The position numbers and the translations under genes are program-made. DNA of 64,000 nucleotides, taken from Anadara kagoshimensis (Eukaryota > Mollusca > Bivalvia > Arcoida > Arcidae). The DNA lies in the NCBI GenBank assembly GCA_021292105.1, contig CM037867.1, positions 42,609,843-42,673,842 on the forward strand. Reading direction: 5' to 3'. This document shows, in pieces, positions 1 through 64,000 of this stretch. The notes beneath the pieces are model-generated. The model ran no database searches. It was not told the DNA's origin and worked only from the letters and a program-made list of their open reading frames with translations. Position 1 is the stretch's first letter, and each line of letters opens with the position of its first letter.

Positions 1-281
1 AATGTTGACATTTTCAGCTCATTAGGATACATGGTTTATGATATCATACATGTCATACTGCAAAAATGGAAACCCAGGACATAAGACAAAACAATCCAGG
101 ATTTTATGTGACAATCGGGGACATTTTTATCAAAGTCGGGAGACAAAATTTAGTGTATCAACAATTAATACCATTTTAGTGAATAAAAATATAAAAAATA
201 ATAAGTGTAATAATTTTAAAGGTTGTAATTATAGGAGAAATTTCTTTAAATTTTAGAGAATTTTCATAAGAATGCCAATTT
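1..281. other. AT-rich non-coding stretch
   Basis: No gene is recognised here. An open frame of about 72 codons is AT-driven, with asparagine- and lysine-rich content, and resembles no family I know. The stretch leads directly into the first of three back-to-back tandem arrays. Confidence 0.5.
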
Positions 282-413
282 TATAGATCTGGCCACACTA
301 TCCAAGCTCTAATCATCAGGCCATTTATAGATCTGGCCACACTATCCAAGCTCTAATCATCAGGCCACTTATAGATCTGGCCACACTATCCAAGCTCTAA
401 TCATCAGGCCATT
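282..413. repeat. 44-bp tandem repeat, 3 copies
   Basis: Three near-identical 44-bp units start at 282, 326 and 370, each opening with TATAGATCTGGCCACAC. Only one or two bases differ between copies. No coding potential is apparent. Confidence 0.92.
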
Positions 414-477
414 TCACAACTTATTTATTCACCATAACTACGAATACAAAAACATTTTCCTGGTTTTGTCTCTTTGG

Positions 478-960
478 GAGACTTTCAAGTTGTGAGTTTT
501 TGTCCCATTTAGAGACCTGCAAGTTGTGAGTTTTTGTCCCATTTAGAGACCTGCAAGTTGTGAGTTTTTGTCCCATTAAGAGACCTGCAAGTTGTGAGTT
601 TTTGTCTCATTTAGAGACCTGCAAATTGTGAGTTTTTGTCCCATTTAGAGACCTGCAAGTTGCGAGTTTTTGTCCCATTAAGAGACCTGCAAGTTGTGAG
701 TTTTTGTCCCATTAAGAGACCTGCAAGTTGTGAGTTTTTGTTCCCTGGGTGTCCTGCATGTTGTGTAATTTTGTACCATGAAAGACCTTCAAATTGTGAG
801 TTTTTGTCCCATAAAAGACTTACAAAATGTGAACTTTTATCCCATTGAGAGACCTGCAAGTGGTGAACTCTTGTCCCATTGAGGAACCTGCAAGTTGTGA
901 GTTTTTTGTCTTATTGAGGAACCTGCAAGTTGTGAATTTTTGTCTCATTGAGAGACCTGC
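478..960. repeat. 34-bp minisatellite, about 14 copies
   Basis: The unit is anchored by GAGACCTGCAAGTTGTGAG followed by TTTTTGTCCCATT, with starts at 512 and 546 fixing the 34-bp period. Copies in the right half (from about 740) are more diverged. Open frames on both strands arise because the unit lacks stops in several frames and 34 is not a multiple of three, so each frame is read in turn. It abuts the next array without unique DNA between them. Confidence 0.92.
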
Positions 961-961
961 A

Positions 962-3682
962 ATCTTACTGCTGTAGGATTACCTAACTGTGACAGATATG
1001 TAGACTTACTGCTGTAGGATTACCTAACTCTGACAGATATGTAGACTTACTGCTGTAGGATTACCTAACTGTGACAGATATGTAGACTTACTGCTGTAGG
1101 ATTACCTAATTCTGACAGATATGTAGGATTACTGCAGTAGGATTACCTAACTGTGACAGAAATGTAGGATTACGGCTGTAGGATTACCTAACTCTGACAG
1201 ATATGTAGACTTACTGCTGTAGGATTACCTAACTGTGACAGATATGTAGGATTACCTAACTATGACAGATATGTAGACTTACTGCTGTAGGATTACCTAA
1301 CTCTGACAGATATGTAGACTTACTGCTGTAGGATTACCTAACTGTGACAGATATGTAGGATTACTGCTGTAGGATTACCTAACTCTGACAGATATGTAGA
1401 CTTACTGCTGTAGGATTACCTAACTCTGACAGATATGTAGGATTACTGCAGTAGGATTACCTAACTGTGACAGAAATGTAGGATTACGGCTGTAGGATTA
1501 CCTAACTCTGACAGATATGTAGACTTACTGCTGTAGGATTACCTAATTCTGACAGATATGTATTACTGCTGTAGGATTACCTAACTCTGACAGATATGTA
1601 GACTTACTGCTGTAGGATTACCTAACTATGACAGATATGTAGACTTACTGCTGTAGGATTACCTAACTGTGACAGATATGTAGACTTACTGCTGTAGGAT
1701 TACCTAACTGTGACAGATATGTAGGATTACCTAACTGTGACAGATATGTAGGATTACCTAACTATGACAGATATGTAGGATTACCTAACTATGACAGATA
1801 TGTAGACTTACTGCTGTAGGATTACCTAACTATGACAGATATGTAGGATTACCTAACTATGACAGATATGTAGACTTACTGCTGTAGGATTACCTAACTG
1901 TGACAGATATGTAGGATTACCTAACTGTGACAGATATGTAGACTTACTGCTGTAGGATTACCTAACTGTGACAGATATGTAGGATTACCTAACTCTGACA
2001 GATATGTAGGATTACCTAACTATGACAGATATGTAGACTTACTGCTGTAGGATTACCTAACTCTGACAGATATGTAGGATTACCTAACTATGACAGATAT
2101 GTAGGATTACCTAACTCTGACAGATATGTAGACTTACTGCTGTAGGATTACCTAACTGTGACAGATATGTAGACTTACTGCTGTAGGATTACCTAATTCT
2201 GACAGATATGTAGGATTACTGCAGTAGGATTACCTAACTGTGACAGAAATGTAGGATTACGGCTGTAGGATTACCTAACTCTGACAGATATGTAGACTTA
2301 CTGCTGTAGGATTACCTAACTGTGACAGATATGTAGGATTACCTAACTATGACAGATATGTAGACTTACTGCTGTAGGATTACCTAACTCTGACAGATAT
2401 GTAGACTTACTGCTGTAGGATTACCTAACTGTGACAGATATGTAGGATTACTGCTGTAGGATTACCTAACTCTGACAGATATGTAGACTTACTGCTGTAG
2501 GATTACCTAACTCTGACAGATATGTAGGATTACTGCAGTAGGATTACCTAACTGTGACAGAAATGTAGGATTACGGCTGTAGGATTACCTAACTCTGACA
2601 GATATGTAGACTTACTGCTGTAGGATTACCTAATTCTGACAGATATGTATTACTGCTGTAGGATTACCTAACTCTGACAGATATGTAGACTTACTGCTGT
2701 AGGATTACCTAACTATGACAGATATGTAGACTTACTGCTGTAGGATTACCTAACTGTGACAGATATGTAGACTTACTGCTGTAGGATTACCTAACTGTGA
2801 CAGATATGTAGGATTACCTAACTGTGACAGATATGTAGGATTACCTAACTATGACAGATATGTAGGATTACCTAACTATGACAGATATGTAGACTTACTG
2901 CTGTAGGATTACCTAACTGTGACAGATATGTAGGATTACCTAACTATGACAGATATGTAGACTTACTGCTGTAGGATTACCTAACTCTGACAGATATGTA
3001 GACTTACTGCTGTAGGATTACCTAACTGTGACAGATATGTAGGATTACCTAACTGTGACAGATATGTAGACTTACTGCTGTAGGATTACCTAACTGTGAC
3101 AGATATGTAGGATTACCTAACTCTGACAGATATGTAGGATTACCTAACTATGACAGATATGTAGACTTACTGCTGTAGGATTACCTAACTCTGACAGATA
3201 TGTAGGATTACCTAACTATGACAGATATGTAGACTTACTGCTGTAGGATTACCTAACTATGACAGATATGTAGACTTACTGCTGTAGGATTACCTAACTA
3301 TGACAGATATGTAGGATTACCTAACTATGACAGATATGTAGACTTACTGCTGTAGGATTACCTAACTGTGACAGATATGTAGGATTACCTAACTATGACA
3401 GATATGTAGACTTACTGCTGTAGGATTACCTAACTGTGACAGATATGTAGGATTACCTAACTCTGACAGATATGTAGACTTACTGCTGTAGGATTACCTA
3501 ACTGTGACAGATATGTAGGATTACCTAACTGTGACAGATATGTAGGATTACCTAACTCTGACAGATTTGTAGACTTACTGCTGTAGAATTACCTAACTGT
3601 GACAGATATGTAGGAAATACCTAACTCTGACAGATATGTAGACTTACTGCTGTATGACAGATATATATAGATTTACTGCTGC
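962..3682. repeat. Mixed 41-bp / 27-bp minisatellite with higher-order structure
   Basis: The long unit is 41 bp (GACTTACTGCTGTAGGATTA then CCTAACTGTGACAGATATGTA). A short 27-bp unit lacks the 14-bp GACTTACTGCTGTA part. The two forms alternate irregularly over 2.7 kb. One central base varies (CTGTGAC, CTCTGAC or CTATGAC). Rare marker variants (TACGGCTGTA, GCAGTAGGATT, TGTATTACTGC) recur exactly 1087 bp apart, showing that a large block of units was duplicated. The last units, near 3560-3682, are degenerate, as is usual at array edges. Confidence 0.95.
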
Positions 3683-5750
3683 AAAGTTTCCTGTCTGTAA
3701 TGATACATTCTATTGTGTTAAGTTTAAATTAATTTAGGAATGCAATAAAATATAGATTTCTGGCATTGATACAAATATTTACTAACAACTAACATGTTGT
3801 ACAAAATCTGTAGGTGTGATAATTATTGTACTAAGTTTTGGAACAAGGTGTGAGAATAAATGCACTAAATTTTAGAGCAAGGTGAGAGAATAATTGCATT
3901 CAATGTGAGAATGAAGAAAAAGAAAATTTCTGCTTTGTTTCATAACAATTATGTCTGATAAATATAAGATTCTATACAATTATTGTCCTTGATGAGGTGG
4001 ATATAGGATAATACGGACCTGACCAAAGTAATATATTTACAGAGGCCGTTAGACCGAGGTGAATATTTTTCGTCAGGTCCGTATAATCCCATATCCACTA
4101 ATTTATTTGTTAAATGATACTTCAAAATGACATTAAATTGCAATTTTAGTGTAATCAGCACAATGATCTCAACTTTGGCATTATTGGAGATGTTCTTCAA
4201 GTTGGTAAAGCTTTCTCTTTTAAATAACTTCTTATTAGTTTTACTGCATTATCTGTGGATTTCTTTGTGTTAATAGCATTTATTGATGCCAAATTACCTC
4301 CAGCCCTGAGGTTTCTACAGATGCAAAGCATTTGCGCTGTTTGTTATGCACTATTTTTTACTGTGTATTGCCAAATTGTGTCCAAGAAGACGACGCATGC
4401 TATCTTTTGATTGGTTGGATAAATTTCTACAAAGTTCCTTTTTTATTTGTTGCTGAAAACTGGTTGGCCAACTTTCTGTATCTATTTATAGTATTTAACT
4501 GATCCCCCAACTATTTATGGACTTTTTGAGACATTTTTAATTGAATATCGCTATATGTACTTATGTATATTGACCAATCAGTGATAAGGAAAACACTCAG
4601 TTATATAATAAAGATCATTGTTTAATTCTGGTTTGTTACTGACTTAATTAATAATATGACCCTTTAACAATTGAACACTATTGTTTTGGAGTTTAATTTA
4701 TCAACAATAAAATTTTGAAATAAATCAAATATCATTGGGAATCAAATACTTCATTTATGCAGCTACATAAGCCTAGAGTTATTAAAAAATTGAAAATTCT
4801 AGACTTAAGTTTGGTCAGTTATCCATTCAGTCAAGTGTAATATCAAGTTGATCTTTGATTACAGTCTCTCAACAGGAATCAGATTGCAGTCATTTTGTCA
4901 CGGTTGTTAAGTGGTTACCAAGTGACACTTAGTAACTTCAAAGTTGTTTACTGTTTATTTGTTTACAGCGGTTACATACAGACTAAATAAATCCTAAGTG
5001 ATTGAGCGGTTTTTGTCAGGATGTTTACTGATTGGCTAGTGTATAGATGTAGCTGTCTGGGTCTCTGTATATGAGTAGGAAATTAAATCGTTTAATTAAT
5101 TACTTTTAAATTGAAAATGTAAAGTGCTGCAATTTGTAATATGCAGGAAAGTGCTGTGTACTTCAGAATCTTTATCTTGCAGTATGATGCTGAAAATTAA
5201 TGATTTTAATTAATTAATTAGAAATCTTACTACTTAAGTGTGTTAATTCAGTTTGTTTATTGTGGCATGTCTGACACCAACTCTGTCTCCTAGCTAATGT
5301 GACATCCATCATACATATCATGGCCCTTTGGATAATCCAATCTTGACATTTGTGTTATTTCAGATTTTCACACTTATATAACATTATAATTGTTTAAACA
5401 AGGAATTCTCACAGTACCTCTCATTCCTTATGTATAAATGCTACAAATCTTGATGAAAATATGGTAGTTTGCTTGTCAAAGGTTTGTGGTTTTTTACGCC
5501 ATTAGAGTTTCTTCTGCAACCCTACTAATTGCTACAGTATCATTGTTTTGTTTTACAAACTTGCTACATAATCATTTAGATTTCTAGTTTTGTTTTACAA
5601 ACTTGCTGCATTATAACAATTTCTAATAAAGTCCAATGCCTAATGAAGTCCACAGATTGAGGCTTTAGACAAGGAGTTTGATATTACAAAATATGCTTGC
5701 TCTCAAAATTTTACAACTTTGTTCTATATCAACCAACAATCATGTAACAT
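3683..5750. other. AT-rich stretch without a recognised gene
   Basis: I see no exon, RNA gene or protein family here. It contains the inverted repeat at 3997-4098, listed separately. The rest is unique AT-rich DNA with scattered short homopolymers. Confidence 0.5.
3997..4098. repeat. Inverted repeat, 27-bp arms around a 48-bp loop
   Basis: The left arm (3997-4023) contains ATACGGACCTGAC. The right arm (4072-4098) contains GTCAGGTCCGTAT. The arms pair over 27 bp with two mismatches. The size suggests a small foldback or MITE-like element, or a transcribed hairpin; I cannot assign it to a named family. Confidence 0.8.
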
Positions 5751-6060
5751 GCTTTCAGCCACATACAGTGTACATTTTGCCCATGCTTTCAGCCACATAC
5801 AGTGTACATTTTGCCCATGCTTTCAGCCACATACAGTGTACATTTTGCCCATGCTTTCAGCCACATACAGTGTACATTTTGCCCATGCTTTCAGCCACAT
5901 ACAGTGTACATTTTGCCCATGCTTTCAGCCACATACAGTGTACATTTTGCCCATGCTTTCAGCCACATACAGTGTACATTTTGCCCATGCTTTCAGCCAC
6001 ATACAGTATACATTTTGCCCATGCTTTCAGCCACATACAGTGTACATTTTGCCCATGCTT
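5751..6060. repeat. 34-bp minisatellite, 9 copies
   Basis: Units begin GCTTTCAGCCACATACAGTG at 5751, 5785, 5819 and so on to 6023. They are almost identical, with a single G-to-A change in the eighth copy. Because 34 is not divisible by three and the unit has no stop codon on the plus strand, three overlapping plus-strand open frames cover it. These are artefacts, not genes. Confidence 0.95.
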
Positions 6061-6114
6061 ACAGTCAAGGTATTATAACCCCCTCTTTCCTGCAAACAAA
6101 GTTTAAGGGCTAAA

Positions 6115-6310
6115 TAGGAAACACTTTGTCCATCTGTCTCAGTATGATGTTAGCTTCATATCCTCTATGTCTATAGATGGTTTTTGATCACATTTTGTAC
6201 AAATGTAAACCAGCATGAGAAAATGTATGGCATACCAAATATAATGTCCGTTCATCTGGTTGTTGGTAACAGGAGGTATTTGTTTCTCAAGCCACTGCTC
6301 TAAACCATAT
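6115..6310 (+). repeat. Dispersed repeat copy A (diverged)
   Basis: It shares the order of landmarks TTTGTCCATCTGTCT, CTTCATATCCTCTATGTC, ATAGATGGTTTTTGATCA, AAACCAGCATGAG, ATACCAAAT and CAGGAGGTATTTG with the stretch at 8053-8260. The similarity is visible by eye but heavily diverged. Non-coding. Confidence 0.6.
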
Positions 6311-8052
6311 TAATTATAACTAAAACCCTGTCGTTTAGAGATTGTAGCCACAAATTACAAAAATCTACCATTTTTTTCTACTGGCATCATTTTATTGTGA
6401 AGTGACCTAATATTTGAAGTCAGTCTTTGCTCTTATTTCAAAAAGTCTGGATACTCTCTAACATTTTCATTTTCACTTCCAAATGAAAAATTTCTATATC
6501 CAACAACTCATTTTTTTATCCTTGAAAAGAATGATTGATAGCTGGTCATGGTGATCACCAATTACCTGCCCAAATTAAAATGAAAATAGAATTGTATACC
6601 TTGTTAGATGTTCCAGGTTCACAGATGTTCAAAATCTCTATTGGACTCTCAGTAAAGTGTTGTTTGATATGACTTTAAATGCCGAGAATCATTCATATAG
6701 GCATTTCAAAATTTGTCCTTTACAAGTCTACAAATGTTTTTACGATTTTTAGTTTCTTGTAAGCCAAAGTGACTTACATTTAGCCTTTTTGCGGGGGATT
6801 ATGTAAGAGGGATAAAGTTTTTTCCTCAGGAACAGCTATAAGTGTGCATTATAATAACAAAGGTATCATATAGCACATTGTTAGTAATTTTAATGGTTTG
6901 CAACTAAAATTAGATCTTACAGTTTGACTTAATCGGTAAACTCCCCGGGCTCTTGATCTTAAAATATTTTTCAAAGTTTCTAAAGTCAAGAGAGTCCTTA
7001 ATTCTTGATCTTATAAATGCTTCGTGACATTGCAAAAGTCAAGAGTGCTTAAGTTCAAAGTAAAACATGTAACTGAAGCAGTCACAGTAATCATTAACAT
7101 CATATTGTAAAGAAACAGAACACTTCTGGTATATATATATAGGTTATCTAAGACAAAGTATACATGTTATATAACAATATGTCACTTATTGTAATTCATT
7201 ACATGGAGACATAAGTAGTTCCTGCAGTAACATTAAAAGTAACATTGTTTACATTAATATTTGGGCGTTCATTTGATAGAAGTTAATTTCTTTTGAAGAA
7301 TAATAATTATTAAAGATAACAACCTTTGTGGAGTTTTTTTTTGTCTTTTGTTTGTTACAGCTTCCCATCTGTTTAATTGATTCCAAAGTTTGTTGTTATA
7401 TTCTGATGGTCAACTAGAATGGTTGACTTCCTGTGTAATTAAACAAAACAAGAATTTGTTGATGTCTGTTGCTGCTTGCCAAAAACTTTATCACCATATT
7501 ATACCCCGGCAGTAAGGGAGTATTGGAGTTTTCAGTCTTTTATATCCACTACTCCTCACCCAGTTATTGAAATAAAACTATGTGGACATCACAGCTGCCA
7601 AATGACCCACAACCCACGGGTCTGGCCCACATTTACATGTGGATTTATGCTGACCCTCCAAGAAGAATATTGACCCACAAACGACAATAGAGTTTGATGA
7701 TTTGCAGTGTTCATTCATCACCACTGGAATCTATCTGTCATCAAGTCAAATTTGAGTGATTACATGGGTGACTTCGGTTGTAACATTTGAATTATTAATA
7801 TTGTGCTGGAAGCAGGTGAAAAATCACAAAATCACTGTGCACATACTGTATCCATTTCTCTGTGAAACACACTACAATGCTCCATTTTTTAAAATCTAGC
7901 TCTTAATTTTTTGGGGGTAGGGCACTTGGACCCCCATTGCAGCAGCGGTGCACCTTCTGTGGTTGTGACCTGCAATTTACACAAAATGTGGGTAGCAGGT
8001 CTGGTACATATTCATAGGAAAATGTAGATGTGTATGCGCAAACACATTTTAG

Positions 8053-8260
8053 GGTGGTATATAGGAATTTCCGTCCGTCTGGTTGTCTAACCCAATATCA
8101 TGTCCACTTCATATCTTCCATGTCTATGGATGGATTTCAATCAAACTTGGCACAAATATAAACCAATATGAACCAATGTGTCACATACCAAATTTATGTG
8201 CATAAGTCAAAGGTCAGGAGGTCCTGGGTATTTGGCTCTCAAGAGACAGTTATAGTTCTA
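8053..8260 (+). repeat. Dispersed repeat copy B (diverged)
   Basis: Landmarks are TTTCCGTCCGTCTGG, CTTCATATCTTCCATGTC, ATGGATGGATTTCAATCA, AACCAATATGAACC, ATACCAAAT and AGGAGGTCCTGGG. It matches copy A at 6115-6310 in the same order and orientation. Strings of GTCCGTC and a CAAACTTGGCACAAAT core are typical of repeats I associate with bivalve genomes; the family name is unknown to me. Confidence 0.6.
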
Positions 8261-8570
8261 GTTGTTGCTGAATGTTGCAATATGTTGGTGTTATTATTAT
8301 TCCTCTTTGAAATTTAACCTGTAGTACGAGATTGTACATTTTCATTTCCACTACTTCTTCATAGTCTTTTGAAGGAACTAAATAAATTATGTGGACCTAT
8401 TCATGGGAAGGTATAGATACCTTGAATGTTGTATTTTCTTGGAGTTATTCACCTCTTCACTATGGCTGCAGTTGAAATATTCTGAACTTTTGTTGTTTAT
8501 TGGTTCTGTGGATTACTGAATTCTAATGTGTTTCCCATAATAATAGTTATATAATATATAAGCATGGTTT

Positions 8571-8883
8571 ACAGGAGTTATAGTTGTAAAACCATTACAG
8601 GAGTTATAGTTGTAATACCATTACAGGAGCTATAGTTGTAAAACCATTACAGGAGCTATAGTTGTAAACCATTACAGGAGCTATAGTTGTAAAACCATTA
8701 CAGGAGCTATAGTTGTAATACCATTACAGGAGCTATAGTTGTAATACCATTACAGGAGCTATAGTTGTAAACCATTACAGGAGCTATAGTTGTAATACCA
8801 TTACAGGAGCTATAGTTGTAATACCATTACAGGAGCTATAGTTGTAAAACCATTACAGGAGCTATAGTTGTAAAACCATTACA
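8571..8883. repeat. 26-bp minisatellite, about 12 copies
   Basis: The unit is ACAGGAGCTATAGTTGTAA followed by AACCATT or TACCATT; some copies lack one base. The first two units carry GTTATAG instead of GCTATAG, marking the array's edge type. Stops occur in the unit, so no long frame is produced. Confidence 0.93.
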
Positions 8884-11159
8884 AAATAGACCACATCAAT
8901 ATAAGTAGACATTAAACACTGTAACTTTGCACCAATCCACTCATCACCTCTTTATGTGTCCAAAGATATGTAGTCTTTAACATAGACAGAAAATTTGATA
9001 GTATAGGCTGGGTCTGTCACATATCCATTTGGGACTGTTACATTTTTACACCTGGGATCAGATGTCATATTTCCAACTTGGACTAATTTTTACACCTAAG
9101 ACTGCCAAATTTAGAAATTGGAATATCATATTTACAACAAGGTATGTCACATTTACAATTGGTTTGAAATGTTTTATGAAAATCTTTATGATACTGTAGC
9201 GCAGTGTAAATGAAGCCATCCATAGTGATCAGCTAACTTTGATGGTATCCCATAATGCATTGTAATAATATCCCAGAATGCATTGTAATTATATCCCTCA
9301 ATGCATTGCAGAATGTCCCAATTGCCTAATGTTTGATTTGATGTGATAACTATTATATAATCTAATACATAATTTAATAAGTAACTTAAATGTATTATTG
9401 TATATAAGAAAATACATATTTGAATTGTTTGATTATAATAGTGATATGTTAGATGAAGTGTCTACAACTATTACTGTATTAAGTTCTAGATTGATGGAGA
9501 TTATGATCATGTTATAAACCTTTAGATGATCACTGATAATATCTTACTGTGTCACCTCACCACCCTTGATATCAGAATACACAAATAGTGGAAGGTTTAC
9601 GGCAACATAATTATGCCATTTAATACAAGATGAAAAGTTTGTAACCAAAAATTAAAACGTCTGTGTTAAAAAATATTTAAAAACCCCACATTGAGATTGT
9701 TATATTTTTCAGTTCTGGCTCCACCATTATTTTGATGGCTGTTTAATAAAAAAACAACATACTTATCCATGTCCTAATAACAATCCAGAAGCAAAGTAAA
9801 AACTTTGGAAGTGACAAGTTAGGTTAGATATGTGAACTTCCACCAGGGAAGTGAGGCCCGGTGCTCCGGAAGGGTAAGCACCTCCTGTTTAACTTATGTT
9901 ATCTATAAGTTTTGGTGTGCCACTAAGCAGTACTTTGTTACTTTACAATATTGCACTGTTTTGACCTTGAAAGATCCTACAGACCAAATGTAGGTCAAGT
10001 TCATATATAGGATATAGGTCATGGTTGTTAAAACATTAGATCAGATCAGATCATTTTAATTAGTCTGATTGTTTGTACAAATCAAGCAATGCAATCACAG
10101 GTGAGTATCCAGGGCCTTCCTGGAAGGGGGTGGGAAGATATTTGATATATTTTATAAAACTTCTCATAGTTTAAAGATTGTTAGATTGTGAATGCCATAA
10201 CTTGTTAATGACCATAAGCCTTTTAACATCTGGAAAAATGAAAAAAAAAACATTAATGTAGAGGTCACCATGGTGATTTTTTTAATGAAGATTTACTCAA
10301 AATACACATTGATTTTTACATTGACTTCTCCATCTAAGGTTATAATAAATACAGTTTTGGTTCTAAACTGTTAATTACAAAGGGGAAATGAAAATCAAAG
10401 ATTTAAAGTAAATAGTTATATTATAACGTTTTTTTTTCCAGAAATATTAATACAATGTCGATAAACACATCCAGTTTATATGAACCTCTATCACTGGGAT
10501 ATAAAGATAATTAGTTTAGTATGGCCTCAAAAAGTTTACAAAATCTGTTGATAGTTTTTTTTAAATGTCAGTAAGAGACAGAGTGTCATGACAAAAAGCC
10601 AACAGACTCATTTTAGGAACTTAAGAGTATTAAAAATTTGATAATAGAATAATGTGTTTTTAATTGTAGATCCTATAACCCTGTGATATACCAGATAGAT
10701 TTGAGGTGAAGTTTGAGATTTTTCAAAATTTCAGAACTAGTTTGGTATAAAGTATAGTTAAAGTGGTTTAATGATAAAATCAGTATTATTTAATACAACT
10801 TCACAAACTTTACTGCTCTCTTATAATCTACACTTTAAAATTTATAGATATCTGTTTTATGGAGATTAAAAGATACTGTGTAATGTATTAAGTATTAAGA
10901 CTTCTCTGTGCAGATGTTTGTGCCTATGCTAGTTTTAGCTCACATGACATAGTGCAGCATGTTTGCATGTCCATAACACCTATATTAACTTGTTCTTTGA
11001 AACTACTGGAGAGATTACATTCAATCCCTCCCCTTATCACTCACCCTAAACCCCCATTCCCTCTTCTCAAAACACCTATTCGTTCTTCGAAACTACTGGA
11101 CAGATTATGACCTTATATTTGACCTTTGTGCTTTTACTAATTATCAGAAAAACGATATT
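8884..11159. other. AT-rich stretch without a recognised gene
   Basis: No exon or RNA gene is recognised. It holds a small triplication at 9245-9313. Near 10937 and 10990-11110 there are fragments related to the AGCTCAC-type dispersed element, including two copies of a GAAACTACTGGA(G/C)AGATTA phrase. Confidence 0.5.
9245..9313. repeat. Short imperfect triplication around AATGCATTG
   Basis: Three imperfect units of about 24 bp each contain ATCCC(A/T)(A/G/C)AATGCATTG. They are diverged and short. Confidence 0.6.
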
Positions 11160-12002
11160 TTATCGGTACCCTTCCCTAAACCCCCCACAAATCATTAACT
11201 TTTTCTCAACATTTCTCCCAAACCCTGTTCCCTTATTCCCTTCTCTTATTACTCCTCTCTAAACCCTCTTTTAACTTACTTCCCCTTACCCTCTTCCCTT
11301 TCCCCTCCCATAACCAATTTTCCCTCACCCCTTCCTTAACCCTCTTTCTCTCCCTTCCCTTACACCCTCTTCACCCCTTTTCCTCTCCCTCTCCCTCATC
11401 TCCTTCTATTACCCCTCCCTCAACCCTGCTTGCCTTACTCCCTCCCCTTATCTCCCTTCTTCAACCCCTTTCCCAATCACCTACCCCTGTCTACCTCAAC
11501 TTGTTTCCCTTACCCCTTTCCTTCCTTTCCACCTCCCTCAACCCTCTCTCCTTTCCCCTTTCTGTACCTCTTCCCTTATCCCCTCGCTCCTCCAATCCTT
11601 AACCTTTCCCTCAACCCCTTTGCTTAACACTTACCCTTTCCCTTATTCCCAATCTCAATCGTCACCTTTCCTTACCCCTCTCTCAATCTCTTCTCTTACC
11701 TTCTCCCTCAACCATCTACCCTTACCCTCTCTTTCAAAACTTACCAAACCCCCTTTCCTAACCCACTCCCTCAACACCCTTCCTTTTCCCCTTCTCTCAA
11801 ACCCTTTCCTTACTGCCTTAACCCATTTACAACTCCTTTCTCAACCCCATTGCTAAACCCCCTTCCTTGACTATCTTGCTTAACCCATTCCCTTACTCAT
11901 TCCTTTTATCCATCCATAAACCATCTCTCCCCCTTGCTCAACTGCCTTCCATTACCCCTCTCTTGACCCCCTACAATTCCCCCCTCCCTTAACCCCTTCC
12001 CT
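11160..12002. repeat. Homopyrimidine-biased (C+T) low-complexity tract
   Basis: For more than 800 bp the plus strand is mainly C and T with isolated A and very few G. Phrases such as CCCTTCC, CCTCAACCC and CCCTAAACCC recur without a fixed period. Proline-, serine- and leucine-rich open frames on the plus strand reflect this composition, not a gene. It ends exactly where the 39-bp array begins. Confidence 0.85.
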
Positions 12003-12820
12003 GTTAGAAAAACAGCATAGTCAGTACATCCAGTGCTGTCAGAAGAACAGCAAAGCTTGCTAGTACATTAAGTGCTGTCAATAGAACAGCAAAGCATGCC
12101 AGTACATCAAGTGTTGTCAGTAGAACAGCAAAGCTTGCCAGTACATCAAGTGCTGTCAGTTATACAGCAAAGCTTGTCAGTACATCAAGTGTTGTCAGTA
12201 GAACAGCAAAGCTTGCCAGTACATCAAGTGCTGTCATTTGAACAGCAAAGCTTGCCAGTACATCAAGTGCTGTCAGTAGAATGACAAAGCTTGTCGGTAC
12301 ATCAAGTGTTGTCAGTAGAACAGCAAAGCTTGCCAGTACGTCAAGTGCTGTCAGTAGAGCAGCAAAGCAAGCCAGTACATCAAGTGCTGTCATTTGAACA
12401 GCAAAGCTTGCCAGTACATCAAGTGCTGTCAGTAGAATGACAAAGCTTGTCAGTACATCAAGTGTTGTCAGAACAACAGCAAAGCTTGCCAGTACGTCAA
12501 GTGCTGTCAGTAGAGCAGCAAAGCAAGCCAGTACATCAAGTGTTGTCAGTAGAACAGCAAAGCAAGCCAGTTCATCAAGTGTTGTCAGTAGATTAGCAAA
12601 GCTTGCCAGTACATCAAGTGCTGTCAGTAGAACAGCAAAGCTTGCCAGTACATCAAGTGTTGTCAGTAGAACAGCAAAGCTTGCCGGTACATCAAGTGTT
12701 GTCAGCAGTAGAACAGCAAAGCTTGCCAGTACATTAAGTGTTGTCAGTAGAACAGCATAGCTTGCCAGTACATCAAGTGTTGCCAGTAGAACAGCAAAGC
12801 TTGCCAGTACATCAAGTGTT
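12003..12820. repeat. 39-bp minisatellite, about 21 copies
   Basis: The unit is anchored by CAGCAAAGCTTGCCAGTACA then TCAAGTGCTGTCAGTAGAA, 39 bp or 13 codons. That length keeps frames open on both strands, giving apparent 70- to 107-codon frames. Two copies of a three-unit variant block (GTCATTTGAACAGC, then GTAGAATGACAAAGC) show local block duplication near 12234 and 12390. No signal peptide or start context supports translation. Confidence 0.93.
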
Positions 12821-12823
12821 GCA

Positions 12824-13060
12824 TATCATATTGTTATTATGTCCAGTGCTTGTCTGTCCACTTCTGTTTGGAGTTAATTAGGGGTCACCTTCTAAACACA
12901 CTACTGGACATCATATTGTTATTATACCCAGTGCTTGTCTGTCCACTTCTGTTTGGAGTTAATTAGGGGTCACCTTCTGACCACACTACTGGACATCATA
13001 TTGTTATTATGCCCATTGGCTGTCTGTCCACTTAGTTTGGAGTTAATTAATGTCACCTTT
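12824..13060. repeat. 85-bp tandem repeat, about 2.8 copies
   Basis: Copies start with ATCATATTGTTATTAT near 12825, 12910 and 12995, 85 bp apart, and share CTTGTCTGTCCACTT and GGAGTTAATTAGGGG. The third copy is truncated and more diverged. It directly follows the 39-bp array, with no homology to it. Confidence 0.88.
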
Positions 13061-13440
13061 ATATGTTTATTGTATTCTGTATTTTGTTTTCTATCATATG
13101 CTTGTAAGTCACATTAGCTATAGCCAAATACAAGTTTTCAGCTTCAAATTACATATAATTTTGATAATTAAATTATGTTATTGTTAACTTAATTTCAGGT
13201 ATGTATATGAGGATGGATATAACAATTGAAGAATTACCTCAGGCCCTGCCTTCCTAGCTTGGTAAGTTGTGAATACTTTATGTTCAATAATTGTATGATC
13301 AATATTTTTACAAAAGTTTGTCCAATCAGCTAAGTTAACTGTTGTAGATATACAAAAGAGAATGTATAAAAACTGAAAAGGTGAAATAAAAGTTGTAGTC
13401 TAGACAGCTTTTGGGTTTACTAAGGATTCAGACATCTTTT
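13061..13440. other. Non-coding stretch with one weak exon candidate
   Basis: No gene is recognised. Positions 13199-13261 are bounded by an AG after a pyrimidine-containing run and by GTAAGT. They contain an 18-codon frame from ATG (13201) ending in TAG, which could be a small exon or chance. See the findings list. Confidence 0.4.
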
Positions 13441-13830
13441 TAGCTCACCTGTCCTGGAAGCTCAGATGAGCTATTACAATAGTTTGTCATCATTTGTGCA
13501 TTATCAGTCATCTGTCATCCTCTGTGTGTTTACATTTAATCATCTACTACAAAACTTACTGATTATCATGCATTGGTGAAAGGCTTTTACATTTGCATAA
13601 ATAAAGGAGTTATGTCCCCTTTGGGCCCCATAAAGTGGGAACTAGTAAAATCTTTAAAAACTTCTCTGAACATACGAGAAATATTACTTAGATATTTCAT
13701 GTATAACATAATTAGAAAACTTATTTTCAGATGTGCACAGATTTTGCTGAAAATTTGGAAGGTCTCAGTAATGAATGTAATTGACCATTGAACTTTTGCA
13801 TGATATATTGGACATATCCTCAGGTGAGCA
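13441..13830. mobile_element. AGCTCACCTG-type non-autonomous dispersed element
   Basis: It opens with TAGCTCACCTG and closes with CAGGTGAGCATTA, giving short terminal inverted repeats of about 10 bp around 390 bp of non-coding DNA. The interior carries GGAAGCTCAGATGAGCTATT and GAGTTATGTCCCCTTTG, phrases I associate with abundant molluscan repeats. A related copy begins at 52992 and fragments lie near 10937 and 53326. Small frames inside on both strands are not genes. Confidence 0.65.
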
Positions 13831-14917
13831 TTAAGAAACCTGAGTCTCTTCTTTTGTGTTACCATGCAATCATTTACCAGCAGACTTTCAGTGTTTAGAG
13901 TTTTAAGATTTATGTATGAATAAACTGTTGCTGATTAAAAAATCGCTGTTAACTTTTCTTAATTGCACATTTTGGGATGACAAAATAAGTGAGTTTATCT
14001 AACTTGGAATGGAATTTTATAACAAGTGGTGTAATAATTGTGCTAATCTTGTGTGCTCTGGTTTGTTCAATATTGTTGTGCTAATCTTGTTTGAATATCT
14101 GTAAATGTCTGGAATGTGTTCATTAATGGTGGAAGTCAGAAATATAGAAGGGGGTGACAATATTCCTGGTATATTTGTACAAACTCTGTTTAACAAAGAC
14201 AATTTACAACCATTCAACCCTTAAACTAAAGTGCCAAAAGGACCTTAATGGTACACAAGTAATAGATTGAAATCAAAATAGTTACAAATTTAAAACTTTT
14301 AAATAGATCTAACAAAATTTAAATAAATGTGTCTGTACAAGAGTAACTTTACACCTTTTAAATGTCAACACTTAGGTTTTTTAATTATGATAAATTTTTG
14401 TGCATTTTAATGTTGGTCATGAATAAAAAGGTTTACCTATAACTAGACTGTTCAGGTGTGAATTATAGAGCAAAAAGTCTCAAAATCAAGTTAATGATAA
14501 GTCTGCACAATTCTTTAAAAATACCGTATACATCCTAATAATTGACTCTCCAAGCACTAAAAATAGACATTTATCTTAAAATGGCAGGTATTTCTGTCTT
14601 TCATCACATGATTGGATCATTGTTTGGTATTGATGATCCCAGGCTGAAGGTCAGTATGACATCATCCTGGTAGGAAAATGACATCATCTTACAGAGAAAT
14701 GACATCTTCTTACACAGAAATAACTGTAGGACTTAGACATGTTAAAATTCTAAAATTAAGAAATTTCACACAAGTTTTAAGTGTTAATACTGAGAATTTT
14801 AGAATGGAATATTTCTGTTGTTCGTGTTTATAGCATGGCTTTTTAGGAGAACAACCAATCCAGTATGAGTTTATAAAAGTAGTATGACAGGAAATGGAAA
14901 AGATGCAGGGGCAGAAC
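13831..14917. other. AT-rich stretch without a recognised gene
   Basis: No protein or RNA family is recognised. A 66-codon minus-strand frame at 14017-14217 and a 79-codon frame at 14710-14949 lack family features, and the latter runs into SINE-like sequence. Confidence 0.5.
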
Positions 14918-15171
14918 AGGAATGGAACCCAGGACCTGTTGGATAACACTTGAGTGTTTTACGAACTGAGATACCCAGACCAGGAATGGAACCCAGGACC
15001 TGTTGGATAACACTTGAGTGCTTTACAAACTGAGATACCCAGAACATTACATTCCTTCTCTTCAGTTTTTTAGGAAAAGGAAAATATTCAGGGTCCAAAT
15101 GGGGACGGAAAGCAGGATCTCTCATTCTATGGGTTAATGGTCTACCAACCATGGCAGCTTAGACTGTTACA
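14918..15171 (-). mobile_element. Three tandem tRNA-like (SINE head) modules
   Basis: Read on the minus strand, two nearly identical modules of about 63 bp (around 14925-15050) carry a box-A-like GGTATCTCAGTTCGTAAAAC and a box-B-like GGGTTCCATTCC. A third, more diverged module (about 15105-15171) has CATGGTTGGTAGACC and a box-B-like TTTCCGTCCCC. The layout is that of tRNA-derived SINE heads repeated in tandem. No CCA end or intact cloverleaf supports a functional tRNA gene. A 93-codon minus-strand frame across it is not a gene. Confidence 0.65.
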
Positions 15172-15225
15172 TTGCTTTCCTGTTACATTAGAATAGGGAC
15201 ATTTCATCCTCTGAGACTCCACAAG

Positions 15226-15312
15226 CCTTATCTGACTTAAATATTCCAACCCCTCTGTAAGATTTCCTTATCTGACTGACATATTCCAACCCCTCTGTAA
15301 GATTTCCTTATC
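15226..15312. repeat. 40-bp direct duplication
   Basis: Two copies open with CCTTATCTGACT at 15226 and 15266 and share TATTCCAACCCCTCTGTAAG. A partial third CCTTATC follows at the right edge. Confidence 0.88.
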
Positions 15313-16068
15313 CTATACTCATAATGGGTTAATATTCTGGACCCCTGCTTTTAAAGTATGTAGTTATATTTATTGTTGAGACACTTGGAATATAAGGTCA
15401 TTTACAGTAAACATTGTTTAAGTATGCAGTTTTAATATGTTATGATTTTAACCCCTGCATTCTGTGAAAAAGGATTTCAATATATTGTGAGTTATACCCT
15501 GCATTATGTGATGTTTTAGTTGTCCAGAGTCACAATTCAGTTTTGAAGATTTTGTGATTTATCCTAACAAGAAGTTATTTGGTCTCTCTCTATGAATGAA
15601 TTATCAGCCCTTTAAATGTGTCATTATTTATATAAAGTGAAATTTGTACCATTTTATATCCCAGTCTGTGATAGATCTAAAAATAAATGTGTTAACTATA
15701 TAAAGTATTTTATATATATTTGTACCTGAGTGTATACCTGACATACTTCAGACAAAATCAAGGTGTTCTATAGTTGATGTGTATAAATGTAGAGATTGAG
15801 ACAGAATTCTATAAGGTTATATGTTTACAAGAATTCTAATTAAGGATAATCTGTATTCTAGGTAAGTGTGTGACTTTTATAAATCTTTGTAAAAAAACAA
15901 AAACAATACATTATCAATATATATCTAACAGTTTAATTTGTATCTTGTAGTTTAACAATGCCTAGTTGATGGAGCGGTTAGTTTATTTATGGGAGGTTTA
16001 GAGTTTGATTCCATAAATTTTTACTGCTACTCTTGTATTGAAATATTTGAACATTGTCTTGTCAGTTT
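15313..16068. other. AT-rich stretch before the 7-kb array
   Basis: No gene is recognised. It contains one tRNA-like module at 15957-16015, listed separately. Confidence 0.5.
15957..16015 (+). mobile_element. Degenerate tRNA-like module
   Basis: The plus strand reads CTAGTTGATGGAGCGGTTAG, resembling box A, then AGAGTTTGATTCC, resembling box B, at tRNA-like spacing. No cloverleaf is preserved. It is probably a SINE head fragment. Confidence 0.4.
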
Positions 16069-19000
16069 GACAGAATACTCCAGTTAAATGTATAGTTGAC
16101 ATATGTGGTTGACAGAAATCTCCAGTTAAATGTATGGTTGACAGAATACTCCAGTTAATTTTATGGTTGATATATGTGGTTGACAGAATACTACAGTTAA
16201 ATGTATGGTTGACAGAATACTCCAGTTAAATGTATGGTTGACATATGGTTGACAGAATACTCCAGTTAAATGTATGGTTGACAGAATACTCCAGTTAATT
16301 TTATGGTTGATATATGTGGTTGACAGAATACTACAGTTAAATGTATGGTTGACAGAATACTCCAGTTAAATGTATGGTTGACATATGGTTGACAGAATAC
16401 TCCAGTTAAATGTATGGTTGACATATGTACTTAACAGAACACTCCAGTTAAATTTATGGTTGACAGAATACTCCAGTTAAATGTATCGTTGACGGAATAC
16501 TCCAGTTAAATGTATGGTTGACATATGTGGTCGACAGAATACTCCAGTTAAATTATGGTTGACATATGGTTGACAGAATACTCTAGTTAAATGTATGGTT
16601 GACATATGTGGTTGACAGAATTCTCCAGTTAAATGTATGGTTGACATATGTGGTTGACATATGTATCGATGACATATGTGGATGACAGAATACTCCAGTT
16701 AAATGTATGGTTGACATATGTGGTTGACAGAATACTCCAGTTAAATGTATGGTTGACATATGTGGTTGACAGAATACTACAGTTAAATGTATGGTTGACA
16801 ATATACTCCAGTTAAACGTATGATTGACAGAATACTCCAGTTAAATGTATGGTTGACATATGTGTTTGACAGAATACTACAGTTAAATGTATGGTTGACA
16901 TATGTGGTTGACAGAATACTCCAGTTAAATGTATGGTTGACATATGTGGTTGACAGAATACTACAGTTAAATGTATGTTTGACAGAATACTCCAGTTAAA
17001 TGTATGGTTGACATATGTGGTTGACAGAATACTCCAGTTAAATATATGGTTGACATATATGGTTAACAGAATACTCCAGTTAAATGTATGGTTGACAGAA
17101 TACTACAGTTAAATGTATGGTTGACATATGTGGTCGACAGAATACTCCAGTTTAATGTATGGTTGACAGAATACTCCAGTTTAATGTATGGTTGACAGAA
17201 TACTACAGTTACATGTATGGTTGACATATGTGGTCGACAGAACACTCCAGTTAAATGTATGGTCGACATATGTGGTCGACAGAATACTCCAGTTTAATGT
17301 ATGGTTGACAGAATACTCCAGTTAAATGTATGGTTGACAGAATACTACAGTTACATGTATGGTTGACATATGTGGTCGACAGAATACTCTAGTTTAATGT
17401 ATGGTTGACAGAATACTACAGTTAAATGTATAGTTGACAGAATACTACAGTTAAATGTATAGTTGACATATGTGCTTAACAGAATACTCCAGTTAAATGT
17501 ATGGTCGACATATGTGGTCGACAGAATACTCCAGTTTAATGTATGGTTGACAGAATACTCCAGTTAAATGTATGGTTGACAGAATACTACAGTTACATGT
17601 ATGGTTGACATATGTGGTCGACAGAATACTCTAGTTTAATGTATGTTTGACAGAATACTCCAGTTAAATGTATGGTTGACATATGTGGTCGACAGAATAC
17701 TCTAGTTTAATGTATGTTTGACAGAATACTCCAGTTAAATGTATGGTTGACATATGTACTTAACAGACCACTCCAGTTAAATTTATGGTTGACATATGTG
17801 GTCGACAGAATACTCCAGTTTAATGTATGTTTGACAGAATACTCCAGTTAAATATATGGTTGACATATATAGTTGACAGAATACTCCAGTTAAATGTATG
17901 GTTGACATATATAGTTGACAGAATACTCCAGTTAAATGTATGGTTAACAGAATACTACAGTTAAATGTATGGTTGACATATGTGGTTGACAGAATACTCC
18001 AGTTAAATGTATGGTTAACAGAATACTCCAGTTAAATGTATGGTTGACATATGTACTTAACAGAATACTCCAGTTAAATGTATGGTTGACATATATGGTC
18101 GACAGAATACTCCAGTTTAATGTATGGTTGACAGAATACTCCAGTTTAATGTATGGTTGACAGAATACTCCAGTTAAATGTATGGTTGACATATGTGGTT
18201 GACAGAATACTCCAGTTAAATGTATGGTTGACATATGTGTTTGACAAAATACTCCAGTTAAATGTATGGTTGACATATGTGTTTGACAAAATACTCCAGT
18301 TAAATGTATGGTTGACATATGTGTTTGACAAAATACTCCAGTTAAATGTATGGTTGACATATGTGTTTGACAGAATACTCCAGTTAAATGTATGGTTGAC
18401 ATATGTGTTTGACAGAATACTCCAGTGAAATGTATGGTTGACATATGTGTTTGACAGAATACTCCAGTGAAATGTATGGTTGACAGAATACTACAGTTAA
18501 ATGTATGGTTGACATATGTGGTCGACAGAATACTCCAGTTTAATGTATGGTTGACAGAATACTCCAGTTAAATGTATGGTTGACAGAATACTACAGTTAC
18601 ATGTATGGTTGACATATGTGGTTAACAGAATACTCCAGTTAAATGTATGGTTGACATATGTGTTTGACAGAATACTCCAGTTAAATGTATGGTCGACAGA
18701 ATACTCCAGTTTAATGTATGTTTGACAAAATACTCCAGTTAAATGTATGGTTGACATTAGTGTTTGACAGAATACTCCAGTTAAATGTATGGTTAACAGA
18801 ATACTCCAGATAAATGTATGGTTGACATATGTGTTTGACAAAATACTCCAGTTAAATGTATGGTTGACAGAATACTCCAGTTAAATGTATGGTTGACAGA
18901 ATACTACAGTTAAATGTATGGTTGACATATGTGTTTGACAAAATACTCCAGTTAAATGTATGGTTGACAGAATACTCCAGTTAAATGTATGGTTGACATA

Positions 19001-22000
19001 TGTGTTTGACAAAATACTCCAGTTAAATGTATGGTTGACATATGTGTTTGACAGAATACTCCAGTTAAATGTATGGTCGACAGAATACTCCAGTTTAATG
19101 TATGTTTGACAAAATACTCCAGTTAAATGTATGGTTGACATTAGTGTTTGACAGAATACTCCAGTTAAATGTATGGTTAACAGAATACTCCAGATAAATG
19201 TATGGTTGACATATGTGTTTGACAAAATACTCCAGTTAAATGTATGGTTGACAGAATACTCCAGTTAAATGTATGGTCGACAGAATACTCCAGTTTAATG
19301 TATGTTTGACAAAATACTCCAGTTAAATGTATGGTTGACATTAGTGTTTGACAGAATACTCCAGTTAAATGTATGGTTAACAGAATACTCCAGATAAATG
19401 TATGGTTGACATATGTGTTTGACAAAATACTCCAGTTAAATGTATGGTCGACAGAATACTCCAGTTTAATGTATGTTTGACAAAATACTCCAGTTAAATG
19501 TATGGTTGACATATGTGTTTGACAGAATACTCCAGTTAAATGTATGGTTAACAGAATACTCCAGATAAATGTATGGTTGACAAAATACTCCAGATAAATG
19601 TATGGTTGACATATGTGTTTGACAAAATACTCCAGTTAAATGTATAGTTGACATATGTGCTTAACAGAATACTCCAGTTAAATGTATGGTTGACATATGT
19701 ACTTAACAGAACACTCCAGTTAAATGTATGGTTGACATATGTGGTCGACAGAATACTCCAGTTTAATGTATGTTTGACAGAATACTCCAGTTAAATGTAT
19801 GGTTGACATATGTACTTAAAGAACACTCAGTTAAATGTATGGTTGACATATGTGGTCGACAGAATACTCCATTTTAATGTATGTTTGACAGAATACTCCA
19901 GTTAATGTATGGTTGACATATATAGTTGACAGAATACTCCAGTTAAATGTATGGTTGACATATATAGTTGACAGAATACTCCAGTTAAATGTATGGTTGA
20001 CATATATGGTTAACAGAATACTCCAGTTAAATGTATGGTTGACATATGTGTTTGACAGAATACTCCAGTTAAATGTATGGTTGACAGAATACTACAGTTA
20101 ATGTATGGTTGACATATGTGGTCGACAGAATACTCCATTTTAATGTATGGTTGACAGAATACTCCAGTTAAATGTATGGTCGACAGAATACTCTAGTTTA
20201 ATGTATGTTTGACAGAATACTCCAGTTAAATGTATGTTGACATATGTACTTAACAGAACACTCCAGTTAAATTTATGGTTGACATATGTGGTCGACAGAA
20301 TACTCCAGTTTAATGTATGGTTGACAGAATACCCAGTTTAATGTATGGTTGACAGAATACTCCAGTTAAATGTATGGTTGACATATATAGTTGACAGAAT
20401 ACTCCAGTTAAATGTATGGTTGACATATATAGTTGACAGAATACTCCAGTTAAATGTATGGTTGACATATATGGTTAACAGAATACTCCAGTTAAATGTA
20501 TGGTTACATGTGTTTTGACAGAATACTCCAGTTTAATGTATGGTTGACAGAATACTCCAGTTTAATGTATGGTTGACAGAATACTCCAGTTAAATGTATG
20601 GTTGACATATATAGTTGACAGAATACTCCAGTTAAATGTATGGTTGACATATATAGTTGACAGAATACTCCAGTTAAATGTATGGTTGACATATATGGTT
20701 AACAGAATACTCCAGTTAAATGTATGGTTGACATATGTGGTCGACAGAATACTCCAGTTTAATGTATGGTTGACAGAATACTCCATTTAATGTATGGTTG
20801 ACAGAATACTCCAGTTAAATGTATGGTTGACATATATAGTTGACAGAATACTCCATTAAATGTATGGTTGACATATATGGTTAACAGAATACTACAGTTA
20901 AATGTATGGTTGACATATGTGGTCGACAGAATACTCCAGTTTAATGTATGGTTGACAGAATACTCCAGTTTAATGTATGGTTGACAGAATACTCCAGTTA
21001 AATGTATGGTTGACATATATAGTTGACAGAATACTCCAGTTAAATGTATGGTTGACATATATAGTTGACAGAATACTCCAGTTAAATGTATGGTTGACAT
21101 ATATGGTTAACAGAATACTCCAGTTAAATGTATGGTTGACATATGTGTTTGACAGAATACTCCAGTTAAATGTATGGTTGACAGAATACTACAGTTAAAT
21201 GTATGGTTGACATATGTGGTCGACAGAATACTCCAGTTTAATGTATGGTTGACAGAATACTCCAGTTAAATGTATGGTCGACAGAATACTCTAGTTTAAT
21301 GTATGTTTGACAGAATACTCCAGTTAAATGTATGGTTGACATATGTACTTAACAGAACACTCCAGTTAAATTTATGGTTGACATATGTGGTCGACAGAAT
21401 ACTCCAGTTTAATGTATGTTTGACAGAATACTCCAGTTAAATATATGGTTGACATATATAGTTGACAGAATACTCCAGTTAAATGTATGGTTGACATATG
21501 TGGTTGACAGAATACTCCAGTTTAATGTATGGTTGACGATACTCCAGTTAAATGTATGGTTGACATATGTGGTTGACAGAATACTCCAGTTAAATGTATG
21601 GTTGACATATGTTTTTGACAAAATACTCCAGTTAAATGTATGGTTGACATATGTGTTTTGACAAAATACTCCAGTTAATGTATGGTTGACATATGTGTTT
21701 GACAAAATACTCCAGTTAAATGTATGGTTGACATATGTGTTTGACAGAATACTCCAGTTAAATGTATGGTTGACATATGTGTTTGACAGAATACTCCAGT
21801 GAAATGTATGGTTGACTATGTTTGACAGAATACTCCAGTGAAATGTATGGTTGACAGAATACTACAGTTAAATGTATGGTTGACATATGTGTCGACAGAA
21901 TACTCCAGTTTAATGTATGGTTGACAGAATACTCCAGTTAAATGTATGGTTGACAGAATACTACAGTTACATGTATGGTTGACATATGTGGTTAACAGAA

Positions 22001-23049
22001 TACTCCAGTTAAATGTATGGTTGACATATGTGTTTGACAGAATACTCCAGTTAAATGTATGGTCGACAGAATACTCCAGTTTAAGTATTTGACAAAATAC
22101 TCCAGTTAAATGTATGGTTGACATTAGTGTTTGACAGAATACTCCAGTTAAATGTATGGTTAACAGAATACTCAGATAAATGTATGGTTGACATATGTGT
22201 TTGACAAAATACTCCAGTTAAATGTATGGTTGACAGAATACTCCAGTTAATGTATGGTTGACAGAATACTACAGTTAAATGTATGGTTGACATGTGTTTG
22301 ACAAATACTCCAGTTAAATGTATGGTTGACAGAATACTCCAGTTAAATGTATGGTTGACATATGTGTTTGACAAAATACTCCAGTTAAATGTATGGTTGA
22401 CATATGTGTTTGACAGAATACTCCAGTTAAATGTATGGTCGACAGAATACTCCAGTTTAATGTATGTTTGACAAAATACTCCAGTTAAATGTATGGTTGA
22501 CATTAGTGTTGACAGAATACTCCAGTTAAATGTATGGTTACAGAATACTCCAGATAAATGTATGGTTGACTATGTGTTTGACAAAATACTCCAGTTAAAT
22601 GTATGGTTGACAGAATACTCCAGTTAAATGTATGGTGGACAGAATACTCCAGTTTATGTATGTTTGACAAAATACTCCAGTTAAATGTATGGTTGACATT
22701 AGTGTTTGACAGAATACTCCAGTTAAATGTATGGTTAACAGAATACTCCAGATAAATGTATGGTTGACATATGTGTTTGACAAAATACTCCAGTTAAATG
22801 TATGGTCGACAGAATACTCCAGTTTAATGTATGTTTGACAAAATACTCCAGTTAAATGTATGGTTGACATATGTGTTTGACAGAATACTCCAGTTAAATG
22901 TATGGTTAACAGAATACTCCAGATAAATGTATGGTTGACAAAATACTCCAGATAAATGTATGGTTGACATATGTGTTTGACAAAATACTCCAGTTAAATG
23001 TATGGTTGACAGAATACTACAGTTAAATGTATGGTTGACATATGTGTTT
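16069..23049. repeat. 7-kb dimorphic minisatellite (29-bp and 42-bp units)
   Basis: The core unit is 29 bp (CAGAATACTCCAGTTAAATG then TATGGTTGA). A longer 42-bp form adds a 13-bp CATATGTGGTTGA segment. The two forms intermix throughout. Variants include GGTCGAC, GTTTAATG, ACATTAGTGTTTG, ATATATAGTTG and CAGATAAATG. Blocks of units recur: the series near 17740-19650 reappears near 21330-23010. Many frames of 60-166 codons on both strands arise because 42 bp is 14 codons. They repeat trivially and break often, so I reject them as genes. Confidence 0.96.
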
Positions 23050-23749
23050 GGATGTTGTGCTTCATCCATTCTTTGAGTTATTTAATCTAGTACAAAATAA
23101 TCTTCACAATAACACTTAATGTATTTCAAAACATTCAACCTTATGGCAAGAACCAGTTGAAATTTAAAACATTCTTTTTTCCCCTTCTTTTATATTCCAA
23201 AGAAAATGAAACCATACCTTTTGTTATGCTGTATATTAAAATTGCTAAAATGTTGTGCATTTTTAGAACTTTTTAATTTTTAATTATTGATTATAATCTT
23301 TTCTTTGTTTAATTTATTTACTGTTAAATGTTGTTGCTTAAAATTATTATTATTTATTATTATTATTTAAAATAAACTTAATGTCTTTATTTTTTCATTA
23401 AAATTTTGGGATTTATATTTGCATTTTTGATTCAGTCATTCCACTGTAAGTGAAGAAAAAAATCTTTTATCAGCAGAATAACTCCGTAGTCCAATATGTT
23501 TTTGTATAATCAGAAAATGTCCATCTTGAAGAAATAAAAAACCTTATTGACTGCAGACCACCCATAACCAGTATTTGTGTTTATATGTATATACGTTATA
23601 TGATGTGGAATGATCCATTGATGGGATGTTATGTGTTTGTATAATGCTGTAACGACCAAATTGTTCCTATTGATATGTTATAAGAACAGCAGTTAGTGAC
23701 AGCTGTAACAATAGTTCAGAAGATTACATGGCACAGTGACATACAGAAC

Positions 23750-23933
23750 AACCTGTTGACATGAGTTCACTTTGATTCTGTGATCAGGTGGAAAACCATT
23801 AATAAAAAACAAACTGTTGACTTGAGGAGGTCACTTTGATTCTGTAATCAGGTAGAAAACCATTAATAAAAAACAACCTGTTGACATGAGGTCACGTTGA
23901 TTCTGTAATAAGGTCAAAAACAGTTAATAATTA
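23750..23933. repeat. 61-64-bp tandem repeat, 3 copies
   Basis: Units open with AACCTGTTGACATGAG or close variants at about 23750, 23811 and 23875. They share TCAC(T/G)TTGATTCTGT and AAAACCATTAATAA. The third copy is more diverged. Confidence 0.88.
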
Positions 23934-24164
23934 ATTAAGTATTGCAATACAAATAAATGTGTATGTAATGTATATTATACATTTATATATAACATATAAA
24001 ATCTATTAATACTTTATATGATGTAAGGATGAAGTATAAATGACATATGTCACTTAGTGTCCTTGTTTTACCATATATAATTAACAAACTTTTGGTACAA
24101 ACAGAAGAAACTGATGTTCTACTTTGAAATGATTCATAGTTTATAGCCAAGATTAAAGTATCTG

Positions 24165-24320
24165 TAAGGAAAAGTCAAAGGTCAAGGTCACATTAGATGT
24201 TTAAGGGATCAGTCACAAAAAAATTATTTATACAATATAACAGCCTATTGATTCAAAGGCTATACATGTAACCAGAGCGGGGTATGATAAAGGTCAAGGT
24301 CATTAGTTCAAACTTTGGCA
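24165..24320. repeat. GGTCAAGGTCA-type dispersed repeat remnant
   Basis: It contains AAGTCAAAGGTCAAGGTCAC and, downstream, AAAGGTCAAGGTCATT. The same motif style recurs at 43300-43770 and 59470-59830. I regard it as debris of a dispersed element, not as nuclear-receptor sites, although the half-sites do match AGGTCA. Confidence 0.5.
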
Positions 24321-25836
24321 TCATAACCTTGAATGTCTAGTTACAAACCTGCATGCATTTAAAACATGGCAGTCTAATTGCTATGGGCAAGTTTATGGTT
24401 AAATTGTTCATGTAAGTCATAAGTGAAGGTCACATGGGAGAGTTGTTTGGTATCACATGGAAGGCTGTATCACAAGAAATATTAAAGCATATTGATTTAC
24501 AAACCAATTGTGATAAGTTTTAAGTGAAAGTAAGTCAAGTTTAAGGCCAGTTAGTGTAAAACCTTGAAAGGTAGTACATGTCCCTGCTCTGGTAATATCT
24601 AAGAACATTCCAAACAGACCAACTGACATTATAGTGTTCAAATACACCAATAGATAATATGTTTTATTAAAATCTGTAGATTAATATGTTAGTGTGTATA
24701 CTTGATTTATTTTATTAACTTTTAAACTGTATTTATCATCATCAAAATGTTAAATTTCTTACGAAATATGGATTTAGAAATACATAAAGAGATTTTGATA
24801 TACATTTGCAGTTGTATTCTGTATAGATTTTGAAATATTTAATTCATATGCTCTAAAAGTTAGGTTAATAATTTTATAAATTTTGCTTGTTCAGCCTTGA
24901 AAAAACATGACTTGCTGACTCACCTTGTTGTTGAAATAAAATATTTAATTGACAAAATACTGGCTGCATCAGCACTAAGGTATAATTTATATTTACCAAT
25001 AACCAGCCCTGTATTATATCATAAATGTTATATTTATTGAAAAAAATTATAGACACCGACGTAAATGTTGAACAGATTACATAGACACCAACCAATATAA
25101 ATGTGCATTAATTCAGGTTTTAGTAACAATATATGAACATTTCCAATAAGTTTTTTATTTGAGATATGTAATTTTTATGTTATACATTTTACTGGTTACA
25201 CAAGTTTTAAAGATTTAGTGAATGGATTTAGTTTTAATGTTACCTAGTTAGTATTCATATAGCATCCTGTTATGGCCCCATACATAGATGTATAAATTTT
25301 ATGTTATTTACAATGAATTTGAAAAATACATAAGTATTAAATATATATGTTGCTTAATGTTTTTATACCAGAAATGGTTTTACTGTTCACAATGTTTTAT
25401 TAATTTATTAAATATCATGATAGGGTTATCCTAACTATGACTACCATGATGTGTATCATGTATGAAGGCGGCAGATAATCTTAAGAGATTGCATCAAAAT
25501 TTACATTAAATATATATGTGGGGTGAAAATAGATTTTGTATACAGGGTAAAATTTATTATGCAGGGGGAAGTGTAACAAATGCAATGGAAAATCTTATTG
25601 CATTTCAATATAAGTTATACATTTGCAATATTGTTTTTCTCATTTAAATTTATCTAGTTATACCTTTGAAGTCAACAAATATATACCTATGTTTCACAAT
25701 AGGATTTTGTACTATCATTTCAAAGTTTATTTTTTCAAACTCTTATTTGTGAATTTTTATATCTGCAAACTAAAGAATTAAACAAATTCATTTTTTAGAC
25801 TTGTATAGAAGTCTAGTAGAAATAAATTATAGATAT

Positions 25837-25905
25837 CTTGCCTATCACTGAGTCCTCAGTCTAGATGTGGAAGATCGGGGCTTTGAATCCCAGCGGAGTT
25901 TGACC
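25837..25905 (+). mobile_element. tRNA-like (SINE head) fragment
   Basis: A box-B-like GGGGCTTTGAATCCCAG follows a degenerate box-A region. Compared with the other SINE heads in the window it is weaker and has no recognisable SINE tail. Confidence 0.35.
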
Positions 25906-26820
25906 AAGACTTGAAAATAGGTTATGATTGTGAATTGTTTGTAAAAATGGAATGTGGGACTCTAAAACCTGTGACAATTTCTGTGGTAAACTAAAGGATT
26001 GGTATAAAATTAACTATAGTGTATTCCTTTATATTTAAAACTTAGGAAGAGTAAGGAATTATCCAATCAAAACTTTTTTGTATAATGTAGAGTTATAAAT
26101 CATCGTATGTGTAAATTTATCATCTCTCAAATATATATAATATATGGTAATATAGTTTTTTTTACCATCTCATTCATAACAATATGTAAGATATGATTGT
26201 CTATACCTTCCATGCTTGGCTTCATTAGACTGTGTCACCACACTTTTTTAACAATATTAACTTCATAATTTAAACAAATATATTTTACACATATATAAAT
26301 CACCTGATGTTATCCACTACACCATAGTTATGGCTGTTTCAATCAGTTGGCCTCAATTTTATTTTGTGATGTAACAGTTTATCAAGTTAGGTTTGAGAAT
26401 AACCAATTTTTACCCAGTAATGTTTTAATTTTTGGAATGTGGGACAAATTCATTTTTTTTGGGTTTGGCAAATAATGTCCAAAATACTGTGGCCAGTTAT
26501 GGTTTAATTTTATAGAACCAAATTTAAAAGTGTTTAGTGCAAAAATGTCAATATATTAAAAGTTTAACCGAATTCAAAGATATCTTGCTTTAGTTTTTCC
26601 CCTTAGTATGTAATGTGAGAATGAATTGTTACTTTGAATTTATCACAATGACAAACAAGTTTAAAATAAGAACTTGTAGTCACAGCAGACAGATGATATG
26701 GAACAACAGAGATAGAACTTACTCAAGTCTGGTGTATATTAGGTCAATTATTATTTGGGTGAGGTTGAAGGAATGGTGTTGTATAAAGTTATTATACTTA
26801 CCAGTAACCAGCCTAACTTA

Positions 26821-27340
26821 TTACGGGTTGAGATCCACCTCTTTTTCAATGTAATTGACCTCTTGTTTGATGCACTTAGACCAACGGTGTCCAAGCATCA
26901 TCAACCCAGAACTTAAAAGATCAGGGTCCTTTCCATTGACCCACTCCTTAACTGTCTTCAAGACTTCTTTGTCAGACCAGAAATGATGTTCAAAATACTG
27001 TGGCCACCACCTTACCAGCAGATGGTTGCATCTTAAAAACTTTCTTTGACCTCATTGACCCAGGTCCTACCTACTTTTTATTTTCTGGCTCATAATAATG
27101 AACCCAAATCTCATCTACAGTTGCCAAACTCAAAAGAAATTCACCTTTTGGCCAAAACACTCCCAGGAGTCACTGCATACTGATATGCATACTGCCATTT
27201 GATCATCAGTAAGTGATTTGGGGACCAATAAGCTTTTAGCTTGTTAAAAGGCTACCACGTGAATGCCTAATGCCTGCACTATTTCTTCCTTCTTAATTAG
27301 CATATCAGAGTAAACCAGATCCCCAACTTCAAAATTTCTT
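26821..27340 (-). pseudogene. mariner/Tc1-type transposase remnant, internally deleted
   Basis: The minus-strand translation in shifting frames gives transposase fragments in the right order. Near 27220 is VPKSLTDDQ, matching the linker before the catalytic domain. Near 27110-27140 is VDEIWVHYYEPENK, matching the first catalytic Asp region. Near 27020 is PSAGKVVATVF. Then, in a final clean frame ending in TAA at 26821-26823, come EVLKTVKEWVNGKDPDL and HRWSKCIKQEVNYIEKE, the classic C-terminal pattern. The stretch between ATVF and the C-terminus, where the second and third catalytic acids lie, is missing, and in-frame stops interrupt the rest. It is therefore dead. Terminal inverted repeats were not found; the 5' end runs towards the 29-bp array at 27394. 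Confidence 0.8.
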
Positions 27341-27393
27341 CATCTATGGCATCCAGTGGGCATTCATACCTGGCTTCATCTTCTGCCTAGAGT

Positions 27394-30300
27394 GGATCCA
27401 GCCCTGGTAGTGAGAGGCATTGTGATCCAGCCCTGGCAGTGAGAGGCATTGTGATCCAGCCTTGGTAGTGAGAGGCATTGTGATCCAGCCTTGGCAGTGA
27501 GAGGCATTGTGATCCAGCCCTGGCAGTGAGAAGCATTGTGTTCTGGCCTTTGCAGTGAGAGGCATTGTGATCCAGCCCTGGTAGTGAGAGGCATCGTGAT
27601 CCAGCCTTGGTAGTAAGAGGCATTGTGTTCCAGCCTTGGCAGTGAGAGGCATTGTGTTCTGGCCTTTGCAGTGAGAGGCATTGTGATCCAGCCCTGGTAG
27701 TGAGAGGTATTGTGATCCAGCCTTGGTAATACAAGGCATTGTGATCCAGCCCTGGTAGTGAGAGGCATTGTGTTCTAGCCTTTGCAGTGAGAGGCATTGT
27801 GATCCAGCCCTGGTAGTGAGAGGCATTGTGTTCTGGCCTTTGCAGTGAGAGGCATTGTGATCCAGCCCTGGTAGTGAGAGGCATTGTGTTCTGGCCTTTG
27901 CAGTGAGAGGCATTGTGATCCAGCTCTGGTAGTGAGAGGCATTGTGATCCAGCCCTGGCAGTGAGAGGCATTGTGTTCTGGCCTTTGCAGTGAGAGGCAT
28001 TGTGATCCAGCCTTGGTAGTGAGAGGCATTGTGTTCTGGCCGTTGCAGTGAGAGGCATTGTGATCCGGCCTTGGTAGTGAGAGGCATTGTGTTCCAGCCT
28101 TGGTAGTGAGAGGCATTGTGATCCAGCCTTGGCAGTGAGAGGCATTGTGATCCAGTCTTGGTAGTGAGAGGCATTGTGATCCAGCCTTGGTAGTGAGAGG
28201 CATTGTGATCCAGCCTTTGCAGTGAGAGCCATTGTGATCCAGCCTTGGCAGTGAAAGGCATTGTGATCCAGCCTTTGAAGTGAGAGGCATTGTGATCCAG
28301 CCTTGGCAGTGAGAGGCATTGTGATCCAACCTTTGCAATGGGAGGCATTTTGATCCAACCTTTGCAGTGAGAGGCATTGTGATCTAGCCTTTGCAGTGAG
28401 AGGCATTGTGATCCAGCCTTTGCAGTGAGAGGTATTGTGATCCGGCCTTTGCAGTGAGAGGCATTGTGATCCAGTCTTTGCAGTGAGAGGCACTGTGATC
28501 CAGCCTTGGCAGTGAGAGGCATTGTGATCTGGCCTTTGCAGTGAGAGGCATTGTAATTCAGCATTGGCAGTGAGAGGCATTGTGATCCAGCCTGGCAGTG
28601 AGAGGCATTGTGATCCAGCCTTGGTAGTGAGAGGCATTGTGATCCAGCCTTGGTAGTGAGAGGCATTGTGATCAAGCCTTGGTAGTGAGAGGCATTGTGA
28701 TCCAGCCTTGGCAGTAAGAGGCATTGTGATCCAGCCTTGGCAGTAAGAGGCATTGTGATCCAGCCTTGGTAGTGAGAGGCATTGTGATTCAGCCTTGGCA
28801 GTGAGAGGCATTGTGATTCAGCCTCGCAGTGAGAGGCATTGTGATCTAGCCTTGGCAGTGAGAGGTATTGTGATCTGACCTTGGCAGTGAAAGGTATTGT
28901 GATCTGGCCTTGGTAATGAGAGGCATTGTGATCCAGCATGGCAGTGAGAGGCATTGTGATCCAGCCTGGCAGTAAGAGGCATTGTGATCTAGCCTTTGCA
29001 GTGAGAGGTATTGTGATCTGGCCTTGGTAATGAGAGGCATTGTGATCCTGCCTGGCAGTGAGAGGCATTGTGATCCAGCCTGGCAGTAAGAGGCATTGTG
29101 ATCCAGCCTTTGCAGTGAGAGGTATTGTGATCTGGCTTTTGCAGTGAGAGGCATTGTGATCCAGCCTTGGTAGTGAGAGGCATTGTGATCCAGCCTTGGC
29201 AGTAAGAGGCATTGTGATCCAGCCTTGGTAGTGAGAGGCATTGTGATCCAGCCTTGGTAGTGAGAGGTATTGTGATCCAGCCTTGGTAATGAGAGGCATT
29301 GTGATGCAGCCTTGGTAGTGAGAGGCATTGTGATCCAGCCTTGGTAGTGAGAGGCATTGTGATCAAGCCTTGGTAGTGAGAGGCATTGTGATCCAGCCTT
29401 GGCAGTAAGAGGCATTGTGATCCAGCCTTGGCAGTAGAGGTATTGTGATCCAGCCTTGGTAGTAAGAGGCATTGTGATCCAGCCTTGGTAGTGAGAGGCA
29501 TTGTGAACCAGCCTTGGCAGTGAGAGGTCTTGTGATCTGGCCTTGGTAGTGAGAGGCATTGTGATCCAGCCTTGGCAGTAAGAGGTATTGTGATCAAGCC
29601 TTGGTAGTGAGAGGCATTGTGATCCAGCCTTGGTAGTGAGAGGCTTTGTGATCCAGCCTTGGCAGTGAGAGGCATTGTGATCTGGCCTTTGAAGTGAGAG
29701 GCATTGTGATCCAGCCTTGGCAGTAAGAGGCATTGTGATCCAGCCTTGGCATTGAGAGGCATTGTGATCCAGCCTTGGTAGTAAGGCATTGTGATCCAGC
29801 CTTGGTAGTGAGGCATTTTGATCCAGCCTTGGTAGTAAGAGGCATTGTGATCCAGCCTTGGTAGTAAGAGGCATTGTGATCCAGCCTTGGCAGTGAGAGG
29901 CATTGTGATCCAGCCTTGGCAGTAAGAGTTATTGTGATCCACCCTTGGTAGTGAGAGGCAGTGTGATCCAGCCTTGGTAGTGAGAGCCATTGTGTTCCAG
30001 CCTGGCAGTGAGAGACTTTGTGATCTGGCCTTGGTAGTAAGAGGCATTGTGATCCAGCCTTGGTAGTAGAGGCATTGTGATCCAGCCTTGGTAGTAAGAG
30101 GCATTGTGATCCAGCCTTGGTAGTGAGAGGCCTCTCACTGATCCAGCCTTGGTAGTGAGAAGCATTGTGATCCAGCCTTGGCAGTGAGAGGCATTGTGAT
30201 CCAGCCTTGGCAGTGAGAGGCATTGTGATCTAGCCTTGGTAGTAAGGGGCATTGTGATCCAGCCTTGGTATTAAGAGGCATTGTGATCCAGCCTTGGTAG

Positions 30301-31799
30301 TGAAAGGCATTGTGATCCAGCCTTGGTAGTGAGAGGCTTTGTGATCCAGCCTTGGTAGTAAGAGGCATTGTGATCCAGAATGGCAGTGAGAGGCATTGTG
30401 ATCCAGCCTTGGTAGTGAGAGGCATTGTGATCCAGCCTTGGTAGTGAGAGGCTTTGTGATCCAGCCTTGGTAGTAAGAGGCATTGTGATCCAGAATGGCA
30501 GTGAGAGGCATTGTGATCCAGCCTTGGCAGTGAGAGGCATTGTGATCCAGCTTTGGTAGTGAGAGGCATTGTGATCCAGCCTTGGTAGTAAGAGGCATTG
30601 TGATCCAGCCTTGGTAGTGAGAGGCATTGTGATCCAGCCTTGGCAATGAGAGGCATTGTGATCTGGCCTTGGTAGTGAGAGGCATTGTGATCCAGCCTTG
30701 GTAGTAAGAGGCATTGTGGTCCAACCTTGGAAGTGAAGGCATTGTGATCCAGCCTTGGCAGTAAGAGGCATTGTGATCCAGCCTTGGTAGTGAGAGGCAT
30801 TGTGATCCAGCCTTGGCAGTGAGAGGCATTGTGATCCAGCCTTGGTAGTGAGAGGCATTGTGATCCGGCCTTGGTAGTGAGAGGCATTGTGATCCAGCCT
30901 TGGTAATGAGAGGCATTGTGATCTGGCCCTGGTAGTGAGAGGCATTGTGATCCAGCCTTGGTAGTAAGAGGCATTGTGATCCAGCCTTGGCAGTGAGAGG
31001 CATTGTGATGCAGCCTTGGCAGTGAGAGGCATTGTGATCCTGCCTAGGTAGTAAGAGGCATTGTGATCCAGCCTTGGTAGTGAGAGGCCTCTCACTGATC
31101 CAGCCTTGGTAGTGAGAGGCATTGTTATCCAGCCTTGGTAATGAGAGGCATTCTGATCCAGCCTTGGCAGTGAGAGGCATTGTGATCCAGCCTTGGCATT
31201 GAGAGGCATTGTGATCCAGCCTTGGCAGTGAGAGGCATTGTGATCCAGCCTTGGTATTAAGAGGCATTGTGATCCAGCCTTGGTAGTAAGAGGCATTGTG
31301 AACTAGCCTTGGCAGTGAGAGGCATTGTGATCTAGCCTTGGCAGTGAGAGGCATTGTGATCAATCCTTGGCAGTGAAAGGCATTGTGATCCAGCCTTGGC
31401 AATGACAGGCATTGTGATCCAGCCTTGGCAGTGAGAGGCATTGTGATCCTGCCTTGGCAGTGAGAGGCATTGTGATCCGGCCTTGGCAGCAGTGAGAGGC
31501 ATTGTGATCCAGCCTTGGCAGTGAGAGGCATTGTGATCCAGCCTTGGCAGTGAGAGGCATTGTGATCCAGCCTTGGCAGTGAGAGGCATTGTGATCCAGC
31601 CTTGGCAGTGAGAGGCATTGTGATCAAGCCTTGGCAGTGAGAGGCATTGTGATCCAGCCTTGGCAGTGAGAGGCATTGTGATCCAGCCTTGGCAGTGAGA
31701 GGCATTGTGATCCAGCCTTGGCAGTGAGAGGCATTGTGATCTAGCCTTGACAATGACAGGCATTGTGATCCAGCCTTTGCAGTGAGAGGCATTGTGATC
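27394..31799. repeat. 29-bp minisatellite, about 150 copies
   Basis: The unit is GTGAGAGGCATTGTGATCCA then GCCTTGGTA, 29 bp, with GCCTTGGCA, GCCCTGGTA, GCCTTTGCA and TTCTGGCC variants. Left copies are richer in GCCTTTGCA and TTCTGGCC; right copies are mostly GCCTTGGCA and more uniform. All three minus-strand frames are open because 29 is not divisible by three, so three units make a 29-residue cycle. This explains the 200- to 650-codon overlapping minus-strand frames, which are not genes. Two copies of a palindromic junction (30122-30139 and 31079-31096) lie inside. Confidence 0.96.
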
Positions 31800-32597
31800 T
31801 GTAAATCACTCAGTTACCTAAGCCTTTATATTCCATTGCACAACCCAGACATATGTTATCTGTCCATATCGCAGAAAGGTTTAAACTTCATACAGGAAAT
31901 CTTTACTTTAATCTTATTTTTGTAAATATTTTTAAATATTTTAATAGTTTATTTGACAATCTATTTGTGTGTTTAACTTTAATCTATGGTGGTTATTGTG
32001 ATAAGGCTGTTATATTTGCTCTCACTGGGTACATTAGTTTACTGTTAAATATTTAATCAGATGTAAAGCAAACATTTATGTGTGTTCTATATATCTGGTC
32101 ACTGCTTCTGTTGGTAGGAAAAAAATGTAGTAAAAGAGCAGACCAAAGAGTTGTGTATTAGGAAGTGTTCACAAGTTTAGTAGACCCTGTGTGGTTTTGT
32201 AGTGTGCTTTGTGCTGTCAAATTTTTATATCTTGGCTGGTGTTGTGTTTTGACACATTTAGAATATTTTCAAAAATTTTATTGGAACTTAATATGAAACT
32301 GGCTGTAATGTATTCTGTTTTTCTAAATTCCAAAAGACAGAAAGAATGAAAACTTGAAAATGAAATTTGACCTTATTTGACATGAATGTCATGAGGTGTC
32401 AGTTTATGTTGATGTAGATATATAGAAATGGCTGTCAAGTGTCACAGGACACTTCATCTCAAATATTACCATAATATAATAATATGGTAATATCATTGTC
32501 AAGATCTGTGTATGATAGTTAAATATTGGTATTAAGTTCAAATTAACTATGATATAGATATTTTGACTTCAATATATTCTATACTGACTAACTAAGT
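31800..32597. other. Unique AT-rich spacer between two arrays
   Basis: No gene is recognised. A 67-codon plus-strand frame (31853-32056) is hydrophobic but has no family features, and its composition follows the local A+T content. Confidence 0.5.
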
Positions 32598-33322
32598 GAT
32601 ATGGTTGTGTTTCAGGCAGGGTTAGTTTAGTAGGCTGTCCTAACTAAATGATATGGTTGTGTTTCAGGCGGGGTTAGTTCAGTAGGCTGTCCTAACTAAA
32701 TGATATGGGTGTGTTTCAGGCAGGGTTAGTTTAGTAGCCTGTCCTAACTAAATGATATGGTTGTGTTTCAGGCAGGGTTAGTTTAGTATCCTGTCCTAAC
32801 CAAATGATATGGTTGTGTTTCAGGCAGGGTTAGTTCAGTAGGCTGTCCTAACTAAATGATATGGGTGTGTTTCAGGCAGGATTAGTTTAGTAGCCTGTCC
32901 TAACTAAGTGATATGGTTGTGTTTCAGGCAGGGTTAGTTTAGTAGCCTGTCCTAACTAAATGATATGGTTGTGTTTCAGGCAGGGTTAGTTCAGTAGGCT
33001 GTCCTAACTAAGTGATATGGTTGTGTTTCATGCAGGGTTAGTTTAGTAGCCTGTCCTAACTAAGTGATATGGTTGTGTTTCAGGCAGGGTTAGTTTAGTA
33101 GCCTGTCCTAACTAAATGATATGGGTGTGTTTCAGGCAGGGTTAGTTTAGTAGCCTGTCCTAAATAAGTGATATCATTGTGTTTCAGGCAGGGTTAGTTC
33201 AGTAGGCTGTCCTAACTAAGTGATATGGTTGTGTTTCAGGCAGGAATATTTCAGTAGGCTGTCCTAACCAAGTGATATGGTTGTGTTTCATGGAGGGTTA
33301 GTTTAGTAGTAGCCTGTCCTGT
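32598..33322. repeat. 52-bp minisatellite, about 14 copies
   Basis: The unit is GATATGGTTGTGTTTCAGGC then AGGGTTAGTTTAGTAGGCTG and TCCTAACTAAAT, with starts at 32598 and 32650. Alternating variants (GTAGGC/GTAGCC, TTCAGTAG/TTTAGTAG, AAATG/AAGTG) occur. Each unit carries a TGTTTCAG|G motif resembling a 3' splice site, presumably by chance. Both edges are diverged. Confidence 0.94.
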
Positions 33323-33639
33323 ATTGGTATAGTATTTGGAAGGTCCTCCAAGGTTCCAGTCCCGGTTTGCTGTATTTTCACCTTTTTGTTACGTTTTAGG
33401 GTTTGGCCAATCCACAGATTCTACTGGCTGATTCAGGAATCATTGCTTAGTAAGTTATATATACAAGTCCAACACATATTTTATAACACAATTCACCAAA
33501 GATCTGCAGAGCCTCATGAATAATTGTTTAAAACAGTTTTTGATGCAATAATATCAATAAAAGGTTTGGTTAAAATTTGTGATGGATAGATGATAATGTT
33601 TTTATTGGTTTCTTGATGGGACTAAATGCAGAGGTAATG

Positions 33640-33826
33640 TATACAGTTGAACCTGCCTTAAAGGCTGCCTCTATAAAAGGGCCACCTGCTTATAAAGACC
33701 AGTATAATTATATCCCAATTGTTCTTAATTCATATTATTTGAACCTGTATATAAAGGCCATCTGCCCATAAAGGCCACTCTTACTGGTTCCCTTGGGTGG
33801 TCTCTATAGACATGTTCGACTGTATA
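33640..33826. mobile_element. MITE-like dispersed element, 187 bp
   Basis: The left end TATACAGTTGAACCTG (33640-33655) pairs with the right end CATGTTCGACTGTATA (33811-33826) at 14 of 16 positions. The interior repeats phrases such as TATAAAGGCCA and AAAGGCCACTC. I recognise this general design as a dispersed repeat common in bivalve sequence, but give it no formal family name. A more degraded, inverted relative may lie near 49740-49826 (GCAGGTGGCCACTATAGCAG). Confidence 0.7.
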
Positions 33827-34199
33827 CTGTCCTGACATTTTGGCACATCTTATATAGAACATATATAACAGTGAATAAAAATAGAAATTAGATTAACATA
33901 AGTAAATTGACCGGTAAGGTCATGTAAGGTCATAGTCGTGTCTACTGATTAAGTTACATTAATCACTTCCTCTATAATTAAAAACGAAACAGTTTGAATA
34001 CATGATTGAAAACCTTTATTTTCAATTTGACACATATTTTATTTCAATTATTGACATTTATATATATTAACAAAATGCTCTTTCTTTGTATATTTTCAAA
34101 GTAATATTTTATTTCTTAAGGTCTAGAATTAAATGACATTATATATAGTTTGGTTTAAATCCTAGAGTATGCAAAATCAGTATGAACAGACAGTTTACT

Positions 34200-34287
34200 T
34201 TACCCCCACCCACCACATTCTTACCCCCACCTACCACATTCTTACCCCCCACCCACCACATTCTTACCCCCACCCACCACATTCTTA
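34200..34287. repeat. 21-22-bp C-rich tandem repeat, 4 copies
   Basis: The unit is TTACCCCCACCCACCACATTC, with one copy carrying an extra C. On the minus strand it reads as a glycine/valine-rich frame, which I do not regard as coding. Confidence 0.92.
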
Positions 34288-34879
34288 CCCTTATTGTGGT
34301 TAAGACTTTCATCCATACTAGAGACCATTTACTCATTTTTTTCAATGGTCAGCTGATCTGATGAACCCAGTCAGTAATGTCATTTTAGGCATATTTATCT
34401 TTTTTGCTTTGTAAAGTGAATGCTCTACCATTGTTCCTAAAAGCTAACCCTTATACAGTAGCATTGGGATTTTTGCTTGAAATTGAAAACCTGTGGATAG
34501 TGCAAAATGACATTTTTACAAAATTATGTATGTAAACAAGCCAAACCCTGGGCAAACCTATGTTGATCTATAAGGCAGTTGTTTTGTACTCCTGCCCACA
34601 ATTTCACAATAATTTCTTAGCAAGACTTAAATCTTGCATTTGAAAGTTGAATAAATTTGTTGGTTTTCTTGATATTCATGAATTCAGGTGTTCATGAATA
34701 TAGGATATCCAGGTGTCATTTTGAAGATCATTCTAAGCTTATCATATTTATGATTTAATTTTGTTGAAACATTTTATTTGTATGATTTATTTATTGTTAA
34801 AATTTACCAGATTTAAGTTAAGGAAAATCTTAGTTAAGAAATTATTGTATTGTTTCACAAGGAAAGATTAGATTATACA

Positions 34880-37800
34880 CTATCAGGATATCAATATAAT
34901 GGCTCAACACAGATACAACATTTATCTGGATATCAGTATAATGGCTCAACACAGATACAACATTTATCTGGATATCAGTATAATGGCTCAACACAGATAC
35001 AACATTTATCTGGATATCAGTATAATGGCTCAACACAGATACAACATTTATCAGGATATCAGTATAATGGCTCAACACAGATACAACATTTATCTGGATA
35101 TCAGTATAATGGATCAACACAGATACAACATTTATATGGATATCAGTATAATGGATCAACACAGATACAACATTTATATGGATATCAGTATAATGGCTCA
35201 ACACAGATACAACATTTATCTGGTTATCAGTATAATGGCTCAACACAGATACAACATTTATCTGGGTATCAGTATAATGGCTCAACACAGATACAACATT
35301 TATCTGGATATCAGTATAATGGCTCAACACAGATACAACATTTATCAGGATATCAGTATAATGGCTCAACACAGATACAACATTTATCTGGATATCAGTA
35401 TAATGGCTCAACACAGATACAACATTTATCTGGGTATCAGTATAATGGCTCAACACAGATACAACATTTATCAGGATATCAGTATAATGGATCAACACAG
35501 ATACAACATTTATCAGGATATCAGTATAATGGCTCAACACAGATACAACATTTATCTGGGTATCAGTATAATGGCTCAACACAGATACAACATTTATCTG
35601 GTTATCAGTATAATGGCTCAACACAGATACAACATTTATCAGGATATCAGTATAATGGCTCAACACAGATACAACATTTATCAGGATATCAGTATAATGG
35701 CTCAACACAGATACAACATTTATCTGGTTATCAGTATAATGGCTCAACACAGATACAACATTTATCAGGATATCAGTATAATGGATCAACACAGATACAA
35801 CATTTATATGGATATCAGTATAATGGATCAACACAGATACAACATTTATATGGATATCAGTATAATGGCTCAACACAGATACAACATTTATCTGGTTATC
35901 AGTATAATGGCTCAACACAGATACAACATTTATCAGGATATCAGTATAATGGCTCAACACAGATACAACATTTATCAGGATATCAGTATAATGGCTCAAC
36001 ACAGATACAACATTTATCAGGATATCAGTATAATGGCTCAACACAGATACAACATTTATATGGATATCAGTATAATGGCTCAACACAGATACAACATTTA
36101 TCAGGATATCAGTATAATGGCTCAACACAGATACAACATTTATCTGGATATCAGTATAATGGCTCAACACAGATACAACATTTATCAGGATATCAGTATA
36201 ATGGCTCAACACAGATACAACATTTATCAGGATATCAGTATAATGGCTCAACACAGATACAACATTTATCTGGGTATCAGTATAATGGCTCAACACAGAT
36301 ACAACATTTATCAGGGTATCAGTATAATGGCTCAACACAGATACAACATTTATCAGGATATCAGTATAATGGCTCAACACAGATACAACATTTATCAGGA
36401 TATCAGTATAATGGCTCAACACAGATACAACATTTATCTGGATATCAGTATAATGGCTCAACACAGATACAACATTTATCAGGATATCAGTATAATGGCT
36501 CAACACAGATACAACAATTATCAGGATATCAGTATAATGGCTCAACACAGATACAACATTTATCTGGGTATCAGTATAATGGCTCAACACAGATACAACA
36601 TTTATCAGGATATCAGTATAATGGCTCAACACAGATACAACATTTATCAGGATATCAGTATAATGGCTCAACACAGATACAACATTTATCTGGATATCAG
36701 TATAATGGCTCAACACAGATACAACATTTATCAGGATATCAGTATAATGGCTCAACACAGATACAACATTTATCTGATACCCGGCTCAACACAGATACAA
36801 CATTTATCTGGATATCAGTATAATGGCTCAACACAGATACAACATTTATCAGGATATCAGTATAATGGCTCAACACAGATACAACATTTATCAGGATATC
36901 AGTATAATGGCTCAACACAGATACAACATTTATCTGGGTATCAGTATTATGGCTCAACACAGATACAACATTTATCTGGTTATCAGTATAATGGCTCAAC
37001 ACAGATACAACATTTATCAGGATATCAGTATACAACATTTATCTGGATATCAGTATAATGGCTCAACACAGATACAACATTTATCAGGATATCAGTATAA
37101 TGGCTCAACACAGATACAACATTTATCAGGATATCAGTATAATGGCTCAACACAGATACAACATTTATCTGGGTATCAGTATAATGGCTCAACACAGATA
37201 CAACATTTATCAGGGTATCAGTATAATGGCTCAACACAGATACAACATTTATCAGGATATCAGTATAATGGCTCAACACAGATACAACATTTATCAGGAT
37301 ATCAGTATAATGGCTCAACACAGATACAACATTTATCTGGATATCAGTATAATGGCTCAACACAGATACAACATTTATCAGGATATCAGTATAATGGCTC
37401 AACACAGATACAACAATTATCAGGATATCAGTATAATGGCTCAACACAGATACAACATTTATCTGGGTATCAGTATAATGGCTCAACACAGATACAACAT
37501 TTATCAGGATATCAGTATAATGGCTCAACACAGATACAACATTTATCAGGATATCAGTATAATGGCTCAACACAGATACAACATTTATCTGGATATCAGT
37601 ATAATGGCTCAACACAGATACAACATTTATCAGGATATCAGTATAATGGCTCAACACAGATACAACATTTATCTGGGTATCAGTATAATGGCTCAACACA
37701 TACAACATTTATCTGGATATCAGTATAATGGCTCAACACAGATACAACATTTATCTGGATATCAGTATAATGGCTCAACACAGATACAACATTTATCAGG

Positions 37801-40800
37801 ATATCAGTATAATGGCTCAACACAGATACAACATTTATCTGGATATCAGTATAATGGCTCAACACAGATACAACATTTATCTGGATATCAGTATAATGGC
37901 TCAACACAGATACAACATTTATCTGGGTATCAGTATAATGGCTCAACACAGATACAACATTTATCAGGATATCAGTATAATGGCTCAACACAGATACAAC
38001 ATTTATCAGGATATCAGTATAATGGCTCAACACAGATACAACATTTATCTGGGTATCAGTATAATGGCTCAACACAGATACAACATTTATCAGGATATCA
38101 GTATAATGGCTCAACACAGATACAACATTTATCTGGGTATCAGTATAATGGCTCAACACAGATACAACATTTATCTGGATATCAGTATAATGGCTCAACA
38201 CAGATACAACATTTATCTGGATATCAGTATAATGGCTCAACACAGATACAACATTTATCTGGGTATCAGTATAATGGCTCAACACAGATACAACATTTAT
38301 CAGGATATCAGTATAATGGCTCAACACAGATACAACATTTATCTGGGTATCAGTATAATGGCTCAACACAGATACAACATTTATCAGGATATCAGTATAA
38401 TGGCTCAACACAGATACAACATTTATCTGGGTATCAGTATAATGGCTCAACACAGATACAACATTTATCTGGATATCAGTATAATGGCTCAACACAGATA
38501 CAACATTTATCTGGATATCAGTATAATGGCTCAACACAGATACAACATTTATCTGGGTATCAGTATAATGGCTCAACACAGATACAACATTTATCAGGAT
38601 ATCATTATAATGGCTCAACACAGATACAACATTTATCAGGATATCAGTATAATGGCTCAACACAGATACAACATTTATATGGATATCAGTATAATGGCTC
38701 AACACAGATACAACATTTATCAGGATATCAGTATAATGGCTCAACACAGATACAACATTTATCTGGATATCAGTATAATGGCTCAACACAGATACAACAT
38801 TTATCAGGATATCAGTATAATGGCTCAACACAGATACAACATTTATCAGGATATCAGTATAATGGCTCAACACAGATACAACATTTATATGGATATCAGT
38901 ATAATGGCTCAACACAGATACAACATTTATCAGGATATCAGTATAATGGCTCAACACAGATACAACATTTATCTGGGTATCAGTATAATGGCTCAACACA
39001 GATACAACATTTATCTGGATATCAGTATAATGGCTCAACACAGATACAACATTTATCTGGATATCAGTATAATGGCTCAACACAGATACAACATTTATCT
39101 GGGTATCAGTATAATGGCTCAACACAGATACAACATTTATCAGGATATCAGTATAATGGCTCAACACAGATACAACATTTATCTGGTATCAGTATAATGG
39201 CTCAACACAGATACAACATTTATCAGGATATCAGTATAATGGCTCAACACAGATACAACATTTATCAGGATATCAGTATAATGGCTCAACACAGATACAA
39301 CATTTATCTGGTTATCAGTATAATGGCTCAACACAGATACAACATTTATCAGGATATCAGTATAATGGCTCAACACAGATACAACATTTATCTGGGTATC
39401 AGTATAATGGCTCAACACAGATACAACATTTATCTGGATATCAGTATAATGGCTCAACACAGATACAACATTTATCTGGATATCAGTATAATGGCTCAAC
39501 ACAGATACAACATTTATCTGGATATCAGTATAATGGCTCAACACAGATACAACATTTATCAGGATATCAGTATAATGGCTCAACACAGATACAACATTTA
39601 TCTGGGTATCAGTATAATGGCTCAACACAGATACAACATTTATCAGGATATCAGTATAATGGCTCAACACAGATACAACATTTATCAGGATATCAGTATA
39701 ATGGCTCAACACAGATACAACATTTATCTGGGTATCAGTATAATGGCTCAACACAGATACAACATTTATCAGGATATCAGTATAATGGCTCAACACAGAT
39801 ACAATTTCTCTGGGTATCAGTATAATGGCTCAACACAGATACAACATTTATCTGGTTATCAGTATAATGGCTCAACACAGATACAACATTTATCAGGATA
39901 TCAGTATAATGGCTCAACACAGATACAACATTTATCAGGATATCAGTATAATGGCTCAACACAGATACAACATTTATCTGGTTATCAGTATAATGGCTCA
40001 ACACAGATACAACATTTATCTGGGTATCAGTATAATGGCTCAACACAGATACAACATTTATCTGGATATCAGTATAATGGCTCAACACAGATACAACATT
40101 TATCTGGATATCAGTATAATGGCTCAACACAGATACAACATTTATCTGGGTATCAGTATAATGGCTCAACACAGATACAACATTTATCAGGATATCAGTA
40201 TAATGGCTCAACACAGATACAAATTTATCAGGATATCAGTATAATGGCTCAACACAGATACAACATTTATCAGGATATCAGTATAATGGCTCAACACAGA
40301 TACAACATTTATCTGGGTATCAGTATAATGGCTCAACACAGATACAACATTTATCTGGATATCAGTATAATGGCTCAACACAGATACAACATTTATCTGG
40401 ATATCAGTATAATGGCTCAACACAGATACAACATTTATCTGGTATCAGTATAATGGCTCAACACAGATACAACATTTATCAGGATATCAGTATAATGGCT
40501 CAACACAGATACAACATTTATCTGGGTATCAGTATAATGGCTCAACACAGATACAACATTTATCAGGATATCAGTATAATGGCTCAACACAGATACAACA
40601 TTTATCTGGGTATCAGTATAATGGCTCAACACAGATACAACATTTATCTGGATATCAGTATAATGGCTCAACACAGATACAACATTTATCTGGATATCAG
40701 TATAATGGCTCAACACAGATACAACATTTATCTGGGTATCAGTATAATGGCTCAACACAGATACAACATTTATCAGGATATCAGTATAATGGCTCAACAC

Positions 40801-41915
40801 AGATACAACATTTATCAGGATATCAGTATAATGGCTCAACACAGATACAACATTTATATGGATATCAGTATAATGGCTCACACAGATACAACATTTATAT
40901 GGATATCAGTATAATGGCTCAACACAGATACAACATTTATCTGGATATCAGTATAATGGCTCAACACAGATACAACATTTATCAGGATATCAGTATAATG
41001 GCTCAACACAGATACAACATTTATCAGGATATCAGTATAATGGCTCAACACAGATACAACATTTATCTGGATATCAGTATAATGGCTCAACACAGATACA
41101 ACATTTATCATGGATATCAGTATAATGGCTCAACACAGATACAACATTTATCTGGATATCAGTATAATGGCTCAACACAGATACAACATTTATCAGGATA
41201 TCAGTATAATGGCTCAACACAGATACAACATTTATCAGGATATCAGTATAATGGCTCAACACAGATACAACATTTATCAGGATATCAGTATAATGGCTCA
41301 ACACAGATACAACATTTATCTGGGTATCAGTATAATGGCTCAACACAGATACAACATTTATCTGGATATCAGTATAATGGCTCAACACAGATACAACATT
41401 TATCTGGATATCAGTATAATGGCTCAACACAGATACAACATTTATCTGGATATCAGTATAATGGCTCAACACAGATACAACATTTATCTGGATATCAGTA
41501 TAATGGCTCAACACAGATACAACATTTATCAGGATATCAGTATAATGGCTCAACACAGATACAACATTTATCTGGATATCAGTATAATGGCTCAACACAG
41601 ATACAACATTTATCTGGATATCAGTATAATGGCTCAACACAGATACAACATTTATCTGGATATCAGTATAATGGCTCAACACAGATACAACATTTATCTG
41701 GATATCAGTATAATGGCTCAACACAGATACAACATTTATCTGGATATCAGTATAATGGCTCAACACAGATACAACATTTATCTGGATATCAGTATAATGG
41801 CTCAACACAGATACAACATTTATCTGGATATCAGTATAATGGCTCAACACAGACAGATACAACATTTATCTGGATATCAGTATAATGGCTCAACACATAC
41901 ACCATTTATCTGGGA
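34880..41915. repeat. 7-kb 42-bp minisatellite, about 168 copies
   Basis: The unit is TATCAGTATAATGGCTCAAC then ACAGATACAACATTTATCTGGA (42 bp, 14 codons). Copies are nearly identical. Variation is concentrated at one short window (TCAGGA, TCTGGA, TCTGGG, TCTGGT, TATGGA) and at GGCTCA/GGATCA. Two plus-strand frames (14-residue cycles MAQHRYNIYLDISI and GYQYNGSTQIQHLS) and one minus-strand frame (cycle VLSHYTDIQINVVS) stay open for hundreds of codons, giving frames up to 1131 codons. About ten small indels (near 36776, 37030, 37695, 39183, 39803, 40220, 40440, 40878, 41109, 41850) shift the frame. Openness on both strands and tolerance of frameshifts argue against coding. Confidence 0.96.
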
Positions 41916-42504
41916 CCTGTTGTTGGAAGCTTAATTAGCTTAATCAATGATTAACACAATTAAAATATAAATAAAAATCATCATATCATCATTAAAGCCA
42001 TATATTTATAGCCATGTGTTTCAATTTGTTGAAATTCTATTCACTTGCGACATTTTTAACATTAATTTCACAATAGATTTAAAATTATACATTATTTAAA
42101 TTTTGACTAATCAATTGATTTAAACTAATCAGGCTTCAAACAACTGACCCCTGGATAAGAAAATTGTATTTATTCTTCTTTCCTGATAATTTTCACAGTT
42201 AATTAAACAGTGTGTTTTAGTTGTTCAATAAACATCAGGCAGAATGAATTATTACACACGAGTCGTCATGGTAATTTACTTTTATATCTGTAGAATTAAT
42301 GAAGTTTTTTAGTGGTCATTTTATAGCAGTGGTCATTTTACACATTAACATCAGGGTAAAGGATTGGTAATTCTAGTCATATAAAGCCTAGCAGAGTTTG
42401 GGAACAGTACATGACAGTTACAGGGCAATCAAAACAGAGTGTGGATGATTTAGAAGTATGGTGCATAATAAATTGGTGTAGATTCATAACCAAACACATA
42501 AAAA

Positions 42505-42770
42505 AGTCCAATATAAAAAAGGCCAAAACTTTGGTCTAATGAACTGGGACAAAATACAAATTGCATAAATAGTCCAATAAAAAAAGGCCAAAATTTGGGT
42601 CCAATAAACTGGGGCAAAGTATAAAAGTCATAAATAGTCCATTATCAAAAAAGGCCAAAACTTGAGTATAATGAACTTGGGCAAAATATAAAGTACACAA
42701 ATAGTCCAATATCACAACAATATCAATGTATGGATAATTTTAAACATTGTGCATAAATAGTCCAATACAA
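42505..42770. repeat. Diverged 64-68-bp tandem repeat, about 4 copies
   Basis: Units open with AGTCCAATA or AGTCCATTA at about 42505, 42571, 42635 and 42703. They share AAAAAAGGCCAAAA and AATGAACTGGG-like phrases. Indels between copies make the period vary. Confidence 0.82.
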
Positions 42771-43299
42771 CAATTAGGTCCTTTAGTCTGGACCTTTTTA
42801 ACTGTTGCTACTTGTCTACTGAATAGGTATCAAATAGTGCCACTTCACTAATAGCTTGTGTGGACATTTTGTGGAGCATGGACATTTAAACATTTGGTAC
42901 ATCAATGTTGATGTGAATTTGTCACAGTATACTCTTTACATGTTGTTTGACACCACGGCTGTGATATTATGATACTCTGTGAGGTATATATGATGTTAAT
43001 TTGTGAAACATAAGTTTACGATTCATTTAATATTTAATTATAGGGTGTCATTTTCTCCTCACAAATTCTTCAGCTTAAACTACTGAAAATAAACCCCCAT
43101 AACATACTTCAAATTCAAATTATTTTTAAGCTTTATTTTGATATATTTTTCTGACATGTCATATACATAATAATCCTGATAAGAAAGTTTTATTATTTTG
43201 TGAACTCAAACTTGAAAATTCTGTAAAACAACTTTGTTGACTATTTTAAGAGATATTATTAAGGGATTTCATAATTCTTCAAACATCCTTAAAATTGAG

Positions 43300-43770
43300 G
43301 TTAAGGTCATTGGTTACTTTTTACCTTTGTACTGTTACTATTATTTTAGCTATTTTTAAAGATACTTCAATGCAGATTTTTTTTCTAGAACTGGTTTCCA
43401 ACATAAAATGAAAGTAAAAGGTCAAGGTCATGACCCTAATTATGAAATAAGCAACAAGATCCTACACCTTGACTTCATGTACCAGAAAGTGTAGTGAAAC
43501 AGGGTTTTTTATTTTGATTTTTCTTGTTTCTTAAAAAATGTCTTTCAAAATCAGGTCAAGGTGAAAGGTTAAGGTCATAACCTTTAGGTTTTGTCAATAT
43601 TTTAGCTTTTTTCTTAAAAAATATCTTTCAAAATCAGGTCAAGGTGAAAGGTTAAGGTCATAACCTTTTGCTTTTGCCAGTATTTTAACTATTTTTCAAT
43701 ATATGTGTATTTCAATGCCCATTTTGATTTTAAGATGTCCTTTAAAATGTGGTCAAGGTCATGTCCTAGT
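43300..43770. repeat. GGTCAAGGTCA-rich dispersed repeat with an internal 82-bp duplication
   Basis: AAAGGTCAAGGTCATGACC, TCAGGTCAAGGTGAAAGG and TGGTCAAGGTCATG recur here. Within it, two copies opening with TTAAAAAATGTCTTTCAAAA at about 43531 and 43613 are nearly identical over 80 bp. A related diverged stretch lies at 59600-59900. Confidence 0.7.
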
Positions 43771-44331
43771 TATAAAATGTGTTTTTGGATGTTTTAGCAG
43801 TTTTTGTAGATAATTTAGATTTTTCCTGGTAAATATTAAGAAGTGCATCATTATCAAAGGAAGACCCCCTAAATTGATTCATCTCACAGGTTGTATTCTT
43901 TGATAACTGAAGGATTTTGGTGATAGTAGTAACTGAAAACTTGTCATCCCTGCATGGTGATGATGGTCAGCGTGATTCTTTCTTTCGTCACTATACAAAC
44001 ACAAGTATAGTCAGTTCTGATAAACTCATATTGAAGTATAGCTTGTTCTGATAATCTAATGATTGTTCTGATAAACTAATATTGAAGTATTGCATTTTTG
44101 ATAAACTTTTCTGTCATATCTGAAGTACATCTGCATGGGGTATTTATATAATCTATATTTTATATTTACATTTATGTTGAAAATATTTGTTAACACTCAA
44201 ACCTGTAAAATCTAAAGCACTATGGTTAAAATTATATACACAGTCTTTGGAATGATAACTCTATGTTTACCTTGAAAAATAAAAAAAAATATATTAAAGT
44301 AGAAAAACTGTGAACCACAAGCTCACAAAAA

Positions 44332-44564
44332 ATACCCCCGTTCCCAAAAATTCATCGGATCAAAGTTTTAAAAAGGAGATGCACATCTACATTATATCAC
44401 AAAGATTGTGTGAAAGTTTCATGAAAATCCATTGAAGGGTTTAGGAGGAGTTGCGGATAAGAGATAGGTACCCTAAGGTGAAGGTGAACGGAAGGACGGA
44501 CGAACACAAGGACGGACGGACACCCCTATCACTATATACCCCCCACTTTTTAAGCGGGGGGTAT
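44332..44564. mobile_element. MITE-like element with ATACCCCC ends and terminal hairpin
   Basis: The left end is ATACCCCCG and the right end is GCGGGGGGTAT, an inverted pair. The interior includes TTCATGAAAATCCATTGA and a run of GGACGGACGGAC, phrases I associate with very common bivalve dispersed repeats. Just inside the right end, TATACCCCCC (44535) and GGGGGGTATA (44556-44565) form a hairpin with a short loop. Confidence 0.65.
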
Positions 44565-44565
44565 A

Positions 44566-45484
44566 AAAAAGCAGCTTAGTGGTTAAATTAAGCTCAAAAT
44601 CATATAAAGGATATCTTCTCAAGAGAGAATATCAATTAGAAATAAGTATATCACAAGTCACACAAATTTTTAGTCAGATCGGGCAAAATATCACAAACGC
44701 AAATAATCCATGTAATATATGGTATGTATTTGAAAAACTACAGATGGAAACTACAAGAGAATTAGGTGAATTTTCTGATGGTTTTTGTGTGAGGGATGTG
44801 GTTATCCTCCTTATTATCTACTATACCTGACAGTAGATGATGACCACTATATAGAGACTACTGATTATAAACCCAGTGCTGGGTCTAACAATAAAGACTA
44901 CTGATTATAAACCCAGTGCTAACAATAAATCCAGGGAGTGTGTGGGGGATGTGAGGTGGGGGTAGTTATTGGACCAACATCTATATATAGTATTTACATG
45001 CTGTATTTGTTTGTCTGTACACTTTATAAAATAACAAATACTCTATAATATGTTTCTTCTGTTCAATGTTACCAGATTTTTCCAAACTTGTTTGATTGTT
45101 AATCCTCTGGAATTTCAAAGAACAAAATATCAAAATAACTTATCTTTGTAACTTTATTTTAGTTTACTTTGATCCATGTTGTCTGTTTACAATTACCAAT
45201 CTGATGTAATATAACAATAATAACTCTGATAAAGACTATATACATTATACTGTAGATTATAAACTCCAGGATCTTAGGTGTGTAAAATTAATGTTTTAAT
45301 ACAAAGTAAGATCTGGAAATCGGATGAATTAATATGTAATATTAAAACAGGTTAAATGTAATTATAGATAAAAAATTAAGTTTTTGATTCTAACTACAGG
45401 CAATCAGATAAGTATCCAGTAAATGGATCTATCTAATGCTATAATACATAGATAATGCAGTGCAGATCCATTGATTGAATGGGG
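44566..45484. other. AT-rich stretch without a recognised gene
   Basis: An 83-codon frame at 44579-44830 begins with ATGGTTAAATTAAGC. I recognise no family in it and see no splice or promoter context. A two-copy repeat occurs at 44848-44936. Confidence 0.45.
44848..44936. repeat. Direct duplication of about 41-48 bp
   Basis: Two copies of GACTACTGATTATAAACCCA then GTGCT, the first followed by an extra GGGTCT, each end in AACAATAAA. Confidence 0.85.
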
Positions 45485-45775
45485 TTTTACATTCCAGTCA
45501 AGAATATTTCACTTATATTGAGGCGTCACCAGATGAAGTGGAAGTAGCAGAATTTGTTTCCTTTGCAGTGCATTCAGGGCAATGTGCAGGGAGGCTCACC
45601 TTCTGTGACATGGAGCAATGGTTTTAAGATTTCTTCCCAGTGACTTTCATTTCTAAATGCCAAGTGCTTGGTGAAAGAAGAGTTACCAACTATTTTCAGA
45701 TCTTCAGGATTGGAACCCCTACCTCCAAACACAGAGCAAAAACTCTAACAACTGAGCTACCACAGTGGAACTATA
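45485..45775 (-). mobile_element. tRNA-derived SINE, copy 1
   Basis: On the minus strand the head reads GGTAGCTCAGTTGTTAGAG (box A, plus-strand 45743-45761), then GGGGTTCCAATCC (box B, about 45707-45719). About 220 bp of body follows and the 3' tail is CAATATAAGTGAAATATTC then TTGACTGG. The same tail closes copies at 53706-54005 and 62497-62722. Non-autonomous and dependent on a LINE partner not seen in this window. Confidence 0.8.
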
Positions 45776-47743
45776 CCTGTAAAAAGAATAACTTCAATGG
45801 CTGTCATAAGTAAAGAAATCATGTTAAAGTTGTTTGATGGACAACATGTATATACACACTACATTGCAAAATAATGACATTTTTGGTTGTTTTATAGGTT
45901 AAGAAATGAAGATTTACAAACAAGTAAAGTATAGGTTATATAGAAAACTATAACTCTAAAATAGTCATCTCTTCATATAAGGTAAGTTAGTCAGTGATAC
46001 ACTGGAATGATTACTTATATAACAGAATAAAACTGAAACAGAAAAGAGACCAGCCAATGAAAATTGTTTCCAAATATTCTCCTAAAAACCACACATAGGC
46101 TAAATTTTGTGATAGTTATAATTTCATTACAAAATTCAGCCTATCAAAATCCTTTTTCCTTTTTATAAACTAGAAATTGATTACATGTACCAGTAGTTTG
46201 TTAAAATTTCTTAGCCAGACTATAATTGTGTTTTAATTTGACTGACAATTTGTAAACTTGTGATATTGTAAATAAAACTCAATAAAATACAGTATATAGT
46301 TTAACAGACTCCTCCTGCCAGCAGCAACAGCACTGATACCCAGATGATACATGACAGAAGATATAAAACATTTTGTACTATTTATCCAGTATTTAACCAG
46401 ACAGTAATGTATATCTTTAGTCTTATTAATCCCTGTATGTTCTTTACTGACATTCCAGCTTTTGTTTCACTTTTCTGAAGTTTATGTGTAAAATGATAGT
46501 TATACTTTATTCAAGCTTTAATTTGAGACCTGGTTCCCTTGCTCCAATTAGACATAAATCAGACATTGAAATTGCCTGGGAACCAGGGTAACACACCTGC
46601 CATACTCATAAATGTACCATAAAACTTAGGGACCAATATTAGGTATATACCTATACTAAACACTGGTTCTGGGTTAAATATTGTGTAAATAAAATAACAG
46701 TTTAACCTGAATATGTTTAGGGGTGTGAAGACATTAGAATTCCTGTCATCTATTTAACTGTGGATAAGTATAAGGTGTACGGATATATGTCTGATGTGTG
46801 ATGATATTATAGAGTGTATAAATATAGGTAGATGAACCTGTATATTAACATCACTGATGTACTGCCATCTTAAAAATATAGCATGCTGCTTCAGGAGTCT
46901 TCTATAGTCATGGTGTAACGAACAGTTGCAAAAATAACAGATCTCATGTTGAAAATAAAATGTAGTATTGTAAAAGATTCATTTTTAAATAATGTTTTAC
47001 AGAATGCCATAAAAAGTCGGTAGGACATGTGCAAATCTTGTTGTAATAGGTGAGATACTCAGGATCTAGAATTGAGATATGCTCGATTTCACCTCAATTA
47101 GTAAACAAACTTCTTCTCCCCTTGTAAGTAAATCAGATTATGAATAGTAACAGTGGGGGTTCTCTACATTTAACATAAAACCACTTTTTAAGGGTTATAA
47201 TTTGTTTTATTTGATCAGAGAGTACTTGAGAGGCTACAAGACAGAAGGTGATAAGCTCTTATAACTAAAAATGTTATTTCAGACAAAAAACCCTGTACAT
47301 TTTTGTTATTTTTTCATTTCAATATATGTAATTTAATATTCTTAATAATATTTTTACAGAAGTAAATGCCTTTTATGATGATTTTTTATAAATTCTCAAG
47401 CTGTTAAATGTAAAACTAATGAAGACATAAAGTAAAACTGAGAGGGAGGGAGGAAGGGTGGGGGTATAATTATGGACATGGTTATCATTAAAGGGTATCT
47501 TAAAGTTAACACTTCCACAAATAGACTTGTTAATAAGTTATTTCAACATGTATAAAAGGACTATTTCTCACCTACCCCAATTTACAGTCATTTGGTCACT
47601 TAGTTTCTTTACCATGTTTGCCAAACCCTAGGGTATATTTCTGGCATATTCTCAAACCATTAGTAATTAATTTCTATGCTTTGATTGATTATTTTTCGTC
47701 AGTCAGAAATACGATCGCAAACCATTACTCTCATGTTTTAGAT
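45776..47743. other. AT-rich stretch without a recognised gene
   Basis: No exon, RNA gene or repeat family is recognised by eye. The sequence is A+T-rich and stop-dense in all frames. Confidence 0.5.
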
Positions 47744-49423
47744 ATACATGGAAACATACCTCTTTTATACATGGAAACCCACCTCTTTTATACATGGAAA
47801 CCCACCTCTTTCATGGGCTTGTGTTTTTAGGTTGTCTGTACATGGAAACTCACCTCTTTCATGGGCTTGTGTTTTAGGTTGTCTGTACATGGAAACCCAC
47901 CTCTTTCATGGGCTTGTGTTTTAGGTTGTCTGTACATGGAAACCCACCTCTTTTATACATGGAAACCCATCTCTTTTATACATGGAAACCCACCTCTTTT
48001 ATACATGGAAACCCACCTCTTTTATACATGGAAACCCACCTCTTTTATACATGGAAACCCATCTCTTTTATACATGGAAACCCACCTCTTTCATGGGCTT
48101 GTGTTTTTAGGTTGTCTGTACATGGAAACCCACCTCTTTCATGGGCTTGTGTTTTTAGGTTGTCTGTACATGGAAACCCAACTCTGTCATGGGCTTGTGT
48201 TTTTAGGTTGTCTGTACATGGAAACCCACCTCTTTCATGGGCTTGTGTTTTTAGGTTGTCTGTACATGGAAACCCACCTCTTTCATGGGCTTGTGTTTTT
48301 AGGTTGTCTGTACATGGAAACCCACCTCTATCATGGGCTTGTGTTTTTAGATATACATGGAAACTCACCTCTGTCATGGGCTTGTGTTTTTAGATATACA
48401 TGGAAACCCACCTCTTTCATGGGCTTGTGTTTTTAGGTTGTCTGTACATGGAAACCCATCTCATTTATACATGGAAACCCATCTCTTTTATACATGGAAA
48501 CCCACCTCTTTTATACATGGAAACCCACCTCTTTTACACATGGAAACCCACCTCTTTCATGGGGTTGTGTTTTTAGGTTGTCTGTACATGGAAACCCACC
48601 TCTTTCATGGGCTTGTGTTTTAGGTTGTCTGTACATGGAAACCCACCTCTTTCATGGGCTTGTGTTTTAGGTTGTCTGTACATGGAAACCCACCTCTGTC
48701 ATGGGCTTGTGTTTTAGATATACATGGGAACCCACCTCTGTCATGGGCTTGTGTTGTTAGATATACATGGAAACCCACCTCTGTCATGGGCTTGTGTTTT
48801 TAGATATACATGGAAACCCACCTCTTTCATGGGCTTGTGTTTTAGATATACATGGAAACCAACCTCTTTCATGGGCTTGTGTTTTTATATACATGGAAAC
48901 CCACCTCTTTCATGGGCTTGTGTTTTTAGGTTTCTGTACATGGAAACCCACCTCTTTCATGGGCTTGTGTTTTTAGATATACATGGAAACCCACCTCTTT
49001 CATGGGCTTGTGTTTTTAGATATACATGGAAACCCACCTCTTTCATGGGCTTGTGTTTTTAGATATACATGGAAACCCACCTCTTTCATGGGCTTGTGTT
49101 TTTAGATATACATGGAAACCCACCTTTTTCATGGGCTTGTGTTTTTAGATATACATGGAAACCCACCTCTGTCATGGGCTGGTGTTTTTAGATATACATG
49201 GAAACCCACCTCTTTCATGGTCTTGTGTTTTTAGATATACATGGAAACCCACCTCTGTCATGGGCTTGTGTTTTTAGATATACATGGAAACCCACCTCTT
49301 TCATGGGCTTGTGTTTTTAGATATACATGGAAACCCACCTCTTTCATGGGCTTGTGTTTCTAGGTTGTCTGTACATGGAAACCCACCTCTTTAATGGGCT
49401 TGTGTTTTTTGGTTGTCTGTACA
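47744..49423. repeat. Modular minisatellite built from 23-, 43- and 50-bp units
   Basis: Every unit carries TACATGGAAACCCACCTCTT. In short units (about 23 bp) it is followed directly by TTA. In longer ones it is followed by TCATGGGCTTGTGTTTTTAG and then either ATA or GGTTGTCTG. Short units cluster at 47765-47830, 47940-48080 and 48460-48540. GGTTGTCTG units dominate the left half and ATA units the right half. Several overlapping 70- to 190-codon frames result and are not genes. Confidence 0.94.
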
Positions 49424-50650
49424 CAGTGTAAAAGAGCTATGTGCATTCTGTCTGTCAGTGTCATAACACAATGGCAGCCTCAAAATGTGGCAGGGGAGCT
49501 TTCTGGTGTTAAAAGAAATAAAAAAAGAACTAACAAAAAAACAACTACTGTATGCTTTATTGATTTAGATAGCCATGTCAACTACTAGAATGGTGGCAGA
49601 TTTTAATTCAAATACTTGTCAATAGATAATGATTTTGTTATAACAGACATTATCTGAATCCGCAGATCCTGTGCCATTTGCTGTTTTTCAACCATTTTGA
49701 AATAATCTTGAAGGCGATCTGATTATAGACTTAATAGACAAGTGGTTTTTATATAGAGGTTAAAATATGAATCAAGGGGACCTTTAAGTCCAATAAGCAG
49801 GTGGCCACTATAGCAGGTTTACAGTTTATGCATGGATTCATTGCAGTTTTTAATTTGACAAAGTCAAGGTGGAGTAATCTGCAACTGTTTTTGTAAAATG
49901 TGTCTTAGTTTTAATTCTGATATTTCAGGAATTCTTGTTATGTAAGAAAAAATGGAAAAATTTTGATTCTGTGAGAAATCTTTTGACATTGGTATCAAAC
50001 AGTTAAAAAGTAATGTATAAATTTGATTTCCTTAATGACTACTTAATTGAAAAAATTGAATATAAATGTAAAAAAAGAAGAAAAAAATATATTAAACATG
50101 TGTTAAGCACTTAATTTTTAAATTACTTTATAAACATTATCACTCCTGAGTGTGGTGGGGGGACAAATTCCCGTTGTGAGGGGACATATTCCTGTTGTGA
50201 TTTAACTATTTCTTATAGAATTATAGAAGAAATATCAGATATGATCTTTGTGGGAGATTTATGAGATTTCTGTGAATATAAAAATAATATCCAGTATGTA
50301 AGATAAGTCAAAGTCGGTTAATGATTGTAAAAAATTGGTTTTTGTACAAATAGGTTACTAGTATTTTTTGCAAGTATTTTATTATTTTTTGCTTATGGTG
50401 TATGTGTTCCCTAGGCAATACGCTAAGGCACTAGGGAAACTTTGTACAACAATTAGCTAGATGCTTACAAATAAATTGTTGATTCAGGATTATTGCTAGC
50501 CTATAGGCCTATCAAGGCTCTATAAAGGTTTTATGGCCGTCTCCACCATATTGTTAATACCGTAAGTATGATGCTTCTGTACCCAAACTCATTCTGGATA
50601 CATTTGAGGTAAGATAGTTCTATGTTCCTTTTATTCTCAATTTTGATTTT
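49424..50650. other. AT-rich spacer between two arrays
   Basis: No gene is recognised. A stretch near 49740-49826 may be a degraded inverted relative of the MITE-like element at 33640. Confidence 0.5.
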
Positions 50651-52857
50651 ACAAGTGGTGAGTATAGCTGGTGAAACACAAGGTGTTTATCCTTTTGGAG
50701 TGTCCTGTCTCATTTCCTTGGTGAAAGTTCACTTTACAAGTGGTGAGTATAGCTGGTGAAACACGAGGTGTTTATCCTTTTGGAGTGTCCTGTCTCATTT
50801 CCTTGGTGAAGGTTCACTTTACAAGTGGTGAGTATAGCTGGTGAAACACGAGGTGTTTATCCTTTTAGAGTGTCCTGTCTCATTTCCTTGGTGAAAGTTC
50901 ACTTTACAAGTGGTGAGTATAGCTGGTGAAACACGAGGTGTTTATCCTTTTGGAGTGTCCTGTCTCATTTCCTTGGTGAAAGTTCACTTTACAAGTGGTG
51001 AGTATAGCTAGTGAAACACGAGGTGTTTATCCTTTTGGAGTGTCCTGTCTCATTTCCTTGGTGAAGGTTCACTTTACAAGTGGTGAGTATAGCTAGTGAA
51101 ACACGAGGTGTTTATCCTTTTGGAGTGTCCTGTCTTATTTCCCTGGTGAAAGTTCACTTCACAAGTGGTGAGTGTAGCTGGTGAAACATGAGGTGTTTAT
51201 CCTTTTGGAGTGTCCTGTCTCATTCCCCTGGTGAAAGTTCACTTCACAAGTGGTGAGTGTAGCTGGTGAAACACAAGGTGTTTATCCTTTTGGAGTGTCC
51301 TGTCTCATTCCCCTGGTGAAAGTTCACTTCACAAGTGGTGAGTGTAGCTGGTGAAACACGAGGTGTTTATCCTTTTGGAGTGTCCTGTCTCATTCCCCTG
51401 GTGAAAGTTCACTTCACAAGTGGTGAGTGTAGCTGGTGAAACATGAGGTGTTTATCCTTTTGGAGTGTCCTGTCTCATTCCCCTGGTGAAAGTTCACTTC
51501 ACAAGTGGTGAGTGTAGCTGGTGAAACACAAGGTGTTTATCCTTTTGGAGTGTCCTGTCTCATTCCCCTGGTGAAAGTTCACTTCACAAGTGGTGAGTGT
51601 AGCTGGTGAAACACGAGGTGTTTATCCTTTTGGAGTGTCCTGTCTCATTCCCCTGGTGAAAGTTCACTTCACAAGTGGTGAGTGTAGCTGGTGAAACACG
51701 AGGTGTTTATCCTTTTGGAGTGTCCTGTCTCATTCCCCTGGTGAAAGTTCACTTCACAAGTGGTGAGTGTAGCTGGTGAAACACGAGGTGTTTATCCTTT
51801 TGGAGTGTCCTGTCTCATTCCCCTGGTGAAAGTTCACTTCACAAGTGGTGAGTGTAGCTGGTGAAACATGAGGTGTTTATCCTTTTGGAGTGTCCTGTCT
51901 CATTCCCCTGGTGAAAGTTCACTTCACAAGTGGTGAGTGTAGCTGGTGAAACACAAGGTGTTTATCCTTTTGGAGTGTCCTGTCTCATTCCCCTGGTGAA
52001 AGTTCACTTCACAAGTGGTGAGTGTAGCTGGTGAAACACGAGGTGTTTATCCTTTTGGAGTGTCCTGTCTCATTCCCCTGGTGAAAGTTCACTTCACAAG
52101 TGGTGAGTGTAGCTGGTGAAACACGAGGTGTTTATCCTTTTGGAGTGTCCTGTCTCATTCCCCTGGTGAAAGTTCACTTCACAAGTGGTGAGTGTAGCTG
52201 GTGAAACATGAGGTGTTTATCCTTTTGGAGTGTCCTGTCTCATTCCCCTGGTGAAAGTTCACTTCACAAGTGGTGAGTGTAGCTGGTGAAACACGAGGTG
52301 TTTATCCTTTTGGAGTGTCCTGTCTCATTCCCCTGGTGAAAGTTCACTTCACAAGTGGTGAGTGTAGCTGGTGAAACACGAGGTGTTTATCCTTTTGGAG
52401 TGTCCTGTCTCATTCCCCTGGTGAAAGTTCACTTCACAAGTGGTGAGTGTAGCTGGTGAAACATGAGGTGTTTATCCTTTTGGAGTGTCCTGTCTCATTC
52501 CCCTGGTGAAAGTTCACTTCACAAGGGGTGAGTGTAGCTGGTGAAACACGAGGTGTTTATCCTTTTGGAGTGTCCTGTCTCATTTCCCTGGTGACAGTTC
52601 ACTTCACAAGTGGTGAGTGTAGCTGGTGAAACACGAGGTGTTTATCCTTTTGGAGTGTCCTGTCTCATTTCCTTGGTGAAAGTTCATTTTACAAGTGGTG
52701 AGTATAGCTGGTGAAACAGGGGGTGTTTATCCTTTTGGAGTGTCCTGTCTCATTCCCCTGGTGAAAGTTCACTTCACAAGTGGTGAGTGTAGCTGGTGAA
52801 ACACGAGGTGTTTATCCTTTTGGAGTGTCCTGTCTCATTTCCTTGGTGACAGTTCAC
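50651..52857. repeat. 85-bp minisatellite, about 26 copies
   Basis: The unit opens ACAAGTGGTGAGTATAGCTG and includes GGTGTTTATCCTTTTGGAGT and GTGAAAGTTCACTT, with starts at 50651 and 50736. Outer units carry GAGTATAG and CATTTCCTTGG. The central run (about 51165-52600) carries GAGTGTAG and CATTCCCCTGG, indicating homogenisation from the middle. A cycling ACATG/ACACA/ACACG marker gives a partial 255-bp higher-order period. Each unit has a donor-like GGTGAGT and a small self-complementary segment (CACTTxACAAGTG). Confidence 0.95.
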
Positions 52858-52991
52858 GGGTCCAACTGAATTTGTCAGTTTTCAAAGTTTTTACTTCAAC
52901 CAGTATGTTTATGTTTCATTTATTCATACATTTGTGATGAAATTATTTTACTCAGACTTATGTAATGATTATTAATTGATAAATTTTTTTT
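52858..52991. other. Short AT-rich spacer
   Basis: Unique sequence between the 85-bp array and an AGCTCACCTG-type element; nothing is recognised in it. Confidence 0.5.
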
Positions 52992-53338
52992 AGCTCACCT
53001 GATCTGAAAGCTCAGATTAGCTATTGCTATGGTAAACTTTTCACATGCATCTTGTTGTGTGTCCATCTGTAAACTTTCTCGCTTAGATGACCTTTTCTCC
53101 AGAAGCAATACACCAATGACAATGCAACTTGACTGGGATGTTCCCTGGAGTAAGTCATCTCAAGTTTGTGAAGCAGGTTGACTTTGACATACATCCAAGG
53201 TCTCAGTGACCTCAAATAATAAAACCTTTAAAAAGCTTGTGGTCATGAACCAAAAGGCCTATAACCTTGAAATTACATACATATCATGGGGGTACAAAAC
53301 CCTTTATTTTTATTTTGTACTTTGTAGCTCACCTGACC
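52992..53338. mobile_element. AGCTCACCTG-type dispersed element, second copy
   Basis: It opens TTAGCTCACCTGATCTGAAAG followed by CTCAGATTAGCTATTGC, matching the start of the copy at 13441 (AGCTCAGATGAGCTATT). It continues with GTGTGTCCATCTGTAAAC-type phrases. A fresh TAGCTCACCTGACC at about 53326 may be the start of another fragment. Non-coding. Confidence 0.6.
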
Positions 53339-53705
53339 AGATGTCATGTAGGCTTATGACATAATACACCATGATCCAGACCAACTTGGAATGGCTGTGC
53401 ATATAAAGTCTGACAACATCTACACATTTTTTGCATTAAATAATAAATAAACATATGTTTGTTATTTTATGAAGCTGAGATTGTCATAAAAACTTTATAT
53501 ATAAAATGTTCTAAAATATTTCACATTTTTCTGCTGTTTACTAAATCTGATAATAATTAAATATATCAATGTTACAAAGAAAAAGAATATTGTGTGATAA
53601 AAAGTAAAAAATAAATATAAACTGGAATTGTCAGATGTAGATATATGTAGATTTAAAACATGTAATGAGAATTTTCTTTTAGCACGAAGATTGAGTTTAG
53701 TAATT
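53339..53705. other. AT-rich stretch without a recognised gene
   Basis: A 76-codon minus-strand frame (53495-53725) is phenylalanine- and isoleucine-rich through AT composition. It shows no family features. Confidence 0.5.
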
Positions 53706-54005
53706 GTGTTTAACGTCCCAGTCAAGAATATTTCTCTTATATTGAGACTTCACCTATAAGCGAAGGTGCAGAAATTTTGCCTGTGTGTTGCCTTGATGGC
53801 ATTATACAGCAGGGTTCTTTATCGTGCCAAGCCTACCGTGACATGGGACCTTGTTTATTTTAAGTTCCCATGCGAAAGAACCTTGACTTTCATTTCGTAA
53901 TGCTGAGTGCATAACGAAAGAACAGTCACTACCCACTTTCAAGTCTTGGGTCAGACGTGGTTGGGGTTCAAACCCACCACCTCCCACTTGCGGAGTATTA
54001 GCACA
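53706..54005 (-). mobile_element. tRNA-derived SINE, copy 2
   Basis: On the minus strand the box-B-like GGTGGGTTTGAACCCC is followed by a body of about 230 bp and the tail TCAATATAAGAGAAATATTC then TTGACTGGGACGTTAAAC. The box-A half is degraded or truncated. Body phrases such as GAAAGTCAAGGTTCTTTCGC differ from copy 1, while the tail is the same, so the copies are related members rather than duplicates. Small frames on both strands are not genes. Confidence 0.75.
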
Positions 54006-54650
54006 AAGAATGACAAGTTTATAATGCCATGCTATTTTCATGTTCTCGGCATATTTCTCATTATTTTTATGCAAAGAAATTCAATATCATTTTTGAAATT
54101 TGTCTGAAAATATCTGAAATCTTTTCTTAAAATGTAAACAAAATATCATAATATTTTTGCCAAATTATTAAAAATTTTACAAAAAACATCCAATTAATTG
54201 TAATCTAATACTTGTAAAATCGTGAGTAACATGCTCATTATTTGGTCCTAGAGTGGTTTATTTTGTTATTATCATTTTTTTTAACTTGATGTCTAAAACA
54301 CCTTGAAAACTTAGAGTTATCAGATTGTGTTTTATTTACATTTTTCTGTATAAAATTGACTTAAGTTAAAAGTTTTAGATTTGGCATACAAATAGGGTAA
54401 TTTTGGAGTCAATTCCTAACATCATCAAGGTGGATATAAATGATGTTATAAGTTCTTGTTGCAGTACTCAGTATTTTTACCAGTTATAATTGGTACTACA
54501 ATCTAACTACTGATTATGTTATAATTAATGGATTGCTCATCTCTAATCTTTATCCATTAATCTTGTCCTCAGTAATCAGTATCAGGTATATCGTGCTTCA
54601 TTCTCATATCTCAATATGTCCACAGTAACTGACATCTCCTACCTTAACCA
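54006..54650. other. AT-rich stretch left of the retrotransposon
   Basis: No gene is recognised between the SINE and the target-site duplication of the LTR element. Confidence 0.5.
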
Positions 54651-54655
54651 GGTTT
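54651..54655. repeat. Target-site duplication, left copy (GGTTT)
   Basis: GGTTT lies immediately outside the LTR at 54656 and is matched exactly by GGTTT at 59355-59359. A perfect 5-bp duplication is the expected integration footprint of a Ty3/gypsy integrase. Confidence 0.9.
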
Positions 54656-54852
54656 TGTAAAAGTTTGATATCTGATAACAAACACGTCAAGCTGCTTCCA
54701 TGTGCTTTATTATAACTGATTAGACCATGCGGTCTACACAAGCTACAGTGACGTCAATCTGACGTCATACCAATATGTGTGACGCAGCACACAAAAGTAA
54801 CATTGAATCAAAGTACTGAAAGTAATGATGTTAGAGTCAATATACTGTTACA
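54656..54852 (-). repeat. 3' LTR (197 bp)
   Basis: It is identical to the copy at 59158-59354 except for ACTGATT versus ACTAATT and GATGTTA versus GATGTCA. It carries the paired TGACGTCA sites and a minus-strand AATAAA. Confidence 0.96.
54706..54711 (-). terminator. Polyadenylation signal AATAAA in the 3' LTR
   Basis: The plus strand reads TTTATT at 54706-54711, which is AATAAA in the element's orientation, about 50 bp before the LTR end. Its place after the CRE pair fits the R/U5 side of a short LTR. A functional role is inferred. Confidence 0.65.
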
Positions 54853-54865
54853 TCTCCTTTTCTTT
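54853..54865 (-). other. Polypurine tract for plus-strand DNA priming
   Basis: On the minus strand this reads AAAGAAAAGGAGA, directly abutting the 3' LTR. The position and all-purine composition are those expected of the second-strand primer in LTR retrotransposons. Confidence 0.85.
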
Positions 54866-54997
54866 ACGGAATAAAGCAGATTTATATATATACATAGCAA
54901 ATTGAAAATTCTGAAATTAATACCTCTGATACTTTCAGGAATACAAACATATTTAATAACAACAAAACACTAAACTGTTTTTACAGACAAAGTGCAC

Positions 54998-57900
54998 CTA
55001 ATCTTGGTACCTACTAGGGAGTTTGATAACTCTACCCGATCTTGTGACACGCGGTGTAGACTCCGTAGACTTTTCGGCTTTCTGCGGATTTTTAGACTGA
55101 GGCTTAGATTCCGATTCAGACGTTGTGATGGGAACGGACTCGAATGATTCTATGAACGGTTCGGAGGGTGGAAGGTTCACTTGGAATGGTTCCGGTGTCT
55201 GTTTAAGGTGATTTCTGTTGCGACGTAAAGTTTGACCCGATTCCGTCATAATATCATAAGACCTAATATCGCACTTGTTCTTGACAATGCCTTTTGTCCA
55301 TTCGGGACTGTTCTGTGGTTGTATGCGGACTGTTTCGCCCATTTTTAAATCGGGGAGACTCCGCGACTGATTGTTGTAATAAACGGCCTGTCGCTTCTTG
55401 CTATCACATAACTTCTCGTAAACATTATTCGGAATTTCCGGTTTAAGTTTAGACGATTTTATCGGTAACAAGGTCCGCGTTTGTCTGTTCATGAGTTGCT
55501 GAGCCGGGCTGAAACGAGTAGCCTGTGACGGCGTGTTGCGAAAATTAAGAATCGCCAAATACGGATCGCTGTTTGAATGTTTTGCTTTTTTCATCAACCT
55601 TTTGGCCGTTTTGACGGCGTTTTCTGCTTTGCCATTCGAGCGTGGATAACGGGGGCTCGATGTAATATGTTTGAATCCCCATTCTTTACTAAAAGTTTTG
55701 AAACGATCGGATGTATATTGCGGACCGTTGTCCGACACAACGGTTTCAGGGATGCCGTGCCGGGCAAAGTGTTGTTTCAGCTTGTGCACAACTGTTTTGG
55801 ATTGGGTGTCATACAGCCTATCGACTTCAAAGAAATTACTGAAGTAGTCTACAGTTATCAAATAATCCTTGTCAGCAAATTTAAAAAGGTCGGTACCAAC
55901 TTTAGCCCAAGGGCGGTCAATTATATCGTGAGAAAGAAGCGGTTCTTTCGGCTGGCTCATTTCGTATGTGCGACATGTTTCGCAATGCCCAATGAAATCT
56001 TTGATTTCTGCTGTCATACTCGGCCAGTATACTGAATCACGAGCACGCTGTAAACAACCATTAACACCAATATGCGTATGTAGTTGCTCCAAAACCGTAG
56101 GTCTAAGCGATTTAGGGATCACGCATCTATCACCTCGAAAAATAATTCCTCCCTGAACGGATAATTCATCTTTGACACATTCATAGGGCTTTACATCAGG
56201 GGGGATATTTGTTTTATCCCATCCTTTACAAATAACAGTAATGAGATTTTGTAAAGTCTCATCCTTTGCAGTTTCGGTGATTATATCGCTAAGCTGCCTT
56301 TCTGAAACGACGAGATAGTCTGCCATACATATTTGCTCGACTTCGTGTTCGATACTACCGACAACTAATACTTCGTCGCGTAATTCCGAAATTCGTCCTG
56401 CTTGAAGGATGTAAGCCCGGGATAGAGTATCCGCAACATACATGTACTTTCCAGGCTTATACACAAGATCCATATCATAACGCTGAAGTCTCAGCATCAT
56501 TCGCTGTAATCGTTTCGGTGCCTGATACAACGGCTTTTTATAGATTATTTCTAGTGGTTTGTGATCGTTTTCGACCAAGATTTTTCTACCATAAGTATAC
56601 TGATGGAATTTTTCCATCCCAAAAACCACTGATAAAAGCTCTTTCTCAATTTGGGCATAATTTTGTTCCGTTCGCGTAAGAGCACGACTGGCATAAGATA
56701 TCGGTTGCCCATTTTGTAATAGGACGCAGCCAAGGCCAGTTTCGGACGCATCGGACTGAAGCACGGTTTCCGCCTTGGAATCAAAATACTTAAGTACGGG
56801 TGCCTGGCTTATCGCTGTCTTAAGCTTCTCGAAAGCTTCGTCGTGTTCAAAAGTCCATTTGAATTCCACACCTTTCCGAACTAGTTGTCGAAGTGGCTCG
56901 CATATATCACTGAGACTAGATACAAACTTTGCAAGATAGTTCGCCGTACCGAGCAAACGATGGACTGCAGCGACATCTGCCGGTTTTTCCATCTTGACAA
57001 TGGCTTCGATTTTTGACGGATCTGGTTTTATCCCGTCAGTTGTGAGTAGGTGTCCGATGAACTCGGTTTCGCAAAGTCTGAGCTTAAGCTTGTCTTTGTT
57101 AAGCTTTATGTTCCGTTCGCTACATCGATTAAGAAGCATACGTAGATTTTTGTCATGATCAGCGACAGCTTCGTCATACGTATCGCCCTCACCATAGACT
57201 AAGATATCATCCGCGACGGTTCGACACCCGGGGAGACCCGCTAATTCATGTTCCAAATATTTCTGGAAATATTCCGGCGCTGGGGAAATTCCAAATGGCA
57301 TTCGCAGCCAGCGAAATCTACCGAATGGCGTTTCAAACGTGGTGAGGAAGCTTGAGCTCTCATCCAAAGCAACATGCCAAAACCCGTTTTTAACATCGCA
57401 TTTGGAAAATACTTTTGCTTTGCCTAATTCAGGCAGAAGATCTTCCAGGATCGGTAACGGATAGTGATTTCTTTTTAACGCTTTATTAAGCGGCTTAGGA
57501 TCAATGCATATCCGAAGTTTTCCGTTCGGTTTTTTTACAACAACTAAACTCGACACCCAGTCGGTAGGGGTATCGACCCGCTTTATTACTTCTAGCTTTT
57601 CTAGCCTCGCGAGTTCTTTCTCAAGCTTCGGTTTAATCGCGATCGGCACACGTCGAAGGGGTGTTTTTACTGGGGGGACTGTAGGATCTATGTCGAGGTG
57701 CAATTTATCTGAAAAACAACCTTCGCCTGAAAATACATGAGAAAAATTTTGCATAATGTCATGAAACAGTTTGTCTGTATCATTCTCAACACCTACATGC
57801 ATAATATTCTGATACTGAATTTTAATCAAATTCATCTCTTGAATAGAAGAAGATCCAAGAAGAGGCTCAAAACCATTATCAACAATGACAAATCTTACCA

Positions 57901-59029
57901 TATAACGTTCGTGAGTTTTAGGATTTTTCAGTCTTAGTGAACACACACCCTTAGCTGTAATCTTAGAACTGTCATACAAAGACAAAGTTTTACTGGTCTT
58001 TTCTATCAAATGTTCTGGGACATACTTCACTGGTAACAAATTTACCGTTGCCCCACTATCCAATTGAAAACGGACCGTCTGACGCTGATCAACAAGGAGC
58101 ATATTTGCGAAAATCTTATTTTGAACAATATTTACAGTGTCTGTCACTGAGAGAATGTCAGATTCCGAATCAGATTCTGACGTTTCTAAGTTCCGAACAA
58201 CTTCCTGTCTGCACACTTTTGCGAAATGATTAAACTTGCCGCAGTTTTTGCAAGTTTTGCCATATGCGGGACATTTACCGCGCTCACAGTTCTGTCCACA
58301 GTATTTGCACCTCCGACGTTTTGAACGTTTATCGACCTCTTTAAATTTCGATACATTCCGCTCATTATCGTGAGTTTGCTTCCGGCTCTTTGATTCTCGT
58401 TGAAACTTCTTTTGCACCAGACTAACTTCCTCAGATTCGATGCTATTGCCACCAGCAGCCATTTGCTTTACACGTGCCGATGTCGCCTCAAATGCTCTAC
58501 CCATATCGAGTGCTTTTTGGAGTGTTAATTTGTCTTCCTGTAGGAGGCGTTTTCTGAGAGTATTATCCCGAATACCACACACTATTCTGTCTCGAATTAG
58601 GTCGTCTTCCAAATTACCATAGTTACATGTTTTAGCAAGTTTTCTTAATGAAGCCACATAATTATCAATATTTGTTCCTTCTGTTTGACTGGAAGTATTA
58701 AACAAATAGCGTTCATAGGTCTCATTGGACTTTCCTATGCAAAAATTTTCAAATTTCTCAATTACCTTATGAATATCCTTATCATCGTCCGGATTCTCGA
58801 ACGTAAAGCCCTCGAAAACATCCATGGCCTCTGTACCAATACACGTCAAGAATGTCGCCGCCCGCAGATTACCATCTAGTTTATCAAGTCCAGTTGCGGT
58901 TTCATAATGATTCCATGACCTCTTGAACTTTCGCCAGTTACTTTCAACGTTCGAATCCATCTCCAGTTTTGCAGGTATTGGCAAATTTGCTATAGCGTGT
59001 TGCCGCTGTGGAGCTACTTCTTCGCCCAT
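54998..59029 (-). CDS. Gag-Pol polyprotein of a Ty3/gypsy retrotransposon (1343 aa)
   Basis: It encodes capsid-like Gag plus all replication enzymes in one frame. The Gag-like part is residues 1-235. Zinc knuckles span 241-273: the second is canonical (C260, C263, H268, C273); the first has four Cys (241, 244, 248, 253), with Cys where His is usual. The protease has FQLDSGAT with Asp324. Reverse transcriptase (about 450-630) has Asp545 and the VADD box with Asp607/Asp608. RNase H (about 750-870) has QSDAS (Asp760), IEKELL (Glu795/797) and NDHKPL (Asp822). Integrase has an H2C2 zinc region (983-1019) and a D,D35E core (Asp1047, Asp1100, Glu1136), then a basic C-terminal domain containing WTKGIV. 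The length is normal for a fused gag-pol without env. The ATG at 59029 is chosen as the first in frame, 128 bp after the primer site. No stop or frameshift interrupts it. Confidence 0.97.
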   Translation of the reverse strand: MGEEVAPQRQHAIANLPIPAKLEMDSNVESNWRKFKRSWNHYETATGLDKLDGNLRAATFLTCIGTEAMDVFEGFTFENPDDDKDIHKVIEKFENFCIGKSNETYERYLFNTSSQTEGTNIDNYVASLRKLAKTCNYGNLEDDLIRDRIVCGIRDNTLRKRLLQEDKLTLQKALDMGRAFEATSARVKQMAAGGNSIESEEVSLVQKKFQRESKSRKQTHDNERNVSKFKEVDKRSKRRRCKYCGQNCERGKCPAYGKTCKNCGKFNHFAKVCRQEVVRNLETSESDSESDILSVTDTVNIVQNKIFANMLLVDQRQTVRFQLDSGATVNLLPVKYVPEHLIEKTSKTLSLYDSSKITAKGVCSLRLKNPKTHERYMVRFVIVDNGFEPLLGSSSIQEMNLIKIQYQNIMHVGVENDTDKLFHDIMQNFSHVFSGEGCFSDKLHLDIDPTVPPVKTPLRRVPIAIKPKLEKELARLEKLEVIKRVDTPTDWVSSLVVVKKPNGKLRICIDPKPLNKALKRNHYPLPILEDLLPELGKAKVFSKCDVKNGFWHVALDESSSFLTTFETPFGRFRWLRMPFGISPAPEYFQKYLEHELAGLPGCRTVADDILVYGEGDTYDEAVADHDKNLRMLLNRCSERNIKLNKDKLKLRLCETEFIGHLLTTDGIKPDPSKIEAIVKMEKPADVAAVHRLLGTANYLAKFVSSLSDICEPLRQLVRKGVEFKWTFEHDEAFEKLKTAISQAPVLKYFDSKAETVLQSDASETGLGCVLLQNGQPISYASRALTRTEQNYAQIEKELLSVVFGMEKFHQYTYGRKILVENDHKPLEIIYKKPLYQAPKRLQRMMLRLQRYDMDLVYKPGKYMYVADTLSRAYILQAGRISELRDEVLVVGSIEHEVEQICMADYLVVSERQLSDIITETAKDETLQNLITVICKGWDKTNIPPDVKPYECVKDELSVQGGIIFRGDRCVIPKSLRPTVLEQLHTHIGVNGCLQRARDSVYWPSMTAEIKDFIGHCETCRTYEMSQPKEPLLSHDIIDRPWAKVGTDLFKFADKDYLITVDYFSNFFEVDRLYDTQSKTVVHKLKQHFARHGIPETVVSDNGPQYTSDRFKTFSKEWGFKHITSSPRYPRSNGKAENAVKTAKRLMKKAKHSNSDPYLAILNFRNTPSQATRFSPAQQLMNRQTRTLLPIKSSKLKPEIPNNVYEKLCDSKKRQAVYYNNQSRSLPDLKMGETVRIQPQNSPEWTKGIVKNKCDIRSYDIMTESGQTLRRNRNHLKQTPEPFQVNLPPSEPFIESFESVPITTSESESKPQSKNPQKAEKSTESTPRVTRSGRVIKLPSRYQD

Positions 59030-59144
59030 GATTGGGATAAATAATATAATGTCAAATCAATGTCATTAAAAAAAGGCACAAATTATCATCAAACCTGACT
59101 CATCGCTGCCGCATACTGTCATGCTACGTGCTATAGACCAGTTT
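59030..59144 (-). other. 5' leader between primer site and gag-pol start
   Basis: This is the untranslated leader of the retrotransposon RNA and the probable location of packaging signals, although none is recognised. It has no upstream frame of note. Confidence 0.5.
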
Positions 59145-59157
59145 ACTTCTGACACCA
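59145..59157 (-). other. Primer binding site, tRNA-Leu type
   Basis: The plus strand reads ACTTCTGACACCA directly next to the 5' LTR. That is the 3' end, with CCA, of animal tRNA-Leu as I remember it, so the element RNA carries the complement TGGTGTCAGAAGT. Thirteen bases match without a gap; the next base outward does not. Confidence 0.8.
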
Positions 59158-59354
59158 TGTAAAAGTTTGATATCTGATAACAAACACGTCAAGCTGCTTC
59201 CATGTGCTTTATTATAACTAATTAGACCATGCGGTCTACACAAGCTACAGTGACGTCAATCTGACGTCATACCAATATGTGTGACGCAGCACACAAAAGT
59301 AACATTGAATCAAAGTACTGAAAGTAATGATGTCAGAGTCAATATACTGTTACA
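59158..59354 (-). repeat. 5' LTR (197 bp), element promoter
   Basis: It begins TGT and ends ACA and sits upstream of gag-pol in the element's orientation. It contains the tandem TGACGTCA sites at 59251-59269, a small AGACCATGCGGTCT hairpin at about 59224-59237 and a minus-strand AATAAA at 59208-59213. Confidence 0.96.
59251..59269. promoter_or_regulatory. Paired CRE-like sites (TGACGTCA x2) in the 5' LTR
   Basis: Two perfect palindromic TGACGTCA octamers lie at 59251-59258 and 59262-59269, separated by ATC. The same pair is at 54749-54756 and 54760-54767 in the 3' LTR. TGACGTCA is the full cAMP-response element bound by CREB/ATF factors in animals. Use by this element is an inference from position in the probable U3 region. 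Confidence 0.7.
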
Positions 59355-59359
59355 GGTTT
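59355..59359. repeat. Target-site duplication, right copy (GGTTT)
   Basis: It matches 54651-54655 exactly. Joining the flanks would restore a continuous CCAGGTTTTTGTAG host sequence. Confidence 0.9.
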
Positions 59360-59371
59360 TTGTAGAAATTC

Positions 59372-59396
59372 TTTTTTTTTTTTTTTTTTTTTTTTT
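59372..59396. repeat. Poly-T run, 25 bases
   Basis: Uninterrupted T run starting 13 bp from the retrotransposon's right target duplication. It may be the A-tail of an older retroposed element on the minus strand. Confidence 0.95.
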
Positions 59397-60348
59397 GTCA
59401 AATATCGGAAAGTCATGTCAAAGTTGTTCAATGTATTAACAGCTTACAGGCAATTTTCATAGATCTTGTTAGAATCAATGCCTCAAAGGTCAAAGTCACT
59501 AGGTTGCAAAGGCTGAAAGATATTTGAAAAATCCTGTTTTATAAAACCAATGAATTTTAGAAAAATTTGATGTGATATTTGGATTCTGTATTATAAGGGT
59601 CTTCATGAAATATCTTTAAATTGCTATATTTTTATTTTGACTAATTAAAAAGATAATGACATAGTTTTTGAGTTTTGATGGCTTCTTGAAATTCCTTTGG
59701 AAATGGGGTCAAGGACAAGGTATAATCCTATTGACCTAGTTTTTAACCTTCTTGATTTTGTGATGTTTTAAATTATGCTTCAAAATTGGGATGATGGTTG
59801 TAACCAAGTTTTTGTTGACCTTTAACTGTGATTTTATTTAACATATTTTGAAGATATCTTAATGCATTCTGAATATGATTTTATACAATAAAGTTAACTT
59901 TATATTGTATCAGATCTGGTATCAATATCAGAACAGAAGAAACAGAACCTTGATTAAAGGTATATGGAAGTCAGGGTGTAACCAAATTTTCAGATAACCC
60001 TTTTCTGATGTACCAAAATCAGGTTTCACGATTTAATCGTTGTATGTGACTCAGGTTATAATTGTCATCAACATTGACTTGTTTGAGGTGTAAAATGACA
60101 AATCATGGTAATTTCATCGCTTTAATTTAATCATCACCAACTTTTATAGAACTTTGTAACAATGTGCATTAAGTGCAAGATAAACCTCAATGATATCAGA
60201 ACAAGCAGGTGTAAGTTGTTTTCACTGTCAGGTATTTAGACCAGGTCAGACTTGTATCATTGTTACAGTAAGTTGTGGTTAACCACATTATTTACAAATT
60301 TACTACAAAAACACTTAAATTTAAATAATCATTTATGTATTATCAATG

Positions 60349-60477
60349 TACAGATCATGTAGATAACTTAGTATCTATTGTTGATGTTACTTCTGTAAAA
60401 ATGACTGTAGTGATATATACAGATCATGTAGATAACTTAGTATCTATTGTTGATGTTACTTCTGTAAAAATGACTGC
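60349..60477. repeat. 69-bp direct duplication
   Basis: Two copies start TACAGATCATGTAGATAACT at 60349 and 60418 and run through AAAATGACTG nearly unchanged. A small frame across them is not called a gene. Confidence 0.92.
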
Positions 60478-60670
60478 GAATGTACATATGAAGCAGGGCT
60501 GGGGTAGCCATGGTGTAGAGTGATTTTCTATTAAACTTTGTCTTTCTGACCAAGCTGGAGCATTTTTTTGAAGAAGTGGGTTTTTTCTCCCTCTTGTTAC
60601 ATTTGTGCCCATTAATAAACCATGGAAGGGTTTATTTGAGATTTCAAAGGAGGGAAATTAAAAGAAATAC

Positions 60671-60695
60671 AAAAAAAAAAAAAAAAAAAAAAAAA
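60671..60695. repeat. Poly-A run, 25 bases
   Basis: Uninterrupted A run following GAAATAC. It may be the tail of a retroposed sequence on the plus strand, but no parent element is recognised upstream. Confidence 0.95.
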
Positions 60696-61352
60696 CAGGA
60701 GAGGTAATGTAGCAGGGATGAGCTACTGTATTTCCATAAATTGAGTGCACATGGTTTTTATTATTTATTTCTTTTAACTGAACATATTTCCATTAACCTA
60801 TCAATAAAATGCATTTAAAATGCATTGACCTAATCAAATAATATTTTTAATTAAAAACATTATTGTTCAGTCCTCCTGTACATAGAGAAATTTTGCGAAA
60901 ATTTTTGGAAATTTGATAAAGTTTATATACCAATTGGGTGTCATTCAAAGTTACGTACATCAGGTAGGTCATTGTAGTTCAGGTTTTTTCCACGTGTGAA
61001 TATCATGATTATTCCAATTATGACATAACGTTTATAGTTGTTCCAAGTAAGAAGGTACAGAAGGGATAATTTTGACATAGTCATATTTGTTGTTTTGTTT
61101 AAAAGTTCAACAAATGCTCTATGTACAGAATGAAGTTCACTTTTTCATGAATGAAAAATATTTTTTCCTATCAGGTCAGTATATTTTGTATTAAGTTTTG
61201 ACAATTTTTTTGCGAGTTTTGTTGGAAAATACGACTTTATTCTTGCATTTTCCATGTGCACTTAATTTGTGGAAATACAGTAGTTGTGGTGTTGTAGTGT
61301 TGTATATATATAGTAGATATAATAGAGTGATTTACTGTCAGACTTTCTGGTC

Positions 61353-61500
61353 CGGCTCATGAGCCTTGTGGTAGAACGCTTACTTTTCACCTGGGATGGC
61401 TGGATGCAATCCTCAGCCAAGGCACTTGGTGAGGCAGATAAATGCCCTGTGTTTGGTGTTTAGTATAGAGATTTCCTAAAGAAATAAGCTTGCCCTAATG
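61353..61500 (+). mobile_element. tRNA-like SINE head, degenerate
   Basis: The plus strand reads GAGCCTTGTGGTAGAACGCT (box-A-like), then GGCTGGATGCAATCCTC (box-B-like), followed by a short body (AAGGCACTTGGTGAGGCAG). The spacing is tRNA-like. No shared SINE tail is visible, so it may be truncated. Confidence 0.5.
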
Positions 61501-61704
61501 TTGCTATAGTTTGTCTTAATGAGAATCATCATATACTTGTAAACACATTATTTGGAAACATCAAAAATGTAATTTGCTTACTGAAGGATAAATCAATCTT
61601 TTTTAAATAATAATATATTCCCTGCAGTTAAGGAAACAAAAATCACTGAAGGACCCAGGATAAGTATGTTTGGACATTTTTATCAGGAATATATACATAT
61701 CTAC

Positions 61705-61935
61705 AAATCTGTGTGTATCTGTCTGAATATCACAAACAAAATCTGTAAATCTGTGTGTATCTGTCTGAATATCACAAACAAAATCTGTAAATCTGTGTGT
61801 ATCTGTCTGAATATCACAAACAAAATCTGTAAATCTGTGTGTATCTGTCTGAATATCACAAACAAAATCTGTAAATCTGTGTGTATCTGTCTGAATATCA
61901 CAAACAAAATCTGTAAATCTGTGTGTATCTGTCTG
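61705..61935. repeat. 42-bp minisatellite, 5.5 copies
   Basis: The unit is AAATCTGTGTGTATCTGTCT then GAATATCACAAACAAAATCTGT. Starts are at 61705, 61747, 61789, 61831, 61873 and 61915, and copies are identical as far as I can see. At 14 codons per unit it is open on both strands (79-92 codons). The sequence is unrelated to the 42-bp array at 34880. Confidence 0.95.
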
Positions 61936-62496
61936 ACCATCTAAATTCTGACAACAATTGGCTCAGTCCCTGTCTGCTGGTCATCATCTAGTGGACGTTA
62001 AGATCTGTGTATCAGTTTCAGACAACATTAAGCTGATATCCCTGTATGTTATATAGCCTTTAGCTACTTATAGTGATAAATATAATTGACATTTAATATA
62101 TATTGGTCAGATTAAAACTTGTTTTATCTTTAACAGTAAAAGTGGTCAACACACCTGATGCAGGTGTATAAATCTTGTCTAAACCTAATCAGTCGTCTGT
62201 TTTTCCCTGTCTAACTGTACAGGTATTTACATACTTTGGGGGTAGGTTTACCGTCGTTAGGTAACTGTGTACCCGTCGTTAGGTAACTGTGTACCTTGTT
62301 ATTTTGTTGTTATCATAAGTTTTTATTACCAGATGACGTAATTCATTTCTCATAATGTACTGGTCAACATGTTGTAATTGGTTTAAATGTTCTGGTCAGT
62401 ATGGTCAGTAGTAGTTAATGTATTGTCATTGTCTACTTTGTCTGTGGTTATAATACCCAGTAGACCATGACCACATTGATGTAGCCGGTATTTCAT
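61936..62496. other. Non-coding stretch before SINE copy 3
   Basis: Nothing recognised except a 22-bp duplication at 62251-62294 (CCGTCGTTAGGTAACTGTGT repeated). Confidence 0.5.
62251..62294. repeat. 22-bp direct duplication
   Basis: CCGTCGTTAGGTAACTGTGT plus AC occurs at 62251 and 62273, identical. Confidence 0.92.
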
Positions 62497-62722
62497 TGTG
62501 GGGCCTAGGTGGCTTAGTGGTCTAAAGTGTGCCCCTTTATACAGGACCTCTAACTGTCCAGGTTTGAATACCTTTTGGGATTCTATAGTGAGAAAGTCTG
62601 TCATATCACTTGAAAAAGTTGGTGGTTTTTCTCTAGGCAATCCAGTTTCCTCCACCATCCCAGAACTGACTGCCTCAATATAAAGTGAAAGAATCTTGAC
62701 TGGGGTGTAAAAAAAACACCAT
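62497..62722 (+). mobile_element. tRNA-derived SINE, copy 3
   Basis: The head reads GGCCTAGGTGGCTTAGTGGT (box A) then CCAGGTTTGAATACC (box B), with Leu/Ser-like spacing. It is followed by TCCAGTTTCCTCCACC, which resembles the conserved central V-domain style of SINEs. The tail CAATATAAAGTGAAAGAATC then TTGACTGGGGTGTAAAAAA matches copies 1 and 2 in inverse orientation. Small frames on both strands are not genes. Confidence 0.8.
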
Positions 62723-63420
62723 TATTCCACGCCTTTACTCTGTATTTCATAGACACTATACCTGTACATCTATTTACAGTGGTGAAGCAACTAAAGCCAT
62801 AAGTTCTCTAACCACTGTAGATTAAGTAAAGCTGTCAGCTATAATTTAGCTAATCTCTGGCATTTTGAGTCAAAGTGTGCTAGTTTAACAGCAAATTATA
62901 ATGGGATATTTGCATTTATGTAATGGGTCAAATGGAAATGATTTCACCGTTAGAATTGTTCTATATCGAGTAGAAGCTACTGGTGATAATTCACAATCTT
63001 GATTTATAAATACTAAAGAATTGAATGATCATACATGCCATAAATTAACTCAAAAACTCACTTCAGTATACACCAGCAATTTTCTTTTAATAGAAATTTA
63101 TTGTTATCCCATTTTTTAAAATAATGAATAGGCCCAAGCCTATATGGCCAAATAGAAGCTAGCCAATGCTCTGACATTATAGACAATGATAGGGGACATT
63201 TTCAACACAATAGAGAGATATTTTTATCAAAGTTCTGTATATGTATGTAATATCTCTATATTTTAACACTGGTAATTTTACTAAAACATCATATTCTGCT
63301 GTTTGGTGATATGATTGGTTTTACAGACAGCAGACACCATACTTCACAATAACATGATGGATTAAAAATCATATGTTTGGAATTTGAGATTTGACTTCAA
63401 TCAGATTAAGCATTATAATG

Positions 63421-63459
<39 letters not shown>

Positions 63460-64000
63460 CTGTATGTATATCAGATGTTTACGGAATCATTCATTAAAAT
63501 CTGATGAATTACATAGAATGATATATGGCAATCAAATCCATATCCGAATCAGTAAATAAGTTCTAAATGACAGTTACACTATATCTACCTTTGAGTTAAA
63601 TAAGCAACCTTAAATCCCGTTAACTCTGGTTTTGTGGATATCTACAAAAATGATGATGCAGCTTTAAATAATACCAGGTACTTCATTCTTCTAACCATGG
63701 CAGTTGTTTTAGTGATGATTATTATGTCCCTCAAAATGAGATGGGTAACATAAAGTGTTTACTCCATAACTTCTGTCAACATTTTGTCTATCACTTTTCT
63801 TGAAAACTTTTCAAAAGATCTTTTTGAAACTGCACAGGAACAATCTGGAATAGATGTGCTTTGACTATTCCTATTTCTATTATAATGATTGTTTGGGAAA
63901 GCTCGGATTTCTTACTAAGGGTTTGTTTGGGGGACACTTTTGAAATGACATCCCATTTCAGTTTGTAACTTGTTTCATTTTTGTGGCAGCGACAGTAAGC
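62723..64000. other. AT-rich stretch to the window end, no recognised gene
   Basis: Nothing is recognised apart from the TA microsatellite at 63424-63455. Confidence 0.5.
63424..63455. repeat. (TA)n microsatellite, about 15 units
   Basis: Uninterrupted alternation of T and A flanked by TGTATGTA on the left and TTTATCTGTATGTA on the right. Confidence 0.93.

What the first reader, a model, noticed from the sequence alone, without database searches (positions are those of the whole stretch)
54651..59359. Young, structurally complete Ty3/gypsy element that may still be mobile
The two 197-bp LTRs differ at only two positions (about 99 percent identity by my count), the 5-bp target duplication is perfect, and the 1343-codon gag-pol frame has no stop or frameshift. 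Primer site and polypurine tract are intact. LTRs are identical at insertion, so this insertion is recent on an evolutionary scale.
Basis: partly seen in the sequence, partly recalled or inferred. Interest (0 to 1): 0.7.

Follow-up and report, generated by a model that had tools for sequence, protein, structure and literature searches.

The report
Young Steamer-type gypsy retrotransposon, CRE-bearing LTRs
The window holds a recently inserted, structurally complete jumping gene of the Steamer-like gypsy kind, an ordinary find in itself, but its promoter region carries two perfect cAMP-response sites that recur in unrelated LTRs of the same genome and may say how such elements are switched on.

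Summary
In detail: two 197-bp LTRs differing at 2 sites, a perfect 5-bp duplication (GGTTT), a 1343-codon gag-pol frame open on the minus strand, and intact PBS and PPT. It is a Ty3/gypsy element with the structural hallmarks of the bivalve Steamer group and its sister branches; the exact branch could not be tested. "Recent" is supported; "may still be mobile" only partly. At least 13 further LTR-paired copies, all with perfect 5-bp duplications and 0-2% LTR divergence, show recent family activity. Variants shared by copies look purified (21 nonsynonymous, 47 synonymous, no stops), and two pairs of copies share frameshifts at unrelated sites, so broken templates were copied in trans. But 0 of 19 other copies examined has an undamaged frame. 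Transcripts and polymorphism are untested. Unexpectedly, each LTR carries two perfect CREB/ATF sites (TGACGTCA) about 100 bp upstream of the PBS; the octamer recurs in 6 of 17 mutually unalignable LTR groups (0.09 expected). Ordinary element; interesting promoter lead.

The parts
54651..54655 (.). target site duplication GGTTT (left)
59355..59359 (.). target site duplication GGTTT (right)
59158..59354 (-). 5' LTR, 197 bp, TGTAACA...TTTTACA
54656..54852 (-). 3' LTR, 197 bp
59262..59269 (.). CRE octamer TGACGTCA, 5' LTR, distal
59251..59258 (.). CRE octamer TGACGTCA, 5' LTR, proximal
54760..54767 (.). CRE octamer, 3' LTR
54749..54756 (.). CRE octamer, 3' LTR
59208..59213 (-). AATAAA, putative poly(A) signal, 5' LTR (also 54706-54711 in the 3' LTR)
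59145..59157 (-). primer binding site TGGTGTCAGAAGT, complementary to CCA plus a tRNA 3' end (Leu by the literature, and by my reading of L100)
54998..59029 (-). single gag-pol ORF, 1343 aa
   Evidence: examined in pieces
58271..58309 (-). first nucleocapsid finger (CCCC type, by motif)
58211..58252 (-). CCHC zinc knuckle
   Evidence: (E 0.023, below cut-off)
58049..58060 (-). protease DSGA motif
   Evidence: RVP and Asp_protease_2 weak
57050..57538 (-). reverse transcriptase (RVT_1, E 3e-23); active-site motif VADD at 57206-57217
56477..56857 (-). RNase H
55964..56119 (-). integrase H2C2 domain
55643..55900 (-). integrase core (rve), D-53-D-35-E
54853..54865 (-). polypurine tract AAAGAAAAGGAGA

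Best explanation
This is a complete, recently inserted LTR retrotransposon of the Ty3/gypsy superfamily with the anatomy of the Steamer group and its sister C-clade branches. It copies itself by the usual route: transcription from U3 of the 5' LTR, one Gag-Pol polyprotein, priming of the minus strand from tRNA-Leu at the PBS and of the plus strand from the PPT, and integration with a 5-bp staggered cut (anatomy shown; steps inferred from established gypsy biology). Its family was active recently, with defective copies also mobilised in trans. Transcription is probably driven by CREB/ATF-type bZIP factors at the paired CREs in U3 (inferred). Whether this copy can still move is open.
For: LTRs, TSD, PBS, PPT and ORF. 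Domains. Best solved relative Ty3. Family: 13 further LTR pairs, 14 of 14 with perfect 5-bp TSDs, 16 differences over 14 pairs. Shared variants 21 non, 47 syn, 0 stop against private 202, 95, 15 (Fisher P 3e-8; neutral expectation 2.66 non per syn). Shared frameshifts at unrelated sites: 57188 and 55355 in C12a and C15, 58883 and 58377 in C12b and C18. CRE: 4 in the window, all in the LTRs, 0.34 expected; cross-family recurrence.
Against: No other copy examined has an undamaged frame (0 of 19). No transcript or polymorphism data. Steamer branch placement not tested. The RT motif reads VADD, not YxDD, though all 17 sister RT pieces share it and the 20 pieces of a second family read LVDD. CREs are sequence matches; no binding or activity was measured, and 5 of 17 LTR groups lack even the half site.
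Confidence: 0.9

Rival explanations
1. The copy is complete but silent and fixed: a recent fossil that is methylated or otherwise repressed and no longer moves.
For: All 19 other copies examined are damaged; Steamer elements are reported as rare and of weak dynamics (PMC8905726, passages). About 13 window-only changes have accumulated.
Against: Frame, active-site residues, PBS, PPT and both LTRs are intact. 5 of 14 LTR pairs of the family have no difference.
Confidence: 0.45
2. Apparent youth reflects gene conversion between LTRs rather than a recent insertion.
For: One copy (C12b) shows a mosaic relation to C12c and C18 that suggests conversion among copies.
Against: In the window copy the internal window-only change rate (13 of 4305) agrees with the LTR divergence, and all 14 LTR pairs are young together.
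Confidence: 0.06
3. The broken frames of sister copies are partly base errors of the assembly, so more intact copies exist than seen.
For: In the youngest copies private indels rival or exceed substitutions (C15: 4 indels, 0 substitutions). In a second family 5 of 20 pieces of 1.9 kb have indels, one of them 9 small ones against 2 substitutions (L115).
Against: 12 of those 20 loci have full open frames of 1382-1384 codons, and 15 of the 20 pieces, the reference included, have no indel against it. Pairs of frameshifts are shared between independent insertions.
Confidence: 0.15
4. The subfamily arrived recently by horizontal transfer from another aquatic animal, as proposed for Steamer-like elements.
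For: Low divergence of all LTR pairs. Transfer between species has been proposed for this group (Metzger et al. 2018, recalled; known here only as cited in PMC8905726).
Against: The genome holds a graded series of relatives at 79, 77, 72, 67, 58 and about 50% RT identity, which fits long residence of the wider group. No other species' sequences could be searched.
Confidence: 0.1

Closest known systems
Steamer (Mya arenaria) and the Steamer family of bivalves (PMC8905726, section 9 part 1 of 2 and passages seen)
   Same: 4.7 kb against 4543-4968 bp; LTR 197 against 153-219 bp; LTR start TGTAACA; PBS TGGTGTCAGAAG directly after the LTR; single gag-pol ORF; few full-size copies
   Different: LTR end TTTTACA (majority TTAAACA in the paper); no CATN/NATG insertion bias (1 of 28 half-sites) as reported for Mya Steamer (PMC10663159, passages); 14 LTR-paired copies of one subfamily, some with internal deletions or insertions, against 9 at most per subfamily in the paper; branch not tested
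MchSLE1 of Mytilus chilensis (PMC11046912, PMC10974842, passages seen)
   Same: 4758 bp, LTR 185 bp, one ORF of 1376 aa, CCCC plus CCHC fingers, DSG protease
   Different: MchSLE1 is described with an Asn tRNA PBS and a YxDD box; here the Leu-type PBS and VADD
C9 and C10 C-clade branches (PMC8905726, passages)
   Same: share size, LTR length and ends, and PBS with Steamer according to the paper
   Different: can only be told apart by a tree; not testable here
Yeast Ty3 (PDB 4ol8, 7q5b)
   Same: RT-RNase H-integrase order and homology
   Different: distant; different host, LTRs and (recalled) primer
Mouse IAPLTR1/1a (PMC9729108, passages seen) and HTLV-1 (named there)
   Same: perfect CRE (TGACGTCA) in the LTR; in IAP it gives methylation-sensitive CREB1 activation
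   Different: mammalian retroviral elements; here only the motif is shown

Membership tests
Ty3/gypsy (Metaviridae) LTR retrotransposon | LTRs, TSD, PBS, PPT | tested here: met
Ty3/gypsy (Metaviridae) LTR retrotransposon | pol order RT, RNase H, integrase | tested here: met
Ty3/gypsy (Metaviridae) LTR retrotransposon | Gag zinc knuckle and aspartic protease | tested here: inconclusive
   motifs CCHC and DSGA present; Pfam scores below cut-off
Steamer family | element size, LTR length, LTR start TGTAACA | tested here: met
   4699 bp, 197 bp, TGTAACA against the ranges
Steamer family | PBS TGGTGTCAGAAG immediately after the 5' LTR | tested here: met
Steamer family | single gag-pol ORF | tested here: met
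Steamer family | RT/RNase H tree within the Steamer branch, apart from C9 and C10 | not testable with these tools
   no Steamer reference sequence came up in the collections used; the paper says only a tree decides
Steamer family | CATN(5 bp)NATG insertion bias (reported for Mya Steamer) | tested here: not met
   1 of 28 half-sites, 14 sites of which two are one duplicated site
Steamer family | YxDD box (as described for MchSLE1) | tested here: not met
   VADD in the window and in 17 of 17 sister pieces
Retrovirus | env gene | tested here: not met
   145 bp between the stop codon and the 3' LTR
Element still mobile | transcription, polymorphic insertion | not testable with these tools
   no RNA or population data

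The most novel reading that the evidence does not exclude
A CREB/ATF (CRE) module fixed about 90-145 bp upstream of the tRNA-Leu PBS is a shared switch of gypsy C-clade elements in this animal: it recurs in LTRs that no longer align. It would couple their transcription to cAMP or stress signalling and to loss of CpG methylation, and would give Steamer-type elements an IAP-like route to reactivation, for instance in neoplastic haemocytes.
Probability: 0.4. Interest if true: 0.55.

Novelty: new member of a known kind. Interest (0 to 1): 0.38.

Why it matters
Steamer amplifies in transmissible cancer of soft-shell clams (5-11 insertion sites per healthy sample, 275-460 per cancer sample; PMC10663159, passages), and why it is switched on is open as far as I know. 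A recently active subfamily with one complete copy, a graded series of relatives and a repeated CRE module in U3 gives a concrete, cheap test: does CREB/ATF activity or loss of methylation at this CpG-containing site drive the LTRs? The element itself is ordinary.

Tried and rejected
An indel-prone reverse transcriptase as the cause of the many single-base deletions. Some of the youngest copies show as many private indels as substitutions or more. But internal pieces carry 80 private ORF indels in 74,002 aligned columns (1.08 per kb), and the LTR pairs, which cannot record errors of the founding reverse transcription, carry 3-4 indels in 5516 bases (about 0.5-0.7 per kb), not clearly fewer. 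Another family has one locus with 9 indels. Post-insertion change or assembly error suffices; a modest excess is not excluded.

An empty or duplicated insertion site in the same assembly. No empty site was found.

Naming the host. 1.115 Gb in 36 contigs, 18 of the contigs C1-C19 seen at 37.7-75.6 Mb, and an element group found almost only in bivalves (PMC8905726) suggest a bivalve with 19 chromosomes. A text search on assembly size gave 0 papers, and of the 8 bivalve genome notes listed (abstracts seen) none has this size. The cox1 hits lie inside a 59-Mb contig; my attempt to read one was out of frame. Host left as inference.

ARAGORN found no tRNA in 4 loci around PBS-matching sites. Rfam called a tRNA at 6 of the 8 sites in 5 loci; at the own sites of L098 and L104 it called none. 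I read L100 as an intron-bearing Leu(CAA) gene, which would explain the miss (my reading, no call).

The CRE as a blind discovery. Among all 8-mers the octamer is the top one (6 of 17 groups), but in 200 shuffles some 8-mer also reached up to 6 (mean 4.3). The case therefore rests on the octamer having been named beforehand from the window: 5 of the 16 other groups.
Full report
Observation. A 197-bp direct repeat at 54656-54852 and 59158-59354 differs at 2 of 197 positions, both transitions. It is flanked by GGTTT on both sides and encloses one ORF of 1343 aa at 54998-59029 on the minus strand. The element therefore runs right to left: 5' LTR 59158-59354, PBS 59145-59157, ORF, PPT 54853-54865, 3' LTR 54656-54852. 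Length LTR to LTR is 4699 bp.

Coding content, examined in pieces. Pfam finds reverse transcriptase (E 3e-23), RNase H (E 1e-31 and 9e-29), integrase H2C2 (5e-14) and integrase core (2e-12), all above curated cut-offs. Zinc knuckle and protease are below cut-off, but a CCCC-like finger, a CCHC finger and DSGA are present. The best solved relative is yeast Ty3. The integrase triad is D-53-D-35-E. The RT motif is VADD where Ty3 has YLDD. All 17 sister RT pieces have VADD and the 20 pieces of another family of the genome LVDD, so this is a family trait, not damage. There is no room for env: 145 bp separate the stop from the 3' LTR.

Primer. The 13 bases after the 5' LTR are complementary to CCA plus ACTTCTGACA. 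The assembly has 35 exact matches to GGTTCGANTCCNACTTCTGACA and none to the reversed control. Five of the fetched loci hold 8 of these sites; Rfam calls a tRNA at 6 of the 8, ARAGORN none in the 4 loci given to it. That the tRNA is Leu rests on the published Steamer PBS and my reading of L100.

The family in its own genome. The LTR search scored 40 of 86 candidates, so counts are lower bounds. Thirteen further pairs of LTRs were read with their flanks. All 13 have perfect 5-bp duplications (two of them, C12b and C12c, share one site and are a segmental duplication). LTR differences run 0 to 4 of 197; over the 14 pairs 16 differences, 5 pairs with none. Two solo LTRs with their own 5-bp duplications are present (L035, L040). 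So the window copy is one of a cohort of young insertions, not the youngest.

Integrity of the other copies. Protein pieces were searched in the genome, and pieces of 19 other copies were compared with the window. The window frame is 1352 codons stop to stop. Each of the 19 others has at least one frame-breaking ORF indel, 1 to 19 by this alignment (the high counts of C3, and the excluded 5' piece of C19b, come from pieces disrupted by insertions), and 6 of the 19 also have stop substitutions. C10 is represented by one piece, C13 by two. Two 5' pieces (C19b first piece, C3) were left out of the variant counts. A few further fragments of the subfamily seen (for example C14:28667, C14:26323, C10:32393, C5:42250) were not fetched; their rows are partial matches. 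Thus 0 of 19 is undamaged in this assembly. Base errors of the assembly may account for part of this: some of the youngest copies have private indels but no private substitutions (C15: 4 and 0; C12a: 1 and 0). In a control family of the same genome 15 of 20 pieces (reference included) are free of indels, 5 are not, one of these with 9.

Selection and trans help. Against the window, ORF variants found in two or more copies number 47 synonymous, 21 nonsynonymous and 0 stop. Private ones number 95, 202 and 15. With the observed spectrum neutrality predicts 98.7, 262.6 and 18.8 for the whole set. Shared against private differ at P 3e-8 (Fisher). The shared class includes changes on the window's own branch. 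The absence of shared stops alone is weak (3.4 expected, P 0.03). The reading is ordinary for LTR elements: source copies were kept functional, inserted copies decay. C12a and C15 share two frameshifts, and so do C12b and C18, at insertion sites with different duplications; of these four, 55355 is also found in C16b. Some broken templates were therefore copied by proteins supplied in trans, which needs a working source not long ago. C12b also shows a mosaic with C12c that suggests gene conversion, so conversion is an alternative for that pair.

Age. Two differences in 197 give d 0.010 with a Poisson range of 0.0012-0.037. With assumed rates of 1e-9 to 1e-8 per site and year this is 5 to 0.5 million years, range 0.06-18 (the rates are assumptions). 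Thirteen window-only changes in 4305 internal bases (0.30%, criterion: at least 80% of copies differ, C4 among them) agree. The nearest copy is on C4, sharing 10 derived sites.

Closest known group. The bivalve Steamer family is described (PMC8905726, section 9 part 1 of 2 and passages) as 4543-4968 bp, LTRs 153-219 bp starting TGTAACA, PBS TGGTGTCAGAAG directly after the LTR, single gag-pol ORF. All these are met. The paper adds that sister branches C9 and C10 share these traits and that only a tree decides; I had no reference sequences, so I file it as Steamer-type C-clade, not as Steamer. MchSLE1 of Mytilus chilensis (PMC11046912, passages) shares the two fingers and DSG but is described with an Asn tRNA PBS and YxDD. 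Mya Steamer favours CATN/NATG around the duplication (PMC10663159, passages); here 1 of 28 half-sites fits.

A promoter feature not in the finding. TGACGTCA occurs 4 times in the 64-kb window, all four in the two LTRs, 0.34 expected, 0 of 100 shuffles with 4. Of 32 sister LTR pieces 29 keep both octamers and 3 keep one. Genome-wide, TGACGTCA 90-120 bp before TGGTGTCAGA gives 92 matches and its reversed control 0; a palindrome of the same letters gives 0, its reversed control 1. Those 92 include many copies of a few families and some LTRs counted twice for their two octamers. I therefore took 31 5' pieces of C-clade relatives (the window, 10, 20) chosen by protein match, not by this motif. 25 have a PBS-like site; 6 have none and were dropped. 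The 25 fall into 17 groups whose 230 bp upstream of the PBS do not align at my threshold. The full octamer stands in 6 of 17 (shuffle mean 0.09, none of 1000 reaches 6), and TGACGT or ACGTCA in 12 of 17 (mean 2.2, maximum 7). In 11 of the 12 a motif ends 64-145 bp before the PBS; in L169, which has two candidate PBSs, it ends 184-198 bp before the one used. The stretch just downstream of the PBS (16-110 bp per group) has none. Five of 17 groups have neither form. As a blind search over all 8-mers the count of 6 is not beyond shuffles (maximum 6); the test counts because the octamer was fixed beforehand from the window.

Meaning of the CREs. In mouse IAPLTR1/1a the same octamer activates the LTR through CREB1 when CpG methylation is lost, and accounts for half of reporter activity (PMC9729108, passages). 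HTLV-1 is named there too. MchSLE1 is induced by BrdU in haemocytes (PMC11046912, passages). I found no report of CREs in Steamer-type LTRs in four library searches (listings), and the main texts of PMC11046912 and PMC10974842 have no occurrence of CREB. Most subscription papers are not held, and I did not see the original Steamer paper. Function is inferred from the motif alone.

Verdict. Observation confirmed; a young, complete copy of a known kind of element. Recent family activity well supported, present mobility open. The CRE module is the part worth a second look.

Noticed in passing
L041 (G000:C1:14386500-14395600): Tandem array of about 1.5-kb units, 99.7-99.9% alike between neighbours, six of which each contain 177 of the 197 LTR bases plus 3.4 copies of a 114-bp repeat: a satellite that has taken in an LTR of this family.
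   Followed up: partly
L115-L134 (20 pieces, own genome): A second C-clade family (about 50% RT identity) with near-identical copies; 12 of the 20 loci taken have open frames of 1382-1384 codons. It looks more recently active than the family of the finding.
   Followed up: partly
G000:C12:17421585-17426287 and 17691359-17696066: Two copies with the same duplication and similar flanks (left 97.7%, right 99.0% over 1.6 kb, with an overlapping right piece at 94.4%: segmental duplication), yet one has 18 private substitutions and the other 1, and frameshift sharing conflicts between the two halves: probable gene conversion.
   Followed up: partly
window 964-3654, 16067-23050, 27395-31799, 34881-41913, 47789-49409, 50651-52857: The window is packed with minisatellite arrays (units about 23-85 bp, up to about 170 copies). 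They probably explain the long overlapping ORFs and odd Pfam scores there.
   Followed up: no
G000:C4:4487676-4537603: Three cox1-like places within 50 kb of a 59-Mb contig, probably nuclear copies of mitochondrial DNA.
   Followed up: no
window 55577-56035, strand +: A 152-aa ORF antisense to the integrase. MchSLE1 is reported to have an antisense transcript with a 67-aa ORF (PMC10974842, passages); no link was tested and chance is likely.
   Followed up: no
C15 (L051, L070, L089), C1b (L049, L067, L087), C15b (L059, L078, L096), L115: Small deletions, mostly single-base, are common relative to substitutions in some young copies; assembly base errors or a real deletion bias, not resolved.
   Followed up: partly
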